Shown here: positions 1 to 64,000 of the stretch, one piece after another
How the letters are laid out: each line of letters starts with the position of its first letter
How positions within the stretch are numbered: position 1 is the stretch's first letter
Source: a virus
IMG/VR virus record: IMGVR_UViG_3300047289_000053
Location: 1-64,000 of that record
Direction: 5' to 3' (one strand)
Length of the DNA: 64,000 nt
The notes under the pieces: generated by a model
Database searches by the model: none
What the model was told of the DNA's origin: nothing
Seen by the model: only the letters and a program-made list of their open reading frames with translations
Made by a program: the position numbers and the translations under genes

Positions 1-169
1 GGTGGTGCAACCTGTCGCACAACAACCACAGATTGTCATCAACAATGCACAGACTCAGCAAGCATCAAGCGGAGGCACTAAGACTGTCATTGTTAAGGAG
101 AAGGCTGCAAAAGAAAAACCTAAAGTTCCTACAGCTAAAGAAGAATTAGAAAAACCACCACAATGGTAA
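1..169 (+). CDS. C-terminal end of a Gln/Lys-rich protein (partial)
   Basis: Only the last 55 codons are inside the window, read from base 2 and ending with TAA at 167-169. The fragment is rich in Gln and Asn, then Lys, Glu and Pro, ends in PPQW, and shows no fold I recognise; it resembles a flexible tail. Its stop overlaps the start of the CsgG-like gene by seven bases, so the two are probably translated together. Function unknown. Confidence 0.6.
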   Translation, partial: VVQPVAQQPQIVINNAQTQQASSGGTKTVIVKEKAAKEKPKVPTAKEELEKPPQW

Positions 170-870
170 GATGGAGTATTTGCTTATTGCTATTGTCGTT
201 GTCATCTTATGGGCAGATTGCCACGACCAAAACGGAGGCGTATCAAGCTAGTTTTGAGAAGAAGATTAATATCGACTCATTGATGGACTATGATGGTCCT
301 AAGATTCCTATTCAGTTATTATCGATTGGCATCAATGAGGATATCTATGCATCTTACCCAGAACTAAAAGATAAGCGTGTTGGACTAGGTGTGACTAATA
401 TTGTAGTTGAGTTCTTGGAAGAGACTAACCGCTTCACATTTACTGAAGATAAAGCTGAGATTAAGAACCGTATGGTCAAACAGTTTCAGGCTAGTCAGGC
501 AGGCATATCAGAGAATAAACTAGATGGCAGAGGCAAGATTAAACTTGCTCAGTACTTTGTGTACATCGAGTGCTATGATTTTTCGGTTAGTGAAGACGAA
601 TCTATTAGTTTAAAAGATGGTGCCAAGCAAACAGTAGTAACAAGACTTGGCTTGCAAGTTAAGTTTGTGAATGCTGAGACGGGTGAGTATTTTACAGGCT
701 CAGGGTTGGGTGAGGCTAAGACAACACGTGAGGCTACACTAATGAATGACGGTAACTTTGCAGAAATTAAATTTAATCAATCCACTATAGGCACAACGAC
801 TAAGAAAGCGTTGGAGAATGCTGCTAGTAAAATTATTGTGCGGATGATTAAAAAGAAAATCTTTAAATGA
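163..870 (+). CDS. CsgG-like curli-secretion family protein
   Basis: A 235-residue secreted protein. Residues 1-17 form a hydrophobic signal peptide ending before Gln, common in Bacteroidota. The only early Cys (residue 7) lies inside the hydrophobic core and does not make a convincing lipobox, so lipidation as in E. coli CsgG is doubtful. The middle and end follow the CsgG order: a stretch ending VVEFLEETNRFTF, a strand region KLAQYFVYIECYDF, then LGLQVKFVNAETGEYF followed by a Thr/Ser-rich segment, which matches the CsgG transmembrane-hairpin region (NLRVVNVSTGE in E. coli), and a final helix. CsgG forms the outer-membrane pore that exports curli subunits. Here it sits directly before a secreted partner (four-base ATGA overlap) and upstream of the tail fibre. 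A role in secretion, host envelope change or lysis is inference. No curlin repeats were found in the window. Confidence 0.62.
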   Translation: MVRWSICLLLLSLSSYGQIATTKTEAYQASFEKKINIDSLMDYDGPKIPIQLLSIGINEDIYASYPELKDKRVGLGVTNIVVEFLEETNRFTFTEDKAEIKNRMVKQFQASQAGISENKLDGRGKIKLAQYFVYIECYDFSVSEDESISLKDGAKQTVVTRLGLQVKFVNAETGEYFTGSGLGEAKTTREATLMNDGNFAEIKFNQSTIGTTTKKALENAASKIIVRMIKKKIFK

Positions 871-2009
871 AATGGATAGTATTTATAGCCATACTTATCT
901 TACCCACGATTATGTACGCACAAACACTTACACAGGTGTTCGTGGATCCGTGCAGTGGCAAGGTAACAACTGTAGTAGTACCATTAGCGGGCGGCAAAAC
1001 TACCGTGGTTTACCGAGGGCAGTACAAAGTAGTGACGGCAAACGATATTACAAGTGGAGCTCTGCAGGCGTGGATAAATGAGTTAACGGTTAATTTTCCT
1101 TGCCCTCAAGCAACGATTGCGGTAACCCAAACAGTAGCAAGTGCAGTATCCCAAGCAGTAGCAGCAGCAACAACAGCGGCAACAGCTACAGCAACAAGTG
1201 CAGCTACATCAGCAGCAACATCTGCAGCCACAGCGGCAGCAGCACCTGCACCGGTAGCAGAAACAAAAACGTCAGAAACTAAAACAGAATCTAAAAATGA
1301 AGAGCAAAAGTCCGAAAGTGGGGGCAAAAGTAAGTCCGAAAAGAAAAGTGAGAGCAAAAGCAAGTCATCTTCGTCGAATCCAATTATTTATTCTTCGGAT
1401 TTTACGGTCGCTCCATCTAGTGAAGTAACATCTATTATTGCTAGTGTTGGTATGAGCCAAGCATCCTTGATGGGTAATTCATCGTGGGGCATTAACTCTA
1501 TGATATGGTCAACCTTTGACCAATTCGCACTAGGAGCTAGATATACTTTGATGAACTTTAATCAAGGTAAGCTAGAGTCCATCTCAAACTTTGGCGTTAC
1601 AGGCGTTTATTTAGGAGGAAATGTGTTAGGCTTTGTAACGGCTGCTTACATCGTCCCTATGGGCAAGTATGGCACCACAGGAGCCAACTATACTTTGTCG
1701 GTTGCAGGAGCAAACGATGAGGCTAATATATCCAACAATATATTATTATTCTACACTGTACCTATCAAGATAAATAAGTACGTATCAATTAGTCCTGATT
1801 TATACGTGTCAGGGTCATCCACAGGCTACCTAACAAAACAGAAAGTATTTGTGACTAGCAATGACATAGGCATTTTAACAGGTGCCTCATTTGACATTGC
1901 ACTAACCAAACGCTTTAAGTTTAACTTTGCATTAAAGACGGGACTCAACACCAATCCCGCTGTTCCTCAGTCCTATCTTGGGATGATAGGCACCAAAATA
2001 AACTTATAA
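867..2009 (+). CDS. Secreted protein with Ala-rich linker and probable outer-membrane beta domain
   Basis: 380 residues. Residues 1-18 are a signal peptide (MKWIVFIAILILPTIMYA, then Gln). A small N-terminal domain (about 20-85) with two Cys is followed by an Ala/Thr-rich low-complexity stretch (about 90-130), a Lys/Glu/Ser-rich stretch (about 130-170) and a C-terminal domain (about 175-380). That last domain alternates polar and hydrophobic residues with many Gly, Tyr and Ser, as outer-membrane beta barrels do, but it ends in Leu rather than the usual aromatic residue. It overlaps the CsgG-like gene by four bases, so the pair is likely co-translated and may act together at the outer membrane. 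I do not recognise the family. Confidence 0.6.
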   Translation: MKWIVFIAILILPTIMYAQTLTQVFVDPCSGKVTTVVVPLAGGKTTVVYRGQYKVVTANDITSGALQAWINELTVNFPCPQATIAVTQTVASAVSQAVAAATTAATATATSAATSAATSAATAAAAPAPVAETKTSETKTESKNEEQKSESGGKSKSEKKSESKSKSSSSNPIIYSSDFTVAPSSEVTSIIASVGMSQASLMGNSSWGINSMIWSTFDQFALGARYTLMNFNQGKLESISNFGVTGVYLGGNVLGFVTAAYIVPMGKYGTTGANYTLSVAGANDEANISNNILLFYTVPIKINKYVSISPDLYVSGSSTGYLTKQKVFVTSNDIGILTGASFDIALTKRFKFNFALKTGLNTNPAVPQSYLGMIGTKINL

Positions 2010-2020
2010 GTTCTTTTTCG

Positions 2021-2028
2021 TATTTTTG
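2021..2028 (+). promoter_or_regulatory. Putative Bacteroidota -7 box before the tail fibre
   Basis: TATTTTTG fits the Bacteroidota -7 consensus TAnnTTTG and lies 26 bases before the fibre start codon. No clear -33 TTG was seen at the usual distance, so this is a weak call. Confidence 0.35.
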
Positions 2029-2054
2029 CTAGATAATAAGCAAAGACTTTCTCA

Positions 2055-5000
2055 ATGGCAAGAATACAAACATACCCGAATGACGTATACGTAACGGGAG
2101 GTGATAAGTGGATCGGTTCAGACGCTAACAATGATTTTATAACCAAAAACTTTACAGCAGATGCTGTTGCTGATTATTTTAATCGTGTAGGTATTATCGA
2201 TACAGGTAGTTTTAACTGGACGTACAAAATGTACGCTTCAACTGGAACTCAACCTGCTAAGACGTTTGAATTAGTTGACCATCCATATGATACAGTAGAT
2301 GTTATTGGACTTGCAGGAACTATCAAGGTTTCTTTCTTAACACTTGCTAATACACAACCGGGTATTTTCATTGAGCAGGCTTGGTTAGATAAAATTATTC
2401 TTGTTAATCGACCAGGATTTCCTAGTGAATACGGACTATATAAAGTAACTGCTGTTGTTCATAGTGGCGATTATTATTTCTTAGATTTAGATTTTATTGG
2501 TGGTCATTCAGGAACCATTGAAGAAGATGAGCCAGTTACATTTGGGTTATTCTCAGGCGTAAGTGGCACATCAGGTACTACAGGAACGTCAGGCACTTCT
2601 GGTACAACAGGTACATCAGGAACTAGTGGCGTAAACGGTACTAGTGGCTCATCAGGAACTACAGGTACGTCAGGTTCTAGTGGCACGACAGGAACTTCAG
2701 GTTCTAGTGGCACAACAGGTACATCCGGAACTACAGGCACAGGTGGCACATCGGGTACTAGCGGAACAAACGGTTCAGATGGTACATCAGGTAATACTGG
2801 AACAAGTGGTACGTCAGGTATTGATGGCTTTGATGGCACATCAGGTACTTCAGGTACTGACGGAACAGGAGGGACAAGTGGTACTAATGGTTCTGCAGGA
2901 ACTTCAGGCGTATCAGGAAGTAGTGGTACAAGTGGAGTAGATGGAACATCAGGAGTAAGTGGCACTAGCGGTATTGACGGAACTAGTGGTAGTAATGGTA
3001 CATCAGGTGAGTCTGGTACATCAGGTATAAGTGGGACTAGCGGTGTTTCAGGATCTTCTGGCACATCAGGAGAAAGTGGAACTTCCGGTACTACAGGTAC
3101 ATCAGGAACAGGTGGTACTTCGGGGGTTGATGGTGTTAGTGGTGGTCGTGTTTACTACTTTAACAATAGTCAATCATCATCTGTTTCTCCATACAAAGTA
3201 TTGTCTACTGAACCTACATTAGGTGCATTACAGACTGTAACTGTCAATATGAATGGTAACCAACAAAATGTGTTGGTTCAACAATTTATAACAGAGCAAC
3301 TAGGATTTACTATTATTCCTTCTGGTGTACAAAGATTCCATCTTCATACACTAAAGCCTCAGAATAATGACAATATACAAGTTTATGTAACATTACAGCT
3401 TGCCGACTCAACAGGTACGCCTTATGGTACATTAGCTACTTCATCTGTAGTTCTTTTATCGTGGTTTGGAACAGGTGTTATTGCAGAGACTACAGTGGAC
3501 TTTGTGTTCCCACATACGACAATCGATGCAACAGACCGCATGATTGTTAAGATTTACTATAACAATAATGTAAGTACTTCAAAAACTGCAGAGTGGTACA
3601 CAGAGGATAGCGAGTATTCTTATGTTACTACGTCAATTGCCGCAGCATCAGGTACAAGTGGCGTAAATGGTACTTCAGGTACATCAGGGGTAAGTGGAAC
3701 TTCAGGAACCACAGGTACAAGTGGTGTAGACGGAACATCGGGGACTGCAGGAACCTCAGGAGCTGACGGAACAAGTGGAGTAAGCGGAACGTCGGGAGTT
3801 AGTGGCACGTCAGGGGTAGATGGCACAAGTGGGGTTAACGGTACAAGTGGCACGTCAGGAGTAAGCGGAACTAGCGGTAGCTCAGGAGTAAGCGGTACAA
3901 GTGGAGTAGATGGCACAAGTGGCACAGGAGGTACATCAGGGACTAGTGGGGTGAATGGTACGTCAGGTACAGGTGGTACAAGCGGTACAGCAGGAACAAG
4001 CGGTACAACACCAGACACATCTTTATATGTGCTAAAGTCTGGTAGCACAATGACAGGTGCATTAGTTATTAATCCTGCAAACACAGGCGTAATTGGACTT
4101 GATGTAGCATCTGATACAATTAGATTACGTGCAGATAGTACTAATCCTTTTGCTCGCCAATTAACTACTACTTTGGGTAGTGGTACATTGGTTAAAATTC
4201 AAGCAGCAGGATATGGTGCAACTTACGTTACTGACTTAGGATTCTATACATCATCTGTATCATCAGTTAATAGCACACCAAACATTTACTTAACAGGTGG
4301 CGATAATCGTGTAGGTATTAATACTATTACACCTGCTTATACTTTAGATGTAGTAGGAACTGCAGGAGTTTCAGGAGTGTTGACATTAGGTTCTACTATT
4401 TCAAATGGAACTTATAACTATACATTACCTAGTGCTTCAGGCACACTTGCTTTAACAAGTCAAATACCAAGTGTTACGGGATTTGTGCCTTATTCAGGGG
4501 CAACTTCTGCGGTAAACTTAGGTATATATGCTTTATTTACTTCAGGAACATATATAACAAAAGTAGGCACTCAATCAGGTGCTATACTTTTTGAGCACGC
4601 ATCGGGTGGAACATTAGCTCCTTCAGGATATTCTGCAATCGGAATTACAGGTACTGATGGAATAGTGATGGCATTTAATGGGAGTTCTAATACTATAACA
4701 TTTAAAAATAATTTATTATCAGCTGCACAAATCTATTCTTTACCTAATGCTAGTGGTACTATTGCCCTTACTTCTAATTTGAGCTCTTATGTACCTTATA
4801 CGGGTGCGACAGGTGCTGTAAATTTGGGTGCATATGATTTAACTGTCAATTCAATAAAAGTTGGTAGAGGAGCAGGAAGTATAGCAGATAATACTGTAGT
4901 AGGTAATATTGCTCTTAATGCCAATACAACAGGAAGTAGTAATACTGCAATTGGTTACGCAGCTAGTAATGCTAATACAACAGCGGGTAATAATACATCT

Positions 5001-7028
5001 GTTGGATATTTTGCCTTAGCGGGAACTACAACAGGGGGAAATAATACCGCAATAGGGTCGGGTGCCCTTATAAACAATTCAACGGGGACTTTTAATACAG
5101 GTATAGGTAAAGATGTTCTTTCATCTAATACAACAGGTCAAAATAATGTAGCGGTTGGTCCTCAAGCTCTTTATTCTAATTCAACTGCAAATAATAACTC
5201 TGCGTTTGGTTATCAGGCTTTATTTTATAATACAACAGGAGCAAATAATACTGCAATAGGTAAAGGAGCGGGAATAAACTTAACAACAGGAAGCAACAAT
5301 ACAATTATTGGTGGTTATGCAGGTGATGCAGCAATGGCTAGTAATGTTGTATTATCAGATGGTGCGGGAAATATTAGATTTCAATGGGATGGCACAAATA
5401 TTAAGTTAAATGGAAACACAGTAGGCTCTAATGCTTATACTTCAACGGCTTACCTACCTTTAAGCGGAGGCACACTTACGGGAGCTTTAAGCGGTACAAG
5501 TGCTACGTTTAGCGGAGATGTTACTGCTGGAGATGGTACTGGTTCTGTTAGTATGGTTATTAATAGAGGAGCAGCTGGAAATAGTAATGGTTTAAGATTT
5601 AGAACTGCTGGAACTAATAATTTTTATATTGGAAGTGGAGCAACTGGAGCAAATACAGATTTAGAGATTTATAATCATAATACTGCTACTACAAACTTAA
5701 GGTTTGCTTACTCCACAGGCGCAGCCACGTTTTCGAGTAGTGTTACGGCGAGTAAACTAATAGTAGACGGGGCTTCTAATGGTAATAATTCACAATTTGC
5801 TTTAACTAGAACAGATAGCTCTTGGGGTATTTTTAATGAAACTGATTTAAGATTTTATCAGTCTAATAGTAATACTTCTAGTCCGGCTAGTGTTAAAATG
5901 GTTATTACAACCTCTGGCAACGTAGGCATCGGAACGACGGCGCCAAGTGCTTTATTGCATATTGATAAAAGCACAAACTCAGGAGACTTTGGAGTTTACC
6001 CTTTATCAATAGTTAGAAACTCTTTAGCTACTCAAGGAGATGGCTCAACTTCATATAATTTTGCTGGTTCATTAATACAATCAGGTAATGGAGCTGTTCA
6101 ATTTTATCGTCAGACAAGCTATGCTGCAGGTGCTTGGGAGCCGCAGGGTATATTAAATGTTGCAAGTAATCATCCGATGACATTTAAGACTAACAATACC
6201 GAACGTATGCGGATCACTTCCTCTGGCAACGTAGGCATCGGAACGACGGCGCCGAGTGGTATATTTGAAATTAGTAAATCTAATACCGATTATTTAAGTA
6301 CATCTGCTGGTCACTTGATATTAAACAATCCTAGTTCGACTGGACAGACTTCTATCTATATGCAAACTAACGGAACTGTTAGAGGTAAATTTAGAGTAGA
6401 TTTTAATGGAGATTTAGCTTATGTAGCAAATGGCGGAGCTCATACATTCTGGACTGGTGGAGATTATTCTGTAGGCTCCGAACGTATGCGGATTACTAGC
6501 GGGGGCAGACTTTTAGTAGGACAAACATCTGCTTCAGCAGCTAGTGTAAGTGGAGCTTGTATATTTGGTGATACAATTATGACTGGCTCTTATGCTGGTA
6601 TTTTCTGGGAAAACAGAAGCGGAGGAGTAACGACAAATAGTAACTGGTACGGATGGTACACAACAAGTGGAACTATTTACTTGTTTAATGGTGCTTCAAA
6701 CATTGCTTCAATAAATACTTCAAGTGGAGCATATACAGCTTTATCTGATATAAATAAAAAGAAAGATTTCGAAGATTCTTCAATCGGTCTAAATGCTATT
6801 ATGGGATTAAAGCCCAAATTATTTAGAATGAAAGACCAAGATGAAAGCTCAAGCAAGCAATTAGGTTTTATAGCTCAAGAGGTTAAAGATTTTATTCCTC
6901 AGGCATATATAGAAACTAAGAGCGAAAAAGAAAACTTTATCGGATTAGACGATAGACCAATTATTGCAGCTTTAACTAAAGCAGTGCAAGAATTAAAAGC
7001 AGAATTAGACACATTAAAAAATAAATAA
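2055..7028 (+). CDS. Tail fibre with collagen-like repeats, YadA-like head and S74 chaperone
   Basis: 1657 residues. Residues 1-165 are a globular N-terminal region, probably the virion-binding part. Residues about 168-364 and 533-652 are Gly-X-Y repeats dominated by Gly-Thr-Ser, with Gly-Val-Ser, Gly-Val-Asp and Gly-Val-Asn variants. Between them lies a beta-rich domain. Residues about 945-1095 carry NTAIG-type repeats as in YadA/Hep_Hag adhesin heads. The region 1100-1560 holds beta modules with repeated SGNVGIGTTAPS blocks. Residues about 1561-1657 match the intramolecular chaperone (peptidase S74): SDINKKKD gives the Ser and the Lys five residues later that make up the self-cleavage dyad, followed by LGFIAQEV and a C-terminal coiled coil. 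Such chaperones trimerise fibres and are then cut off. The Thr/Ser-rich repeats make this the obvious candidate substrate of the glycosyltransferase encoded just downstream on the other strand. Confidence 0.9.
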   Translation: MARIQTYPNDVYVTGGDKWIGSDANNDFITKNFTADAVADYFNRVGIIDTGSFNWTYKMYASTGTQPAKTFELVDHPYDTVDVIGLAGTIKVSFLTLANTQPGIFIEQAWLDKIILVNRPGFPSEYGLYKVTAVVHSGDYYFLDLDFIGGHSGTIEEDEPVTFGLFSGVSGTSGTTGTSGTSGTTGTSGTSGVNGTSGSSGTTGTSGSSGTTGTSGSSGTTGTSGTTGTGGTSGTSGTNGSDGTSGNTGTSGTSGIDGFDGTSGTSGTDGTGGTSGTNGSAGTSGVSGSSGTSGVDGTSGVSGTSGIDGTSGSNGTSGESGTSGISGTSGVSGSSGTSGESGTSGTTGTSGTGGTSGVDGVSGGRVYYFNNSQSSSVSPYKVLSTEPTLGALQTVTVNMNGNQQNVLVQQFITEQLGFTIIPSGVQRFHLHTLKPQNNDNIQVYVTLQLADSTGTPYGTLATSSVVLLSWFGTGVIAETTVDFVFPHTTIDATDRMIVKIYYNNNVSTSKTAEWYTEDSEYSYVTTSIAAASGTSGVNGTSGTSGVSGTSGTTGTSGVDGTSGTAGTSGADGTSGVSGTSGVSGTSGVDGTSGVNGTSGTSGVSGTSGSSGVSGTSGVDGTSGTGGTSGTSGVNGTSGTGGTSGTAGTSGTTPDTSLYVLKSGSTMTGALVINPANTGVIGLDVASDTIRLRADSTNPFARQLTTTLGSGTLVKIQAAGYGATYVTDLGFYTSSVSSVNSTPNIYLTGGDNRVGINTITPAYTLDVVGTAGVSGVLTLGSTISNGTYNYTLPSASGTLALTSQIPSVTGFVPYSGATSAVNLGIYALFTSGTYITKVGTQSGAILFEHASGGTLAPSGYSAIGITGTDGIVMAFNGSSNTITFKNNLLSAAQIYSLPNASGTIALTSNLSSYVPYTGATGAVNLGAYDLTVNSIKVGRGAGSIADNTVVGNIALNANTTGSSNTAIGYAASNANTTAGNNTSVGYFALAGTTTGGNNTAIGSGALINNSTGTFNTGIGKDVLSSNTTGQNNVAVGPQALYSNSTANNNSAFGYQALFYNTTGANNTAIGKGAGINLTTGSNNTIIGGYAGDAAMASNVVLSDGAGNIRFQWDGTNIKLNGNTVGSNAYTSTAYLPLSGGTLTGALSGTSATFSGDVTAGDGTGSVSMVINRGAAGNSNGLRFRTAGTNNFYIGSGATGANTDLEIYNHNTATTNLRFAYSTGAATFSSSVTASKLIVDGASNGNNSQFALTRTDSSWGIFNETDLRFYQSNSNTSSPASVKMVITTSGNVGIGTTAPSALLHIDKSTNSGDFGVYPLSIVRNSLATQGDGSTSYNFAGSLIQSGNGAVQFYRQTSYAAGAWEPQGILNVASNHPMTFKTNNTERMRITSSGNVGIGTTAPSGIFEISKSNTDYLSTSAGHLILNNPSSTGQTSIYMQTNGTVRGKFRVDFNGDLAYVANGGAHTFWTGGDYSVGSERMRITSGGRLLVGQTSASAASVSGACIFGDTIMTGSYAGIFWENRSGGVTTNSNWYGWYTTSGTIYLFNGASNIASINTSSGAYTALSDINKKKDFEDSSIGLNAIMGLKPKLFRMKDQDESSSKQLGFIAQEVKDFIPQAYIETKSEKENFIGLDDRPIIAALTKAVQELKAELDTLKNK
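2556..3146 (+). repeat. First collagen-like Gly-Thr-Ser block of the fibre
   Basis: About 197 codons of Gly-X-Y triplets, mostly Gly-Thr-Ser alternating with Gly-Thr-Thr, Gly-Ser-Ser, Gly-Val-Ser and Gly-Val-Asp. Codon choice varies between units, so the DNA is less repetitive than the protein. The opposite strand is open and reads as Pro-Val-Pro repeats, a by-product of the repeat. Confidence 0.95.
3651..4010 (+). repeat. Second collagen-like Gly-Thr-Ser block of the fibre
   Basis: About 120 codons of the same triplet type as the first block, separated from it by a beta-rich domain of about 165 residues. The two blocks could recombine to change fibre length. Confidence 0.95.
5912..5944 (+). 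repeat. 33-base identical repeat in the fibre gene, copy 1
   Basis: These 33 bases recur exactly at 6221-6253. They encode SGNVGIGTTAP and use GC-richer codons (GGC, GTA, ATC, ACG, GCG) than the AT-rich sequence on both sides. Confidence 0.9.
6221..6253 (+). repeat. 33-base identical repeat in the fibre gene, copy 2
   Basis: Exact copy of 5912-5944. A shorter shared word, CCGAACGTATGCGGAT, lies just before this copy (about 6200) and again near 6478. Confidence 0.9.
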
Positions 7029-7029
7029 T

Positions 7030-7389
7030 ATGGCATTCAACTGGGTAATATCTCAATTAGATTCAATTCCAACATTAGACGGAATGGACAAAGTAATTTC
7101 TACAATTCATTACAGAGCTCAAAAGCAAGACGAAGCCTTTACGGCTGACACTTACGGAGCTTTATCAGTAGATGCACCACACGAAGCGAGCTTCACTCCT
7201 TACGATGAAGTCACGAAAGAAATGGTCGAAGGATGGCTTGAAGCTGGACTAGATACCGAAGCAATCGAAGCTAATTTAGATGCACAGATAGAGAACTTTT
7301 TGAATCCACCGATTGTGAACTACGGACTGCCGTGGGCTACTCCTACTTTGCAAGAAGAAATTGTTGCAGGAGACCAACCTATTGTGTAA
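7030..7389 (+). CDS. Small tail-associated phage protein (DUF7936-like)
   Basis: 119 residues starting one base after the fibre stop codon. The beginning (MAFNWVISQLDSIP..DGMDKVISTIHYR) and the middle (FTPYDEVTKEMVEGWLEAGLD) match a family widespread in tailed phages, which I recall as DUF7936; a very acidic helix follows. The family's role is not known to me. Its place right after the fibre suggests a tail or virion function. The name rests on memory of the motif. Confidence 0.75.
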   Translation: MAFNWVISQLDSIPTLDGMDKVISTIHYRAQKQDEAFTADTYGALSVDAPHEASFTPYDEVTKEMVEGWLEAGLDTEAIEANLDAQIENFLNPPIVNYGLPWATPTLQEEIVAGDQPIV

Positions 7390-7411
7390 CTTTACAAAAA
7401 AAATATATATT

Positions 7412-7681
7412 ATGAAACTAAACTTTAATTTTAATCTAGTCGATTTAGACGGTAAGGAAATTGACAATGCTAATGCAGGTAAGTTAATCGCTAACTCATT
7501 AGTACAACAATCTAAGGGTGATGCTCTTAAGTTTTGGGAATGGGCTTTGGCTCTTAACAAAGGCGAAGAGTTAGACCTTGACTCATCTGATCAAGAGACT
7601 TTAAAGAACTTCATCAAGGATAGCGAGAACTTTGCTATTATTGCTAAGGCTCAGTTATTGAAAGTTCTTAAGAAGGACTAG
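7412..7681 (+). CDS. Small hypothetical phage protein
   Basis: 89 residues from the ATG at 7412. An upstream in-frame start exists at 7361 but would add an implausible extension overlapping the previous gene. The protein begins with a short strand (MKLNFNFNLVDLDG), is otherwise helical and acidic, and ends with KVLKKD. No transmembrane segment. It is the last gene before a strong terminator, so it probably belongs to the fibre transcript. Function unknown. Confidence 0.75.
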   Translation: MKLNFNFNLVDLDGKEIDNANAGKLIANSLVQQSKGDALKFWEWALALNKGEELDLDSSDQETLKNFIKDSENFAIIAKAQLLKVLKKD

Positions 7682-7706
7682 TTTATTAATCACATCATCA
7701 GCAGTT

Positions 7707-7748
7707 ATACTCCTCTGGCATTCAAATTGTCGAGGAGTATTTTTGTTT
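7707..7748 (+). terminator. Rho-independent terminator after the fibre operon
   Basis: Perfect nine-base stem ATACTCCTC (7707-7715) with GAGGAGTAT (7732-7740), followed by TTTTGTTT. The T-run is only on the plus side, so it serves rightward transcription and separates it from the leftward cassette that ends at 7747. Confidence 0.88.
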
Positions 7749-8484
7749 ACAGCAATCCCATATCAATTGCTTCTTGCTTTGTTATAAAACCAAGTTCTGT
7801 TAAATACTTCTTTATATACTTTCTTTCTATACCAGTAATCGTTTCCGCTTGTCTTAAAGATTCGTATACATAAAACTCATTATTAATATATCTGTATAAC
7901 TCTATTCTTTTAGGACTAGTAATTCTTAATTTGTCTCTTTCTTTATCAGTAAGTTTTCTGTTTTTAGCTTTAGCAGATAATTTCAACTTATGCTCATTTG
8001 ATAATTTTTTGCCATACCAGTAATTCTTATCTCCTTTTAAACTTTTAGATATTTTTAATTTCACATCATCTGAAACTTTTTTACCTAATGCTTTTTGGGA
8101 TAATATATTTTTTGTTTCTTCTGAATGATGTTTACCATAAAAAGAATTCAATGGGCCAATTGAGCTTTCTGACATCTTCTGTTTTCTTTCTTGGGTATAT
8201 ATCAAGTTTTTTATATCCTCTCCCCCATCAGTTAGATTAACTAAGGTACCATTATTCAAATCTTTTCTTCCATATAACTTTATGAATTCCATTTCTTTTT
8301 CACACGCTTCTTCACGACTTAAATCATCAAATAATATATCTACTCTGTAATCAGATATATTAATAACATTATGCCAATAGTTGTTTCTATTCTTTTTACA
8401 ATATGCTCTCCTAGTATTATTTCCAATACCAATATAAAACACCTTGTTAGTATCTAATCTTATATGCCTATATACTATTGCCAT
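7747..8484 (-). CDS. GIY-YIG homing endonuclease with NUMOD3 repeats
   Basis: 245 residues. The N-terminus is a GIY-YIG nuclease core in the divergent form VYRHI...VFYIGIG, with a conserved Arg region after it. The middle has three or four NUMOD3-type DNA-binding units (for example NSFYGKHHSEETK, NYWYGKKLSNEHK), and the end has a helix-turn-helix-like segment (SLRQAETITGIERKYI). This is the layout of free-standing homing endonucleases that nick DNA and spread themselves. Its start codon overlaps the glycosyltransferase stop by one base (TAATG), so it is translated with that gene. It probably moves, or moved, the cassette. Confidence 0.88.
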   Translation of the reverse strand: MAIVYRHIRLDTNKVFYIGIGNNTRRAYCKKNRNNYWHNVINISDYRVDILFDDLSREEACEKEMEFIKLYGRKDLNNGTLVNLTDGGEDIKNLIYTQERKQKMSESSIGPLNSFYGKHHSEETKNILSQKALGKKVSDDVKLKISKSLKGDKNYWYGKKLSNEHKLKLSAKAKNRKLTDKERDKLRITSPKRIELYRYINNEFYVYESLRQAETITGIERKYIKKYLTELGFITKQEAIDMGLL

Positions 8485-10541
8485 TATATTATCTTTTTTA
8501 TTTCTTCAATAACCATTTCAGCTGTTATTGTTTTTTGACATTCAAACATTCGATCAGAACCTTTATGTACGGGACACCAAGACCAGTCCCCCTTATCGAA
8601 TTTGAAGTTTTTATTGTTCCAGCATCCGGTACATACATTTTTATTGTATGGTCTAATACATTCAAATTCGTGACCTATCTCACTAAATCCAGCTATCATT
8701 ACAACCTTCTTTCCTAACCCCCAAGCGGTCCACGCAATTCCCGATCCCAAAGCAATAGTAAACTCACTGTGGTCGATTAACGCCATTGTGTCGTAGATAT
8801 TGTGATTAATAATCTGCTCACAGTTATCGAACGGATTCTCTTCAAGCGATACGTTAATTACTTTGTAGCCTTTGCTAACTAAGTAGTTAATCACTCCTTG
8901 CCACCCCTCCTTTGTCCAGAACTTACATCCTGATGTAGAGTTGGTAGCAATGGTCACATACTTACTCTCAGGTAATGCTTTCTTAGATGCATACATTAAT
9001 CTTGGGCTAATTTCTTTGAAGTCAAGGCCGAGAATATTGGTTGCTGCCTCTTGTAGCTTAATTGTATTTGGTAATACTGGTTCCTTGTTCGTATCGTAGA
9101 ACCAGCCAATGTTATACTGAGCATAGATATTAGGAACTACTGTGCCAGGTTCTACTAACTCTATCTCAGGAATGTCCAGTATTTTATTTAAAAAAGTGGA
9201 CATAATTACCTTGCATCTGTGTTTCTTTTGAAACTCTACAGCGTATGGTGCCCAAGCAATTGTGTCGCCTAATGACTTACTAGATAGAGCAATATACACA
9301 CGCTTGCCTTCTAGGTCAAGTACGTTATCGTGAATTAGTTTACCATCCATGTAGACTTTACTGTGCCACTTAGTATAGTATTGTCTGTTTAGTTTGACCC
9401 AGCTATTTGATCCGATAGTATTCTCGTAGACTAGTTTATCGCCATCAAAGTATTGTACCTTAAAGTCTGCTTTCAGTCCTGACTTAATTTCTAGGTATGG
9501 CTGGACAACAAAGTGTTGGATGATGGTTACATCTTGTTCTTGTTTGTCTAGTGTCATTACTTTGTTGTAGAAGTCAATTTGCTTCTGAGTGAATATCTCA
9601 GTCGTATTATCTATAGGTATTATATAATTAGAATATACTGACCTTAAATCAGAGTCAATAGGTTGAATATATTTATCAAACATTGACCCATACTGTGGTA
9701 AGTTTCTAGCTACAATAGGTAATCCATATCCTATTGCTTCCCGTAATACCAAAGGGTTGCATTCCCATGTAGAATTAAACATGAAAATATCTGCCAACAA
9801 CATGAATCGGTGTGCATCATTTCTCTCTCCCCACACTTTAACATTAGTTGGCAAATCTTTCATTAATGGCTCCCAGTAATGCTTGAAATTTATAGCTTGG
9901 TTTCCGATAAAATGAAAGTCCATTTCAGGATACTTTCTAGCTATCTCAATCCCTTCAGCTTGATTTTTACCAGGAGTCCAAAGACCTACACTAACTACAT
10001 TTTCTTTACGAAAATCAAACCCTTGTCTATGTATATCCATACAAGTATCAAGGTCATCTGTCTTGTCATCAATTGGAAACTCAATCACCTCTTTGTAAGA
10101 TGGCGATGAAGCGAATGTATCCAAGTGATATGGCGTGCAGAAATAGTACGCATCAGGATGAAATATCTTTTCTTTGTCGTGGTTAAACGACACGTCGTGA
10201 CACGTCTCCACAATTCGGTAACTTCGTTCTTCACGATATAACTCAGAAATCATATCACGATTAAACCTTTCGGCTGGCTCGTGAATGTGAACAATGTCGG
10301 GATTGAATTTTGCGATGATGTTGAATAACTCCATCTTGTCTTCGTGCAGAGTATGAAACGGGACTAGTTCCTTAATTTTATTTCTTTGCACGACATAGTC
10401 TAAGCTATGGCATTGATACTCTACTACCTCAATCTCAAATGTCTTATAAAGAGTTTGAACACTCTTTAAAACAAAACCGGGCATCCCCCCAGTCGAACAG
10501 TGAGCAAGTAGGAATAATATTTTTACTTTTTCTCCTTCCAT
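8484..10541 (-). CDS. Two-domain glycosyltransferase: GT4-like plus TibC/Aah-like O-heptosyltransferase
   Basis: 685 residues. Residues about 1-330 look like a GT-B family 4 enzyme: ILFLLAHCSTGGMPGFVLKS, DIVHIHEP (83-89), VVSVGLWTPGKNQ (182-194) and the sugar-nucleotide site NSTWECNPLVLREAIGYGLP (256-275). Residues about 340-400 form a strand-loop-strand region, and 410-685 a GT9-like domain typical of bacterial autotransporter heptosyltransferases: LGDTIAWAPY (424-433), then H-x-C-K-V, and the four-cysteine iron finger C637, C640, C656 and C668. Those enzymes O-glycosylate Ser in repeats of adhesins such as TibA and AIDA-I. The substrate here is inferred to be the Thr/Ser-rich fibre upstream. 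The start overlaps the HNH gene end by 19 bases and the stop touches the GIY-YIG gene, so the gene sits between two homing endonucleases. The sugar donor cannot be told from sequence. Confidence 0.85.
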   Translation of the reverse strand: MEGEKVKILFLLAHCSTGGMPGFVLKSVQTLYKTFEIEVVEYQCHSLDYVVQRNKIKELVPFHTLHEDKMELFNIIAKFNPDIVHIHEPAERFNRDMISELYREERSYRIVETCHDVSFNHDKEKIFHPDAYYFCTPYHLDTFASSPSYKEVIEFPIDDKTDDLDTCMDIHRQGFDFRKENVVSVGLWTPGKNQAEGIEIARKYPEMDFHFIGNQAINFKHYWEPLMKDLPTNVKVWGERNDAHRFMLLADIFMFNSTWECNPLVLREAIGYGLPIVARNLPQYGSMFDKYIQPIDSDLRSVYSNYIIPIDNTTEIFTQKQIDFYNKVMTLDKQEQDVTIIQHFVVQPYLEIKSGLKADFKVQYFDGDKLVYENTIGSNSWVKLNRQYYTKWHSKVYMDGKLIHDNVLDLEGKRVYIALSSKSLGDTIAWAPYAVEFQKKHRCKVIMSTFLNKILDIPEIELVEPGTVVPNIYAQYNIGWFYDTNKEPVLPNTIKLQEAATNILGLDFKEISPRLMYASKKALPESKYVTIATNSTSGCKFWTKEGWQGVINYLVSKGYKVINVSLEENPFDNCEQIINHNIYDTMALIDHSEFTIALGSGIAWTAWGLGKKVVMIAGFSEIGHEFECIRPYNKNVCTGCWNNKNFKFDKGDWSWCPVHKGSDRMFECQKTITAEMVIEEIKKII

Positions 10542-11005
10542 ACGAATCCACCAGCGTGGTTGTAAATATTTTTAATATTAAAATGAATACTCTTTCTGTC
10601 TACTTTGGTCGCTTTATAAGCATCTAATACAGACCTATGTTCGGCAATAAATTCACCTTCCTTAGTATATTGTATAACAGGTGTTTTTCTGCAATTTATA
10701 AGGCCCGTTCTATGTGCATGATATTTATTTTCGCTATCTGTAACCCACTCTAGGTTTTCAATATTATTGTTTAAAGGATTGCCATCTATATGATTTATCT
10801 GCGGCTTATTATAAGTATTAGGAATAAATGCTTGAGCGATTAATCTATGAACAAGTTGGTGTTTCTTCTTGTTGTCTTTCCACAATTCAACCATAAGCCT
10901 ACCTTGTTTGATAGTTTGTTTAATTTTGTGCTTTGTATTGATGTTTGTAACAATCCCTTGCAAGTCGATTGTATAATTTGGATACGCTTCTATTAATTTT
11001 TCCAT
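10523..11005 (-). CDS. HNH homing endonuclease with C-terminal NUMOD1
   Basis: 160 residues. The N-terminus (YPNYTIDLQGIVTNI) is NUMOD4-like. The HNH core follows (VHRLIAQAFIPN, then INHIDGNPLNNNIENLEWVT), with the metal-binding His-Asp-Asn set visible. The C-terminus (SVLDAYKATKVDRKSIHFNI) is a NUMOD1-type helix-turn-helix. First gene of the leftward cassette; its end overlaps the glycosyltransferase start by 19 bases. Confidence 0.9.
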   Translation of the reverse strand: MEKLIEAYPNYTIDLQGIVTNINTKHKIKQTIKQGRLMVELWKDNKKKHQLVHRLIAQAFIPNTYNKPQINHIDGNPLNNNIENLEWVTDSENKYHAHRTGLINCRKTPVIQYTKEGEFIAEHRSVLDAYKATKVDRKSIHFNIKNIYNHAGGFVWKEKK

Positions 11006-11101
11006 TTTAATATTATTATTGTGTATAATGATAATCCAAAATTACGTAATATTACGCCATAATAAAATATAATTAGTACTTTTACAAAAAAATATAATAC
11101 A
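11006..11101. promoter_or_regulatory. AT-rich spacer between divergent operons
   Basis: The leftward cassette and the rightward packaging operon diverge here. On the minus strand TAATTTTG (11044 to 11037) fits TAnnTTTG and would serve the HNH gene, but no -33 TTG lies at a good distance. On the plus strand TACTTTTA (11076-11083) is a near match before the 11102 gene. Confidence 0.4.
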
Positions 11102-11356
11102 ATGGATAAATTAACACAAGACGAGTTGGATCGTTTCAGAGCCGCTCATACAGAAATCAGAAATCTTCGCAACGCTTTAGCAGATGCTGAGATTACAATT
11201 CACAATTCCAAAGTAGAGAAACAATCTATTTTAGCTCAGTTAGATACAGCTGGTACAACACACGTTGCTATCCAACAAGAACTACACGCTAAGTACGGAG
11301 ATATCACGATTGACTTTGCGACAGGAGAAATCAAGAATAAAGATGGTAATTCGTAA
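11102..11356 (+). CDS. Small coiled-coil phage protein
   Basis: 84 residues, mostly one long helix with heptad-like spacing (residues about 5-60), ending KYGDITIDFATGEIKN. First gene of the rightward packaging and head operon. No known function. It overlaps the next gene by 14 bases. Confidence 0.75.
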   Translation: MDKLTQDELDRFRAAHTEIRNLRNALADAEITIHNSKVEKQSILAQLDTAGTTHVAIQQELHAKYGDITIDFATGEIKNKDGNS

Positions 11357-11561
11357 AATATCAGTTGGTGCAGACTACAAGAATGCAATGAATTATATGC
11401 ATAATCAAGTAGTCTTACAGGGTAACTATAGGATTCATTTGATTCGTCAGACCGAAGCAGGAGATATTGAAATCTACATTGAGTCTAGTGATGAGGTGGT
11501 CTTGTGGAAAAAGATTAATGGCAACATGCCATTCTTAATTGAATATAATATAGATTTCTAA
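11343..11561 (+). CDS. Small conserved phage protein
   Basis: 72 residues from the ATG at 11343, inside the end of the preceding gene. The opening MVIRKISVGADYKNAMNY and the alternating strands after it recall a small protein often found near terminase genes in Bacteroidota phages. It looks like a small beta fold. Function unknown. One base separates it from the next gene. Confidence 0.7.
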   Translation: MVIRKISVGADYKNAMNYMHNQVVLQGNYRIHLIRQTEAGDIEIYIESSDEVVLWKKINGNMPFLIEYNIDF

Positions 11562-11562
11562 T

Positions 11563-12117
11563 ATGAAGTCCCCATTTTACTTTATAGTGCAACCCCGTGA
11601 TGGCAAGAGATATGACAACACGAGGGGAGAGCTCATTATTTCTACATCGAAAGAAGACCACCTTGCCACTATGCGTGAGGCTGTTGTTATCTCTACGCCT
11701 ATTGGATACGAGGGTCCCGTTGAACCAGGTGATACGGTCATTGTGCATCACAATACTTTTAGGTTGTATTATGATATGCGTGGTAGAGAGAAGTCTGCTT
11801 GGAATTACTTCCGAGAGGACTTATACTTTATTGACGATCCATATGCATATAAGAAGCCTGGTGCTGATTGGATTGGTATTGGTCGCTACGTGTTCATCTC
11901 TCCTGTGGAGAATGACTACACAGGCATACTTACTGCAGACGCAGAGAAGCCTCTTGTAGGCACGATAAAGTATCCAAACGAAGAAGTACTAGCACTAGGA
12001 TTAAAAGAGGGCGACACGGTCACGTTTGAGCCTGAGAGCGAGTATCCATTCTATATTGACGGTCAGAAAGTATACCGTATGTATACTAAGAATCTAACAA
12101 TTAAATTAGATGAATAG
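11563..12117 (+). CDS. Protein with two GroES-like segments
   Basis: 184 residues. Two stretches resemble the GroES beta barrel. The first runs from about 35 to 90 (AVVISTPIGYEGPVEPGDTV, with HHNTFRLYYD and DLYFID). The second runs from about 130 to 184 (VGTIKYPNEEVLALGLKEGD, then FYIDGQKVYRMYTKNLTI). The pattern of a Gly-Asp turn followed by a strand and a C-terminal strand pair is the co-chaperonin pattern also used by T4 Gp31. No clear mobile loop was seen, so it may be a structural protein using the same fold. It lies before the terminase genes, whereas a normal groES lies at 59.7 kb. The GroES link is my reading and needs a profile search. Confidence 0.45.
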   Translation: MKSPFYFIVQPRDGKRYDNTRGELIISTSKEDHLATMREAVVISTPIGYEGPVEPGDTVIVHHNTFRLYYDMRGREKSAWNYFREDLYFIDDPYAYKKPGADWIGIGRYVFISPVENDYTGILTADAEKPLVGTIKYPNEEVLALGLKEGDTVTFEPESEYPFYIDGQKVYRMYTKNLTIKLDE

Positions 12118-12391
12118 AATAACAGAACTTAAGAAAAGAATTATTGAGTCAGGGTATAAGGCTGTTGAAGAATTAATTAAAGTTGCTGAAGAGAAAATCA
12201 TTACCCATATGGATGACGACTTGTCTGCAGACAAACTTAAAAATGCCGCTGCAAGCAAGAAACTGGCAATACTTGATGCCTTTGAGATTCTTAAAAGAGT
12301 CGAGGAGGAGAATAATATTATTGAGGGAGTAGTTGGAAACTCTGCACCTACCAACCGTGGGTTTGCAGAACAAAGAGCAAAAGGTAAATGA
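12110..12391 (+). CDS. Probable terminase small subunit
   Basis: 93 residues, helical and charged, with two predicted helices (ITELKKRIIESGYKAVEELI and AAASKKLAILDAFEILKRVE) and a basic tail (GFAEQRAKGK). It overlaps the preceding gene by eight bases and would directly precede the large terminase were it not for the inserted HNH gene. Position and size fit a small terminase, which binds DNA ends and starts packaging. The sequence alone does not prove it. Confidence 0.55.
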   Translation: MNRITELKKRIIESGYKAVEELIKVAEEKIITHMDDDLSADKLKNAAASKKLAILDAFEILKRVEEENNIIEGVVGNSAPTNRGFAEQRAKGK

Positions 12392-12392
12392 T

Positions 12393-12911
12393 ATGGAAAC
12401 TTGGAAAGATATAATTGGATACGAAGGTTTATACCAAGTGTCAAATATGGGAAATGTGAAGAGTTTGTCAAGAATTATTGACAGAGGTAGTTTACCAAGC
12501 AGACTTCAGAAAGAGAAATTAATGAAGAAGACTGTTAATAAGCAAGGATACCATGTTGTAAACTTGAGTAAAGATAAAAGACAGAAGTTACATAGTGTTC
12601 ACTTTTTAGTTGCTTCTTGTTTTTTAGGAGATAGAAATGGGTTAGATACCAATCATATAGATAGAAATAAATCTAATAACTGCTTGTCAAATCTAGAGTA
12701 TGTTTCTAGAAGAGAAAATACTTGTCACGGAAAATCAAGAAAACATTCCTTCCCAGGTATAACATTCAGGAGCAGAATAAAAAAATGGACAGCTAACCCT
12801 GTTTTCAATGGCAAAATTATTGAGTTAGGTTCGTTTGATAATCAAGACGATGCAATATCTTGCATTAAAAACTTTTACAAAGAAAATAACATTGTAAACA
12901 AATACGCATGA
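12393..12911 (+). CDS. HNH homing endonuclease (NUMOD4-HNH, AP2-like end)
   Basis: 172 residues from the ATG at 12393. Opens with a NUMOD4 motif (WKDIIGYEGLYQVSNMGNVK), then an HNH core (VHFLVASCFLGD, NHIDRNKSNNCLSNLEYVS) and a C-terminal AP2-like segment (FPGITFRSRIKKWTANPVF). It sits between the presumed small and large terminase genes, a favoured target of homing endonucleases. Its stop overlaps the terminase start (ATGA). No intron-split exons were seen. Confidence 0.9.
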   Translation: METWKDIIGYEGLYQVSNMGNVKSLSRIIDRGSLPSRLQKEKLMKKTVNKQGYHVVNLSKDKRQKLHSVHFLVASCFLGDRNGLDTNHIDRNKSNNCLSNLEYVSRRENTCHGKSRKHSFPGITFRSRIKKWTANPVFNGKIIELGSFDNQDDAISCIKNFYKENNIVNKYA

Positions 12912-15121
12912 GTTTGTATAATGTGATTGATAATGTTGTACCACAAAAGATTCTTGATAAAAAAAACAACAAGAAAGAATGGGAATATGGATATGATCCT
13001 GAATATGACATTGTAATTATATCTAAAGATGGAACATTAGGTGAAGTATATGAAATACAAAATCTGAAAATCGGATTGCCTTTATCTCCAGATAAGATAA
13101 ATTACGAATACAACAAGTGGATAGTTAAAGATTTACCAAAAGAATTATCTAGAGTTAAAACTATTTTTGATTGGAATAGAAGGGATAATTCATTTAAGTC
13201 CAATTGGGTAGATTATATCGAAGAGGAGTTTAATCGCAGAGAGTATGGGTATTGGTTTATTAATAATAACCAAAAAACATACATTACAGGTTCTCACTAT
13301 ATGTACTTACAGTGGTCTAAAACTGATGTTGGTCATCCTGATTTTCGAGAATCAAATAGAATATTTTTTATATTTTGGGCTGCTTGTATAGCAGATAACA
13401 GATGTTATGGAATGATTTATTTAAAAAATAGACGTTCCGGATTTTCGTTTATGGCTTCTTCTGAAGCAGTTAATATCGCTACACTTGCCAAAGATGCTCG
13501 TATTGGTATGGTGTCCAAAACAGGTTCTGACTCAAAGAAAATGTTTACGGATAAAGTTGTTCCTATTGCAAATAATTATCCATTCTTTTTTCAACCCGTA
13601 AGAGATGGTATGTCAACTCCTAAAACAGAGTTAGCATTCCGTGTACCAGCCTCTAAGATTACCAGAAAAAATATGGATCAGGAGACTGAGGATGACATTG
13701 ATGGATTAGATACTACAATCGACTGGAAGAACACAGGAGATAATGCGTACGATGGTGAGAAATTGTTATATTTGATTGAGGATGAGGCGGCTAAGTTGGA
13801 AAGGCCAATGAGTATTTTGAACGGATGGCGTGTGAGAAAAACATGTTTGCGTTTAGGGGCTAGAATCATTGGTAAATGTATGATGGGGTCTACATCTAAT
13901 GCCCTTGATAAGGGTGGTGATAATTATAAAAAATTATATTATGAATCAGATGTTAGGAAAAGAAATGCAAACGGTCAGACTATTTCGGGTTTATACTCGT
14001 TATTTATTGAGATGGGTTATAACTTTGAGGGATATATTGATGAGTACGGTCACGCAGTCCTAGAGACACCGGAGAAGCCTGTGCGTTCAGCAGAAGGTAC
14101 TTGGATAACACAAGGCGTAATTGAGTATTGGAATAATGAGGTTGCATCATTAAAGGCTAACCCTGATGCACTAAATGAATTCTATCGTCAGTTCCCTAGA
14201 ACAGAGTCACACGCTTTCCGTGATGAGACTAAGTCATCTTTGTTTAACTTGACTAAAATCTATCAGCAGATAGACTACAATGACAGTTTAATTCAAGACC
14301 ACGTCATAACACGTGGATATTTTCATTGGGCTAATGGGGAGAAGGATACCAAGGTAGTTTGGACACCCGATAAGAATGGTCGGTTCCTAGTATCTTGGAT
14401 ACCGGGGCCAGGCATCAATAATAATTATATTACTAAGAATGGGAATAGATACCCGGGTAATGAGCATATTGGTGCGTTTGGTTGTGACCCCTACGACATC
14501 TCAGGTGCGACCTTTGGTGGTTCAAACGGTTCGCTCCACGGGCTAACTAAGTTTAATATGACAGGGGCTCCATCTAATACATTCTTTTTGGAATACATTG
14601 CTCGTCCACAGACAGCAGAGATATTCTTCGAAGAAGTACTGATGGCTTGTGTATTCTATGGTATGCCTATTCTTTGTGAGAACAACAAAGCACGTCTACT
14701 GTATCACTTTAAGAATAGAGGCTACCGTGGGTTCTCAATGAACCGTCCTGATAAGCACGCACATAAACTGTCATTCACAGAAAGAGAGATTGGTGGTATA
14801 CCATCATCAAGTGAAGATATTAAGCAGGCACACGCCACAGCAATCGAGACATACATCGAGCGTTTTGTGGGATTAGACATGGAGGGCAACTACCGTCAGC
14901 CTGATGAAATAGGTGATATGCCGTTCAATAAGACACTTCAAGACTGGGCTAGATTCGACGTAAACGACAGAACTAAATTTGATGCGTCAATTAGTTCGGG
15001 ATATGCTATTATGGCAAATCAAAAGCACGTATATTTGCCTGAGAAAAAAGAGTCAAAAATAAGCATTAAATTTGCAACTTACGATAACACTGGTTCCTTC
15101 AGTAGAATTAACAAGATATGA
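12908..15121 (+). CDS. terL: Terminase large subunit
   Basis: 737 residues. The ATPase half has a deviant Walker A, LKNRRSGFS (about residue 172), of the type in which GxGKT is replaced by a basic run, and a Walker B, LLYLIEDEAAK (about 285). The nuclease half starts near FGCDPYDIS (about 524), whose Asp would bind metal, with further acidic residues downstream. The enzyme cuts concatemeric DNA and pumps it into the capsid through the portal. It overlaps the HNH gene before it and the portal gene after it (ATGA), fitting a tightly coupled packaging operon. Confidence 0.9.
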   Translation: MSLYNVIDNVVPQKILDKKNNKKEWEYGYDPEYDIVIISKDGTLGEVYEIQNLKIGLPLSPDKINYEYNKWIVKDLPKELSRVKTIFDWNRRDNSFKSNWVDYIEEEFNRREYGYWFINNNQKTYITGSHYMYLQWSKTDVGHPDFRESNRIFFIFWAACIADNRCYGMIYLKNRRSGFSFMASSEAVNIATLAKDARIGMVSKTGSDSKKMFTDKVVPIANNYPFFFQPVRDGMSTPKTELAFRVPASKITRKNMDQETEDDIDGLDTTIDWKNTGDNAYDGEKLLYLIEDEAAKLERPMSILNGWRVRKTCLRLGARIIGKCMMGSTSNALDKGGDNYKKLYYESDVRKRNANGQTISGLYSLFIEMGYNFEGYIDEYGHAVLETPEKPVRSAEGTWITQGVIEYWNNEVASLKANPDALNEFYRQFPRTESHAFRDETKSSLFNLTKIYQQIDYNDSLIQDHVITRGYFHWANGEKDTKVVWTPDKNGRFLVSWIPGPGINNNYITKNGNRYPGNEHIGAFGCDPYDISGATFGGSNGSLHGLTKFNMTGAPSNTFFLEYIARPQTAEIFFEEVLMACVFYGMPILCENNKARLLYHFKNRGYRGFSMNRPDKHAHKLSFTEREIGGIPSSSEDIKQAHATAIETYIERFVGLDMEGNYRQPDEIGDMPFNKTLQDWARFDVNDRTKFDASISSGYAIMANQKHVYLPEKKESKISIKFATYDNTGSFSRINKI

Positions 15122-17550
15122 ACAAACCTCTTGGAATATTAATGCCAGATACCCAATTCCCTTCGCAGTTAGCGACTGATCAGGAAAAGGCATCATGGGA
15201 ATATGGCTTAAGAATTGGGCAAAGCATTTCATATGAATGGTTTGCAAAGACAGGCAACAGTTGCCGATACTATTCACAATGGATTGATTTCCACCGTATT
15301 AGACTATACGCTAGAGGTGAGCAACCAGTAGCTAAATATAAAAGCCAATTAGAAGTAGATGGCGATATGTCGCACATCAACCTTGATTGGACTCCTGTGC
15401 CAATTATCCCTAAGTTTGTTGACATCGTTGTAAATGGTATGCATGACCGATTATTTGAGGTTAAAGCATATGCACAAGATGCAATGTCATCTAACAAACG
15501 ATCTAAGTTTCAAGAGATGGTTGAGGCAGATATGATTGCCAAAGACTTATTAGTTCAAACTAAGCAAGAGTTTGGCATTGATGCATTCAATGTTCCTGAA
15601 CAAGATTTGCCTGAGAACGACCAAGAGTTATCGTTATATATGCAGCTTAATTATAAGCCTGCAATTGAGATTGCTGAAGAGGAGGCAATCAATACTATTT
15701 TAGACTTAAACCATTATCAAGATATTCGCAAAAGGGTCGACTACGATATCACAACAATTGGCATAGGAGTAGTAAAGCACTCATTTGTCCCAGGAACTGG
15801 TGTTCGTGTTGAGTATGTTGACCCCGCTAACATTGTTTATAGTTACACAGAATCCCCAACATTTGAAGATTGTTTCTATTGGGGAGAGGTAAAGCAAGTA
15901 CCTATTACTGAACTAATTAAGATTAAGCCAGACATTACAAAAGAGGAGTTGGCAGAGATTCAGCAATTAGGAACAGCGTGGTACAATTATTATGGAATTA
16001 TGCGTCCTTACCGTAGCGACATCTTCAACAGAGATGTGGTTACGTTATTATATTTTAATTATAAAACTGACAAGACATTTGTTTACAAGAAGAAATATCT
16101 TGAGAACAATGGCGTTCGTGTAATCCAAAAAGATGAAAATTTCAACCCTCCTGAAGGAACTGAAGAAAGATTCGAAAGAATTGAGAAGAGAATTGACGTA
16201 TGGTACGAAGGTATTATGGTACCTGGATCTCCTTATTTACTTAAGTGGGAGCTTGCTCGCAATATGGTTCGCCCTAAGTCTGCTTCTCAGTATGCGTTAC
16301 CAAACTACATCGCTGTAGCACCAAGAATGTACAAAGGAATTGTTGAGTCATTGACTCGTCGTATGATTCCTTTTGCTGACTTAATTCAAATGACCCATCT
16401 TAAATTACAACAAGTTCTACAACGTGTTGTGCCGGATGGTGTGTTTATCGATGCTGATGGTATCAATGAGGTTGACTTAGGAACAGGTGGTGCTTACAAT
16501 CCAGAAGATGCTCTTCGTTTGTATTTCCAAACGGGTAGTGTTATTGGACGTAGTATGACAACAGATGGTGATTTAAACCACGGCCGTATTCCTATCCAAG
16601 AACTTAATACTAATAGTGGCCAAGGAAAGATTACTGCATTAATTAATGCATACAATCAATACTTGAGTATGATACGTGATGTAACAGGATTAAATGAAGC
16701 TCGTGACGGATCAACTCCTCATCCTGATGCATTAGTTGGTGTACAAAAACTTGCTGCATTAAATTCAAATACAGCAACTCGCCATATCTTAGAAGGTAGT
16801 TTATTTATTACCCGTAAATTATCTGAGGCGTTATCGCTTCGTGTTGCTGATATCTTAGAATACTCTGACTTTAAAGAAGAGTTTACTATGCAAATTGGTA
16901 AGTATGCTGTTGGTCTTTTAGAAGAAATTAAAGACTTGTACTTACACGACTTTGGTATTTTCATTGAGGTTGCTCCTGATGAAGAAGAAAGAGCTCAATT
17001 AGAAGCTAACATTCAGGTCGCATTACAACGTGACCAAATATCGCTTGAAGACGCTATTGATATTCGTCAAATGAAAAATATTAAGTTAGCTAATGAGTTG
17101 CTTAAGATGAAGCGTAAGGATAAGCAGAAGAAAGATATGGAGAATGAGCAAGCTAAGATTCAAATGCAAACTCAAGGTAACATTCAATCTTCTCAGGCAG
17201 CTGCTCAGTCTGCACTACAAAAAGTACAAGCAGAGGCTCAAGCTAAAGCACAACTTGCTGAGGCACAAATGCAGTTTGACATTCAGCGTATGCAAGCAGA
17301 AGCTCAAATTAAAGAACAACTTATGGCTGTTGAGTTTAACTATAACATGCAACTAAGAGGCATGGAAGTAGAAAAGGTTAAGCAGTTAGATATGGATAAA
17401 GAGAAAGCTAAAGACGATCGTACAAAACTTCAAGCTACTCAACAATCTAAGTTAATTGAACAACGTCAAAAAGACCTTCCAGCAATGAACTTCGAATCAG
17501 AAGAAGACTCACTAGATGGCTTTGATTTAGAGCAATTCAACCCAAGATAA
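15118..17550 (+). CDS. Portal protein
   Basis: 810 residues, following terL with a four-base overlap. It opens with a helical region (WFAKTGNSCRYYSQWIDFHR), contains the recurrent portal feature of a long central helix with a beta wing, and ends in a long Gln/Ala/Lys-rich coiled coil (about 670-790), a typical portal barrel. The length suits podovirus-like phages without a separate head completion set. Portal proteins form the dodecameric DNA channel. The call rests on position, length and architecture. Confidence 0.82.
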   Translation: MNKPLGILMPDTQFPSQLATDQEKASWEYGLRIGQSISYEWFAKTGNSCRYYSQWIDFHRIRLYARGEQPVAKYKSQLEVDGDMSHINLDWTPVPIIPKFVDIVVNGMHDRLFEVKAYAQDAMSSNKRSKFQEMVEADMIAKDLLVQTKQEFGIDAFNVPEQDLPENDQELSLYMQLNYKPAIEIAEEEAINTILDLNHYQDIRKRVDYDITTIGIGVVKHSFVPGTGVRVEYVDPANIVYSYTESPTFEDCFYWGEVKQVPITELIKIKPDITKEELAEIQQLGTAWYNYYGIMRPYRSDIFNRDVVTLLYFNYKTDKTFVYKKKYLENNGVRVIQKDENFNPPEGTEERFERIEKRIDVWYEGIMVPGSPYLLKWELARNMVRPKSASQYALPNYIAVAPRMYKGIVESLTRRMIPFADLIQMTHLKLQQVLQRVVPDGVFIDADGINEVDLGTGGAYNPEDALRLYFQTGSVIGRSMTTDGDLNHGRIPIQELNTNSGQGKITALINAYNQYLSMIRDVTGLNEARDGSTPHPDALVGVQKLAALNSNTATRHILEGSLFITRKLSEALSLRVADILEYSDFKEEFTMQIGKYAVGLLEEIKDLYLHDFGIFIEVAPDEEERAQLEANIQVALQRDQISLEDAIDIRQMKNIKLANELLKMKRKDKQKKDMENEQAKIQMQTQGNIQSSQAAAQSALQKVQAEAQAKAQLAEAQMQFDIQRMQAEAQIKEQLMAVEFNYNMQLRGMEVEKVKQLDMDKEKAKDDRTKLQATQQSKLIEQRQKDLPAMNFESEEDSLDGFDLEQFNPR

Positions 17551-17560
17551 TTTTTATTAT

Positions 17561-17568
17561 TACTTTTG
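17561..17568 (+). promoter_or_regulatory. Putative -7 box before the scaffold gene
   Basis: TACTTTTG fits TAnnTTTG and lies 19 bases before the scaffold start, in the 37-base gap after the portal gene. No clear -33 TTG. Confidence 0.35.
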
Positions 17569-17587
17569 TGCAACTAAATTAAATTAA

Positions 17588-18694
17588 ATGGATAATATTC
17601 AAGTAAAACTTGTAGACTTTGAAGAGAAGTCAGTGCAAGAAATCGAGCAACAGTTGCTTGAGGAGCACGAAGAAAAGACCGCTCCAATTGAGGAGATGGC
17701 TGCAGAATTAAGTGCAACTACCGAGGAAACTCAGGAAGTTATTGAAAGTCAGCCACAGTTTGGCGACAACGACGTTCTTTCATATTTAAAAACAAAGTTC
17801 AACAAGGAGGTAAACTCTTTGGATGAATTATTTACAGAACAACCACAGTCTCAACAGGAATTACTTCCTGAAGATGTAAATGCTTTCTTAAAATTCAAGA
17901 AAGAGACAGGACGTGGTTTAGAAGATTTCTATCGTGTTAACCAAGATTTTTCTAAGGTTAATCCAGAAAGACTTCTAGCTGACTACATGCGTGAAACTAA
18001 TCCTGATTTTGATGATGAGGATATCGCATTCGAATACGAATCAAAGTTTGGATACGATGAGGAGATGGATGACGAGAAAGAAATTAAACGCAAGAAGTTA
18101 GCACTTAAAAAAGAACTTGGCAAGGCATCAAAGTACTTTGAAGAACAAAAGGAAAAATATAAAGCTCCCCTTGAGTCGAGGATGGATGCTACTATTCCTG
18201 CTGAGGACAGAGAGGCTTTGGAATCTTACAAGCAATACATCAGCCAATCTGCTGCTATGCAGCAAGAGCAGGCTAAAAAGTCGGAGTACTTTATGAATAA
18301 GACAAACGAATTATTCTCTAATGAATTCAAAGGTTTTGATTTCAAAGTTGGAGATAAGGAAGTATCTTATAAACCAGGAACTCCAGAGCAGCTGAAAGCT
18401 CAACAAACAGATATTGCCAAATTCTTTAGCAACTTTGTTAACGAAGATGGATTTATTAAGGATGCTAAACAGTATCATAAAACAATTGCTGCGGCAATGA
18501 ACCCTGATGCAATGGCTAAGTTCTTTTATGACTTAGGCAAATCGGATGCAATCGATGACAGTGCACGTCAAAGTAAAAATATTGACATGAGCGTTAGAAA
18601 TGCTCCACAAAACATTGAAAAAGGCGGGTTTAAAGTTACAGCGTTGGATAATGATCATGGTAGTGGACTTAGGATTAAATCATTTAAAAACTAA
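17588..18694 (+). CDS. Probable scaffolding protein
   Basis: 368 residues, highly acidic at the N-terminus (many Glu), helical and coiled-coil throughout, with a charged Lys/Glu middle (about 150-210) and a C-terminus ending GSGLRIKSFKN. It lies between portal and major capsid protein, the usual place of the scaffold that shapes the procapsid. No protease motif was seen. Assignment is by position and composition. Confidence 0.7.
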   Translation: MDNIQVKLVDFEEKSVQEIEQQLLEEHEEKTAPIEEMAAELSATTEETQEVIESQPQFGDNDVLSYLKTKFNKEVNSLDELFTEQPQSQQELLPEDVNAFLKFKKETGRGLEDFYRVNQDFSKVNPERLLADYMRETNPDFDDEDIAFEYESKFGYDEEMDDEKEIKRKKLALKKELGKASKYFEEQKEKYKAPLESRMDATIPAEDREALESYKQYISQSAAMQQEQAKKSEYFMNKTNELFSNEFKGFDFKVGDKEVSYKPGTPEQLKAQQTDIAKFFSNFVNEDGFIKDAKQYHKTIAAAMNPDAMAKFFYDLGKSDAIDDSARQSKNIDMSVRNAPQNIEKGGFKVTALDNDHGSGLRIKSFKN

Positions 18695-18710
18695 AAACTA
18701 AAAAAAAACA

Positions 18711-20126
18711 ATGGCTGGATCAGTTCAAGCGTCCCCGGGTTATCAATTACAACCCTCGGCAGTAAAGGCAACATTGCCTACAAACTACATTACTAACTTC
18801 AATTTCTTAAACCAGTATCTTCCTGATACTTACGAATCAGAATTTGAGCGTTATGGTAATCGTTCTATTGCATCTTTCTTACGTATGGTAGGTGCAGAAT
18901 TACCTTCTAACTCTGACTTAATCAAATGGGCAGAGCAAGGTCGTTTACACACTAAGTATGTTAACTGTACTTCAGCTGCTGCTGTTGGAGCAGATACAGC
19001 TACTTGGACTGTTAACGATGCAAACGTAATCGTTAACTTCCGTGTTAACCAAACTGTATTCTTATCTGCTAACGCTGGTTCAGCTTCTGACAAAGCGGTT
19101 ATCACTGCAGTAGATACAGCTGCTAACACTTTCACAGTTGCTTACTATGCTGGTGCTGGACAATCAATCGCAATCAATACAGCTTCAACTGCATTCGTTT
19201 ACGGTTCTGAATTCACTAAGGGTTCATTAGGAATGGATGGTTCTCTTGAGTCTCAAGATATTTTCTTCGAGAACAAGCCAATCATCATCAAAGACAAGTA
19301 CACAGTATCAGGTTCTGATATGGCTCAAATCGGTTGGGTTGAAGTAACTTCTGAGAACGGTGCTACTGGTTACTTATGGTACATCAAGTCTGAGCACGAA
19401 ACTCGTTTACGTTTCGAAGACTACTTAGAGATGTCAATGGTTGAAGGTGTTCCTGCACAAGCTAACTCTGGTGCTTTACCTTACTTAACTGTTGCAGCTT
19501 CTCAAGTACAACCTGGTGCTGCTGGTACTCAAGGTTTATTCAATGCAGTTGAGACTCGTGGTAACGTATGGAAAGGTGGTAACCCAACTACTTTATCAGA
19601 CTTCGATTCAATCATCCAACGTCTTGACAAGCAAGGAGCTATCCAAGAGAACGTGTTATTCGTTAACCGTAAATTCTCTTTCGATATCAACGATATGTTA
19701 GCTGCACAAAACTCTTACGGAGCAGGTGGTACTTCATATGGTTTATTCGACAACAACGAGACTATGGCGTTAAACTTAGGTTTCACAGGCTTTAAGCGTG
19801 GATACGATTTCTACAAGACTGACTGGAAATACTTAAACGATGCAACTACTCGTGGTGGAATCGTAGGTGGAGCTATCAACGGTATCTTGGTACCTGCAGG
19901 TTCTACTAACGTATACGATCAAATCTTAGGAAAGAATGCAAAACGTCCGTTCTTACACGTTCGTTACCGTGCTTCTGAAACTGAAGATCGTCGTTACAAA
20001 ACTTGGATCACTGGTTCTGCTGGTGGTGCTCAAACAAGTTCATTAGATGCAATGGAGGTTAACTTCTTATCTGAGCGTGCTTTATGTACTCTTGGTGCGA
20101 ACAACTTCTTCATCTTCGAGAACTAG
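18711..20126 (+). CDS. Major capsid protein
   Basis: 471 residues with an N-terminal segment rich in Ala, Pro and Tyr, then an E-loop-like region (EFERYGNRSIASFLRM), an inserted beta domain (about 85-165) rich in Ala/Thr/Val, and the remaining HK97-like shell region. Codons are noticeably biased to a small set (TTA, GGT, GCT, AAC), as in highly expressed genes. It follows the scaffold and has its own strong terminator, which fits a virion protein made in large amounts. Confidence 0.85.
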   Translation: MAGSVQASPGYQLQPSAVKATLPTNYITNFNFLNQYLPDTYESEFERYGNRSIASFLRMVGAELPSNSDLIKWAEQGRLHTKYVNCTSAAAVGADTATWTVNDANVIVNFRVNQTVFLSANAGSASDKAVITAVDTAANTFTVAYYAGAGQSIAINTASTAFVYGSEFTKGSLGMDGSLESQDIFFENKPIIIKDKYTVSGSDMAQIGWVEVTSENGATGYLWYIKSEHETRLRFEDYLEMSMVEGVPAQANSGALPYLTVAASQVQPGAAGTQGLFNAVETRGNVWKGGNPTTLSDFDSIIQRLDKQGAIQENVLFVNRKFSFDINDMLAAQNSYGAGGTSYGLFDNNETMALNLGFTGFKRGYDFYKTDWKYLNDATTRGGIVGGAINGILVPAGSTNVYDQILGKNAKRPFLHVRYRASETEDRRYKTWITGSAGGAQTSSLDAMEVNFLSERALCTLGANNFFIFEN

Positions 20127-20135
20127 TAAACTTAG

Positions 20136-20160
20136 GGGGAGGCTTCGGTCTCCCCTTATT
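20136..20160 (+). terminator. Terminator after the major capsid gene
   Basis: Eight-pair stem GGGGAGGC (20136-20143) with GTCTCCCC (20148-20155), one G-T pair, closed by a stable TTCG tetraloop, followed by TTATT. The T-run is interrupted, so termination may be partial and reduce expression of downstream genes relative to the capsid gene. Confidence 0.8.
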
Positions 20161-20191
20161 TAATTTTCTTTAAAATTTAAAATCAAATATA

Positions 20192-20935
20192 ATGTCAACT
20201 ACAGAATTCAAGGACAAGGTCTATGTCCTTAAAAGAGCAACATTTCCTATTTCATTTATGATTTCTGGTAGAAATACCAATCGTAAACCTTTACTTTACT
20301 TTGATGAGAAGTTAGGTGTTAACCGTGCATTACGTTATGCAGTTAACCAAAAGTCTCCATTTGAAGATGAGCAAGATGGAAACTACATTTTAGAACCAAT
20401 CGTTTTTGAAGATGGTTTGTTAGCAGTTCCAAGACACAATCAAGTGTTACAATTGTTCTTAAAATACCACCCAGATAATGGTACTTTATTTGAAGAGGTT
20501 GATACTCAAAGAGATGCGAGTAAACAAATTGATTCATTAAATGTTGAATTAGATGCACAAATTGCTGCACGTGAATTAGACATTAATACAGCTGACGCTT
20601 TAGGTCGTGTATTCTTGGGTGCTCGTGTTGATAGATTATCTAGCGAAGAACTTAAACGTGACTTAATTCTTTATGCTCGCAGCTATCCTCATGAGTTCTT
20701 AGATATGTTAAATGATCCAGAGCTTAAGTTAAATGATATTGCTGCTAAAGCATTGATAGATGGAATCTTTGTATTGAAAAATAAAAAGAGAGATATTTTC
20801 TTTAATTTACCTGACAATAAAAACAAATTAATGGGTATTCCTTTTGGAGATGACCCAGTGAAGCTCTTAGCATCTTACCTGCAGAGCAACGATGGTCTCG
20901 ATATTTATGAGACGTTAGTTAAAAAATATCGTTAA
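20192..20935 (+). CDS. Head-region protein of unknown function
   Basis: 247 residues, starting with a beta region (FKDKVYVLKRATFPISFMIS) and then mostly helical and acidic. It sits between two terminators, directly after the capsid gene, as a single-gene unit. No signal peptide or transmembrane segment. Likely a head accessory or completion protein; this is inferred from place only. Confidence 0.7.
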   Translation: MSTTEFKDKVYVLKRATFPISFMISGRNTNRKPLLYFDEKLGVNRALRYAVNQKSPFEDEQDGNYILEPIVFEDGLLAVPRHNQVLQLFLKYHPDNGTLFEEVDTQRDASKQIDSLNVELDAQIAARELDINTADALGRVFLGARVDRLSSEELKRDLILYARSYPHEFLDMLNDPELKLNDIAAKALIDGIFVLKNKKRDIFFNLPDNKNKLMGIPFGDDPVKLLASYLQSNDGLDIYETLVKKYR

Positions 20936-20941
20936 ATTAAG

Positions 20942-20966
20942 AGGGCACACTGAGTGCCCTTTTTTT
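20942..20966 (+). terminator. Rho-independent terminator
   Basis: Perfect seven-base stem AGGGCAC (20942-20948) with GTGCCCT (20954-20960), a five-base loop, then at least six T. Strong canonical terminator after the 20192 gene. Confidence 0.92.
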
Positions 20967-20968
20967 AT

Positions 20969-20976
20969 TATCTTTG
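20969..20976 (+). promoter_or_regulatory. Putative -7 box right after the terminator
   Basis: TATCTTTG, a full match to TAnnTTTG, begins three bases after the T-run of the terminator and ends five bases before the next start codon. If used, the mRNA would have almost no leader. A new promoter directly after a terminator is functionally sensible. Confidence 0.5.
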
Positions 20977-20981
20977 TCATT

Positions 20982-21674
20982 ATGATAAATTCTGTAAGAG
21001 CTACTGTCCTAAATATTATCAACAAGGATAATAATGGGTTTATTACACCAGAAGAATTCAACAGCTTTGCAAAGCAAGCTCAGTTAGAATTGTTCCAACA
21101 ATACTTCTATGACTTTCAGAAGGCTAAAATTAGCGATATGAAAGGATTGGAGTCTAGTGGATATTCAGATATTACAAAACAGATAGACCAAACTATTGAC
21201 TACTTCTCTAAGAATGAAGACTTAGTATATAATTCTGGAGATGGTAAGTTTGACTTACCTGCTAACTTTTTCTTATTAAATGTATTATACTACAATGGTA
21301 AAGAGGTTACTCATGTGGACCAAGGTAAATTATATTATTTGCTTAATTCCAATTTGACAGCACCTACGGAAACATACCCTACGTATGTAATGCAGGGTGA
21401 TCAAGTTACTGTGTATCCTGATACTATTACAAATAATATTAATATCTATTACGTTAGATACCCGTTAGACCCTAAGTGGACTTATACAGTAGTTAACGGA
21501 AGCCCTTTGTTTAATCAATCAGCTAATGACTACCAAGATTTTGAGTTAGCTATTTCCGATTTCCCTAAATTAGTTGTTAAGATTTGTGAATATGCAGGAG
21601 TTAACATTAGAGAGATGGATGTAGTACAAGCGGCAAGAGCAGAAGAAGCATACACTGATCAAAAACAACAATAA
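20982..21674 (+). CDS. Probable head-tail connector (adaptor) protein
   Basis: 230 residues. The N-terminal helix region NKDNNGFITPEEFNSFAKQA resembles an EF-hand loop but is a recurring feature of adaptor proteins in Bacteroidota phages; a central beta part and a C-terminal helix follow. It overlaps the next gene by one base and precedes a gp4-like protein, so it probably forms a ring under the portal. No other clue to function. Confidence 0.6.
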   Translation: MINSVRATVLNIINKDNNGFITPEEFNSFAKQAQLELFQQYFYDFQKAKISDMKGLESSGYSDITKQIDQTIDYFSKNEDLVYNSGDGKFDLPANFFLLNVLYYNGKEVTHVDQGKLYYLLNSNLTAPTETYPTYVMQGDQVTVYPDTITNNINIYYVRYPLDPKWTYTVVNGSPLFNQSANDYQDFELAISDFPKLVVKICEYAGVNIREMDVVQAARAEEAYTDQKQQ

Positions 21675-22570
21675 TGAATCAGGAAAAATATTATACCAAT
21701 GATGGGGTAACACCCACTGATGCCAATTGGGGCTCGTATCAGAATGTAACATTAGGTGATGTTGTAAACAACTTCATCTTAATGTATACAGATGATGGCG
21801 ATTTGTTGAATAATATCAACAGATATAAAGTATTGTTCCACGCTAAGAGAGCGGTGCAGGAACTGAATTACGATGGTAATCGCCAAATTAATGCATTGCA
21901 ACTAGATGTGGCCCACGATCTAAAGTTTGTGTTGCCTCCAGACTACGTGAACTATGTTCGTGTTTCTTTGTTCTGGGGTGGCAATTTATACCCTATGTAC
22001 GAAAACGTACAAGCTAATAGCTCTACTGAATTCTTGCAAGACGAAGAGTATCAAATCTTATTTGATGACCAAGGTAATGCGTTGCAGGGAACATCTAAGT
22101 TAGACTTATCCCGTATTGATGGAGTTAACTATATGTTATGCCCATTCAATAATCAGTGGGGTTGGTATGTAGATGGTCTTTGGTATTTCACTTGGGGATT
22201 CGGTGCTGCTTATGGATTGAATACAGAAGTAGCTAATGTTAACCCAACATTCAGAGTAGATAAGGCAGCTGGTGTTATTAACTTCAGTTCAGGCGTATTT
22301 AATAAATCAGTAGTATTAGAATACATTTCTGATGGATTGTATCCAGGTGATGACAATGACATTGTTATTAACAAGTTAGCAGAAGAGTATATCTACTCAT
22401 ATATCAAATGGGCTATCTTAAATACTAAGGCAAATCAGCCTGAGTATGTTATTAATAGAGCTCGCAAAGAAAAAGTTTCTAATTGGAGAAACGCAAAGAT
22501 TAGATTAAGTAATTTACACCCAGGTCGCTTATTGATGAACATGAGAGGCCAATCTAAGTGGATTAAGTAA
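21674..22570 (+). CDS. Probable tail accessory (gp4-like) connector protein
   Basis: 298 residues. The N-terminal half has the helix FILMYTDDGDLLNNINRYKV and HAKRAVQELNYD typical of gp4-like ring proteins of podoviruses, followed by beta structure rich in Trp and Tyr (NNQWGWYVDGLWYFTWGFG) and a helical end. It lies between the adaptor and the tail nozzle, matching the order in crAss-like and P22-like phages. Confidence 0.65.
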   Translation: MNQEKYYTNDGVTPTDANWGSYQNVTLGDVVNNFILMYTDDGDLLNNINRYKVLFHAKRAVQELNYDGNRQINALQLDVAHDLKFVLPPDYVNYVRVSLFWGGNLYPMYENVQANSSTEFLQDEEYQILFDDQGNALQGTSKLDLSRIDGVNYMLCPFNNQWGWYVDGLWYFTWGFGAAYGLNTEVANVNPTFRVDKAAGVINFSSGVFNKSVVLEYISDGLYPGDDNDIVINKLAEEYIYSYIKWAILNTKANQPEYVINRARKEKVSNWRNAKIRLSNLHPGRLLMNMRGQSKWIK

Positions 22571-25500
22571 ATGATAGAACTTCAAAGAAATTTCCTTTCG
22601 GGGGTCATGAATAAAGATCTTGACCCTCACTTTTTACCTGATGGTGCATATAGAGATGCACTCAATATTATTGTGGGCGATTCTGATGGGGCATTTGTCT
22701 CTGAGGAAGGCTCACATAATGGGGTGGCTCAGAATTATCTAGGTAATGTTTTGAAGGGAGGCAACTTAAATTTAACCAATGCAACTTGTATTGGTTCTCT
22801 TGCTTATGAGACTAATAACTCTATTTATTGGTTAGTAGCATCTGATAACTTAGATGCTATTTATGAGTATAACGAAACAACAAATACGTTAACTCCTGTA
22901 ATTAGAGCTACTAAAACTTCTACTACAGTATCAAAACTTGGCTTTAACAAGAAGTTTTTTGTAACAGGTATTAATTATATCAACGGACTTCTTTTTTGGA
23001 CTGACAACTTAAATCCTCCACGTAGGATTAATATTGACCGTGCAAAGAATTATGCTGTAGATGGTTTTACCGAGGCTGACATTAATGTTATCCTAGCACC
23101 ACCGTTATCTGCACCTACAATTAATTTATATTCAGAAGGAGAAGCTAATAACTTAGAGAATAAGTTTTTATATTTTTCTTATAGATATAAGTATTTAGAT
23201 AATGAGTATAGTGCTTTGGCTCCATTCTCCCCTGTAGCATTCTTTCCAAAAGAATATGCTTATGACTATGGTGTTTCAGAGAATATATCTATGGTTAATA
23301 ATTTTAACACAGCAGATATAACTTTCAACTCAGGATCAAAAAACGTAAAAGAAATACAATTAGTATTTAGAGATACGCAAAGCACCAATACATATGTGAT
23401 TGATAGTTTAGTTAAAGAACTTAACAATTACGATGACAATACAGATTATGTATTTACATTCAAGAACAATAAAGTATTTACCTTATTGCCAATTGAGCAA
23501 GTAAATAGATTATTTGATAACGTACCAATTAGAGCTAAATCACAGGAGCTAATTGGTAGCCGATTGGTATATGGTAACTACACTCAATTCTTTGATTTAT
23601 TAAAAGAAAACAAAGAACCTATCAATCCAGCTTTCTCTGTATCATTGTTATCTGAATCCATCACAAGTGGAACACCTACTCCTACATTCAAGAGTAATAG
23701 AGATTATGAGATTGGTATTGTTTATTTAGATGATTATGGCAGAACTACTACTGTAATTACACCAACAGACAATACCAACACTATTTATATTCCTGCATCG
23801 AATGCTATTGATGCAAACAATATTCGTGTTACAATTGATGGCACTTATCAGCCACCTGCTTTTGCTACAAATTATCGGTTTATGATTAAACAAGATAAGC
23901 AAGAGTATTATAATGTATTCCCATTAACTTATTTCGAAGATGGGCAGTTTAAGTGGTTTTTGATTAACCAAGCAGACCAAGACAAAATATCTGTAGGGTC
24001 TTATCTTTATCTTAAAGGAGCTACAAATAATACAAATACACAATATAAGGTATTAGATATTCAATCTAAAAATGCAAACTTCTTAAACAGTGCAGATAGC
24101 AATCAGCCTGCAGGAGTTTATTTTAGACTAAAAATAGAAAGTACTGTATTGCCTCCGATTACATACTTCTATGATTACAACGTAGGAGGTGGTGTAAATC
24201 CTCCTAGTACATTGGTTTCTAATAGATTTAATGTAGCAGAAGATGCTATATTTTACGGTATTGGAATTGATGACATGATAACAGGTGCAAGTAATGCTTA
24301 CACTGGTACTAATGATGCTAGATTTTATGTAGAAATTGATTCTACGGGTGGGTCAGCTGATACATTTAAGTATTATGTTTCATATAATGCAAATTATAAA
24401 GTATTAGTTGCTAGTGGAGTTGCTATTAATTCTGCAGCAGACCAAACATTAACTTATTCAGGAAGTACTTGCTCTATCAGATTCCTATCTAATACAGGTC
24501 ATACGACTAAGGATTATTGGGTTGTAAACTGTAGAGGTAATTTAGAGAATGTATGCTTAAACATATTTGGTGGAGCTATTGATTATAGCACTCCAGTTCC
24601 TGGTGTATTCTTTACTTTAGATAATTGGAGCCCATCACCAGCGAACAATCAAGACAGACCTATTAAAGCAGGAGCTATCTTGACTTTTAAATACAAGGAA
24701 ACCAATGGCACTGACCAATGGATTACTCAAACATTTATCTCGACAAAAGATTATGTTAATATTGAAGAGTGGTTCATTGAAGATGGTGCATATCAAAAAT
24801 GGATTGCTTTGGATGAAAATGACCAAAGTGTTGGGCCAAAGAATGTTTGCTTTAGACGTGGTGTATTAGTTTCTACTGGTAGACCAGGTCTTATTTCACA
24901 AGGATCAACAATAGCTCCGACTACGTTGTCTTATCCTGTGTATATGTATTTTTACTCATTCCAAGGAGGAGTTGAGCCTGCTATTGACACTAAGTTTTCT
25001 TTGCAGCAATCTGATTTCCCTTCTTTGTTTGAGACTGTTCCAACTGACACCAACCAAGATATATACTATGAGCTTTCACAAACGTATCCTATTATCAATG
25101 GTAATCACTATGGAAATGTTGACAATCAGAACATTGCATTGGGTGCTCCGGCGATAATAGATTTAAACACGTTTGATTTTAATTCAGATTTTAATGCATT
25201 CTCATTTGGCAACGGAGTAGAAAGTTTTAGAATTAGAGATGATTGGAATTCTGCAACTATGCAGTTTAGTCCACGTGCTAACTCTACCATAGAAGGATAT
25301 GAACAACAAACACTTGTTCAAGCATTAACTTATAGCGGAATTTATACTCAAACATCTGCAATCAATAGATTAAATGAGTTCAATTTATCACTTGGAAACT
25401 TTAAATACTTGGATAGATTCTTTGGTTCTATTCAGAAACTATTCTCTCGTGATACAGACTTAGTTGTATTCCAAGAGAATAAGATATCTAAAGTACTTTA

Positions 25501-26704
25501 TGGTAAGAACTTATTGAGTGACTCAACAGGTGGAGGTGTAGTTGCATCTATTCCTGAAGTATTGGGTACTCAGATTTCTTACGAAGGTGAATATGGTATT
25601 AGTTTAAACCCTGAAAGTTTTACTAGATGGGGCAATGACTTATTCTTTACCGATGCAAGACGTGGTGCTGTAATGGCATTACAACCTAATGGCTTATTTG
25701 AGATATCATCTCAGGGAATGAAGAACTGGTTCAAAGCAAACTTAGATACCAACACGGTAAAACTAGGTATGATGGATCCGTACTTTGAGCATTATGTATT
25801 AGCTATAGATAATGACAGACAGATTAAAACTTGTGCAATATCGGTAGCTCCTACAAGTTTATCATTTAATGGTACAACACAAAAGAAATCATTCTATATT
25901 CAATCTAATACAGATTGGTCAATAACAGTTCCAACAAATAGTTGGTTAACGGTTAGTGATAAGTTTGGCTCAAACAATCAGCTTATTTATGTTGAGGTTG
26001 TAGAGAATTTAGGTTCTCCACGTAACTTAAATATAACTGTGTCTGGTTGCTCAGGCAATATTACAATACCGGTTACACAAGCTACTAAACCAGTAGTGTA
26101 TGATTGGTATCAATTATTGAATTGCACGACACTTGCGACTGCGTATTCTGAACAATATGCGGAAAATGCATTTGATATAAATGAAAGAGTAACTTCAGAT
26201 GGTGCTACATATACTATTACAAACATTCTTCATACAGCACCTGTTGGAACATTATTACCGATTGTAACAACAGGATTAACAGGTTGTCCTGGTCCTACGT
26301 ATGATTGGTATGCATTATATAAATGCTCTGATGGCTCTACTGCTAATTCCCAATCATATGCAATTGGAACATTCGCTGTAAATGATAGAGTTGAATCAGG
26401 TGGATCTACATACACTGTAACTAGTGTATTAACATCAAGCCCTGGTGGAACATTATTGTCTATTACAGATACAGGATTAACAGGTTGCCCTACTTTAACA
26501 ACATATTACGAATTGTCTGAATGTTCTCCTGGAACAGGATATGCATACACGACAATTAATCCAGGATCTGTTGGAAGAAGATTTGTATTGCCATATCCAA
26601 CTGAGAAATTCTATACTTACACAGGAGCAACTTTAGTACAAAGCTCGCCTCCTCCATTGTATAATGGTTCAATTCAAATAACATCGTTCTATAGTTGTCC
26701 GTAA
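22571..26704 (+). CDS. Tail nozzle/muzzle-like protein with a BACON domain
   Basis: 1377 residues. The start (ELQRNFLSGVMNKDLDPHFL, then PDGAYRDALNIIVG) is the hallmark of P22 gp10-like tail stabilisation, or muzzle, proteins. A long beta-rich body follows. Residues about 1090-1172 look like a BACON domain (SLSFNGTTQKKSFYIQSNTD, then WSITVPTNSWLTVS), a Bacteroidota-associated module also found in crAss-like phage tail proteins. After it come two close repeats of about 67 residues starting YDWYQLLNC and YDWYALYKC, and a third, more divergent one (YYELSEC), each with conserved Cys. Such ends probably contact host glycans or fibres. First base follows directly on the preceding stop. Confidence 0.8.
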   Translation: MIELQRNFLSGVMNKDLDPHFLPDGAYRDALNIIVGDSDGAFVSEEGSHNGVAQNYLGNVLKGGNLNLTNATCIGSLAYETNNSIYWLVASDNLDAIYEYNETTNTLTPVIRATKTSTTVSKLGFNKKFFVTGINYINGLLFWTDNLNPPRRINIDRAKNYAVDGFTEADINVILAPPLSAPTINLYSEGEANNLENKFLYFSYRYKYLDNEYSALAPFSPVAFFPKEYAYDYGVSENISMVNNFNTADITFNSGSKNVKEIQLVFRDTQSTNTYVIDSLVKELNNYDDNTDYVFTFKNNKVFTLLPIEQVNRLFDNVPIRAKSQELIGSRLVYGNYTQFFDLLKENKEPINPAFSVSLLSESITSGTPTPTFKSNRDYEIGIVYLDDYGRTTTVITPTDNTNTIYIPASNAIDANNIRVTIDGTYQPPAFATNYRFMIKQDKQEYYNVFPLTYFEDGQFKWFLINQADQDKISVGSYLYLKGATNNTNTQYKVLDIQSKNANFLNSADSNQPAGVYFRLKIESTVLPPITYFYDYNVGGGVNPPSTLVSNRFNVAEDAIFYGIGIDDMITGASNAYTGTNDARFYVEIDSTGGSADTFKYYVSYNANYKVLVASGVAINSAADQTLTYSGSTCSIRFLSNTGHTTKDYWVVNCRGNLENVCLNIFGGAIDYSTPVPGVFFTLDNWSPSPANNQDRPIKAGAILTFKYKETNGTDQWITQTFISTKDYVNIEEWFIEDGAYQKWIALDENDQSVGPKNVCFRRGVLVSTGRPGLISQGSTIAPTTLSYPVYMYFYSFQGGVEPAIDTKFSLQQSDFPSLFETVPTDTNQDIYYELSQTYPIINGNHYGNVDNQNIALGAPAIIDLNTFDFNSDFNAFSFGNGVESFRIRDDWNSATMQFSPRANSTIEGYEQQTLVQALTYSGIYTQTSAINRLNEFNLSLGNFKYLDRFFGSIQKLFSRDTDLVVFQENKISKVLYGKNLLSDSTGGGVVASIPEVLGTQISYEGEYGISLNPESFTRWGNDLFFTDARRGAVMALQPNGLFEISSQGMKNWFKANLDTNTVKLGMMDPYFEHYVLAIDNDRQIKTCAISVAPTSLSFNGTTQKKSFYIQSNTDWSITVPTNSWLTVSDKFGSNNQLIYVEVVENLGSPRNLNITVSGCSGNITIPVTQATKPVVYDWYQLLNCTTLATAYSEQYAENAFDINERVTSDGATYTITNILHTAPVGTLLPIVTTGLTGCPGPTYDWYALYKCSDGSTANSQSYAIGTFAVNDRVESGGSTYTVTSVLTSSPGGTLLSITDTGLTGCPTLTTYYELSECSPGTGYAYTTINPGSVGRRFVLPYPTEKFYTYTGATLVQSSPPPLYNGSIQITSFYSCP

Positions 26705-26724
26705 TATTAAAATAAGTAAATTTG
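26695..26724 (+). promoter_or_regulatory. Bacteroidota-type promoter
   Basis: TTG (26695-26697), 19-base spacer, TAAATTTG (26717-26724). Both the -33 and -7 elements are at the expected distance. It overlaps the end of the tail nozzle gene and lies seven bases before the next start codon. Confidence 0.5.
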
Positions 26725-26731
26725 TAAGCAT

Positions 26732-27460
26732 ATGGCTAACTATACAATAACATATTCTCCGAGATTATCAGGATGGACATCATACCACTCTTACTTACCA
26801 GAGTGGATGGTGTCTATGAATAATTATTTGTACACATTTAAGAACGGTAACTTATATAAGCACAATTCTAATACGACTAGAAATAGTTACTATGGTGTGC
26901 TATATCCATCCAAGATTACGACTGTATTCAACAACGAGCCATCTCAGACAAAGTCATTTAAAACAATCGCCACTAACTCAACGAATGCTTGGGATACAGC
27001 TATATTATCTGACCAAGGAGAAGGGTATATTGATGCAGATTGGTATGCATTAAAAGAAGGCACATGGTATGGATATATTAGACGCAATGAAGCAACTCAC
27101 AATGATGTATCTATGACATCTGTGCAAGGCATAGGTAATGTTACTACCTATGCATCTAATGTGCTTACATTTGCGTTTAACATAGGCGATATAATTAGCA
27201 CAGGAGATAAACTTTATTGGGTTAATGCAGGCGTACTTACGCTCATTGGACCAATCACCGCACATACTTCGACTACAGTAACCGTGAGTGTGACTGGCAC
27301 CGCACCAACAAATGGTAGCTTTATTCTTTATGAGAAGAGCCCAGTAGCAGAGTCTACTCCCACACGAGGAACTTATTTAAGCGTAGAGTTTACAAATACT
27401 GATACAACATACACTGAAATGTTTATGGTAACTTCTGATGTATTCAAGAGTTATCCTTGA
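26732..27460 (+). CDS. Beta-rich virion protein, probable tail or fibre component
   Basis: 242 residues, Tyr/Thr/Ser-rich with regular beta strands and no signal peptide. It opens with MANYTITYSPRLSGWTSYHS, a pattern seen in proteins that follow the nozzle gene in Bacteroidota phages. Probably a structural tail part, but no decisive motif. Confidence 0.6.
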   Translation: MANYTITYSPRLSGWTSYHSYLPEWMVSMNNYLYTFKNGNLYKHNSNTTRNSYYGVLYPSKITTVFNNEPSQTKSFKTIATNSTNAWDTAILSDQGEGYIDADWYALKEGTWYGYIRRNEATHNDVSMTSVQGIGNVTTYASNVLTFAFNIGDIISTGDKLYWVNAGVLTLIGPITAHTSTTVTVSVTGTAPTNGSFILYEKSPVAESTPTRGTYLSVEFTNTDTTYTEMFMVTSDVFKSYP

Positions 27461-27469
27461 TAATTTAAT

Positions 27470-27477
27470 TATATTTG
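27470..27477 (+). promoter_or_regulatory. Putative -7 box before the GNAT-like gene
   Basis: TATATTTG matches TAnnTTTG and ends four bases before the start codon, which would give a leaderless or nearly leaderless mRNA. No -33 TTG at a good distance. Confidence 0.4.
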
Positions 27478-27481
27478 TAGA

Positions 27482-27889
27482 ATGAAATTTAATATTAGGT
27501 TACTAAACGAAAGTGACTACGATAATACATTGGTAAAATGGTGGAAAGATTGGAGATGGCAAGCCCCTCCAAAAGAAATGCTACCCAACAATGGATTAGG
27601 TGGTTTTATGATTTCAAAAGAGAATGTGGATGTCTGTGCAGGTTTTGCATATTTCACTAATTCAGGAATCGCATTTTGTGAGTTTATAGTATCTAATTTT
27701 GAATACAAGGATAAGGATAGACACGAAGCCATTGAGTTATTAATTGAAACAATATCTCAGGCTTGTAAAGATGCAGGGCATAAAGCTGTTTGGACTTGTC
27801 TTACTAACAATAGTTTGATTAATAAATATGAGAATTGTGGATTTACAAAGTCAAACACCAATTGTACAGAAATGATTAAATTATTATAA
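27482..27889 (+). CDS. GNAT-like acetyltransferase
   Basis: 135 residues with the GNAT layout: N-terminal strand and helix (KFNIRLLNESDYDNTLVKWW), a central beta part, a helix after it (RHEAIELLIETISQACKDAG) and the closing pattern AVWTCLTNNSLINKYENCGF, which recalls the substrate-side end of GNAT enzymes. The acetyl-CoA loop (Q/RxxGxG/A) is not clear, so activity is uncertain. It sits among virion genes, so it may modify or package with a virion protein. Confidence 0.65.
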   Translation: MKFNIRLLNESDYDNTLVKWWKDWRWQAPPKEMLPNNGLGGFMISKENVDVCAGFAYFTNSGIAFCEFIVSNFEYKDKDRHEAIELLIETISQACKDAGHKAVWTCLTNNSLINKYENCGFTKSNTNCTEMIKLL

Positions 27890-27890
27890 T

Positions 27891-28682
27891 ATGGCAGCAA
27901 TAACAGCAGCAGTAATCGCAGCAGGTGGTGCTGCATATAGTATTATTCAAGGAGCAAACGCTAAGGCAGAGGCAGAACAAGCAGCTGGCAAGGCTGCTCA
28001 ATCTTTAGCTCAAATGCAAGAGGCTGATAAGTTCGCAAACTTACAAGTACCCACTCTTGGATTAGAGATGGCTCAACAAAATGTTCAAGCACGTCAGGCA
28101 CAACAACTTCAAGGTTTAAGAGATATTGGAGCTGCTGGAGTATTAGGTGGGCTTACTGCATTAAATCAACAAGGTCAACAAGAAGATTTAGCTTTATCGG
28201 CTCAAGCTCAACAAGCTCAGTATGCTCGTGATTTAGCTCAAGCAGAAAACGCTCAAGCAGTACAACAAAGAAATGTAGCAAGATTAGCATCATTAGAACA
28301 ACAAAGATTAACAGGTGCACAAGCTGCTGCTGCTTATGGTCAGCAACAAATCAATTCAGGTATTCAGGGATTAGCTCAAACAGCAGGAAATGTATTGGTT
28401 CAATCTGTCAAGGATCAACCTTTGTATAAAGCCGAAGACGCAGTTGTTGCAGGTACAAAAAATCAAGATTTTTTAAAAACACAACAATTATCAGACCAAA
28501 TGTATAACAGGGGGCAAGGAGTATTAAAAACACCTATGCCTACTGGGCTACAAGCTATACCAAATGTAAATATTCTTAGTCCGCAACAATTACAAAATAA
28601 TTATATGCAAGGTTTAAGAAATGCTCAGGGCCAGTTTGATGCTCAATATCAATGGTCACCTGGTTTAGGATGGGCTCAATAA
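27891..28682 (+). CDS. Probable internal virion protein, Ala/Gln-rich
   Basis: 263 residues. A hydrophobic N-terminus (residues 1-20, AAITAAVIAAGGAAYSIIQG) is followed by a long Ala/Gln-rich helical stretch and a C-terminal part ending QWSPGLGWAQ. Membrane-active N-terminus plus helical rod resembles T7 gp14-like ejection proteins. First of three consecutive large helical genes that probably make the internal core. Confidence 0.62.
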   Translation: MAAITAAVIAAGGAAYSIIQGANAKAEAEQAAGKAAQSLAQMQEADKFANLQVPTLGLEMAQQNVQARQAQQLQGLRDIGAAGVLGGLTALNQQGQQEDLALSAQAQQAQYARDLAQAENAQAVQQRNVARLASLEQQRLTGAQAAAAYGQQQINSGIQGLAQTAGNVLVQSVKDQPLYKAEDAVVAGTKNQDFLKTQQLSDQMYNRGQGVLKTPMPTGLQAIPNVNILSPQQLQNNYMQGLRNAQGQFDAQYQWSPGLGWAQ

Positions 28683-28693
28683 TTTTATAAAAT

Positions 28694-30163
28694 ATGGCAG
28701 AATTTGCAGGATATGTAGGCAATCAAGTACCTCCAATAGATTGGGGTAAAATTGGTACGGACTTATACGATAAAATAAATAAGGTCAACGACGAGAGAAA
28801 GGCTGAGAAGCAAAAAATCGACGATGATTATAATGAAGCATTTTCTAAAATAGGGGAGTACGAACAAACCACGGATCAATCTCTAAACGAGATGATTTAT
28901 AAAGGTGTTGATGAAGTTCGCAATGCTATGAAAACTCAATACGATTTATTAAAAAAAGGAGCCATTACAATGGCAGACTATAAGTTGTATAAGAACACTG
29001 CAATGACCGATTGGTCTACATTGAATAAAGCAGTTAAGGGTTATGGAAATACTATTGCTGGAGTTCAAAAGATAATTACAGAAGGTAAAATGTCTGGACT
29101 TGGTCAGTACAATGCATTGAGTTATGCTAAACTTAGCAACCTAAAAGATGCTAAGATTATGGTTAATCCTGAAACAGGTAGACTATATCGTGCAAACATT
29201 GATCCCAAAACAGGAACTATAGCTTCTGACTCAGACGTTTATAGCCCATCAGCAATGCTTAACCCAGGGAACTTGGTTGACTTGAAGGTTGATTTAAATG
29301 ACGGTGTTACTAAATTCTTAAAAACCATAGCAGATTATGGCGGTGTCAAGAATTTAGGAGGTGGAAGAATTGAGGTAACAGAAGATGCTCGCAAAAACCC
29401 TGCGTATCAAAAAGCGTTGGAGGCTCAAGTTAATTCATTTACAGTTACACCACGCTCTACAACTAGTATTCTTACTGACTATGTTGGAGACTATCAATTT
29501 TTTGAGTCTGAAGCACAAAAAAATGAGTTAATAGGAAAAGGTGTTAAGAAAGAAAAATTAATCAAGGTGGAGAGAAAGAATGGTGTATACGAGCCTATTC
29601 CAACTGCTGACCAAGAGACTGCCGCAAAAGAGTATGTTAGAAGTCAAATTGAAGTAGGTGTTGGTCGCAAGGAAACACAAACGCAAGGATTTGCTCCTCA
29701 ACAACCAAGAGAAGTAAAAAAGCCAAGTGCTACTGAAATTAAAGAAGATAAACGTATTCAAACTATTACTACTAAAGCGGAAACAGCTAATAAGATTTGG
29801 GCTGCTAGACAAAATAGTCCTCAATGGCCTTTGCTTAGATCTGCTGCATCTGACCGTGGTTTAGATTCTCCTAAAGTTACTTTCGTTAGAGAAAGAGATT
29901 CCGCAGGAAATTTACTTCCTCCAATTATTAGGATTACTGGTAACGAGATGACTGTAGATGCAGGAGGTAGAAAAAAGAAAGGTGCATTGGTTGTTAGAGA
30001 CTTAAGGAGTCCTGAAGATGTATACACTTATATTAGTACTAAGCAAGATCCATTAGCCGCATCTTCTGATTATATTGAAGGTAATGAGTATTTTGAAGCA
30101 AATAGAGGTCAATCTGCAGCACCTGCAACAAGAACAAGAGTTTCAGCTAAAGGATGGCAATAG
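28694..30163 (+). CDS. Probable internal virion (cargo) protein
   Basis: 489 residues. N-terminus helical and charged (KINKVNDERKAEKQKIDDDY), the middle with mixed structure (ILTDYVGDYQFFE), Lys-rich spacer at about 340-360, and a small C-terminal domain. Position between two other internal-protein candidates suggests ejection with the DNA. No catalytic motif recognised. Confidence 0.6.
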   Translation: MAEFAGYVGNQVPPIDWGKIGTDLYDKINKVNDERKAEKQKIDDDYNEAFSKIGEYEQTTDQSLNEMIYKGVDEVRNAMKTQYDLLKKGAITMADYKLYKNTAMTDWSTLNKAVKGYGNTIAGVQKIITEGKMSGLGQYNALSYAKLSNLKDAKIMVNPETGRLYRANIDPKTGTIASDSDVYSPSAMLNPGNLVDLKVDLNDGVTKFLKTIADYGGVKNLGGGRIEVTEDARKNPAYQKALEAQVNSFTVTPRSTTSILTDYVGDYQFFESEAQKNELIGKGVKKEKLIKVERKNGVYEPIPTADQETAAKEYVRSQIEVGVGRKETQTQGFAPQQPREVKKPSATEIKEDKRIQTITTKAETANKIWAARQNSPQWPLLRSAASDRGLDSPKVTFVRERDSAGNLLPPIIRITGNEMTVDAGGRKKKGALVVRDLRSPEDVYTYISTKQDPLAASSDYIEGNEYFEANRGQSAAPATRTRVSAKGWQ

Positions 30164-30179
30164 TTAATATAAATATATA

Positions 30180-33100
30180 ATGGCAAAACAAAGATTAGTA
30201 AAAAAAGGTAGCCAATATGGTATCTTAGACGAAGCGTCTAACACAGTATTACCTATTTCAGAGAACATGAAACTTGTTCAAAAGCAGGGGCAATATGGTG
30301 TTCTTGATGGTGATTCTGTTATCCCTATTGATAACTTTTCTGAAACCATTACTGATTCAGACTTAGATATATTAAAAAAAAAAAATTCTACGGAATCCGT
30401 TGGTCAACCAACTCCAAAACCTACTTCATCGGTATCTCCAAAGATTCAAGGGAGTGGACTTGTGGCTTCTCCTGCAAAAGCAGGTAAGGAAGAAGTTGGA
30501 ATGATTGATGACATTTGGAATTCATTCAAAGGAGCTGGTGCTAAAGCATTAGCTTCTATTGCTTCTGTTCCTCAGTTTGCACAAAATGCTGCTATAGATA
30601 TCATGTCTAGTGTAACTGGACGTTCTAGTGATTTCAATAAATTACCATCAAATGTTAAGAAGCAAGTAAGAGATGCAATAGCAGGATCTCTTAGTGCAGC
30701 TACACCTACAGGTCGCTTTGCACAAGCATCTCAAGAAGCTACAGATTATCTTAATAAAAAATCTGAAGACATCTACAAGAAGACTCGTCAAGAGGAGATT
30801 GATGTCGTAGATGAATTAGCTAAGTTTGGAGAAAACCCAAATGCGGAATCTATTAAAAAGGTTCTTTACCAAGGATTAAAAACCACATTCGAATCTGCTC
30901 CTTATATGGCCATTGGTATGGCAAGTTTACCAGCTTTAGCAATCACTTCTGCTGCAGGTAAAAGAGAAGAGGATATTTCTAAAGAAGGAGATGTAGGTAT
31001 TGGTAATCTATTAAATGCTGGTATATATGGTGCAGCTGAGGCTGTATTTGAAGGCACAACTAATAAGATTTTAAGAAAGGCTGCTAATTCCGCAGTCGGT
31101 AATCCTAAGGCTGCAAAAGCTGTTGCTGAAGGTTTTGTTAAATCTGTATTGAAAGATTTTGGTCAAGAAGCCACTTCTGAAGGAGCAACTACTGCTATTC
31201 AAGATTTATCAGACAGAATAACAAAAGGAGAAAACATACAAGATATAAATTATTATAAGTTAGCAAAAAATGTAGCTAACAGTGCTATACTCGGGGGTAT
31301 ATCAGGTGGAGGCATATCTCTTACTGCATCAACAGCAGGTGCCGCACGTAAATATGTGGCATCTAAAATAATGCCTAAAAATCAAATAGAGAAAATTAAT
31401 AACAATACTAAAACAATTCAAAGTCTAAATCTTGAGCACGGAGAAGATGTTGATCCACGTGTAAACGAAATTGTTAATAAAAAAATAGATGAATTGGTAG
31501 CTGAGAATGAAGCTATCATTGCAGAAAATGAAAAGATTGCTGAGAATTTATCTGCTGATCAAATCAAACAAGTATTTGATATTGACGATAAATTAGAAGA
31601 AAACTATAATAGTGCAAAGTCTATTATTGACGATGCGGCTATGGATGATAATGCAAAGAAGTTATTATTAGATGATTTACTAAAACAACAAAATAACCTT
31701 AAACAAGAAAAAGATGCCATTCAAAAGCAAGCAACAAGTGAAATACCTGTACAGCCAGAAACCGGAATTAGCGGAGAAGTGGCGAAAGGAGAACCCCAAG
31801 CAGAACCTCAAGTCCCTACCGAAGAAGTTAAAGTCGAAGAAGTAACAACTCCTTCTGAAACAATTGAAGTATTTCATGGTGGAGATTTGCCTTCATTAGA
31901 AGAAGGTAGACCTTTGTACGTATCAGAAGATGCTAGTCAAGCGAATGAGTATGCAAAGATGTCTGGTGGAGAAGTATCAAAATTCTTTTTAGACAAAAAT
32001 AAAATAGCTAGCGAACAAGATGCTTTCGATATAATGGAAGAATTGGGGTTAGACTCATTTGGAAACTTCTTTGAACTTATTGATCCTAGATTTGATGAGG
32101 CATTTTCTGAAGAAGACATAAAAAGAGTTTTTGACACATTAAAAGAAAGAGGATTTGAGGCGGTAAAATATACTGATATTGATCAGAAAGATTTAAAGTC
32201 AGGTATTGAAAATATACTAGTTCTTGACGCCTCTAAATCACTTAAAACAGAACCAACTCCTACCACAGAAGTAAAAGAAGAAGTAATAGTTAGACCTGAA
32301 CAAAAGGTAGAACAAGCTACTGCAGTTAAAAAAGGCATTGATGCTGTCAATAAGGCTGTAGAGCGTGGTAGACCTTTAAAGAAAGCAGTCGAAGGTGGTA
32401 TTGCATTTATGCAAAAAACAATTGCCTATGAGCAAGCGGATGACGTTACTCGTGAGCAAATGCTTCGTGACATCAATAAGAAGTTTGGTGTAAAAGAAAA
32501 GAAGGCTCCATCCGTTAAAAAAGTATTAGGTAAAAAACCTGATATGATTTTAATTGATGAAATGGAATCAATAAAAAAACAACTTAAAATAGAAGCAAAA
32601 GCTGCTAAGAAAGCATCTGATATAGCTACAAAAGAAGGTAAACAGATACTAAAGTCTACGGTTAAAGATATCAAACAAACAAGAAAGGATGTAATCAGTA
32701 AGTTAAAATCAATGATTACACGTGGTTCGTTAAGTAAAGCACAACAAAAATCATTATTAAATGCTTTAGAAAAAACAAATATATTTAATCCTGTAATGCG
32801 TGAACGTATGTTTGAACGTATGCAGAAGATGTTTGAGCGTGCTGATTACAAGGATCGTATTAAAGAAGCAACTACTTTTAGAAATAGAATTAAAAAGTTA
32901 GCTAAATCAGAAACACTACAGGCTTCGGTGTCTAATATGGCAAAAGACTTTTCAAAAGTTATACCAGACCTTACTGATGTAGATAAGTATTTAGAGAAAG
33001 CAAGAGACGTTTATAATGCAATTAAAAACCCTTTAAGGGTAGCTGTTGTTATTGATGATGTTAATAAGTTTTCTGAAACTGAATTAAAAAAACAAGAAGA

Positions 33101-35804
33101 GAAACTTAAAAATACTTTACTAGACCAATATGATTATTTGGTTGAAGATGGTCTTATTGATGCATCAATGAGTTTATCTGAAATCCAAAAATATGTAATG
33201 GATGTAGAGAAAGGTCTTAAGCCTGATACAGAAGCTAATGAAGCCAAAATAAAAAATAACTTAACAGAGTTATTTGATTCTATGAAAGAATCAGTTGATT
33301 CTATTTTAGAAGATGGATACAATCCTGTAACAACTGAAGAAGTTGAATTAGATGAATATACTAGACAATTGCTAAGTAATTATTCTTCTATGGATATTGA
33401 TAGAATGTCTATATCGGAGGCTTATAGAGCAACAGAGGCACTAGAAAATTACTTAGTAAATGGTATTGTTGATAACATGGAGTCAATGTACCGTGTTTAC
33501 GAAGGAGCATTAAAGAATGCTAAATTAGCAAGTCAAGGAGTTGTAGCACAAAATTTAAAAAGATTTGGAATTTTAGGTAGATCTAATTTATACGCTAGAT
33601 CCTGGGCTGCTAATATTTCACCATTAAAATCTGTTATTGATTTAATGTTTAGATCAAGAGAGATGGGTGCTAAATTCTTAAAAGAATCTGGACTTAGAGA
33701 TATTGCAAATTCTTCTAGTAGAGCTAAAACAGAAACTCAAAATATCGATAAAGCATATGATGAGAAGTTTAGCAAAACAAAACCTAATGGACAACCATTC
33801 TATTCGGCAGAAAATACCTACGAAAGAGGTATGTATGCTCATCTAAGAAGAACATTTGAAGGCACTACAGATGAAATAAACAACGAGTTTAATAGACGCA
33901 AAAAACAAATTGTTGATACTATTGACAAGTTGATGAAATCTGGTGATGATAAATTAATTAATAGAGCAAAGGTATACCAAAAGGTATTTGATAAATTCAA
34001 AGATGCAAAAAACATCCAAGAGGTTGAAGACTCTATTGATGTAACTAATGCTAGTGCTGTAAAATGGTGGAATGCTATATTTGATAAATACTATCCTGAA
34101 GTTAAAAAGATAGCGTCTTCTGTATATAATACTGTACTAGAGGATGATATAAATTATTCTCCTGATAATTATGAGAAGATATTAGAAGATAGTGTACCTG
34201 ATGTGAATGAGGTTTCTACATATAGAATGGCATTCAACTTTTTGAATTCAGAGAAGTCGGGTACATTAATGAAGAATAATAGACTTCAAGAATTGCCTAA
34301 GAATAGAGCAATGAATTTTGATTTTGATTTTAATAATTCATCTGCTTTAGGTAAAATGTTAGTAGATGTTAGGACAGCTCCTTATGTACAACAATACAGA
34401 GGATTTTCTAACGCACCTAGTTTTGATGAGATATTCAAAGATCCTAAAGACAGAGATGTTATTAAGGAGAAAATGAATTGGTATGTTAACGAGGTTCGTT
34501 CTAAAAATTATTCTACTGCTAATGTTAGAGCAAAAGATGCTGAAAAAATATTTAGAGAAATATCCCGTATTGGTACTGGTCGTGCATTAGGTTCTGCTTT
34601 ATCAATATTTAAGCAATTCTCTACAGCAATGATAAACACTTCTATTAATTTAGCGAATAATCCTAAAGCATTGATCCAAGGACTTTCAACTATTAAAGAT
34701 AAAAGTGCAATGAAATGGCTTGAGAATTCAGGTTATGCTATTGCTAATAGAGGATTAGAATCTCAAACAGCAATTGAATCAGCAGATAGGATATTGAACC
34801 AAACAAATCCAGAAGCGGTAAACAAACTTGTTGGATCAACTCAAAAAATACTTAATACAATTGAGAAAGTAAACCAATTCTATTTAAAATCATTCTTACA
34901 GAATGGTGACGTATTTGGTGCTCGTGCTTCCTGGATGGCTTATTACTTAAATAAGTTGGATAGTATGGGTATTAATACTTCTAATATTGATTGGTCTAAA
35001 CATAAATTGGTTACGGAAGCTGCTGATTATGCTCAAGATAAGGTTGATCTTCAGCAAAACGTATCAGAATCGGCAATGTTGGGTAAACTATTAAATAGTA
35101 AAAATCCATACATTAATATGGGTAAATCGCTATTTATTCCTTTTAGTAGTTTTGTTTTTAATGCTAAAGATAAAATAGCTACAGACTTAACTATTTTATC
35201 ATCCAATGCTAATGATAAAGAAAAATTAGATGCAATAAAATCTTTATCAGGTACAGCCGTTGAAATGATGATATTTGAAGTTATGGGTAGCTCAATTACT
35301 TTGGGAATTGAATTATTAGCTAACTCTTTACTTGGATATGATACTGATGAGGATGAGTTGAGAGAAAAGTTAGATAAAGGATTACAGAAATCTACAACTA
35401 GAATGTTTACTGATTCGTTCTCTCCAATGCCAAACTGGGGTGATAAGATAATGGTATCATTAGCTAATAAAGCACTTAATTTCTTGCAAAAAAATATAGA
35501 TGAAGAGGACCGTAAATTATTTTATGCTTATGAAGCTAAAGGTGATTTCAATAATATAATGGGGTTAATTGGAGGAATTCCTGAAATTGCACTAAAGCCT
35601 TTAGTTAATTTTGGATTCACATTAGATAAGATTTTATCTGATACCTATGTGGATGATTTTGGGAATGAAGTTCAATTCTCTGATGAAGATAAAGAAAAAC
35701 TAGTTGGAATACTAGCCGCTCAACTAGCCGCACCATTCTTACCTACAGAGTACGGAAGAACATTAGACAAAATGGAACAGAAAATAGAAAAAGAAGCTAA
35801 ATAA
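30180..35804 (+). CDS. Giant internal virion protein with probable ADP-ribosyltransferase domain
   Basis: 1874 residues. Residues 1-52 contain two WG-like units (GSQYGILD and GQYGVLDGDSVIPID). Then come helical regions with a hydrophobic patch near 240-265, a Glu/Pro-rich linker (about 520-560), and at about 560-690 a domain opening IEVFHGGDLPSLEEGRPLYV, then SEDASQANEYA, and later RGFEAVKY and ILVLDAS. This is the layout of ADP-ribosyltransferases found in phage polyvalent proteins. Long coiled-coil and helical parts follow, with a Lys-rich segment (about 790-860) and a hydrophobic region near 1690-1720. It is probably packaged and ejected with the genome. A run of 12 A at 30374-30385 near the start could allow slippage. 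The ART call is by motif order and unconfirmed. Confidence 0.72.
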   Translation: MAKQRLVKKGSQYGILDEASNTVLPISENMKLVQKQGQYGVLDGDSVIPIDNFSETITDSDLDILKKKNSTESVGQPTPKPTSSVSPKIQGSGLVASPAKAGKEEVGMIDDIWNSFKGAGAKALASIASVPQFAQNAAIDIMSSVTGRSSDFNKLPSNVKKQVRDAIAGSLSAATPTGRFAQASQEATDYLNKKSEDIYKKTRQEEIDVVDELAKFGENPNAESIKKVLYQGLKTTFESAPYMAIGMASLPALAITSAAGKREEDISKEGDVGIGNLLNAGIYGAAEAVFEGTTNKILRKAANSAVGNPKAAKAVAEGFVKSVLKDFGQEATSEGATTAIQDLSDRITKGENIQDINYYKLAKNVANSAILGGISGGGISLTASTAGAARKYVASKIMPKNQIEKINNNTKTIQSLNLEHGEDVDPRVNEIVNKKIDELVAENEAIIAENEKIAENLSADQIKQVFDIDDKLEENYNSAKSIIDDAAMDDNAKKLLLDDLLKQQNNLKQEKDAIQKQATSEIPVQPETGISGEVAKGEPQAEPQVPTEEVKVEEVTTPSETIEVFHGGDLPSLEEGRPLYVSEDASQANEYAKMSGGEVSKFFLDKNKIASEQDAFDIMEELGLDSFGNFFELIDPRFDEAFSEEDIKRVFDTLKERGFEAVKYTDIDQKDLKSGIENILVLDASKSLKTEPTPTTEVKEEVIVRPEQKVEQATAVKKGIDAVNKAVERGRPLKKAVEGGIAFMQKTIAYEQADDVTREQMLRDINKKFGVKEKKAPSVKKVLGKKPDMILIDEMESIKKQLKIEAKAAKKASDIATKEGKQILKSTVKDIKQTRKDVISKLKSMITRGSLSKAQQKSLLNALEKTNIFNPVMRERMFERMQKMFERADYKDRIKEATTFRNRIKKLAKSETLQASVSNMAKDFSKVIPDLTDVDKYLEKARDVYNAIKNPLRVAVVIDDVNKFSETELKKQEEKLKNTLLDQYDYLVEDGLIDASMSLSEIQKYVMDVEKGLKPDTEANEAKIKNNLTELFDSMKESVDSILEDGYNPVTTEEVELDEYTRQLLSNYSSMDIDRMSISEAYRATEALENYLVNGIVDNMESMYRVYEGALKNAKLASQGVVAQNLKRFGILGRSNLYARSWAANISPLKSVIDLMFRSREMGAKFLKESGLRDIANSSSRAKTETQNIDKAYDEKFSKTKPNGQPFYSAENTYERGMYAHLRRTFEGTTDEINNEFNRRKKQIVDTIDKLMKSGDDKLINRAKVYQKVFDKFKDAKNIQEVEDSIDVTNASAVKWWNAIFDKYYPEVKKIASSVYNTVLEDDINYSPDNYEKILEDSVPDVNEVSTYRMAFNFLNSEKSGTLMKNNRLQELPKNRAMNFDFDFNNSSALGKMLVDVRTAPYVQQYRGFSNAPSFDEIFKDPKDRDVIKEKMNWYVNEVRSKNYSTANVRAKDAEKIFREISRIGTGRALGSALSIFKQFSTAMINTSINLANNPKALIQGLSTIKDKSAMKWLENSGYAIANRGLESQTAIESADRILNQTNPEAVNKLVGSTQKILNTIEKVNQFYLKSFLQNGDVFGARASWMAYYLNKLDSMGINTSNIDWSKHKLVTEAADYAQDKVDLQQNVSESAMLGKLLNSKNPYINMGKSLFIPFSSFVFNAKDKIATDLTILSSNANDKEKLDAIKSLSGTAVEMMIFEVMGSSITLGIELLANSLLGYDTDEDELREKLDKGLQKSTTRMFTDSFSPMPNWGDKIMVSLANKALNFLQKNIDEEDRKLFYAYEAKGDFNNIMGLIGGIPEIALKPLVNFGFTLDKILSDTYVDDFGNEVQFSDEDKEKLVGILAAQLAAPFLPTEYGRTLDKMEQKIEKEAK

Positions 35805-35811
35805 TAAAAAT

Positions 35812-35833
35812 GGGGACCATGAGTCCCCTTTTT
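35812..35833. terminator. Bidirectional terminator between convergent operons
   Basis: Stem GGGGAC (35812-35817) with GTCCCC (35823-35828). On the plus strand it is followed by TTTTT (35829-35833); on the minus strand the stem is followed by ATTTTT. It can stop both the rightward virion operon and the leftward early operon that ends at 35857. Confidence 0.9.
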
Positions 35834-35856
35834 AATTAATCACCTTATACGCAATT

Positions 35857-36210
35857 CTAACTTAAAAATCTTAGTTTGTATAGAGTTGTACTTAATAACT
35901 CTTGAGTGTTGTCTACTAATTGCTGCAAGTATCCGTCAGTTAATGTAGACTTATACGTTTCAAATGCTGTCATCTTTTCTTTTAAGTAATCTACCATATC
36001 AAGACCCTCTTCTAATTTAAAAGACTTATATCCTTTAATGATGCCATACTTACCTTGGTATGCCTCCACATAAGCGTCAAACTGGTCAGCAATGCCGTCA
36101 TATAATTCATTCAAAGCCTTATGCTCTGCGAATGATGTCGTCTGCAAATGTGCAATGTGTGAGATATCTTGAATCTCTAGTAATGAGCTAACGTATTCTT
36201 GAACTGTCAT
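35857..36210 (-). CDS. Ferritin/Dps-like phage protein (DUF5856-like)
   Basis: 117 residues, all helical, with the pattern HIAHLQTTSFAEHKALNELY then DAYVEAYQGKYG. The His/Glu spacing resembles Dps/ferritin-like folds, and the pattern fits a phage family I recall as DUF5856. It is the last gene of the leftward operon. Function not established; a Dps-like role is only suggested by the motif. Confidence 0.72.
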   Translation of the reverse strand: MTVQEYVSSLLEIQDISHIAHLQTTSFAEHKALNELYDGIADQFDAYVEAYQGKYGIIKGYKSFKLEEGLDMVDYLKEKMTAFETYKSTLTDGYLQQLVDNTQELLSTTLYKLRFLS

Positions 36211-36233
36211 AATCTTATATTTTCACAAAAATA

Positions 36234-37364
36234 CTAAAATATATTCACTAGTCTTGCAACTTGGCCATTCTCTTTGTGGTGAATAAAGCCCTCAACTGCC
36301 TTAGGAGAGTGCTGATACCCAGAACGGTGATGCCATGAATCGGTACCACTGGGAGATCGGAGAGACTCGACGCAAACGCCCATATAATCCTTAGAAGACT
36401 TGTGGTGCACGTGATGAGTATAAATGTAGCGGTGTTTTGAGTCTGCCCACTCTTTACTTGCTTCATGAGCCATTAATAGGGGTAAGTCTGATACCTTAGC
36501 CCCATCTCCGTGTGTTGTACCAATTAGGTTTGAGCCATACTGAGTGTACTTACGGTGGGCAATAGAGCAATCAAATGTGATGTTTGGATTATTGTGGAAC
36601 CAAGACTCGATTGCATCGGCTAAAAAGAAGCCATTAGTGTAGTCGTGGTTTGATGGATTAAATACAAAGTGAACGTCAGCTATACCAATCAACATCTCGA
36701 TGACCTCGATATATAGCTTCTTAGCGACTCTAAAGTTGTCGTACCACATTCCATCCGTATCTTGTGGAGTTCCGCTTGTAGTCGTGCGTTTTGGGGTGTC
36801 TATGTGAAGGATGTCGTTGCCACCTACAAAAAGAATTTTGTCAATGTTAAAACCAGATGCTTTCTGTATAATTCCACGCACACCATCAAGTACACGCTGA
36901 ACAGCAATCTGATTATTATAGTCATCTCCAGTCTCAAAAGAGGAAGCTAATTTGCCGATGTGAATGTCAGCTGGGTCAACGACTAATAGGTGACCATCCT
37001 GAATGTTACTGCGATCTAACTTAGGGTATACAGGTGCGTGCTTTTGCATATCAGCCACGATATCAGCTCGCATGTCATGATATGTTTGCACCGGGTCTTT
37101 CTTATCAACCTTGACAAAAATAGACTGCTTATTAGTCTTCAGCCAGTAGTGCGATACCTCACCGATTGGTGCACCTTCTTTATCACACTCATCGTTTAGG
37201 CTGCGATGTTCTGTTCTTAAAATGTATTCGGAAATTCTTTTGCGTAGCGTATCGACATTTCTGTCGTGCATATTATAATTCTCCTGTACTCTTCTAGCAA
37301 TCTCAGCTTTGTTAAGATCGCCTTGTTGGTGTAGTTCTAGTGCGTATTCTAGGTAAGGTTTCAT
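36234..37364 (-). CDS. Metallophosphoesterase with N-terminal helix-turn-helix
   Basis: About 376 residues (ATG at 37364; the codon before is GTG). The first 50 residues look like a DNA-binding helix-turn-helix (DLNKAEIARRVQENY). The phosphoesterase domain has the calcineurin-like signature: DIH (near 135), GGND (182-185), SNHD (239-242, in place of GNHD), THGDG (near 286) and THHVHH (317-322). Several phages carry related proteins of unknown substrate. It follows a small gene with which its start overlaps. Confidence 0.85.
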   Translation of the reverse strand: MKPYLEYALELHQQGDLNKAEIARRVQENYNMHDRNVDTLRKRISEYILRTEHRSLNDECDKEGAPIGEVSHYWLKTNKQSIFVKVDKKDPVQTYHDMRADIVADMQKHAPVYPKLDRSNIQDGHLLVVDPADIHIGKLASSFETGDDYNNQIAVQRVLDGVRGIIQKASGFNIDKILFVGGNDILHIDTPKRTTTSGTPQDTDGMWYDNFRVAKKLYIEVIEMLIGIADVHFVFNPSNHDYTNGFFLADAIESWFHNNPNITFDCSIAHRKYTQYGSNLIGTTHGDGAKVSDLPLLMAHEASKEWADSKHRYIYTHHVHHKSSKDYMGVCVESLRSPSGTDSWHHRSGYQHSPKAVEGFIHHKENGQVARLVNIF

Positions 37365-37512
37365 CACGTAATTGATTTAATTTTTCGATTAGAATTGAAA
37401 TAGAGTCTTGAAGGTCTTCGTACTCTTTGTCTATAAGAGCCTCATATATCTCGTCTGTCATCTTATTGATGAAGCGAATTGTTGTGTTAGTATAGTCAAT
37501 ATGCTCTTTCAT
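37312..37512 (-). CDS. Small charged phage protein
   Basis: 66 residues from the ATG at 37512; helical, with a basic end (RIRTRTTPTRRS). Its end overlaps the phosphoesterase start by 53 bases, which is long, so one of the two starts may be wrong. No family recognised. Confidence 0.5.
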   Translation of the reverse strand: MKEHIDYTNTTIRFINKMTDEIYEALIDKEYEDLQDSISILIEKLNQLRDETLPRIRTRTTPTRRS

Positions 37513-37522
37513 AAACAAATAA

Positions 37523-37556
37523 AGGGGAAGTGTAAAACGATAAACACCTCCCCTTC
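37523..37556 (-). terminator. Probable terminator after nrdA
   Basis: On the minus strand GGGGAGGTGT pairs with ACACTTCCCC (one G-T pair) around a nine-base loop, followed by TTTATTTGTTT. It would end or weaken the leftward transcript before the 66-residue gene. Confidence 0.7.
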
Positions 37557-37636
37557 AAAAAAATTATCACTTTAACCTTTGTAAATTTAGTTAAATATCT
37601 AATTACTTGTACATTTTTAATAAAAAATTTATAAGA

Positions 37637-37687
37637 ACCCATTTTCAAGGACACCACCGACCAAAGCCTTAGTGGTTTTAAATGGGT
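37637..37687 (-). other. Hairpin element just after the nrdA stop codon
   Basis: ACCCATTT (37637-37644) pairs with AAATGGGT (37680-37687), and inside it ACCAC (37653-37657) pairs with GTGGT (37672-37676). It lacks a T-run, so it may be an RNA-stabilising or processing structure rather than a terminator. Confidence 0.5.
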
Positions 37688-37695
37688 AAACCTTA

Positions 37696-39459
37696 TTAAC
37701 CATCACAAGATAAACAATCAGGATCCGTTGCACGTGTAGCAATATCAGCCCGCAAAACAGATTCTGTACGCATATAATACAATGTCTTAATACGTTGTCT
37801 CCAAGCCTCCATGTGTACCTGATTAATCCACTTAGGTGTAGCCTGAGATGGGAACGCTAGGTTTAATGAAACAGATTGGTCAATGTACTGCTGACGGATA
37901 CCTGCCTGCTTAATTAATTCTAATTGGTTTATCTCCTTAAATGTTTTGAATACATCCTTAACTGGGATATGGTCATCGCCTTCAGGATTCTCAGTCAACT
38001 TTCCGTTCACATAGAACCAGTTATCTAGTTCAGCAATGTCTTGGATTGATCCACCATCAGCAAGAATCTTATCCCATATCTCCTTGGTGTTAATACCAAT
38101 CTTCTTCAATACTTTCTCGAGCTCTTTGTTCTTGCGAATGAATGTACCCTTAGCTGATTGGTCTGTGAATACGTTAGCAGCCCAAGGCTCAACACCAGCA
38201 GATACGTTACCACTTAGCTTAGAGTTAGATACGGTTGGAGCTATTGCACGTAAGTGTGTGTTACGCATGCCTGTCTCAACACACCATAATGGCTCGCCAT
38301 ATTCTACAGCCATGTCACGTGATGCACGCTCAGACTCAATCTTAATTTGAGAGAATATCTTACGTGTCTCAAACTGAGCAAGCAATCCTTCGAACGGAAT
38401 ACCTTTCTGTTGTAAGTATGTATGCCATCCTAGAACACCTAGTCCAATAGCACGACCTTTCTCAGCAAATCGAACTACGTTCTCGAAGCCTTTCATATTC
38501 TTAGCTTTCTGAATGAACTCTTCAAGCACACCATCTAGAAACCATGTAGATACATAGATTAAGTCTGTGTCTTTCCACTCGTCATACTTAGCTAAGTTGA
38601 CTGATGATAGACAACACACAAAGCTATGGCTCTCATCTGTATGCAACACGATCTCCGAGCAGATGTTAGTCATGTAAACCTTCAAGCTATTCTTCTTGTA
38701 TGCCTCAGGGTTCTGCTTGTTCACGTTACCCTTGAACATAATGTACGGCTCACCTGTAGCCTTACGCTTCTGTAATAACTTGCCCCACTTGCGACGTGCA
38801 TCCGGGTCACCATCTTCTAGCTTACGCATAAACTTATCGCCCACCACAGCACACTGGTGTAGGTTTAAGCACTGGCGATTCACATCACCCTTAGGCTCAC
38901 GAATCTCCAACCAATCCTCAAAGTCTTTGTGCTCAATGTTTAAGTTACTAGATGCCGCACCACGACGTACATTGCCTTGTGATGTTGCAAGAATAGTAGA
39001 GTCAAAGATTTTAGTGAATGGGATAACACCATCAGATGTTCCGTTCTTAGATATCTTTGATCCTGCAGGACGGATACGGTTAAAGCCTACGCCTACTCCA
39101 CCTCCATGTTTAGCAAGTAGCATCATCTCTAAGTTCTTGGTACCAATGTCATATACTGAGTCAGCTATGTCAATACCATAACAAGAGATAGGTAAGCCAC
39201 GATCAGTGCCTGTGTTAGATAGCACAGGTGTAGCTAGGTTTAACCATCCATTCCAGATGTATTGAAAGAACTTGTCAGCCATCTCAGGCTTACCAAGTCT
39301 ATCAGCTACAGCACGAGACACACGTGCGTATGCATTAATTGGCTTCTCTCCTGCAAGCAGGTATCCACCTGAGATTGTCTTTACGTATTCGGGTGAGTTA
39401 CCCCAAGCTGGGAAGTCTACATCTAGTTCCCATCCTAGGTTCTCTGCGTGATTAATCAT
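37696..39459 (-). CDS. nrdA: Ribonucleotide reductase class I large subunit
   Basis: 587 residues. Makes deoxynucleotides from ribonucleoside diphosphates with NrdB. Visible are the first active-site Cys (SCYGID, C93), the radical site NICSEI (N265, C267, E269), CCLSSVNL, the C-terminal tyrosine pair in LYYMRT (radical path) and the C-terminal CLSCDG, the redox pair re-reduced by thioredoxin or glutaredoxin. The usual N-terminal ATP-cone of about 100-150 residues is missing, so overall activity control by dATP is probably lost, as in several phage enzymes. The start overlaps a small gene upstream, and nrdB is three genes upstream. Confidence 0.95.
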   Translation of the reverse strand: MINHAENLGWELDVDFPAWGNSPEYVKTISGGYLLAGEKPINAYARVSRAVADRLGKPEMADKFFQYIWNGWLNLATPVLSNTGTDRGLPISCYGIDIADSVYDIGTKNLEMMLLAKHGGGVGVGFNRIRPAGSKISKNGTSDGVIPFTKIFDSTILATSQGNVRRGAASSNLNIEHKDFEDWLEIREPKGDVNRQCLNLHQCAVVGDKFMRKLEDGDPDARRKWGKLLQKRKATGEPYIMFKGNVNKQNPEAYKKNSLKVYMTNICSEIVLHTDESHSFVCCLSSVNLAKYDEWKDTDLIYVSTWFLDGVLEEFIQKAKNMKGFENVVRFAEKGRAIGLGVLGWHTYLQQKGIPFEGLLAQFETRKIFSQIKIESERASRDMAVEYGEPLWCVETGMRNTHLRAIAPTVSNSKLSGNVSAGVEPWAANVFTDQSAKGTFIRKNKELEKVLKKIGINTKEIWDKILADGGSIQDIAELDNWFYVNGKLTENPEGDDHIPVKDVFKTFKEINQLELIKQAGIRQQYIDQSVSLNLAFPSQATPKWINQVHMEAWRQRIKTLYYMRTESVLRADIATRATDPDCLSCDG

Positions 39460-39589
39460 TTTCTAAAGATTTAATTAGTTCAAGTAAAAATTCTATCATT
39501 TGCACAGCACTCTCTGAGCTACTTGCATCTATCGAAGCGGTTGACTTATCGGGCAACACTATCTCCATTTTTATTGGGGAATTTGGCAT
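39452..39589 (-). CDS. Small acidic protein before nrdA
   Basis: 45 residues from the ATG at 39589 (another in-frame ATG at 39568). It reads MPNSPIKMEIVLPDKSTASI and ends with an acidic helix (MIEFLLELIKSLEND). Its stop overlaps the nrdA start by eight bases and its start overlaps the end of the upstream gene, which supports it as a real, coupled gene. Confidence 0.5.
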   Translation of the reverse strand: MPNSPIKMEIVLPDKSTASIDASSSESAVQMIEFLLELIKSLEND

Positions 39590-39845
39590 AGCTAAATGAT
39601 GTTAAAAAATTTGTTAGCGGCTCTATCTCATCAAAGTACATATACTCATCATCAAATATATAAGCCTTCCATGTACTAAGTTTTGCCTCATCGTCTGTAT
39701 TTGTTATTAATGATGTATGCCTAGATACTACATATAAGTAATAATAGAAATCTTCCGGGTATCCTGACTCATGTTTAGAGACAAAGATTTTCTCAAAACC
39801 TAAATCTATTAGGTCTTGTTCATGGATAGGATGGTGCTTTATCAT
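39546..39845 (-). CDS. Small hypothetical protein
   Basis: 99 residues, mixed alpha/beta and aromatic (YYYLYVVSRHTSL). It overlaps the MazG-like gene by four bases. Similar short proteins accompany nucleotide-metabolism genes in Bacteroidota phages. Function unknown. Confidence 0.7.
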   Translation of the reverse strand: MIKHHPIHEQDLIDLGFEKIFVSKHESGYPEDFYYYLYVVSRHTSLITNTDDEAKLSTWKAYIFDDEYMYFDEIEPLTNFLTSFSYAKFPNKNGDSVAR

Positions 39846-40150
39846 TCCTTTATGAAGACTCCGTTAGTTGTTTTTCCCTTGCGATGCTTAATCTCGTTCC
39901 ATGCGGAGTTCAATGCTTCTTGTGGTGTTAACCCACATTGCATTGTCAAGATGATAAGAGTAACGAACGTGTCACCTAAGCCGTCGATCAATTCATCAGG
40001 ATTGTTCTTGCTGATAGCGGAGGCCGCTTCACCCAATTCTTCAACAACCTTGACGAATTGAGACTTTACAAATGATGGGTCAATCAAACCTTTGTCGTTA
40101 GCCCAGTCATGTACGTTGATAATTAGTTGGTCAAAAGATAATTCTTCCAT
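39842..40150 (-). CDS. MazG-like nucleotide pyrophosphohydrolase
   Basis: 102 residues, all helical. Metal-binding helices are visible: KVVEELGEAASAI and DELIDGLGDTFVTLI, giving the ExxE...ExxD-type set of MazG/dUTPase-like NTP pyrophosphohydrolases. Such enzymes hydrolyse (d)NTPs or ppGpp, and phages often carry them next to ribonucleotide reductase, as here between nrdB and nrdA. Confidence 0.85.
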   Translation of the reverse strand: MEELSFDQLIINVHDWANDKGLIDPSFVKSQFVKVVEELGEAASAISKNNPDELIDGLGDTFVTLIILTMQCGLTPQEALNSAWNEIKHRKGKTTNGVFIKE

Positions 40151-40171
40151 TGTTATTATATTTAGTTTAAG

Positions 40172-41164
40172 TTAAAACATGTCACTCCAGTCCTCGCCTT
40201 CGTTGGCTTTACTGTATGCTGTTGGTCTAGTTGCAAAAAAATCTGAGTGCTCAACGCCTGCTGTCAATTGGTAGAACCAATCTAATTGCTCAGCGGCCGC
40301 AGGATCGTAAGCAAAGATAGGGTCATAGCCTAACTCTACTAACTTATCATTGATGCGTTTGTGCATAAAATGTTTAAGGTCGTAAGCCTTTAGGTTTTCT
40401 AAGTCACCTCTTTCAAATATCTTGTCGATAAAGTTCATCTCCATCTCTAAGGTTAACTTAGCCGCTTCAATGATGGCATCCTTTGCATCTGTTTTTAAGT
40501 CAGGGAATTCATCACACATGTGACGGAACAATTGACATCCCATCTTAGAATGTAACGCCTCATCCCTTACAGACCACTTCATCTGTTGGCCAACACCTTT
40601 TAGCTTGTTGTTCAATTGGAATGAGTAGAGCACAGCGAATGAGCTGTACAAGGCTACACCTTCAGTGAACGCTGAGAAGATTGCTAGTGATCTAGCCACA
40701 TCTCTACGGGCCGGTGCACTGGTGCACAGAATCTTATAATTGTAATGGTGAGGTACAGATGTTAATGCCTCAACACGACTAGCAATAGCAGGCTCATGCA
40801 TGAACCCTTCATAGTCATCAAGACCAAGGGTATCATTAAGATATGAGTAAGCCGTTGCGTGAACAGTCTCCTGAGCTCCGAACATCATAGCCATCTGAAT
40901 GATCTCATACTTAGGAAACCAATCAGTCACCATGCCTGTCCAATAGTCTGACACAGCACACTCCGTCTGAGCAAAGCCTAATAGGATATTGCCTACTACG
41001 TGCTTCTCATTCTCTGTTAGATTCTCATTCCAATCCTTTACATCAGATGACATAGGAATCTCTGTGTGCAACCAGAATGCTTGTGCTTGTTTCAGCCATC
41101 CCTCTGTGTAGTACTCTGGATACTCAAAAGGTTTGTATGCAATACGTTTTTCAAATAAGCTCAT
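40172..41164 (-). CDS. nrdB: Ribonucleotide reductase class I small subunit
   Basis: 330 residues. Di-iron ligands and the radical tyrosine are present: E68 region (TECAVSDYW), E99 and H102 with Y106 in GAQETVHATAYSY, E168 (FTEGVAL), E202 and H205 (RDEALHSK). The C-terminus EDWSDMF is the peptide that docks into NrdA. It supplies the tyrosyl radical for NrdA. It overlaps the end of the gene upstream by 14 bases. Confidence 0.95.
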   Translation of the reverse strand: MSLFEKRIAYKPFEYPEYYTEGWLKQAQAFWLHTEIPMSSDVKDWNENLTENEKHVVGNILLGFAQTECAVSDYWTGMVTDWFPKYEIIQMAMMFGAQETVHATAYSYLNDTLGLDDYEGFMHEPAIASRVEALTSVPHHYNYKILCTSAPARRDVARSLAIFSAFTEGVALYSSFAVLYSFQLNNKLKGVGQQMKWSVRDEALHSKMGCQLFRHMCDEFPDLKTDAKDAIIEAAKLTLEMEMNFIDKIFERGDLENLKAYDLKHFMHKRINDKLVELGYDPIFAYDPAAAEQLDWFYQLTAGVEHSDFFATRPTAYSKANEGEDWSDMF

Positions 41165-41462
41165 AAGATGCTATAAATCGTTTTATACTGTTGTCTTTAA
41201 TAATTTGATTGCCAGCTAGTACCTCGTCTAAAAATTCGTCGATGTCTATCTGTTCTAGTAACTCAATGGCTACCATATTTTTAGGTGTGTCTTGGCCTGC
41301 AAGCGTAAGTTCTCCCATCTCTGCAAAAAACCTGAAGTACTTGGGCTCTTCATCCACTACGCTGAAAACAATTCTTCTTTCGTCTTCCTTATTTATTTCG
41401 TTTGAGAAGTGGACCAATGCGTCTGCTATCTGATCAAAAGTATCCTCCCGCATCGAGCTCAT
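41151..41462 (-). CDS. Hypothetical acidic protein
   Basis: About 103 residues if started at the ATG at 41462 (reading MSSMREDTFDQIADALVHFS). The open frame extends to 41546 but that would overlap the nuclease gene by 113 bases. Helix-rich with a beta middle (RIVFSVVDEEPKYFRFFAEM). No family recognised. Confidence 0.6.
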   Translation of the reverse strand: MSSMREDTFDQIADALVHFSNEINKEDERRIVFSVVDEEPKYFRFFAEMGELTLAGQDTPKNMVAIELLEQIDIDEFLDEVLAGNQIIKDNSIKRFIASYELI

Positions 41463-41739
41463 CCATTTGAAAAGACTCTGTGATACTGCTACCATCTGTC
41501 TCTCCTCGAAATACCTCAACCCTAAATCCGTGTTTTCTGAGTTCATTTAGTCTAAATTTTTGTAAGTCTGATACTTTTCCTGTTGGTGTTTTAACCTCGC
41601 TAAACAAAACTCCCTTTGTCGGATGCAAAGCTAGTAAGTCAGGTATGCCGTTCTTGTTAGTCTTAATTAACTTAAGAACATAGTACCCTTCTTTCTCTAG
41701 TTGCTTAATTCGTTTGGATTGTATTTGTTGTTCTGACAT
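41434..41739 (-). CDS. VRR-NUC family nuclease
   Basis: 101 residues, the size of stand-alone phage VRR-NUC proteins. The PD-(D/E)XK core is visible: GIPDLLAL (Asp) then FSEVKTPTGKVSDLQ (Glu and Lys), followed by RLNELRKHGFRVEVFRG. VRR-NUC enzymes cut branched DNA. It lies directly after a helicase gene, which fits a role in replication or recombination. Confidence 0.88.
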   Translation of the reverse strand: MSEQQIQSKRIKQLEKEGYYVLKLIKTNKNGIPDLLALHPTKGVLFSEVKTPTGKVSDLQKFRLNELRKHGFRVEVFRGETDGSSITESFQMDELDAGGYF

Positions 41740-41743
41740 GGGG

Positions 41744-42979
41744 CTACGAATTTAAGAAATCTTTCTTGAAAAAATTTAGAGTGTAGTCTTTTTTCTGTTG
41801 GACTACTTCGTAAATCTTCTCTTCAATTCCTCCAATCGTAAACACCCAATACACCTTGTTAAACTTGCGGTCGATGGTGGTCATCCTATCCTTGCTTTGC
41901 CAATAAGATGTTGCACTAAAGTCTATGTTATAGTACACCAAGGAGTCAGCGTTGCGGAGGCTGATGCCTTCACGTCCTGATACAATCTGAAGAGCGATGT
42001 TCTTACTAGTTGTATTGAACTCTTCAAGGTCATCGGTTAGTTCATCTCCAAAGATAAACTTCAATGCATCCCACTCAGCCTTAAACTTATAAAAGATTCC
42101 TATCTTCTTATTCTTGAACTTATCCTTAATAAAAGTAGCCTTGGTATAATCAAACACTAACCTTCTTCCTGACTCCAGGATGATGGTGCCCGAGTACATT
42201 TGATGTAACTTGTTCATCATCTTAGCACCAGTGTCAGCAAGTATCGTGTCATCATCACCTTGCACAACCGACTCTTTCTTTAACTTGTTAGCTAACTTAT
42301 AAGTCATAGGACTCATGCCAACCCTAAGTACTGCCTCCTCTACTGATGTAGTGAAGCCTGCCTTCTCTTGGGTGAACGATATCATTAGATGCTTGATGGC
42401 ATCCATAATTTTATCTTTCAACGCACCTGAGTAGTCATTAACTTTCATTGCACCTATGTACTTTATTTTTACTTTAACATAGTCATTAGCCCACCGGTAA
42501 AAGTTGGCATAAGATTTAAATGGGTTGTTAGGATGCACATAAAGCTGGTGGTAAATCTGAGAGTAACTCTCAGGTGTCGGTGTTCCCGACAGAAAGATAA
42601 CCTTTGCGTTAGACTTCTTTACCAAATCTTTAACCTGCTTCGCTCTTTTGCTAGGCTTAGGGAATGCACCCATCGTGTGTGCTTCGTCGCAAATTATGAG
42701 GTTCCAATTTGTCCCCTCAAGTTTATGAATCGACTCGTAGTTTACACACGTAAGGTTAAAGTTACAACCTAAATCTTTATGATCTTTCTTAATACCTGGC
42801 ACCACCTTTAATTTGGTGATGAACAATACTTCTTTAGCACCTAAGGCATCGCAGATAGCTAGTGATGTCATGGTCTTACCGGTCCTTACTTCCATAGAAA
42901 GATACAGCAGACCATCCTCTTTAATAATGCCAAGCCCGTCGTTTACTATCTTCTTCTGGTAATCCCTTAGTTGTATCAT
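41744..42979 (-). CDS. SNF2-like/DEAD-box superfamily 2 helicase
   Basis: About 411 residues from the ATG at 42979 (an in-frame ATG at 43027 would add 16). It begins with the Q-motif-like LRDYQKK, then Walker A VRTGKT (31-36), DEAH (98-101), the motif SGTPTP and motif-VI-like QSKDRMTTID near the end. This is the compact two-lobe helicase common in phages. It probably remodels replication intermediates with the VRR-NUC protein encoded just downstream. Confidence 0.85.
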   Translation of the reverse strand: MIQLRDYQKKIVNDGLGIIKEDGLLYLSMEVRTGKTMTSLAICDALGAKEVLFITKLKVVPGIKKDHKDLGCNFNLTCVNYESIHKLEGTNWNLIICDEAHTMGAFPKPSKRAKQVKDLVKKSNAKVIFLSGTPTPESYSQIYHQLYVHPNNPFKSYANFYRWANDYVKVKIKYIGAMKVNDYSGALKDKIMDAIKHLMISFTQEKAGFTTSVEEAVLRVGMSPMTYKLANKLKKESVVQGDDDTILADTGAKMMNKLHQMYSGTIILESGRRLVFDYTKATFIKDKFKNKKIGIFYKFKAEWDALKFIFGDELTDDLEEFNTTSKNIALQIVSGREGISLRNADSLVYYNIDFSATSYWQSKDRMTTIDRKFNKVYWVFTIGGIEEKIYEVVQQKKDYTLNFFKKDFLNS

Positions 42980-43196
42980 TTGCGTATGTTTCGTTGTAAT
43001 ATTGTTCAAAATCTTCCCCGCTTCCATGTTCTAGTAATGAATAGCTGCCACGTTTCCAAGTTTCACTATGCTGCTCTTTTTCCATTTGTTTGGCTTGTTC
43101 AAATAATTCAAGATATCTTGTTCCCCTCCATCTAATTTCTTGATTCTGTGTTATCTTTTCAAATAACCAATCAACTGCTGTTTGTTTATTTTCCAT
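42921..43196 (-). CDS. Small conserved phage protein
   Basis: 91 residues. Starts MENKQTAVDWLFEKITQNQ and ends with a hydrophilic tail containing FEQYYNETY, a pattern frequent in Bacteroidota phages with no known function. It overlaps the end of the Cys-rich gene upstream by 11 bases and the helicase start downstream by 59. Confidence 0.7.
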   Translation of the reverse strand: MENKQTAVDWLFEKITQNQEIRWRGTRYLELFEQAKQMEKEQHSETWKRGSYSLLEHGSGEDFEQYYNETYANDTTKGLPEEDSKRRAWHY

Positions 43197-43389
43197 TGTC
43201 TTCTAGTTTATTATGGAATGCTCCTTCTGCTGGATATTCTTCGTTGTCCCAATAGTACTCACATGTACCATCTTCTTTATTTGGTGGAGTCATAAAGTAT
43301 GACTGGTAATCACTCGCTTTTGCTGTGTGCCTATAGCACATCTGCTTCTTTTGGCACCCATCTCCTGGGCACATTGCTATATCTGGCAT
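43186..43389 (-). CDS. Small Cys-rich phage protein
   Basis: 67 residues from the ATG at 43389. Begins MPDIAMCPGDGCQKKQMCYR and has another Cys in GTCEYYW, so four Cys could bind one zinc ion. Starts two bases after the stop of the PP-loop gene. Function unknown. Confidence 0.7.
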   Translation of the reverse strand: MPDIAMCPGDGCQKKQMCYRHTAKASDYQSYFMTPPNKEDGTCEYYWDNEEYPAEGAFHNKLEDNGK

Positions 43390-43391
43390 AG

Positions 43392-44246
43392 TTATAGTCC
43401 GCAGAAACCTGAGTCGCATTCGTTAAAGTCTGACTCAAATAACTCCACTTGTTTAAATGATTCTTTAATTTTATTATAAGATGTACCCTTGATAAATCTA
43501 GCCGAGTCAGTCTCCTGATTAGCAAACCAATCAAACTTATTTGGTTGCATCTCAGACATCAATTTAAGTAGTGCAGGATTACGATGGAAACATCCAACAC
43601 AGTTGTTCATATAAGCGAACCTAACTGGTTTATCTTTCCAATACTCGTGCACCTGCTCTCGTAAGATATTCTGCTCGATCAAGGGAAATCTTGGTGTGCG
43701 GTATGGGATAGAGTGCCACTTGTGTCTTCCACGCTCGTTAGTTGACTTGATAACTCTAAAGTTCTCAATGCCATCTACGCAACGCTTCAACATATTGTTG
43801 GCACGTCTAGTCTCATTAGCCCTAAACCCAATTCTCATTTCAACAGGTAGATCCGTGTTGGCTCTACACCATTCAAAGATTGGGTTAACTTTCATATGAA
43901 CCGTGCAGAATCTTTGCATCACATTAGGTAAGTATTTATAATACTCCCCATTGTCTTTGCGATTCTTGTTAACGATTGAGTCAAAAGTTGGGCCGGTTAT
44001 CCAAGTAATCTTTCTACCTAAATACTGCTCTAAATCTAGCATCGTGTAGATAATTGCATCCTCTTCTAGCGTACCAATAAAATCAGTCTGAAGTCTGTCC
44101 TCTACAATCTTTCTGATTGCATCATCCTTAAACTTACACGACTCATCTGTGGTTCTAACCAAAGAGAACAAATCTACGTCAGCTGGGAAATGAGCCGCCA
44201 TATACGATGATGTTTTGCCTCCACTTAAAGAGTTGACTGTTGTCAT
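43392..44246 (-). CDS. PAPS-reductase/DndC-like PP-loop protein
   Basis: 284 residues. The PP-loop SLSGGKTSSYM (near 6-16) marks an ATP-pyrophosphatase of the PAPS reductase superfamily. Cysteines in FCTVHMK, NNCVGCFHRN and the final CDSGFCGL could bind a metal cluster or carry sulfur. Family members reduce sulfate compounds, or as DndC take part in DNA phosphorothioation; this one is not close enough to either to say. A DNA- or tRNA-modifying role is possible. It overlaps the primase stop by four bases. Confidence 0.75.
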   Translation of the reverse strand: MTTVNSLSGGKTSSYMAAHFPADVDLFSLVRTTDESCKFKDDAIRKIVEDRLQTDFIGTLEEDAIIYTMLDLEQYLGRKITWITGPTFDSIVNKNRKDNGEYYKYLPNVMQRFCTVHMKVNPIFEWCRANTDLPVEMRIGFRANETRRANNMLKRCVDGIENFRVIKSTNERGRHKWHSIPYRTPRFPLIEQNILREQVHEYWKDKPVRFAYMNNCVGCFHRNPALLKLMSEMQPNKFDWFANQETDSARFIKGTSYNKIKESFKQVELFESDFNECDSGFCGL

Positions 44247-46621
44247 AATAATTCTAATTGTTTATCTTCTTTTAATGGGAACACCATCCACTTACCTGCA
44301 CCATCACGACCCTCTACAGGGTTGCTACCAGTTAAATGCAAGCAGTAGGTACGTAGCCACGAATTGAATCGTTGCTTAGATAGCATACGGAACATGCCGT
44401 TGTTATCCGCTATAAACTTATCGAACACATCATCAGGTCTGAATCGCTGATTCATCGGTATGAATGATGGCCCAAACTCATGAGCCCACTCAGCAAACTC
44501 AGCGTTAGTCTCTGCTCTGAACTTACGTTCTTTAAGGTTCACAAAGTTACACTTGACAAGCCCGGTATTGAGGTACCCCTGCAACACTTTGATCATATAG
44601 TTATCGAATGCACACCAATCATCTTGGCTCCAATCGTTGAACAATAACCGACCAAACTCATCCTGAGGTGTGAAGTCTTTGGAATAGAATTGCTTGAACT
44701 CCATCTCCCACTTACGTCTCTCAAATGAATTACCCTTACCTTGGATAGCATAGTTAGTCGTGATGACCACCTTGGGTGACTTATGGAATGGAATCTTTAT
44801 CGCATCTTTGTTCTTACGCTCAACCGTTATACCCTCAGTAACTACCGAGAATAATCGCTCAAAGTCAAAGTTCTTCTTGACATCATCGAACACCAACACC
44901 TGCGTGTCTGTACTCACTAACTGATAAGCAAAAGACTTATCAAACGAGAATGACTTACCATCAATAGTGACTGCCTTCTTCATGCGACTAATGCCGTTCA
45001 TGAACAGACCTTTACCAGTACCACCCTCAGGGTTCTCTGATATCACCTCATCATTAATGATTACCGCAGGGCAGTAGCCACCATTCTTAAATGCGTGAAG
45101 GATGAAGCCTATGGTCGACTCGATGGATGCCACACGTTGGTCATCATTGCCACCGATATTGCGAATGAATGTTTTGTAGTCACACTCATCTGCAGGACAA
45201 AAGATGAAGTCACGTTGGATGACTTGGTCTGACCACACGTAACCGCCTAAGTCCTCATAGTTTAATAGGACAGTTTGATTCTTAGTCACCTTGACCACAC
45301 CATTCTTGAAGTATAGGTACGCCTCATCCTTTGTGTCCTCCACGAAATAGATGTTGACCGAGTCAAGCATAGACAAGAAGTCCTCTCTAAAGAATCGGGT
45401 CTTATCAGCAAAGTAATTGTACACGCTTAGATCCTGAAAGTTATCAAGGATGTGGTTTAACACGAAGTCCTTGATGTCATCCTCCGTACACATCTCAATT
45501 AGATTCTGATTGATACGTACAAAGATGAAGCCCTTGTTACCCTCAGGCACATACTTGCGATACCCATTGTTTTCTAAGAATGTCTTGAGCTCGTAGTGAA
45601 TTAATGTCACCACACCCTTGTCACTCTTAGTCCAGAATGTATTCTTGCTTTGCTCCTCCTCGATTCTAGTTAGTACTGAATCAATCGTTCCGTCCTCTAC
45701 ACCGGAGGCTTTAAGTTGAGAACGGATGTCCTTTTTTGGCACGCCACGGCTAAGTTGATTCTTTGCAAAGTCAACACGTGAGGTGTCCTCAAAATACTTG
45801 GTGGCATACTTGTCAGTATGGCGATAGGCTGAGTCAATGATGGATTGAATCTCCTTAGTTGTAAAGTCCTCAGATGCAAATGCCATCATGCGATACATCG
45901 CCTCAGACTTAGACACACCATACTCGTTGAACGCCATGGCAAGCACGAACAAGTTATTGTTACGTGCACCTGACACGAAGCCAAACTTATTGTCCCACCA
46001 CTTAGCTAGTCTATTAATGATTTCGTTCTCATCATCGATAGGAATGGTTGGTCTCATGTCCTTGGTCACATGCTCAATCTCCGCATCATCCACCTTGTTC
46101 CACTCGATAGAGTTTACATTAACAAAGATGGTCGGATCGTAAGACTCGTAGCACACACGTGACACATTCTTGGATGTCTTATCAAACTGCTCGCAGTTAT
46201 AGTAAGCCTCCAGTGCATTGAAGAATGACTTGTGCTTGCTTGCATCCTTTGGTATCTTAACCAATACCTTTAGGCCATTACCTGATGGGGATATAAAAAC
46301 TGAAAACGTATAAGGGTCATTAGCCAATTCATCTTTCTTGGCTAGTATCTCATCATTGGATGGGAAGTTGTCAAAGTCTAAACATATCAGACCACTATGC
46401 TCCATAAGAGCCGAGTCCTCACGCTTAGAGAACGTACCTGAGAAACATATCGCAGGCAACTCTTGCTTGAACTTATTTCTAAGTTCCTTATCTTTCTCCA
46501 ATCTAATCTTACGTACAATGTCTTTAGACTTACCCTCCTTGACTCTCGAGAGTATAGCCAAGACATCCCGATAGAATGGGACAGATGTCTCTTTTATGTT
46601 AGAAAAAATAGTTACTTGCAT
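44243..46621 (-). CDS. Primase-helicase (VirE N-like and SF3 helicase)
   Basis: 792 residues. The N-terminus matches the VirE/BT4734-like domain typical of Bacteroidota mobile elements, with LICLDFD (78-84) and SPSGNGLKVLVKI (111-123), which resemble an archaeo-eukaryotic primase core. The C-terminal part has Walker A EGGTGKG (about 530), a Walker B-like stretch VLVFDDV and VVITTNY, as in superfamily 3 helicases. This is the main replication protein. The upstream 46.9-47.1 kb region contains TGTACA sites and could be an origin. Confidence 0.88.
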   Translation of the reverse strand: MQVTIFSNIKETSVPFYRDVLAILSRVKEGKSKDIVRKIRLEKDKELRNKFKQELPAICFSGTFSKREDSALMEHSGLICLDFDNFPSNDEILAKKDELANDPYTFSVFISPSGNGLKVLVKIPKDASKHKSFFNALEAYYNCEQFDKTSKNVSRVCYESYDPTIFVNVNSIEWNKVDDAEIEHVTKDMRPTIPIDDENEIINRLAKWWDNKFGFVSGARNNNLFVLAMAFNEYGVSKSEAMYRMMAFASEDFTTKEIQSIIDSAYRHTDKYATKYFEDTSRVDFAKNQLSRGVPKKDIRSQLKASGVEDGTIDSVLTRIEEEQSKNTFWTKSDKGVVTLIHYELKTFLENNGYRKYVPEGNKGFIFVRINQNLIEMCTEDDIKDFVLNHILDNFQDLSVYNYFADKTRFFREDFLSMLDSVNIYFVEDTKDEAYLYFKNGVVKVTKNQTVLLNYEDLGGYVWSDQVIQRDFIFCPADECDYKTFIRNIGGNDDQRVASIESTIGFILHAFKNGGYCPAVIINDEVISENPEGGTGKGLFMNGISRMKKAVTIDGKSFSFDKSFAYQLVSTDTQVLVFDDVKKNFDFERLFSVVTEGITVERKNKDAIKIPFHKSPKVVITTNYAIQGKGNSFERRKWEMEFKQFYSKDFTPQDEFGRLLFNDWSQDDWCAFDNYMIKVLQGYLNTGLVKCNFVNLKERKFRAETNAEFAEWAHEFGPSFIPMNQRFRPDDVFDKFIADNNGMFRMLSKQRFNSWLRTYCLHLTGSNPVEGRDGAGKWMVFPLKEDKQLELL

Positions 46622-46908
46622 TTGCGTACTGGTGGTTCGAAGTTTTGTTCTAAAAATTCTCTGTATTTTAAGTCGCTATCATCGTAAGACCATTCACTAT
46701 AAATTGATTTCCAAGTAGGTTTAGTTTTTTCTAATGTAAATCCATCTAGTGTATACTCAGTATAGGAAACCAAAGATTGTAAAGCAGTACCAAATCCGGC
46801 TGAATTACCATGATCAAACTTAACATAGAAAGCACCCGATGGTCTTGTATCATATACTGTACCCCATCCATATTGGATGTGAAATACTCTATCATCTATT
46901 TCAAACAT
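46612..46908 (-). CDS. Small SH3-like repeat protein, paralogue of the 48420 gene
   Basis: 98 residues. VFHIQYGWGTVYD at the start and SYTEYTLDGFTLEKTKP in the middle recur in the 48420-48842 protein (VFCLQLGGWGEV, SFTEYTLDGFSQERP). The fold looks like a small beta barrel. Families like this are common in Bacteroidota phages; role unknown. First gene after the 46.9 kb control region. Confidence 0.7.
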   Translation of the reverse strand: MFEIDDRVFHIQYGWGTVYDTRPSGAFYVKFDHGNSAGFGTALQSLVSYTEYTLDGFTLEKTKPTWKSIYSEWSYDDSDLKYREFLEQNFEPPVRKCK

Positions 46909-47121
46909 ATCGTTTTAAGTTAAAGTTGTACACTTTTTAGTTTTTTTATGTACAAAATTTTTAATTTGTACACTAGTTAACTAATTGATTATTAGTATAT
47001 TATATTCTTTTATGTACAAAGTGAACAAAATATATAAGAAAAAGAGAAAAAATAATTTACCTGTAAAATAAAAAATATATTTCATCTAAGTCAGACATAT
47101 TTTGTTCATTCGTACACAAGA
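46909..47121. promoter_or_regulatory. Control region A: TGTACA cluster with an AT-rich element
   Basis: Non-coding. TGTACA occurs at 46927, 46949, 46967 and 47013, with variants TGAACA (47022) and TGTTCA (47103). The segment 46978-47082 is repeated at 57364-57480. It precedes the 46908 and primase genes. It may be an origin or an operator region. Confidence 0.65.
46978..47082 (+). repeat. AT-rich long repeat, copy A
   Basis: Pairs with 57364-57480 in the same orientation. A 19-base block (46978-46996) differs from the other copy at one base, a 40-base block (47003-47042) at three, and both copies end with a block reading AAAATAAAAAATATATTT, give or take one A. Confidence 0.8.
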
Positions 47122-47430
47122 TTAGAATGGAAGGTCTTGGCTATCTTCCACTACAGTTGGTGCAGGAGCCGGAGCAGGTGCACTTTGCTTGGCCGTAGAG
47201 CCACCATCAGATGACCAAGCAATCTTGCCATTACCTAGGTAGTTCTTCTTCTCCTTAGCCTCACGCTCTTCCTTAGATTGTGACTCATAGATACCTGCTT
47301 GGTTTCCGTACTGGTCTACCTCATCATTAATAGAGATAGTAATGTTAAGGTACGTGCCCTTGTCTCCTTTGATTAATTTATCCTTAGAGATTTTTGATAC
47401 ATCAATAGATGCTGAAATTAATTGTGCCAT
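47122..47430 (-). CDS. SSB-like single-strand DNA-binding protein
   Basis: 102 residues. The N-terminal 75 look like a small OB fold (LISASIDVSKISKDKLIKGD, YLNITISINDEVDQYG, GKIAWSS), followed by an Ala/Pro linker and an acidic tip ending QDLPF, as in bacterial SSB (DDIPF). Such tips recruit other replication proteins. It belongs with the exonuclease and annealing protein two to four genes upstream. Confidence 0.75.
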   Translation of the reverse strand: MAQLISASIDVSKISKDKLIKGDKGTYLNITISINDEVDQYGNQAGIYESQSKEEREAKEKKNYLGNGKIAWSSDGGSTAKQSAPAPAPAPTVVEDSQDLPF

Positions 47431-47444
47431 AATTTATTGTTTGT

Positions 47445-47693
47445 TTAATTGTTTACTGATTCGTAAGTCATTTCAAAAATGTCGGGCTTGCAAGGGTAGA
47501 ACTCTCCCTTTACTCCCTTGATGATATAATCACCTTTACTTGCTAACATATCGCCTTCAAGTGTTTCAATAACAACACCCGTAAGTGGATGAGATTTTAT
47601 TTTATCACCGCAGAATCCCAACAAAAGGTCTACGTTCTCGTCTACCAATTGAATCGCTTCAATAACTACTGGTTTCTTTCTGTATTGTGCCAT
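47445..47693 (-). CDS. Small conserved phage protein
   Basis: 82 residues, with AQYRKKPVVIEAIQL at the start and GDYIIKGVKGEFYPCKPDIF near the end, a very widespread phage pattern of unknown function. It sits inside the recombination cluster, between the SSB-like and exonuclease genes. Confidence 0.85.
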   Translation of the reverse strand: MAQYRKKPVVIEAIQLVDENVDLLLGFCGDKIKSHPLTGVVIETLEGDMLASKGDYIIKGVKGEFYPCKPDIFEMTYESVNN

Positions 47694-47695
47694 AA

Positions 47696-48430
47696 TTACA
47701 ATGTTTCTAATTTAAAATACTGAGTAATGTCATCGGTTGCATTGGGCCCGAAGAACTTTTGGTAGACTTCAATAGCCTTGTAGACCTTCTCTCTGCCACG
47801 ATCCAAGAACTCATCTGAGCACTCAAACAAGCCCGTACGACAACTATCTTTCTCTACTGCGATAAATACCATAGGCTTACCAAATAACTGGTTGTAGATG
47901 TAAGCCTGAGAGTCGTAGTTGTACTTGCGTGCCGAGAACTTGAAGTCATCAAGGTTAGCCGTTGTCTTGAGGTCGATAAGAATCTCATCACCCACAATGT
48001 CCGACTTGCCTTTCCATTGGATGCCACCAATCTCACCGATGGCTGGAACTTCATAAGAGTTTGATGAGTCACGAATCATATCGTAAAACGTGAGGTTACC
48101 CATCAACGCCTTAGCCATGCGTTCACAATCATCAACTTCTTTCTGAAGCAATAACATGTCAGCACCTGATGAGGCCAACGCATCTTTGTACAAGTTAGTC
48201 GTACGTGTGGATGCCTCCACTGCCATGAAGTTCTTTAACTTCTCAGGCTCAAGAATGAACGTATGAAAGTAAGATCCTGCAAGCATAGCAGGAGTCTTTT
48301 CTTTTGGTACACCATACTGCGTAGGGTTATACAATAATGCACCGATATCTGAGTTAGATAGGTACTGTTTACCAATTCCAGAATAGTATTCTGAATCGTT
48401 TTTCAATGTTTCTAAAATGTTATTGCTCAT
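47696..48430 (-). CDS. PD-(D/E)XK exonuclease (RecE/exonuclease VIII-like)
   Basis: 244 residues. The nuclease core is visible: YLSNSDIGALLYNP, GSYFHTFILEPEK, GKSDIVGDEILIDLKTTANL (Asp then Glu/Asp and Lys of the metal site) and the closing NYDSQAYIYNQLFG. Such enzymes resect double-stranded ends to give single strands for the annealing protein encoded two genes upstream. Confidence 0.85.
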   Translation of the reverse strand: MSNNILETLKNDSEYYSGIGKQYLSNSDIGALLYNPTQYGVPKEKTPAMLAGSYFHTFILEPEKLKNFMAVEASTRTTNLYKDALASSGADMLLLQKEVDDCERMAKALMGNLTFYDMIRDSSNSYEVPAIGEIGGIQWKGKSDIVGDEILIDLKTTANLDDFKFSARKYNYDSQAYIYNQLFGKPMVFIAVEKDSCRTGLFECSDEFLDRGREKVYKAIEVYQKFFGPNATDDITQYFKLETL

Positions 48431-48842
48431 TTGCGTATGGGTTTTTGGTTGTTAAGTATTTATAATAATAGATTTGTTCTATATCATCTGAGTTTCTCGC
48501 ATTTGTTCCATATTTTAATGGGCCATAAGAAGAAAATCTTCTAAAATAAGTAATCATCCAATTGTCGTATTGTTTGTCCCTAACCCAAACCACGTCGCCT
48601 GGCTTAGGTATTTCATTTGGTCGCTCTTGGCTAAATCCATCAAGCGTGTATTCAGTGAAAGATAAAGTAGATGGAGCTTCTTCATAAAATCTACCATCCC
48701 AAGTAAATGAGGCTTTACCTATTGGGAAAGAACACCTAATTGTAAATGGAGTAAGTTCAGGATTCTCTTCTTTAATTACTTCGCCCCATCCTCCTAATTG
48801 TAAGCAAAATACTTTGTCTCCTTTTTTAAATATAGTCTCCAT
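48420..48842 (-). CDS. SH3-like repeat protein, paralogue of the 46612 gene
   Basis: 140 residues. Two beta-rich parts: KKGDKVFCLQLGGWGEV...SLSFTEYTLDGFSQERP and a second, IPKPGDVVWVRDKQYDNWMI. Shares blocks with the 46612 protein. It overlaps the neighbours at both ends (11 bases with the exonuclease, one base with the annealing gene). Function unknown. Confidence 0.7.
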   Translation of the reverse strand: METIFKKGDKVFCLQLGGWGEVIKEENPELTPFTIRCSFPIGKASFTWDGRFYEEAPSTLSFTEYTLDGFSQERPNEIPKPGDVVWVRDKQYDNWMITYFRRFSSYGPLKYGTNARNSDDIEQIYYYKYLTTKNPYANEQ

Positions 48843-49435
48843 TACTTCTTAAGTTTATTGATTGCTGACTTGACATCATCTGATAACTCATACTTCTTGG
48901 ATAAGTTTTTGAATACATCCTCAGACTTTAACCCTATGTTATCGACAACATAGTTGACTACTTTCTCCCAGTTCGCATCACCTACTGCCAATGCTATCTT
49001 GCCCGCAGGTTTAGCCACCACCTTAGCAGGTGTGCCATCAGTTGCCTCAGGGAAATCTTCTTTGGCATAGATGTTAAGAGCCAATCCATGTAATGCCAAT
49101 GCCTTCACCGTTGAACGCTGAATAGTTTTGTTCACATCGAACGATGTAAGACTTGCTAATGGAATTGACTTGTTCATGTGGTTCATCACTGGTAAGTAGT
49201 CAATGTACTCCAAGCCATTGATAGTTACACCCACCTTGACCCAAGCCGTAGCCCCATCTGAAAAGTAGTTCATCCCAGTCTCTGACTCGTACACAGTACG
49301 TGTCATGTCAGGGAATAATTTCTTGCATTCTGCCCAAGCAGTAGCCCATGATAGGTAAGATAATTGACCTCTCTTTTCTACTTTAGATGAGAGGTTGAGA
49401 GCAGATAACTGCTCGAACACTGATTTGTTAGACAT
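48842..49435 (-). CDS. DUF1071 (Sak-like) single-strand annealing protein
   Basis: 197 residues. The family core is seen in YLSWATAWAECKKLFPD and NKTIQRSTVKALALHGLALN, then a flexible linker and a C-terminal helix domain. DUF1071 proteins are Rad52-like annealing proteins of phages. With the exonuclease and SSB it forms a lambda Red-like recombination set, useful for repair and for making concatemers. Confidence 0.85.
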   Translation of the reverse strand: MSNKSVFEQLSALNLSSKVEKRGQLSYLSWATAWAECKKLFPDMTRTVYESETGMNYFSDGATAWVKVGVTINGLEYIDYLPVMNHMNKSIPLASLTSFDVNKTIQRSTVKALALHGLALNIYAKEDFPEATDGTPAKVVAKPAGKIALAVGDANWEKVVNYVVDNIGLKSEDVFKNLSKKYELSDDVKSAINKLKK

Positions 49436-49464
49436 AATAAATTAGATTAAAGTGAACGACAAAT

Positions 49465-49773
49465 TTAATTTTTTTCTTGGAATAAACAATAGCCAAGCAA
49501 TAAATAGTTATACAAATCTGCAAATCTTGATGACAAAGGTTCAGCAGGTTTTAGATCAGGATTCTTGATGTGTGCCTGAATAGAGCTCAGTTGCTTATCA
49601 AAAAAGATTGACCACACTTGTAATGGAGTGACACCAGCTCGCTTGGCTGACTCCTTAAAATTGTTGAGAATATCTACATTCTCTAACGTGTACTCAGGTT
49701 GCTTTGCCTCTCTGATGGACATCGCATGGTTGTATAGCGTATCGTACGCCTCGTTGAATTGTTCTTGTGTCAT
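49465..49773 (-). CDS. DUF1599 protein (nucleotide modification associated domain 1)
   Basis: 102 residues. EYTLENVDILNNFKESAKRA, then VWSIFFDKQLSSI and SRFADLYNYLLLG, match the family PF07659. The family is linked by context to phage nucleotide modification, but no reaction is known. Useful hint that this phage may alter its DNA. Confidence 0.82.
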   Translation of the reverse strand: MTQEQFNEAYDTLYNHAMSIREAKQPEYTLENVDILNNFKESAKRAGVTPLQVWSIFFDKQLSSIQAHIKNPDLKPAEPLSSRFADLYNYLLLGYCLFQEKN

Positions 49774-49777
49774 TTTA

Positions 49778-50011
49778 TTAAAAGTTTTCGTTAAACCTAT
49801 CTACTCTTGCTTCTAATTCCCCAGTACCTATCTTAGCTAAAAAGAATCTTACTTCTTGCTGATAAGCTGAGTCTAATTCTTTCTCTATTAGTACATCTAT
49901 GATTTCATATACTGCCAATGATGCACAGCGTTTGGCCATATCAAAATCTAATCCTAGCCCCTTGTATCTATCAATCATTTGTAGAGCTTTATCTTCTGGT
50001 GTCTGTATCAT
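49778..50011 (-). CDS. Small conserved phage protein
   Basis: 77 residues, helical, with MAKRCASLAVYEIIDVLIEK, a pattern common in Bacteroidota phages. It overlaps the next gene upstream by four bases. Function unknown. Confidence 0.75.
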   Translation of the reverse strand: MIQTPEDKALQMIDRYKGLGLDFDMAKRCASLAVYEIIDVLIEKELDSAYQQEVRFFLAKIGTGELEARVDRFNENF

Positions 50012-50268
50012 ACTAAATATCTGTCTATTGCGTTAGTTAATTGTTCGTAATTTAAAGCACTCGCTATCTTAATATTAAAGTAGCGTTGTTGCTCCAACCA
50101 GTGCTCAGGTAGAGCATCGAATTGGATGAGTAGGTAGTGGTAATCGCCTGATGCTTTAAGCACCAATAGATTCTTACCGCCTACCACACTTGCGTACCGC
50201 AACCCTCTCTCCCGAAGGTATCTGCGTGTTCTAGCCATCAGGCTATTAAGCGTAATCTTGCGTCCCAT
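50008..50268 (-). CDS. Small hypothetical protein
   Basis: 86 residues from the ATG at 50268 (the open frame reaches 50286). Basic N-terminus (MGRKITLNSLMARTRRYLRE) and a compact alpha/beta rest. No family recognised. Confidence 0.7.
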   Translation of the reverse strand: MGRKITLNSLMARTRRYLRERGLRYASVVGGKNLLVLKASGDYHYLLIQFDALPEHWLEQQRYFNIKIASALNYEQLTNAIDRYLV

Positions 50269-50530
50269 TGCGTAGTACTGGCACATGACCAGATTTAATT
50301 AAACGTCTTTTTTTGTAGTCAATGTATTTGTAAAAAGTAAAATGACCTAGCTTGTGGCGTTGCAACCGCACACGCTTATCACACTCATCGCAGGTAATGT
50401 GCATCGTGCACACATTGTTTGAGCGTTCAAATATCTTACGCAAGACATTCACATCATGCTCGTGCCCACACCATGGGCATGCCGTGTTGGATTCCTCGAA
50501 TCCTTGTCGGGATCTAGCTACCCTTTGCAT
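50246..50530 (-). CDS. Zinc-ribbon protein
   Basis: 94 residues. Two Cys pairs, CPWCGHEH and CTMHITCDECDKRVR, make a zinc ribbon, with a basic C-terminal part. Probably binds nucleic acid. Start overlaps the stop of the preceding gene (TAATG). Confidence 0.75.
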   Translation of the reverse strand: MQRVARSRQGFEESNTACPWCGHEHDVNVLRKIFERSNNVCTMHITCDECDKRVRLQRHKLGHFTFYKYIDYKKRRLIKSGHVPVLRNGTQDYA

Positions 50531-50787
50531 TATTCTTCAAAGTATTTAATTTGATTATAGTTTGTATCCATCAAGCCTCTTGATATTAAGTATTCCGTAG
50601 CATCTTCTAAGACAACTCTACCATATTGATTAATACCTCGTTTTGTTGCGGGGTCAAAAAAGACATACCAATAACGACTTGTGTTATATAGTACCATGGT
50701 GTCTCTATTAATTTCAACTTCTTCTAAATCCCAGCGTGGATTCATAAATCCTAAATCGCCTGAATAATTTAATTCTTTATTTTCCAT
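50530..50787 (-). CDS. Small hypothetical protein
   Basis: 85 residues from the ATG at 50787, whose first bases overlap the stop of the 43-residue membrane gene (TGATG). Mixed fold with VLYNTSRYWYVFFDPATKRG. No family recognised. Confidence 0.7.
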   Translation of the reverse strand: MENKELNYSGDLGFMNPRWDLEEVEINRDTMVLYNTSRYWYVFFDPATKRGINQYGRVVLEDATEYLISRGLMDTNYNQIKYFEE

Positions 50788-50918
50788 CACGATAGTCTAA
50801 TTAAAATGTAAGCACATAGTATTGCACTTAGTGTACCAGTTACACCAATGATAGCACCAATAACAAATTGTCTAAAGGCAATCTCTGAGACTTCCTTGCA
50901 GTTATATTTTTCTTCCAT
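50787..50918 (-). CDS. Tiny membrane protein
   Basis: 43 residues: a charged N-terminus (MEEKYNCKEVSEIAFRQ) and one hydrophobic helix (FVIGAIIGVTGTLSAILCAY). It overlaps the gene upstream by 17 bases and is coupled to the gene downstream (TGATG), which supports expression. Confidence 0.6.
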   Translation of the reverse strand: MEEKYNCKEVSEIAFRQFVIGAIIGVTGTLSAILCAYILIRLS

Positions 50919-51237
50919 CTCTTTCACGAGCTAGTTCTTGTTTAGATAATGCCGTTACTAAGTTCTTAGTACCAGTTTGATTTTCTTCAAATTCCTTCAT
51001 CTTGTTAATGCCATACAAAACAGATGCATGATCAATAGGGTAGCCGTACCGCTCGCAGTACCTCTGTATCTCCCATATCTTTACATCCTCCTTGTCACAT
51101 AGTGCATAGAAATGATGGCGAGCTGATACAATGGGGAATGCCTTCGTGTTAAGAAACATATCCCTCTTTCTGATTCGGTGTCGATAACAAATTCGCCTAG
51201 CGATTCTGTCTATCTTGTCAATGTCTGATATAATCAT
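50902..51237 (-). CDS. DnaA domain IV-like DNA-binding protein
   Basis: 111 residues from the ATG at 51237, a start supported by an ATGA overlap with the tiny gene before it. The segment KAFPIVSARHHFYALCDKED, then IQRYCERYGYPIDHASVLYG, resembles the DnaA C-terminal helix-turn-helix (DHSTV type). No ATPase domain. It might bind an origin or operator in the phage or host. Moderate confidence in the family. Confidence 0.6.
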   Translation of the reverse strand: MIISDIDKIDRIARRICYRHRIRKRDMFLNTKAFPIVSARHHFYALCDKEDVKIWEIQRYCERYGYPIDHASVLYGINKMKEFEENQTGTKNLVTALSKQELARERDGRKI

Positions 51238-51314
51238 ATAATAGATATTAAAAAGTAAATAATGTAAGCCCAAAACAACCCGAGTAGGACTAAAAATAAT
51301 CTAGCGTTCTTCAT
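51234..51314 (-). CDS. Tiny 26-residue membrane peptide
   Basis: MKNARLFLVLLGLFWAYIIY and a short hydrophobic end; essentially one transmembrane helix with a basic N-terminus. Its stop overlaps the next gene start (ATGA) and its start overlaps the previous gene end, both signs of a coupled real gene. Confidence 0.5.
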   Translation of the reverse strand: MKNARLFLVLLGLFWAYIIYFLISII

Positions 51315-51456
51315 TTGTGTCATCTATTGCAACCGCCATAGCTAAAACTAGGACGGCAACTGTGAAGAATAAGAATGTAGCAACTAGATATGTTAACAAA
51401 CCCGACACCAGTGCAAGGGCAAATAGCCCATAAGAAATTTTATATAATGAATTCAT
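51301..51456 (-). CDS. Tiny membrane protein with one or two helices
   Basis: 51 residues, hydrophobic from about 8 to 42 (LFALALVSGLLTYLVATFLF then VAVLVLAMAVAI), acidic end. Start overlaps the preceding stop by four bases (ATGA). Confidence 0.6.
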   Translation of the reverse strand: MNSLYKISYGLFALALVSGLLTYLVATFLFFTVAVLVLAMAVAIDDTNEER

Positions 51457-51695
51457 AGTTCTGTATATTGTGAGATTATCTCATCGAAATCTCTGATTAA
51501 ATTTTTACTTACATTATCGTAGCTAGTCCATAGCCAATCGCTACCATCGTAGCACTGGAGAATATACTTCTTGGTGATTGGGTCTCGTGTAAACTTCATT
51601 TGCACCGTACGTTTGGTTGCGGTCGGTAGGTAGAATGTTCCCCCTTTCTTGCCAGAAATTATCAGTTCTCTGAACCGATCTATTTGCTCTATCAT
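51453..51695 (-). CDS. Small hypothetical protein
   Basis: 80 residues with a plausible alpha/beta layout (MIEQIDRFRELIISGKKGGT...QCYDGSDWLWTSYDNVSK). The 51541-51831 frame overlaps its first half by 155 bases. Confidence 0.6.
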   Translation of the reverse strand: MIEQIDRFRELIISGKKGGTFYLPTATKRTVQMKFTRDPITKKYILQCYDGSDWLWTSYDNVSKNLIRDFDEIISQYTEL

Positions 51696-51831
51696 TTTCT
51701 TGTTGGTCTAAAAATTGCTGATGCTTCGCATTATTGTATTGCTCCACAAATTGTAAGATTTGATTGTCGTATTCGCAAGCCTGCCCGAACTGGGCATACT
51801 CACACCATTCGTTGTATGTCATTTGCTCCAT
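51541..51831 (-). CDS. Small Gln-rich hypothetical protein, overlapping its neighbour
   Basis: 96 residues; the first half (MEQMTYNEWCEYAQFGQACE, NNAKHQQFLDQQENDRANRS) looks like a genuine protein, the second half is read from the same DNA as the next gene and looks less natural. It may be truncated, frameshifted or overlapping. Confidence 0.4.
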   Translation of the reverse strand: MEQMTYNEWCEYAQFGQACEYDNQILQFVEQYNNAKHQQFLDQQENDRANRSVQRTDNFWQERGNILPTDRNQTYGANEVYTRPNHQEVYSPVLRW

Positions 51832-52493
51832 TGTTTAGCGATGGCCTTAGCCATTCCTTGAAAAGTTTTACTGCGTAATGTTCTGCGTTGCTCGGGTGTA
51901 TTGGCTTCGCTCAATGCTTTATAGTACCACATAGGTTGACGTTTGATCTTACCGCTTTTACCATCAGTCCATTCAAAGAATTCACCCTTATCAACTATCT
52001 CGGTAGGGACTAGTTTAGGTAGACCCTTCAACCAAAAGCATGTAGACTTACTTGCCTTATCCCCAAACATCCAAGGTTGCACAATCTGATCCGGCTTTCG
52101 CCATAGACTAGAAAGCGAGCCAATTGGATTCTCGATTGCGATGCACGGAATATCAGACTCATATAATCTCTTGGCAAATGCTACTGCATCATCTCTATCT
52201 TTAATTCGATTAGGATATCTAGGATGAGGTCTTCTCTCCTGGGTTGGCAAATGTTTATCATCTGGATGATACAACCATCCTGCACCACTAGCAGACAAGA
52301 ATGTACAAGGTGGATGAGCAATCATTACATCCCATTTTAATTTAATTGCTTCAAATACATCACATTGTAAATGCCACTCGGGATGACCACCACTGCATGG
52401 CAATAGATCGCAACTAAATGCATCATGACCTAAGGCCCTTAATTCTTTTGTTATCGCTTGGCTTTCCTCACAAGCTACTAATATTCGTTTCAT
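51819..52493 (-). CDS. Cytosine-methyltransferase-like protein
   Basis: 224 residues. It has a Rossmann-like start (RILVACEESQAITKELRALG), SCDLLPC, then AHPPCTFLSASGAGW, whose PPC resembles the catalytic cysteine loop of C5 cytosine methyltransferases, and IENPIGSLS, like the ENV motif. The target-recognition region is short. Phages carry this type widely; whether it methylates DNA is unproven. Confidence 0.75.
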   Translation of the reverse strand: MKRILVACEESQAITKELRALGHDAFSCDLLPCSGGHPEWHLQCDVFEAIKLKWDVMIAHPPCTFLSASGAGWLYHPDDKHLPTQERRPHPRYPNRIKDRDDAVAFAKRLYESDIPCIAIENPIGSLSSLWRKPDQIVQPWMFGDKASKSTCFWLKGLPKLVPTEIVDKGEFFEWTDGKSGKIKRQPMWYYKALSEANTPEQRRTLRSKTFQGMAKAIAKQWSK

Positions 52494-52496
52494 TTT

Positions 52497-52736
52497 TTAA
52501 TTATTTTCAGCTACAATAATTGCCCCGTTAATATCATTAACATCGCTTTCATTAACTTCTAAGTAAGCATCCCAACCTATTACATGCTCTAACAATTCCG
52601 TCACGTCATCTTTGCTAGGATCAAATCCTATTAATTCCCACCTATCCTGGAAGTCTACTAAAAATCTATAGTCTTTCTTTTTGAATGATGTGATCGCATC
52701 AAAACCTAATAAAAAGTATCTCATGTTAATTTTCAT
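52497..52736 (-). CDS. Small acidic hypothetical protein
   Basis: 79 residues (a second ATG four codons in, at 52724). Reads MRYFLLGFDAITSFKKKDYR after that ATG, then an acidic end. Coupled to the next gene upstream by an 11-base overlap. Function unknown. Confidence 0.65.
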   Translation of the reverse strand: MKINMRYFLLGFDAITSFKKKDYRFLVDFQDRWELIGFDPSKDDVTELLEHVIGWDAYLEVNESDVNDINGAIIVAENN

Positions 52737-52923
52737 TTGGATTATTTAAAAACATAATTGATATCAACTCAGAATTTGTTTCTTCATCGTACAAATCCTC
52801 CTCCACATGGTGGATAATTTCTACATCTGAATCTCTGTCTTCACGATAGTAAAGACTCACACTTGATAGGTCATAGACCTTGTCTAATTCCAATAGATAA
52901 CTTAAAAGTTCTTTAGCATTCAT
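52726..52923 (-). CDS. Small acidic hypothetical protein
   Basis: 65 residues, very acidic (YREDRDSDVEIIHHVEEDLY). The upstream leader (52924-52943) closely matches that of the 53250 gene. Confidence 0.6.
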   Translation of the reverse strand: MNAKELLSYLLELDKVYDLSSVSLYYREDRDSDVEIIHHVEEDLYDEETNSELISIMFLNNPNEN

Positions 52924-52957
52924 ATTATAGTGTATTTAAAAAGTTAAAAATTGATCA

Positions 52958-53242
52958 CTAACGTGTCATCGCAAGTTTGCGGTTTGGGTTATCATTAAAT
53001 GCTTTATCGCATTCCGCTTTTATGTCGGCATCTACAATTTCGCTTATGCCTTCATATTGTCCAAACCTACTAGCATAAGTACGTACATTAAGTACCCCTT
53101 TATTATTTTTAATGTAGTCTTTTATTTCATACATATCCTTTCCAAAAACTTCATAAATACTTAATGTACCCTTTTGACCCCACTTATCTACATCGCAAGT
53201 GGCGTGAAATTCTACTAGTTTTTGTTTGATTAAATTTTGCAT
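52958..53242 (-). CDS. Small hypothetical protein
   Basis: 94 residues with LVEFHATCDVDKWGQKGTLS and an alpha/beta pattern. Separate gene with a short AT-rich leader. No family recognised. Confidence 0.65.
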   Translation of the reverse strand: MQNLIKQKLVEFHATCDVDKWGQKGTLSIYEVFGKDMYEIKDYIKNNKGVLNVRTYASRFGQYEGISEIVDADIKAECDKAFNDNPNRKLAMTR

Positions 53243-53249
53243 CTTATGA

Positions 53250-53450
53250 TTATTTATTGATTTGATTTATTAATTCATTTTGTAAATACATGGGTAATTC
53301 GGTACATGGCCACACAATTGCACCTGCCTTTTGGTCGTACAATGCTTCTTGCTTATCGCCATATATAACTATTTCCCCGTTAGAGAATCTAATTACATCT
53401 TCTTTATTTTGATTATAAAGAACGAAATCAGTTTTAGATAATGCTTTCAT
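53250..53450 (-). CDS. Small hypothetical protein
   Basis: 66 residues, mixed fold (DVIRFSNGEIVIYGDKQEAL). Leader shares a motif with the 52726 gene. Function unknown. Confidence 0.65.
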   Translation of the reverse strand: MKALSKTDFVLYNQNKEDVIRFSNGEIVIYGDKQEALYDQKAGAIVWPCTELPMYLQNELINQINK

Positions 53451-53451
53451 C

Positions 53452-53661
53452 TTATAAGGTATTTAAAAAGTTTAGAATTGATTGCGTTTTAGTAGTGAAT
53501 TGACCTATATATTCAGTCAAGGCTTCACCTGGATCAGTAAAAATTGAGCACTCTAATAAATCTTGATCCGATCTATTAAATACTTTTACAATAATTACGC
53601 CACCTTCTGAGGCCACCACGTGTAGGCTATAATCGCCTTGATTAATTATCTTGCGTGCCAT
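53452..53661 (-). CDS. Small hypothetical protein
   Basis: 69 residues, beta-rich start (DYSLHVVASEGGVIIVKVFN). Start overlaps the stop of the gene upstream by one base. No family recognised. Confidence 0.65.
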   Translation of the reverse strand: MARKIINQGDYSLHVVASEGGVIIVKVFNRSDQDLLECSIFTDPGEALTEYIGQFTTKTQSILNFLNTL

Positions 53662-53939
53662 TAGTCTATTATTAATTGTTTTTTAATTTCTTGCGTTAAA
53701 ATTGATATTACAAAATCGTTTACCCTTTTGGATGCTAGGACGTCATTCAAAATTTCCATTAGCTTTTCCTTAGGTAGCTCAAATTCCTCCTCATATAATT
53801 CCCGCAAATGCTCTTGAATTTCTACGGCCTCATCAATGGCCCAAATGCATTCAGTTACTGCATATTCTTTCGGATCTAGTACTTCATATCCCCTTGAATA
53901 TAATTCTTTTGTTAGTTCTCTCGTGCTATAATTTTTCAT
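53661..53939 (-). CDS. Small helical hypothetical protein
   Basis: 92 residues, highly acidic and helical (VEIQEHLRELYEEEFELPKE). Function unknown. Confidence 0.65.
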   Translation of the reverse strand: MKNYSTRELTKELYSRGYEVLDPKEYAVTECIWAIDEAVEIQEHLRELYEEEFELPKEKLMEILNDVLASKRVNDFVISILTQEIKKQLIID

Positions 53940-53943
53940 GATC

Positions 53944-54168
53944 TTATACGTTTGATAAAATATAGGTTTCTATTTCGTTTGCTTTGCTAGTGCATAGCCT
54001 AGCCATTAGGAAATTATTTAAGTACTCAGCCTCAGCATTTGCGTGCCTGGGATTGCCCATAAAGAAATTTATTTCCTCAGTGCCCGTAGTTATATTAACT
54101 TTTTTGTTTCGGCTAATTAATACCTTGTATTTATCGCCTAATGAATTTAATTTAAAGGTCTTTTGCAT
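53944..54168 (-). CDS. Small hypothetical protein
   Basis: 74 residues: beta start (KVLISRNKKVNITTGTEEIN) and a helix with ANAEAEYLNNFLMARLC. Follows the Cys-rich gene by three bases. Confidence 0.65.
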   Translation of the reverse strand: MQKTFKLNSLGDKYKVLISRNKKVNITTGTEEINFFMGNPRHANAEAEYLNNFLMARLCTSKANEIETYILSNV

Positions 54169-54171
54169 TGC

Positions 54172-54858
54172 CTAGTGTTTAAGGATTTTTACTGATTTAG
54201 CTTTTGATTGCGTGCCCATGCATAGCTTGCATTGATCGCAAGTAGATTTATTTCCAGCTTCTTTTGAAGCGGGACACGTCACGTTTTCGCTACCTACGCT
54301 ATCCCCTACAAAGAATGTACGCCACCCCATATTTTTAGCGGCCTTGTCTAATAGCGTCGTTTCTACGCTCGCCATGAAATAATCTTTTGCCCATGAATTT
54401 TTGTGCCATTGATGGGTATAACCCGTCCAAAATTTAGCTCGCTTGCTAATTTTGTTTACTAGATCATGGCCTAACAAAATAGGCTCGCCATATGATCCGA
54501 AGCGTACGCCTCGGCCCTCGATCGCTTCGAGTAGATCAGCTTCTAATTCGGGGCTCAATTCGGGTATATTATCTAGGCCCAAATTTCTAAGGCTTCTAAC
54601 TTTTGAAGCTAGGCCCATTTCACTAGGTCCTTTGCGTACGTAGCATGTTTTTTTCTTGTCTTTCGAATGATCGCAATCGAAGCAAACGGCCTTGTCTGAT
54701 AAGGTAGAAATTTTGGCGTCGCTTTCGATCCATTCAAAAGGAATGAAATTATTTTGGATCAAATCCCCCGTTTTGGAATTGCTTGTCTCAAACTGGAAAT
54801 TAACTATAATTCCGTTTTGCTTGAAATAGATATTGTCTAGTTTTATTTTACGTTTCAT
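54172..54858 (-). CDS. Cys-rich conserved phage protein
   Basis: 228 residues. Two Cys clusters, CFDCDHSKDKKKTCYVRKGP near the start and CPASKEAGNKSTCDQCKLCM near the end, flank a middle with FWTGYTHQWHKNS and FFVGDSVGSEN. Proteins with this order of motifs occur in many unrelated phages; the Cys sets suggest zinc or an Fe-S cluster. I know of no proven function. It is among the longest of the early genes. Confidence 0.7.
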   Translation of the reverse strand: MKRKIKLDNIYFKQNGIIVNFQFETSNSKTGDLIQNNFIPFEWIESDAKISTLSDKAVCFDCDHSKDKKKTCYVRKGPSEMGLASKVRSLRNLGLDNIPELSPELEADLLEAIEGRGVRFGSYGEPILLGHDLVNKISKRAKFWTGYTHQWHKNSWAKDYFMASVETTLLDKAAKNMGWRTFFVGDSVGSENVTCPASKEAGNKSTCDQCKLCMGTQSKAKSVKILKH

Positions 54859-54869
54859 TGCGTAGATTT

Positions 54870-55211
54870 TTAATAGTTATTTAATACGTTTTGGATCAAT
54901 GTATCTAAATCTGAATATGGCTTAGATAGGGCCTTTATAAGATCGGTAATTATTGACAAGTACCTTTCGTTTTGTGCCTCTAAATTGTAAGGCTCGCCTA
55001 GGCTAAATTCGAAGCCCTCGGAAATATTTTCGTCTACTTGAATTTGAAGCGAGCATATCCCCTCTAATTCGTCCCATTGAGGGCTTGCATAAATATCTGT
55101 TTTGCCATCCGTCCAAAATAAACTTTGACAATGAAAATCTGAATATAGACTAAAATCCAGTATTTTATCAGATCCAAAATTTGGCTTAATGTAGTTTATA
55201 AACTTTTCCAT
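54870..55211 (-). CDS. Hypothetical acidic protein
   Basis: 113 residues, acidic, alpha/beta (NYIKPNFGSDKILDFSLYSD). Separated from the next gene by one base. Function unknown. Confidence 0.65.
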   Translation of the reverse strand: MEKFINYIKPNFGSDKILDFSLYSDFHCQSLFWTDGKTDIYASPQWDELEGICSLQIQVDENISEGFEFSLGEPYNLEAQNERYLSIITDLIKALSKPYSDLDTLIQNVLNNY

Positions 55212-55212
55212 T

Positions 55213-55431
55213 TTAATTATATATTTCTATTTGAGGATATTTTTTGCCTAGGTATTTAAATAATGTTTCTCTTTTTCTAAACCTTATTTTTGTTTCCTTA
55301 TCATTCCAGGGCGTTTGGTAGCTATATTCTTTCAATATAGCTATATAACCCCCTTTAAAAATTTCGTTTTCGTTTGCAAGCATTAAAATATTATCGCTTA
55401 AAACATTTTCTTTTAAAATGTACGTTTCCAT
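55213..55431 (-). CDS. Small hypothetical protein
   Basis: 72 residues, beta start (METYILKENVLSDNILMLAN) and basic end (RKRETLFKYLGKKYPQIEIY). Start overlaps the gene upstream by one base (TAATG). Confidence 0.65.
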   Translation of the reverse strand: METYILKENVLSDNILMLANENEIFKGGYIAILKEYSYQTPWNDKETKIRFRKRETLFKYLGKKYPQIEIYN

Positions 55432-55817
55432 TATATTGTTTTTATTTGATCTAAATTTTGATTTGTTACTATATATTTAACGGCCTCCTCAATAGTATTG
55501 CATTTGGGTACTTTTATTTCTATTGTATTATTTCTAAAATATATCTTATTCAATTCGGGTGCATAAGCGTGACGCTCTAACCCGCTAATTAATTTGTATT
55601 TATTCTTTTCGAAATAATATAATTTTTCAATATTTAAAGCCGCTTCTAAAATTTCGGCTAAAAAATTATGCTTTTCTATTGTATCTACATGTAAGCCCTC
55701 TAATTCGCTTACATGATCCGAATAGTACTCTATTCTTTTGGCTTTTGCTAGTTTTATAAAACGTGTATTCTGTTTAATTGCATTAATCTTAGTTTGAATT
55801 AATTGTAAATTTTTCAT
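55431..55817 (-). CDS. Hypothetical early protein
   Basis: 128 residues, Lys/Glu-rich, mostly helical. No family recognised. Early-operon position suggests a host-takeover role, which is inference. Confidence 0.65.
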   Translation of the reverse strand: MKNLQLIQTKINAIKQNTRFIKLAKAKRIEYYSDHVSELEGLHVDTIEKHNFLAEILEAALNIEKLYYFEKNKYKLISGLERHAYAPELNKIYFRNNTIEIKVPKCNTIEEAVKYIVTNQNLDQIKTI

Positions 55818-55836
55818 TTTGTTATTTTTTAGGTTA

Positions 55837-56130
55837 TTATAATAATTCCGTTAATTCATGTATATTTATTTCACTTTCTGTAAATTCCAGGAGTGAATAA
55901 AAAGCAAGTTCTGTAATGTTATAAGCAAGACCGAAGCCCGTCTCAAAATCCGTAGCTCCTAGGCTTGCACAAATTGCAAAACAATTTGAGTAATAAATAC
56001 AAGCCGTATCTATTTCGGACCTAATAAATTCATGAATTTCATCATAATCAGTTAAATTACCCTTTTCAATTTCGGCTTCAATTTCAGTCGTTAAATTTTC
56101 GATAAATAAGTACTTGTTAAAATTTTCCAT
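55837..56130 (-). CDS. Small acidic early protein
   Basis: 97 residues, very acidic and helical (TTEIEAEIEKGNLTDYDEIH). An acidic, DNA-mimic-like composition is notable, but nothing proves such a role. Its leader matches that of the 56167 gene. Confidence 0.65.
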   Translation of the reverse strand: MENFNKYLFIENLTTEIEAEIEKGNLTDYDEIHEFIRSEIDTACIYYSNCFAICASLGATDFETGFGLAYNITELAFYSLLEFTESEINIHELTELL

Positions 56131-56166
56131 TTTATTATATTTTATAAGGTGATTAATAATTATATT

Positions 56167-56301
56167 TTATTTAGTAGGTTTTATATCTAATTTATATTTC
56201 TGTATTATATGAAATTGCTCCCAAAAGGCTAGCCACGTAAAATATTCAATACCAAATATTTTTTGGGCTAATTTGTCTTGTTTCTTATATTTACTTTTCA
56301 T
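56167..56301 (-). CDS. Small basic early protein
   Basis: 44 residues: MKSKYKKQDKLAQKIFGIEY, an aromatic middle (FTWLAFWEQFH) and a basic end. ATG at 56301 follows the same leader motif as the 55837 gene. Function unknown. Confidence 0.5.
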   Translation of the reverse strand: MKSKYKKQDKLAQKIFGIEYFTWLAFWEQFHIIQKYKLDIKPTK

Positions 56302-56312
56302 GATATTATATT

Positions 56313-56462
56313 TTATAAAGTGATACATTTTTTTTGCACTATCTGAAATTCCAGGAATTGAGAAGCATATTTTTTAGCATCTGAAATTTTAATAAACGCC
56401 TTAGCTTGTATAAACTTTTCGTTTATCTTTATTTGAACTGAATACATTTTAATATTTCTCAT
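56313..56462 (-). CDS. First gene of the leftward early operon
   Basis: 49 residues from the ATG at 56462 (MRNIKMYSVQIKINEKFIQA). The open frame continues to 56510, but the promoter at 56486-56517 lies inside that extension, so the later start is preferred. Confidence 0.55.
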   Translation of the reverse strand: MRNIKMYSVQIKINEKFIQAKAFIKISDAKKYASQFLEFQIVQKKCITL

Positions 56463-56485
56463 TTTATTATTTCGTTTTGTTGATA

Positions 56486-56517
56486 CAAACCTAGGTAAAC
56501 TTTTATACATAAGTCAA
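56486..56517 (-). promoter_or_regulatory. Promoter of the leftward early operon
   Basis: On the minus strand TTG (56517 to 56515), 21-base spacer, TAGGTTTG (56493 to 56486). Both Bacteroidota elements are present, and the start codon follows 23 bases downstream. Confidence 0.6.
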
Positions 56518-56647
56518 TAGCTTGTAGAAAACTTTTTTGTGATTATTAGAAAAATGCAATGAATAGAGCCTAAATAAACAAAAGTTCTTTAAAAAATACA
56601 ACAAAGTTTTTGCAAGTGTTTAAGCGTTATTTTGTAGGATCTTAAAG

Positions 56648-56665
56648 TCTATTTAACATAATGTT
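56648..56665 (+). repeat. Direct repeat around AACATAATGTT, copy 1
   Basis: 18 bases, TCTATTTAACATAATGTT, identical to 56755-56772. The core AACATaATGTT is an inverted repeat with one central base. Confidence 0.75.
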
Positions 56666-56754
56666 AGGTTTGTGGCGGGGGCAAACGAGTCACTCCCCTC
56701 CCTTAATTTTTATTTTGATCGCCCGAAATAAATTTTTAGACTAACCTAAAAAAT

Positions 56755-56772
56755 TCTATTTAACATAATGTT
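56755..56772 (+). repeat. Direct repeat around AACATAATGTT, copy 2
   Basis: Identical to 56648-56665, 107 bases downstream of it, on the other side of a C-rich stretch. Confidence 0.75.
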
Positions 56773-56790
56773 TCGAATGCAATGGGAAAC

Positions 56791-56808
56791 AATTAGACAA
56801 ACGTCTAA
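56791..56808. repeat. Operator-like dyad, copy 1
   Basis: AATTAGACAAACGTCTAA; TTAGAC and GTCTAA are inverted around AAAC. Repeated identically at 56848-56865, 57 bases away. TetR-type operators have this shape; the regulator is unknown. Confidence 0.7.
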
Positions 56809-56847
56809 ACGATCGCGATCAATTGTTAGATAGTTAGATAAATATTT

Positions 56848-56865
56848 AATTAGACAAACGTCTAA
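56848..56865. repeat. Operator-like dyad, copy 2
   Basis: Identical to 56791-56808. The 57-base spacing is close to five and a half helical turns. Confidence 0.7.
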
Positions 56866-56956
56866 CTAGGTCCGAACGTGCACGGCCCAAAGCCCCAAGC
56901 GTAGCACCTAGAAAAAGCTAAAAATCCCCCGCAAAAAAGTCAAAATCCGACCCCCC

Positions 56957-56995
56957 CTGCCAAGATCCAGGGCGTTTCCGGATCGGCCCCGGCAG
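56957..56995. other. GC-rich nested hairpin
   Basis: CTGCC (56957-56961) pairs with GGCAG (56991-56995), and inside it GATCC (56964-56968) pairs with GGATC (56980-56984). Nearby are C-runs and GGGTGTTACCC (57006-57016). The composition is unlike the surrounding AT-rich DNA. Confidence 0.55.
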
Positions 56996-57044
56996 TTTAG
57001 GATGGGGGTGTTACCCACTACCCATATATATGCCACATTCTTTT

Positions 57045-57052
57045 TAACTTTG
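57045..57052 (+). promoter_or_regulatory. Putative -7 box before the 57075 gene
   Basis: TAACTTTG, matching TAnnTTTG, ends 22 bases before the start codon. No -33 TTG at a good distance. Confidence 0.4.
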
Positions 57053-57074
57053 CGTAAACCAAAACAAACAGACA

Positions 57075-57215
57075 ATGGCAAAAATGATTAAAGAATATGG
57101 TGGTAAAGAGAAGTATGCTTCGAAGGCCGCTATGATGAAACACGAGAAAAAGGAAGGCAAGAAGGTAGAGAAAATGGAGAAGAAAGGTGTCTTTCCTAAG
57201 ATGAAAAAGAAGTAG
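57075..57215 (+). CDS. Small Lys-rich protein
   Basis: 46 residues: MAKMIKEYGGKEKYASKAAM followed by a Lys/Glu-rich stretch ending PKMKKK. Such basic peptides recur in Bacteroidota phages. A strong terminator follows directly, so it forms a single-gene transcript. Function unknown. Confidence 0.65.
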   Translation: MAKMIKEYGGKEKYASKAAMMKHEKKEGKKVEKMEKKGVFPKMKKK

Positions 57216-57241
57216 TCAAGACCTTTAGGTTTTGAAAGATT

Positions 57242-57272
57242 GACCTGAGTTTTAAGACTTGGGTCTTTTTTT
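57242..57272 (+). terminator. Rho-independent terminator
   Basis: GACCTGAGTT (57242-57251) pairs with GACTTGGGTC (57256-57265), with a few G-T pairs and a TTAA loop, followed by seven T. Confidence 0.88.
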
Positions 57273-57566
57273 GCCCTTATATTTTGTACAGATTCTACAT
57301 TTGTACACAATTATGACTTCTTTGTGTACAAAATATGTACAAAAGTATTTTTCTACAATCTTATAACTTATTGATTATTAGTTATTTATATTAAGTATTT
57401 ATTCTTTTATGAACAAAATGAACAAAATAAATAAGAAAAGTAAAAAAAATTTCACACGCTCAAAATAAAAAAATATATTTACGTAATACGGCAAAAAAGT
57501 TTGCAAGTTTACATATTGTACATTTGGTTTGTTTTTGTTATATTTGTACAAACAATAAAATATAAT
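57273..57566. promoter_or_regulatory. Control region B: TGTACA cluster, AT-rich element and promoter
   Basis: TGTACA occurs at 57285, 57302, 57325, 57336, 57517 and 57545. The segment 57364-57480 repeats 46978-47082. At the right end TTG (57516-57518), 20-base spacer, TATATTTG (57539-57546) makes a full promoter for the 57567 gene, and two TGTACA sites overlap its -33 and -7 elements, so a TGTACA-binding protein could control it. Confidence 0.65.
57364..57480 (+). repeat. AT-rich long repeat, copy B
   Basis: Second copy of 46978-47082, same orientation, with short indels between the conserved blocks (57364-57382, 57400-57439, 57461-57480). Where copy A has TGTACA, this copy has TGAACA. Confidence 0.8.
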
Positions 57567-57860
57567 ATGAAACTCTACAATTCCAAACCCCAAAAAATCA
57601 TCAGGGTAAACATCAAGCAGGCTGGTCAGCCAGTTATACATTTGGCATTTGACGAATGCGAATTATTAGATTGTGCAGAGGCACTATTGTCTTATATCAA
57701 TTCGGGCTTGCCGAAAAAGAATAGTTCTGACAGATACAAGATTACTATTCAGTGTCGTGAATGGGAGAACTCTAAGAATGGGCTGTCGACTAGTTTTAGT
57801 TTTGTTGGGTCAGATAGTTCATTTGTAAGAGATTGCATTGTCAGCCATTTTGACAATTAA
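57567..57860 (+). CDS. Small hypothetical protein before groEL
   Basis: 97 residues from the ATG at 57567; the open frame begins upstream at 57501 but the promoter ending at 57546 rules that out. Beta-rich (RVNIKQAGQPVIHLAFDECE) with SFSFVGSDSSFV near the end. No family recognised. It is followed by the groEL promoter. Confidence 0.7.
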   Translation: MKLYNSKPQKIIRVNIKQAGQPVIHLAFDECELLDCAEALLSYINSGLPKKNSSDRYKITIQCREWENSKNGLSTSFSFVGSDSSFVRDCIVSHFDN

Positions 57861-57861
57861 T

Positions 57862-57901
57862 TTTGTTTGGCGTTATAATTGTATATAGATTTGTAACAAA
57901 T
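57862..57901 (+). promoter_or_regulatory. groEL: groEL promoter with an overlapping palindrome
   Basis: TTTG (57862-57865), 20-base spacer, TAGATTTG (57886-57893): the best match to the Bacteroidota consensus in the window. The -7 box overlaps ATTTGTAACAAAT (57889-57901), an inverted repeat with one central base, which could be an operator. Confidence 0.65.
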
Positions 57902-57911
57902 TAAATTTAAC

Positions 57912-59459
57912 ATGATAGTAAAAGACATCGTCTTCGGAGATGAAGGCAGAAAGAAATTAATTAAGGGTGTTAATACCATAGCAGATGCTGTGGGTTCAAC
58001 ATTAGGGGCTCGTGGTCGCACGGTGCTCATTGAGTCGGAGCAACACATTGGTGGCATTACAGTAACCAAGGATGGTGTGACGGTCGCTAAGTCAATTAAC
58101 TTAATGGACCCAGCTGAGAACTTGGCGGTCATGATCATGCGAGAAGCATCTGAGAAGACGGCTAACTCTGCAGGTGATGGGACGACGACCAGTATGGTGC
58201 TGGCACAAGGCATCATCCATGCGGCAATGGACGAGATTAAGCCAGATGACAACATTACCCAGGTGCTACGTGACATTCAGGCTGCAGCATTACGTGTTGC
58301 AGAAGAGTTGACGGCTATGTCGACTGAGATCACATCAGACAAGTTGGTGGACGTGGCGACTATCTCGGCAAATGGCGATGCGGAGATTGGCAAGATTATC
58401 GCTGATGCGTACAATCAAGTTGGCTTATCAGGCGTGGTGACCGTTGGAGCATCTGAGACATCGGACACATATGCTGAGGTGGTGAGTGGTATGAAGATAG
58501 ACAGAGGCTTTGCGAGCAAGTACTTTGTAACAGACCACAAGAAGCAAGAGGCTGTGCTAGAGAAGCCATATATTTTGGTGACTGACCAGCCCATTACAAA
58601 CCTTAACGACATCTTGCCAATCTTAGAGTTCATCCACCAAGGCAGACATTCATTGCTCATTATTGGGGAGCTAGATGAGAACTCACTAAATTCACTAAAC
58701 GTGAACAAGATTAAGTTGGGCTTAAAGGTGAGCACTATTATTCCTCCATCATTTGGCTACAAGCGTCATCAGATCATGCAGGACATCGCTATTGCGACAG
58801 GGGCTAAGTACTTTTCTGAGCAGACGGGTGACAACTTAATGATGGTCACTATTGACGACTGCGGACAAGCAGGCAAGGTGGTGAGCTCACGGTTCAATAC
58901 TATTATCTTCGATGCTATCGGAGCAGGGGAGGAGAGAGTGCAAGAGTTGCAAGAGCAGATAGAGGTGGAGACGCAGGCGATCGAGAAAGAGTTCTTAAAA
59001 GAACGCATTGCTAATCTAGGCGGTGGCGTGGCTATCATTAAGGTGGGTGCTAACTCAGACATTGAGCAGAAGGAGAAGAAGGACCGGGTGGACGATGCGG
59101 TGTGTGCGGTACGTGCAGCACTAGAAGAGGGTATCCTTCCAGGTGGAGGCGTGGCGTTGCAAGACATTGCTATTAAGATGGAGTCAAGTAATAAGGGGGA
59201 TGACATATTAAGAGAGGCGATGGTGACACCCATGATCAAAATACTTAAGAATGCTGGCATAAGCATAGACTCTATTGATAGAGACAAGATATACAAAGAA
59301 GGCATCGGCATTAATGTGGTGACGGGTGCATACTGCCACATGATGGACATGGGGATCATTGACCCGACCAAGGTGACTAAAGAAGCTCTTAAGAATGCCG
59401 TGTCAGTGGCAACTACATTGCTATCCACAGAGACGGTCATCACTAATATTCGTGCATAA
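57912..59459 (+). CDS. groEL: Phage GroEL-type chaperonin
   Basis: 515 residues, slightly shorter than bacterial GroEL (about 548). ATP-binding and ATPase features are present: TLGARGRTV (30-38), KDGVTVA (53-59), GDGTTTSM (88-95), VDDAVCAVRAALEEGILPGG near the end. The flexible Gly-Gly-Met tail is missing; it ends in STETVITNIRA. The apical region is divergent. Very few phages carry a full GroEL; with the groES downstream it can fold virion proteins, probably the capsid or fibre, without host chaperonin. It has its own promoter and a separate transcript is likely. Confidence 0.95.
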   Translation: MIVKDIVFGDEGRKKLIKGVNTIADAVGSTLGARGRTVLIESEQHIGGITVTKDGVTVAKSINLMDPAENLAVMIMREASEKTANSAGDGTTTSMVLAQGIIHAAMDEIKPDDNITQVLRDIQAAALRVAEELTAMSTEITSDKLVDVATISANGDAEIGKIIADAYNQVGLSGVVTVGASETSDTYAEVVSGMKIDRGFASKYFVTDHKKQEAVLEKPYILVTDQPITNLNDILPILEFIHQGRHSLLIIGELDENSLNSLNVNKIKLGLKVSTIIPPSFGYKRHQIMQDIAIATGAKYFSEQTGDNLMMVTIDDCGQAGKVVSSRFNTIIFDAIGAGEERVQELQEQIEVETQAIEKEFLKERIANLGGGVAIIKVGANSDIEQKEKKDRVDDAVCAVRAALEEGILPGGGVALQDIAIKMESSNKGDDILREAMVTPMIKILKNAGISIDSIDRDKIYKEGIGINVVTGAYCHMMDMGIIDPTKVTKEALKNAVSVATTLLSTETVITNIRA

Positions 59460-59610
59460 TTTGGTAGTAATACTACTGATAATAACAAAAATCCAAACCA
59501 ATATGGCGAGGAAAATGATAATTATCCAAACCAATAGTTTATATTAGTAATGCACACTATTGACGAAACTTGTTAAAAGTTGCAAGTTCTGATAATAAGG
59601 TTAAATAAAA

Positions 59611-59626
59611 TTTACAAATTTGTAAA
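59611..59626. promoter_or_regulatory. Perfect palindrome upstream of groES
   Basis: TTTACAAATTTGTAAA, a perfect 16-base inverted repeat, 25 bases before the groES start. It shares ATTTGTAA with the palindrome at the groEL promoter, so one regulator may control both. Confidence 0.55.
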
Positions 59627-59650
59627 TAAATGTAAAATATAATTAATGTT

Positions 59651-59908
59651 ATGAAGGTAATCGGAAAGAATATTCTAATCGTTCCTCAAGAAGAGGAGAC
59701 AAAATCAAAAGGCGGCTTAATTATGACCGCAATGGATGCAAATGAGCTACGCTACAAGAAAGCAACCGTGGTATCACAAGGCTCGCTAGTAGATGGCATC
59801 AAGCCAGGCTCATTTATCTACTTTGATCGTGCAGCTGGCCACACCATTCGCATCAATGAGGACCTATATACGGTCATCACTGAGAAAGATGTGGTAGTGG
59901 TGCTTTAA
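59651..59908 (+). CDS. groES: Phage GroES-type co-chaperonin
   Basis: 85 residues. The mobile loop EEETKSKGGLIM (near 14-25) binds GroEL, with a beta-barrel core (ATVVSQGSLVDGIKPGSFIY) and C-terminal strand VITEKDVVVVL. Slightly shorter than the bacterial protein (about 97) with a reduced roof. It follows groEL by 191 bases, has its own control region, and its end overlaps the winged-helix gene on the other strand by four bases. Confidence 0.92.
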   Translation: MKVIGKNILIVPQEEETKSKGGLIMTAMDANELRYKKATVVSQGSLVDGIKPGSFIYFDRAAGHTIRINEDLYTVITEKDVVVVL

Positions 59909-60411
59909 AAATCTTTATTAAGTCTACCAATGACCCTGTCATATTGCCTTGTGGCAAAGTGATGGGGTTTATTGCTTTTAGGCTTGATGTCAGATAGCTT
60001 TGGAATGGGTTTTTGACCCTGCAACATCTCATAAACTTGACGCATAATGGCTTTTGCTTGGTGAGATAGCTCATAAATCGCACGTTTGCCTGGCTCAGGC
60101 TTGCGAAAATGGACAATTAAGCCTTTCTCCATCAAATCTCTACGTCTATTCTCAGTAAATCCAAAGATTTGGCAGTATTGGTCGAACTGATTGGCATCAA
60201 ATACGTGCTCGGAGTACAAATAACACAATAGCTCAAAGTCTTCTAAGCTCAATCCGTGCTTATGACGGGCCCAAGCACGCACAACTTTGATGTATTTTAA
60301 AAAGTCTTTGTCGACAGCCTCACGTCTAACGACAATTGGCTTGACCTTATACTCACGCACTTTGATAGCTCTAGGCTTAATCTTCCTAGGCTTCATGTAT
60401 GTTTTTATCAT
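59905..60411 (-). CDS. Winged-helix DNA-binding protein
   Basis: 168 residues from the ATG at 60411 (the open frame extends to a TTG at 60429). Basic N-terminus, then a helix-turn-helix with wing (HGLSLEDFELLCYLYSEHVF, DQYCQIFGFTENRRRDLMEK, GLIVHFRKPEPGKRAIYELS) as in MarR-like regulators. It is the only leftward gene in this part and is divergent from the 60465 gene, so it may control its own promoter and its neighbours. Target unknown. Confidence 0.72.
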   Translation of the reverse strand: MIKTYMKPRKIKPRAIKVREYKVKPIVVRREAVDKDFLKYIKVVRAWARHKHGLSLEDFELLCYLYSEHVFDANQFDQYCQIFGFTENRRRDLMEKGLIVHFRKPEPGKRAIYELSHQAKAIMRQVYEMLQGQKPIPKLSDIKPKSNKPHHFATRQYDRVIGRLNKDF

Positions 60412-60426
60412 TGAATTAAAATTTAA

Positions 60427-60444
60427 CAAAATTAGTTATCTTTG
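60427..60444. promoter_or_regulatory. Overlapping divergent -7 boxes
   Basis: On the minus strand TAATTTTG (60434 to 60427) serves the winged-helix gene; on the plus strand TATCTTTG (60437-60444) serves the 60465 gene. The two -7 boxes lie back to back, so occupancy of one should hinder the other. Confidence 0.5.
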
Positions 60445-60464
60445 CCAAATAATAATAAAAAATT

Positions 60465-60725
60465 ATGGCAAAGAAAATCACGGCATTGCAAACAGTGCAA
60501 GCCGCAAAGAAATTAGAACAAGATGCTCAATTAGAAATGGACAATGTTCGTGGTCTAATGGGCTCAGGCACAAAAGGTGCAGATAAAATTATTTCAGATG
60601 CTCGCAAGCGTGCTGATTATATGAACGCAAATGCTAAACGCTACCGTTCATTAGCAAACGCTGCAGTTAAAAAAGCAACAGGCAGGGATTACCCTTTAGC
60701 TGCATCACCTTCATTCCCAGAATAA
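60465..60725 (+). CDS. Small helical protein, paralogue of the next gene
   Basis: 86 residues, Ala/Lys-rich and helical, ending ATGRDYPLAASPSFPE. The tail resembles AAGRDTPLPSSEG in the next protein. First of a run of small basic genes. Function unknown; possibly minor virion proteins. Confidence 0.7.
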   Translation: MAKKITALQTVQAAKKLEQDAQLEMDNVRGLMGSGTKGADKIISDARKRADYMNANAKRYRSLANAAVKKATGRDYPLAASPSFPE

Positions 60726-60727
60726 TT

Positions 60728-61060
60728 ATGGCTAAGATGAAACCAGGGCAGATATCTGCCAAACGTGCTTATGAGGTAGCTGATTCGTTAGCTAAAGAAT
60801 CTCAATCTTCTTACAGAGTGGCTGATTTATATTATAACAAAGCTAATAATAAAGGCAAAATAATGGATATGAGTCCTACTGATTTGAGATATTATGCAGA
60901 AAAACAAGTAAGATTAGCTGATTATAATTCAGAGAAATCTACACGTTTAAAATCTCGTGCTGATGCAGCAATGGCTAAGGCTAATGCGGCAGCAGGTCGT
61001 GATACACCACTTCCTTCTTCTGAAGGATTGTTTTCAAAAATAAAAAATTGGTTTGAATAA
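60728..61060 (+). CDS. Small helical protein, paralogue of the preceding gene
   Basis: 110 residues, Ala/Ser/Lys-rich helix pattern (AKRAYEVADSLAKESQSSYR) ending with GRDTPLPSSEGLFSKIKNWF, where the last part could be an amphipathic membrane-active helix. Shares its tail with the 60465 protein. Confidence 0.7.
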   Translation: MAKMKPGQISAKRAYEVADSLAKESQSSYRVADLYYNKANNKGKIMDMSPTDLRYYAEKQVRLADYNSEKSTRLKSRADAAMAKANAAAGRDTPLPSSEGLFSKIKNWFE

Positions 61061-61200
61061 TGGCAAAGCAAGAAAAAACACCAATGACACGCCCGATGCC
61101 TAAGACATCTATGGGTATTTCTAAGATTGGAGCTGCTAAGAAGGCAGTTAAGGTTGCTAAAGTAGTTAAGGCTGCTAAAGCAATCAAAAAAATGTGCTAA
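61060..61200 (+). CDS. Small basic Ala/Lys/Val-rich protein
   Basis: 46 residues: MAKQEKTPMTRPMPKTSMGI then an Ala/Val/Lys helix ending IKKMC. Its start overlaps the preceding stop by one base (TAATG). Probably a small nucleic-acid or membrane-interacting peptide; not recognised. Confidence 0.6.
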   Translation: MAKQEKTPMTRPMPKTSMGISKIGAAKKAVKVAKVVKAAKAIKKMC

Positions 61201-61201
61201 C

Positions 61202-61384
61202 ATGAAAGGCTTAGGAGACGTAGTCGAGCATGTTGCTAAGGTAACAGGCGTTGCAGCCGCTGTTAAAGCCGTCGCAGGTGATAATTGCGGCTGTGCTGCT
61301 AGAAGAGACGCACTAAACAGGGCATTCCCATTTAATAAACCACAAGATGGCAAAGACAGCAGCTTGGACAAGAAAAGAAGGTAA
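61202..61384 (+). CDS. Small Cys-containing conserved phage protein
   Basis: 60 residues. MKGLGDVVEHVAKVTGVAAA followed by GDNCGCAARRDALNRAFPFN; the NCGC-ARR-LN pattern recurs in Bacteroidota phages. It overlaps the next gene by 38 bases in another frame. Function unknown. Confidence 0.7.
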   Translation: MKGLGDVVEHVAKVTGVAAAVKAVAGDNCGCAARRDALNRAFPFNKPQDGKDSSLDKKRR

Positions 61385-61619
61385 GGATCCAAAAGGTGGG
61401 CTTAATGCTAAAGGCGTTGCGTCATACCGACGTGAGAACCCTGGTAGTAAACTGCAGACAGCGGTGACCACTCCCCCATCTAAATTAAAGGCGGGCAGCA
61501 AAGATGCTGCTAGACGCAAGTCATTCTGTGCTCGCATGTCAGGGGTAGATGGACCAATGAAGAAGCCAAATGGCGAGCCAACAAGAAAAGCATTAGCCCT
61601 TAATAAGTGGAATTGTTGA
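61347..61619 (+). CDS. Conserved phage protein (DUF6321-like)
   Basis: 90 residues. TAAWTRKEGKDPKGGLNAKG near the start, KSFCARMSGVDGPM and KALALNKWNC near the end fit a small basic phage family I recall as DUF6321. Two conserved Cys. Probably nucleic-acid binding; function unknown. Confidence 0.78.
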   Translation: MAKTAAWTRKEGKDPKGGLNAKGVASYRRENPGSKLQTAVTTPPSKLKAGSKDAARRKSFCARMSGVDGPMKKPNGEPTRKALALNKWNC

Positions 61620-61620
61620 C

Positions 61621-61764
61621 ATGAAAAAGAAACTAAATAAGTTAGGAGTAGAAAACTCTTTGTGGAATAATATCCGTGCCAAATCCGGAAGTGGAAAGAA
61701 GCCAACTTCGGAAATGCTAAAGCAAGAAAAGAAAATTATTGCTAAAGAAAAGAAGAAAAAATAA
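61621..61764 (+). CDS. Small Lys-rich protein
   Basis: 47 residues, MKKKLNKLGVENSLWNNIRA then a very basic tail. Starts one base after the preceding stop and overlaps the next start (TAATG). Confidence 0.6.
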   Translation: MKKKLNKLGVENSLWNNIRAKSGSGKKPTSEMLKQEKKIIAKEKKKK

Positions 61765-62054
61765 TGGCAGGACGCACATCTGAATATTATAAGACTCACC
61801 CGGAGGCTAGAGCTAAACGCTTGGCTTATCAGGCTGAATATAACAAGAGAGCTGATCAATTAGAGAAACGAATTGAACTGAACCGTGAGAACCGCAAAAG
61901 AGGGACATACGGTGATAAAAATGGACCGCACGCTGGAAAAGATCTTGCTCATCATTCTAGTGGTAGATTGACTTATAAATCTCCATCAAAAAACCGAGGA
62001 GATAAAAATGACACAAAAGGAGATGTTCGTGCTAGGGGATCAAAGAAAAAATAG
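61764..62054 (+). CDS. Small basic conserved phage protein
   Basis: 96 residues. MAGRTSEYYKTHPEARAKRL, a Tyr/Arg-rich helix pattern, then GTYGDKNGPHAGKDLAHHSS and a Lys-rich end. The pattern is widespread in phages of aquatic bacteria. No function known to me. Confidence 0.75.
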   Translation: MAGRTSEYYKTHPEARAKRLAYQAEYNKRADQLEKRIELNRENRKRGTYGDKNGPHAGKDLAHHSSGRLTYKSPSKNRGDKNDTKGDVRARGSKKK

Positions 62055-62165
62055 TATATTTGTATTGTAAATGTATCACCTGTAGTGGGCGTGATATATT
62101 AAAAGATTTTTAATTGGAACACTTGTTAGTAGGGGCCACTACCCCCGAACACAAGTGTTTTTTGT
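62055..62165 (+). ncRNA. Putative structured small RNA with complementary loops
   Basis: A -7 box TATATTTG (62055-62062), then hairpin 1 with a nine-pair stem (62071-62079 with 62091-62099) and loop CTGTAGTGGGC, then hairpin 2: outer stem AACACTTGT (62118-62126) with ACAAGTGTT (62151-62159), inner stem GGGG (62132-62135) with CCCC (62142-62145), loop CCACTA (62136-62141), then a T-run. Loop 1 contains TAGTGG (62083-62088), the exact complement of loop 2. This suggests a kissing-loop or pseudoknot RNA of about 95 bases ending in a terminator. No coding frame found in it. Confidence 0.6.
62118..62165 (+). terminator. Terminator forming the end of the structured RNA
   Basis: Nine-pair outer stem plus four-pair inner stem as described above, followed by TTTTTTGTTTT (from 62158). 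It isolates the preceding operon from the HNH gene. Confidence 0.8.
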
Positions 62166-62168
62166 TTT

Positions 62169-62795
62169 ATGAAAAAGTGTTATAAATGTGGTATTATTAA
62201 ATCATTATCAGATTTTAATAATAATAAAAATAAAAAGGACGGAAAGGCTAGTGAATGCAAATATTGTAAAAATAAAATTGATAGAGAGTATAATTTTAAA
62301 AACCGCAAACCTATCAAAAAATATACTTTAGAAGAAAAATCATTAGCAATAAAATTGGCCAAAAGAAAATACAAGGAGAATAATAAAGAAAAATTAAAAA
62401 TTAAAAATAGAGAGTATGATTTACGTAATAAAGAAAAAAGAAATAAACGTATAGTAGAAAGAAGAAAAACAGATTCAATGTTTAAATTAAAAGGTCTACT
62501 TCGTCATAGGATATATGAGGTTTTTAGAAAAACAAGATGGATTAAAAATAATGGAAGTAAGGCTTTACTTGGTGCAGAATATGAAATTGTAAAGTTGCAT
62601 ATAGAAAATCAATTTGATGAACGCATGTCATGGGATAATCATGGACCTAAAACTTGGCATATAGACCACATAATTCCTTTAGCATCAGCTACAACAGAAG
62701 AAGAATTATATAAATTATGTCATTATACTAACCTTCAACCATTGTGGTGGAGTGACAATCTTAGTAAGGGTTCAAAGCTAAATTTCAATACATAA
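62169..62795 (+). CDS. HNH endonuclease with N-terminal zinc ribbon
   Basis: 208 residues. Zinc ribbon CYKCGIIKSLSDFNNNKNKK with CKYCK, a very basic linker (about 60-100), and the HNH end (TWHIDHIIPLASATTEEELY, then LCHYTNLQPLWWSDNLSKGS). It is AT-rich and stands alone behind the structured RNA; probably a mobile insertion. Confidence 0.85.
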   Translation: MKKCYKCGIIKSLSDFNNNKNKKDGKASECKYCKNKIDREYNFKNRKPIKKYTLEEKSLAIKLAKRKYKENNKEKLKIKNREYDLRNKEKRNKRIVERRKTDSMFKLKGLLRHRIYEVFRKTRWIKNNGSKALLGAEYEIVKLHIENQFDERMSWDNHGPKTWHIDHIIPLASATTEEELYKLCHYTNLQPLWWSDNLSKGSKLNFNT

Positions 62796-62803
62796 AAGTT
62801 TTA

Positions 62804-62811
62804 TATCTTTG
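62804..62811 (+). promoter_or_regulatory. Putative -7 box
   Basis: TATCTTTG matches TAnnTTTG, 20 bases before the 62832 start codon. It would restart transcription after the inserted HNH gene. No clear -33. Confidence 0.45.
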
Positions 62812-62831
62812 TGTTATAATAACATATAGAC

Positions 62832-62960
62832 ATGGCAAAGGTTACTAAGAAAACAGCGTTCAATATCAAGGAAGCAAGCAATCAAAAGTTGACAGCAACT
62901 GCACGTAAGCACTACGCAGAGAATGCTCAAGCTGCAATGAAAAACAAAAAGAAGAAATAA
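62832..62960 (+). CDS. Small Lys/Ala-rich protein
   Basis: 42 residues, MAKVTKKTAFNIKEASNQKL, helical with a basic end (KNKKKK). It ends one base before the next start codon. Function unknown. Confidence 0.6.
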   Translation: MAKVTKKTAFNIKEASNQKLTATARKHYAENAQAAMKNKKKK

Positions 62961-62961
62961 G

Positions 62962-63225
62962 ATGGGTGTTTTAAATTATATGCAGTCAGGGCGTGCTGCA
63001 GCAGTAACGCCTTCAAACAGCGATAACATTCCAAGTATCTCTGGCGGCACAAATGATGAAGGATGTATCCTTTACATTGGTGGAGCTGGTAACTTGCGTG
63101 TGTTAACTATCGGTGGAGATGACGTAATTTTCTACGCAGTTCCAGCAGGTACTACTTTACAAGTTCGTGTTCTAAGAGTTTTCTCTACAGGAACAGCAGC
63201 TACAAACATTGTTGCTCTCTGGTAA
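62962..63225 (+). CDS. Small beta-rich structural protein (spike-base-like)
   Basis: 87 residues: MQSGRAAAVTPSNSDNIPSI, LYIGGAGNLRVLTIGGDDV, then TGTAATNIVALW at the end. This pattern is found in many phages, sometimes near spike-base or decoration proteins. Probably a virion component. Overlaps the next start by one base. Confidence 0.72.
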   Translation: MGVLNYMQSGRAAAVTPSNSDNIPSISGGTNDEGCILYIGGAGNLRVLTIGGDDVIFYAVPAGTTLQVRVLRVFSTGTAATNIVALW

Positions 63226-63389
63226 TGACAGAAGAGGATTTGAAAATAGGAATCTTAAATTCGATAACTCTTATGTTATCGTTTACCACTATAGAGGCTA
63301 CTCTTCGTGTGGCGTTATTGGCTGTGTCCATAGCGTACACGGGGTTTAAGCTATATAAACTTATAAAAGAAAGAAAGAAATGGCTTTAA
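63225..63389 (+). CDS. Small membrane protein, holin candidate
   Basis: 54 residues with two hydrophobic segments (ILNSITLMLSFTTIEATL and VALLAVSIAYTGFKLY) and a basic end (KLIKERKKWL). Start overlaps the previous stop (TAATG) and the end overlaps the next gene by ten bases. Size, charge and neighbours suit a holin or small lysis regulator; no endolysin was recognised in the window, so this is inference. Confidence 0.55.
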   Translation: MTEEDLKIGILNSITLMLSFTTIEATLRVALLAVSIAYTGFKLYKLIKERKKWL

Positions 63390-63667
63390 TTGACATTTTT
63401 AAAGACGATAATGAGATCAACGAAAAGTCGGTTCTAGGCTTCGCATCATTCGCAGTATTGGTGGTCTATGGATCAGTTGACATCGTTACAGGTGCAATGC
63501 AACAGCAATTTGTTATTGAGCCCATTATTTTAGAGATTTTCGCAGGATTAACTGCAGCTTGTTTCGGTATCTCAGCATTTGAGAAAGTGAAGAACCGTGA
63601 GAACGAGACAGAAAGACAAAAAGCCCTAGGTGGCCAAATCGAGCCATATGAAGAGTCTGAAGGTTAG
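63380..63667 (+). CDS. Membrane protein, holin candidate
   Basis: 95 residues with two transmembrane segments (SVLGFASFAVLVVYGSVDIV and IILEIFAGLTAACFGISAF) and a charged C-terminus. This two-helix layout with a short loop is typical of phage holins. Next gene resembles a spanin. Confidence 0.62.
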   Translation: MALIDIFKDDNEINEKSVLGFASFAVLVVYGSVDIVTGAMQQQFVIEPIILEIFAGLTAACFGISAFEKVKNRENETERQKALGGQIEPYEESEG

Positions 63668-63674
63668 TATTATT

Positions 63675-64000
63675 ATGTTTGTTGTCAGCATGGTGCTTCT
63701 AGCTCTCTTAATGAGAGAAAGAGGCAAGAATGCTGAGTCAAGACCTAACGATACGATTACTGTTCACGACACAGCTTGGCAAATTCACGATTCAATTCGG
63801 ATTAAGAAAGTACCTGTATACAAAGAGGTGATTGTAGAGATAGCATCCAAACCGCAGATGCTACCTGATACAAACTATGCACGCTTAAAAGAGCAGTACA
63901 TGGCTTTGTTGCAGTTATATATAAACAAAGTTGTTTACAAGGATACCATCAAAGTAGGCAATTACGGGTACATTGCTGTGTTAGATACAGTTAAAGAAAA
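63675..64000 (+). CDS. Spanin-like membrane-anchored protein (partial)
   Basis: 108 codons are inside the window; the gene runs off the end. A short basic-flanked N-terminal helix (MFVVSMVLLALLMRERGK) is followed by a mixed alpha/beta periplasmic part (DTITVHDTAWQIHDSIRIKK, YARLKEQYMALLQLYINKVV). An N-terminal anchor plus coiled periplasmic domain fits an inner-membrane spanin, and it follows two holin candidates. Similar small proteins of unknown function also occur, so the call is tentative. Confidence 0.5.
   Translation, partial: MFVVSMVLLALLMRERGKNAESRPNDTITVHDTAWQIHDSIRIKKVPVYKEVIVEIASKPQMLPDTNYARLKEQYMALLQLYINKVVYKDTIKVGNYGYIAVLDTVKE

What the first reader, a model, noticed from the sequence alone, without database searches (positions are those of the whole stretch)
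8484..10541. Phage GT4 plus TibC/Aah-like glycosyltransferase next to a Gly-Thr-Ser fibre
Seen: residues 410-685 carry LGDTIAWAPY and four cysteines (637, 640, 656, 668) arranged like the iron finger of autotransporter heptosyltransferases, preceded by a strand-loop-strand part and a GT4-like half. Known: that family O-glycosylates Ser in repetitive adhesins. Inference: the fibre at 2055-7028, with about 320 residues of Thr/Ser-rich triplets, is the substrate, giving a self-contained fibre O-glycosylation system. The two GT domains could act in sequence, one priming and one extending.
Basis: partly seen in the sequence, partly recalled or inferred. Interest (0 to 1): 0.8.

Follow-up and report, generated by a model that had tools for sequence, protein, structure and literature searches.

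The report
Phage enzyme likely sugar-coating collagen-like fibre
A virus of bacteria carries a two-part sugar-attaching enzyme, one part related to the E. coli adhesin-glycosylating enzyme TibC, and across many phages this enzyme goes with a proline-free, collagen-like tail fibre made of glycine, threonine and serine, so these phages probably decorate their own fibres with sugars.

Summary
Confirmed: 8484-10541 (-) encodes one 685-aa protein, a complete GT4 glycosyltransferase (residues 5-332) fused to a TibC/Aah-type domain (337-685; TIGR04414 242 bits, cut-off 200; model-to-TibC Z 37). Catalytic Asp, donor-binding Thr/Lys/Trp and all four iron-finger cysteines are kept; the thumb that builds TibC's dodecamer is deleted and the adenine-contacting Arg286 is an invariant Thr, so "heptosyl" is not safe. 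The fibre has 106 Gly-X-Y triplets (X mostly Thr, Y mostly Ser, no Pro). The link between the two is strong: 35 of 38 enzyme-bearing viral contigs hold such triplets; of 21 contigs of at least 60 kb chosen only for GTS repeats, 16 carry the enzyme, against 1/13 with proline-type collagen repeats and 0/10 random; in one terminase clade, 19 of 20 long relatives have neither, one has both. An isolated Microcystis phage pairs them too. TibC-type domains occur alone, beside, or fused to different GT4s. Best reading: the TibC-like module O-glycosylates Ser of the fibre and GT4 extends it. Shown: architecture and co-occurrence. Inferred: substrate, donor, order, function. A new variant of a known kind.

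The parts
8484..10541 (-). gene for the 685-aa two-domain glycosyltransferase
   Evidence: open frame; Pfam, NCBIfam, PDB matches; 42 diverse viral homologues with the same two domains; GC 37.5%, same as the window 37.4%
9546..10529 (-). GT4 (GT-B fold) domain, residues 5-332, EX7E motif E260/E268
   Evidence: PF00534; invariant residues in A1; VIA Z 27 to Anabaena HepE 4xsu
8487..9533 (-). TibC/Aah-like domain, residues 337-685
   Evidence: TIGR04414 242.4 bits; 4rap E 9.5e-47; VIA Z 37, rmsd 2.0, 344 residues
9321..9530 (-). beta-barrel (residues 338-407), equivalent to TibC's N-terminal barrel
   Evidence: strands of the model; aligned to TibC from residue 21
9264..9266 (-). catalytic Asp426 (TibC Asp110)
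   Evidence: mapping; invariant in 43 sequences
8538..8633 (-). iron-finger region, Cys637/640/656/668
   Evidence: invariant in A1
2055..7028 (+). collagen-like fibre gene, 1657 aa, probable substrate, with C-terminal S74 intramolecular chaperone
   Evidence: PF01391 7.3e-37, PF13884 1.7e-9; PHROG tail fibre
2556..3149 (+). first Gly-X-Y block (residues 168-365, 66 triplets)
3651..4010 (+). second Gly-X-Y block (residues 533-652, 40 triplets)
7747..8484 (-). GIY-YIG-like homing endonuclease inserted at the 3' end of the enzyme gene (not part of the function)
   Evidence: PHROG 314, NUMOD3, TIGR01453; GC 27.5%
7681..7746 (-). displaced native 3' end of the enzyme gene (KNTPRQFECQRSITADDVINKL...)
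10523..11005 (-). HNH homing endonuclease overlapping the enzyme's start
   Evidence: PF13392, PHROG 59

Best explanation
The gene makes a phage-encoded protein O-glycosyltransferase that modifies the phage's own proline-free collagen-like fibre. The TibC-like module, using a conserved Asp base and an iron-finger-stabilised GT-B fold, transfers a sugar from a host nucleotide sugar onto Ser (perhaps Thr) of the Gly-Thr-Ser triplets in the cytoplasm before virion assembly; the fused GT4 domain then adds a further sugar. The modified triplets probably stabilise or shield the fibre, much as glycosylated Thr replaces hydroxyproline in a vent-worm collagen. Shown: domain identity, conserved active-site residues, and strong specific co-occurrence with Ser/Thr triplet fibres. 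Inferred: the acceptor, the donor, the order of the two steps, and the purpose.
For: TIGR04414 above cut-off; TibC fold Z 37; D110, T226, K230, W305 and four Cys kept and nearly all invariant in 43 viral sequences. GT4 fold Z 27 with invariant E260/E268. Forward link: 34 of 35 enzyme loci with at least 8 kb downstream have a Ser/Thr-rich Gly-X-Y fibre there (count); 35 of 38 enzyme contigs carry GTS triplets, control pattern 0. Reverse link: contigs chosen by GTSGTSGTS DNA alone carry TIGR04414 in 22/79, 16/21 of those at least 60 kb; random viral contigs 0/50; proline-type collagen contigs 1/35, 1/13 of those at least 60 kb (Fisher p 2e-4). Lineage control: 20 long terminase relatives, enzyme 1, GTS the same 1. 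Cellular Bacteroidota: 0/247 above cut-off. Isolated Microcystis phage Mel-JY01: enzyme (317 bits) about 1.7 kb from a GTS fibre frame. L204 and L225: enzyme directly followed by the fibre. Domain independence: TibC-type alone, split beside, or fused to different GT4s. TibC modifies Ser, e.g. in N-S-G-G (PMC4358343); here T-S-G recurs.
Against: No glycan has been observed. Adenine-contact Arg286 is Thr, thumb residues 261-270 are missing, and stereoselectivity residue Pro300 is Gly, so donor and oligomer may differ from TibC. Five of 21 large GTS contigs lack TIGR04414 and show no GT9-type match either. Three enzyme contigs (L019, L049, L050) show no GTS triplets, though all are fragments; the 636-kb phage LR756504 has none within 20 kb. 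Most records are incomplete and not phylogenetically independent.
Confidence: 0.74

Rival explanations
1. The enzyme modifies the host's surface glycans (LPS or capsule) during infection, for example to block superinfection, and its link with GTS fibres is indirect because both belong to phages of similar hosts.
For: GT4 and GT9 folds are typical of LPS and capsule synthesis; temperate phages use glycosyltransferases for serotype conversion (review statement in PMC12619734).
Against: The C-terminal match is to the protein-modifying TibC type, with its barrel and iron finger, not to LPS heptosyltransferases. The enzyme tracks GTS fibres within one terminase clade and in a cyanobacterial phage, and does not track proline-type collagen fibres.
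Confidence: 0.1
2. It glycosylates another virion or host protein; the GTS fibre is only a neighbour.
For: In mycobacteriophages the glycosylated proteins are capsid and tail-tube subunits (PMC12619734 and PMC11256854). The enzyme is convergent with the fibre gene here, not in one operon.
Against: The constant partner across different backbones and gene orders is the Ser/Thr-triplet protein; in L204 and L225 the two genes are adjacent on one strand.
Confidence: 0.1
3. It glycosylates phage DNA (modified bases) to evade restriction.
For: Phage glycosyltransferases often do this (review statement in PMC12619734).
Against: No base-hypermodification gene was recognised among the ORFs scanned; the domain is TibC-type, not a known DNA glucosyltransferase; DNA modification would not predict the GTS link.
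Confidence: 0.03
4. The gene is a passenger of the flanking homing endonucleases without a selected role.
For: Two homing endonucleases flank it and one has replaced its 3' end.
Against: Relatives keep the gene without these endonucleases; both active sites are invariant down to about 57% identity; its GC equals the genome's while the endonucleases are AT-rich; even the swapped 3' end restores the iron-finger cysteine.
Confidence: 0.03

Closest known systems
TibC / Aah (BAHT family, TIGR04414), E. coli autotransporter heptosyltransferases; PDB 4rap, 4rb4
   Same: Fold (Z 37), beta-barrel, catalytic Asp, Thr/Lys/Trp donor residues, four-Cys iron finger with identical spacing; substrate partner is a repetitive Ser/Thr-rich surface fibre.
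Mimivirus L230 (bifunctional lysyl hydroxylase and glucosyltransferase; PMC9614988)
   Same: A virus-encoded two-domain enzyme acting on the virus's own collagen-like proteins.
   Different: Hydroxylysine glucosylation in a virus of amoebae; unrelated enzyme domains; here Ser/Thr would be the acceptor and no hydroxylase is needed.
Mycobacteriophage virion glycosylation (Freeman et al. 2023, as reported in PMC12619734 and PMC11256854)
   Same: Phage-encoded glycosyltransferases decorate virion proteins.
   Different: Capsid and tail-tube subunits are modified; no link with collagen-like fibres or TibC-type enzymes was reported in what I read.
BclA of Bacillus spores (PMC8968730)
   Same: Glycosylated collagen-like surface filament in a prokaryotic setting.
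   Different: Cellular, proline-containing repeats; different enzymes (my knowledge).
A0A6J5SVC1 'Glycosyltransferase Aah/TibC [uncultured Caudovirales phage]' and A0A7S9XE01 [Virus NIOZ-UU157]
   Same: Phage proteins with the same kind of domain, so such proteins are already in databases under automatic names.
   Different: I found no paper that discusses them or links them with GTS fibres.

Membership tests
BAHT / TIGR04414 (TibC, Aah) | curated HMM cut-off of 200 bits | tested here: met
   242.4 bits
BAHT / TIGR04414 (TibC, Aah) | catalytic base Asp110 | tested here: met
   Asp426, invariant
BAHT / TIGR04414 (TibC, Aah) | donor residues Thr226, Lys230, Trp305 | tested here: met
   Thr536, Lys540, Trp604
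BAHT / TIGR04414 (TibC, Aah) | adenine-contacting Arg286 | tested here: not met
   Thr585, invariant in A1; other phage TibC-type domains keep Arg
BAHT / TIGR04414 (TibC, Aah) | four-Cys iron finger | tested here: met
   Cys637/640/656/668, same spacing; iron itself not testable
BAHT / TIGR04414 (TibC, Aah) | beta-hairpin thumb for dodecamer assembly | tested here: not met
   TibC residues 261-270, including Phe265 and Val266, have no counterpart
BAHT / TIGR04414 (TibC, Aah) | N-terminal beta-barrel | tested here: met
   strands 338-407 in the model, aligned with TibC
BAHT / TIGR04414 (TibC, Aah) | gene next to an autotransporter | tested here: not met
   neighbours are a collagen-like phage fibre and phage structural genes
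BAHT / TIGR04414 (TibC, Aah) | Ser O-heptosyl transfer from ADP-heptose | not testable with these tools
   needs an enzyme assay
GT4 glycosyltransferases | Pfam PF00534 above cut-off, GT-B fold, EX7E motif | tested here: met
   34.7 bits against 26.4; Z 27 to HepE; E260 and E268 invariant
Collagen-like phage fibre | uninterrupted Gly-X-Y triplets and tail-fibre similarity | tested here: met
   PF01391 7.3e-37, PHROG tail fibre, 106 triplets
Collagen-like phage fibre | triple-helical structure | not testable with these tools
   no Pro in the triplets; needs circular dichroism or cryo-EM

The most novel reading that the evidence does not exclude
A widespread phage-borne protein O-glycosylation system, with a TibC-type enzyme of changed donor specificity as its core, is dedicated to proline-free (Gly-Thr-Ser)n collagen-like fibres, in which the sugar replaces proline/hydroxyproline as the stabiliser of the triple helix. 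Variable GT4 partners would give each phage its own fibre glycan, hence its own surface identity.
Probability: 0.4. Interest if true: 0.78.

Novelty: new variant of a known kind. Interest (0 to 1): 0.62.

Why it matters
If true, aquatic phages carry their own glycosylation machinery for their fibres. This would explain how proline-free Gly-Thr-Ser fibres could be stable, would widen virion glycosylation from mycobacteriophages to phages of Bacteroidota-like and cyanobacterial hosts, and would give a marker (TIGR04414 plus GTS triplets) that predicts glycosylated fibres in metagenomes. An isolated phage, Mel-JY01, already carries the pair, so the claim can be tested directly on virions.

Tried and rejected
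Lineage artefact: rejected with the terminase-clade control. General link with any collagen-like fibre: rejected with proline-type repeats. Base rate of TIGR04414 in viral contigs: 0/50. Host origin within Bacteroidota: 0/247 genomes above cut-off; the weak hits look like LPS heptosyltransferases. A genome-contig scan with the alignment gave one partial GT4-side match in a Bacteroidetes MAG, and that MAG has no TIGR04414 match. In the GTS-selected set the distance between enzyme and repeats is only moderately shorter than random (8 of 17 within 10 kb, p 0.012; 10 of 17, p 0.004 if contigs are treated as circular), so tight adjacency is not general. Other glycosyltransferases in GTS contigs without TIGR04414: PF01075 found in 1 of 10, so their fibres, if modified, use something else. 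Literature on GTS repeats in phages and on collagen-like phage fibres with glycosyltransferases gave nothing that describes this pair. The second structure-prediction job was not used.

Full report
What is there. The window is the first 64,000 bases of a 68,083-base virus record. The minus strand at 8484-10541 encodes a 685-aa protein. NCBIfam TIGR04414, autotransporter strand-loop-strand O-heptosyltransferase, matches residues 363-684 at 242.4 bits (cut-off 200). The closest solved structure is TibC (4rap, E 9.5e-47). Pfam finds GT4 in the N-terminal part. An AlphaFold2 model built on 43 viral homologues (mean pLDDT 86.9, pTM 0.68) splits into a GT4 domain (residues 5-329, Z 27 to Anabaena HepE) and a TibC-like domain (337-685, Z 37, rmsd 2.0 over 344 residues).

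Active sites. Mapped on TibC (residues from PMC4358343), Asp110, Thr226, Lys230 and Trp305 are Asp426, Thr536, Lys540 and Trp604, and the iron ligands Cys339/342/358/370 are Cys637/640/656/668. Nearly all are invariant in the alignment, as are the GT4 EX7E glutamates E260 and E268. Two things differ. Arg286, which contacts adenine N1 in TibC, is an invariant Thr, and the beta-hairpin thumb (261-270) that joins TibC dimers into the dodecamer is missing. Other phage TibC-type domains (L203, L206-L208, L217, L219, L223, L224) keep the Arg. I therefore call it TibC-like and do not file it as an autotransporter heptosyltransferase.

The partner. The fibre at 2055-7028 has 106 Gly-X-Y triplets in two blocks; X is Thr in 69, Y is Ser in 69, and Pro is absent. 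It ends in a Peptidase_S74 chaperone domain.

The link, forwards. In 80 viral loci encoding the two-domain enzyme, 34 of the 35 with at least 8 kb downstream show a Ser/Thr-rich Gly-X-Y reading frame there, convergent with the enzyme (counted from the table). Over whole records, 35 of 38 contain a strict three-triplet DNA pattern, and the reversed pattern gives none.

The link, backwards. Contigs were chosen only by GTSGTSGTS DNA. TIGR04414 occurs in 22 of 79, and in 16 of the 21 that are at least 60 kb. Random viral contigs give 0 of 50, 0 of 10 at that size. Contigs with ordinary proline-type collagen repeats give 1 of 35, 1 of 13 at that size. Fisher p is 7e-5 against random and 2e-4 against proline collagen. 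These records are neither complete nor independent, so the p-values are indicative only.

Not a lineage effect. Among 20 long relatives found by the terminase, one has TIGR04414 and that same one has GTS triplets; 19 have neither. Enzyme-bearing members of the clade found do have the fibre. The pair also occurs where no related terminase is seen in the flanks, in the 735-kb phage LR756501 (fibre about 4.4 kb away), and in the isolated cyanophage Mel-JY01, whose 1226-aa protein scores 317 bits and lies near a 1016-aa GTS frame. Of 247 Bacteroidota genomes none passes the cut-off.

Modularity. TIGR04414 domains in GTS phages occur as roughly 400-aa proteins (L203, L225), beside a separate GT4 gene (L227, L228), or fused to different GT4 types (L204, L205, L209, L216). 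In L204 and L225 the fibre gene follows directly. The constant element is the TibC-like domain, so I infer that it carries out the step on the protein and that GT4 extends the glycan.

Mechanism and likelihood. TibC transfers heptose to Ser, for example in an N-S-G-G context (PMC4358343); the fibre offers many T-S-G sites. Proline-free triplets should form weak triple helices; in a vent-worm collagen glycosylated Thr takes the stabilising role (Mann et al. 1996, cited in PMC6953826). I give 0.74 to fibre glycosylation as the function and less, about 0.45, to the order TibC-like first, GT4 second. The donor is open.

Comparison. Working analogues are Mimivirus L230 (PMC9614988), mycobacteriophage virion glycosylation and BclA (PMC8968730). 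Databases already hold phage proteins named Aah/TibC; I found no paper on the pairing (that library lacks most subscription papers).

Side finding. A homing endonuclease (7747-8484) sits directly after the enzyme gene, and after it lies an orphan stretch that matches, almost base for base, the 3' end of the gene in relatives without the endonuclease (L005-L009). The enzyme's own last roughly 85 codons instead resemble those of L001, which carries a similar endonuclease (91, 99 and 97% identity in the last three 100-base blocks, against 58, 70 and 52% with L005). The endonuclease thus seems to have brought its own copy of the target's 3' end, iron-finger cysteines included, which keeps the enzyme whole and argues that this end matters.

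Noticed in passing
window 7681-8484 (-); L001, L002, L011: A homing endonuclease with its own copy of the target gene's 3' end has displaced the native end, which remains as an orphan tail; seen in four related phages. It resembles the 3'-end replacement known from fungal mitochondria (my knowledge).
   Followed up: partly
window 57912-59459 (+) and 11563-12117 (+): The phage encodes a GroEL-type chaperonin (PF00118) and a GroES-like co-chaperonin (PHROG 13932).
   Followed up: no
L455 1-2298 (Microcystis phage Mel-JY01, PP395634): Two annotated minus-strand genes lie antisense to a 1016-aa GTS/SSG fibre frame; probably wrong-strand gene calls caused by the repeats. The window shows the same kind of antisense frames at 2504-3064 and 3620-4084.
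   Followed up: partly
L203, L206-L208, L217, L219, L223, L224: Phage TibC-type domains fall into a group that keeps Arg286 and a group with Thr or another residue there, which suggests two donor specificities; record G036 has two copies.
   Followed up: partly
window 163-870 and 867-2009 (+): Two proteins with signal-peptide-like starts next to the fibre gene, without Pfam or PHROG matches, conserved in relatives; possibly secreted or outer-membrane proteins.
   Followed up: no
window 37696-41164 (-): Ribonucleotide reductase large and small subunits; the large-subunit match falls into three stretches, perhaps an interrupted gene.
   Followed up: no
G008, G013, G049, G053, G065: Large viral contigs with GTS repeats but no TIGR04414 or GT9-type gene: either unmodified fibres or another enzyme.
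   Followed up: partly
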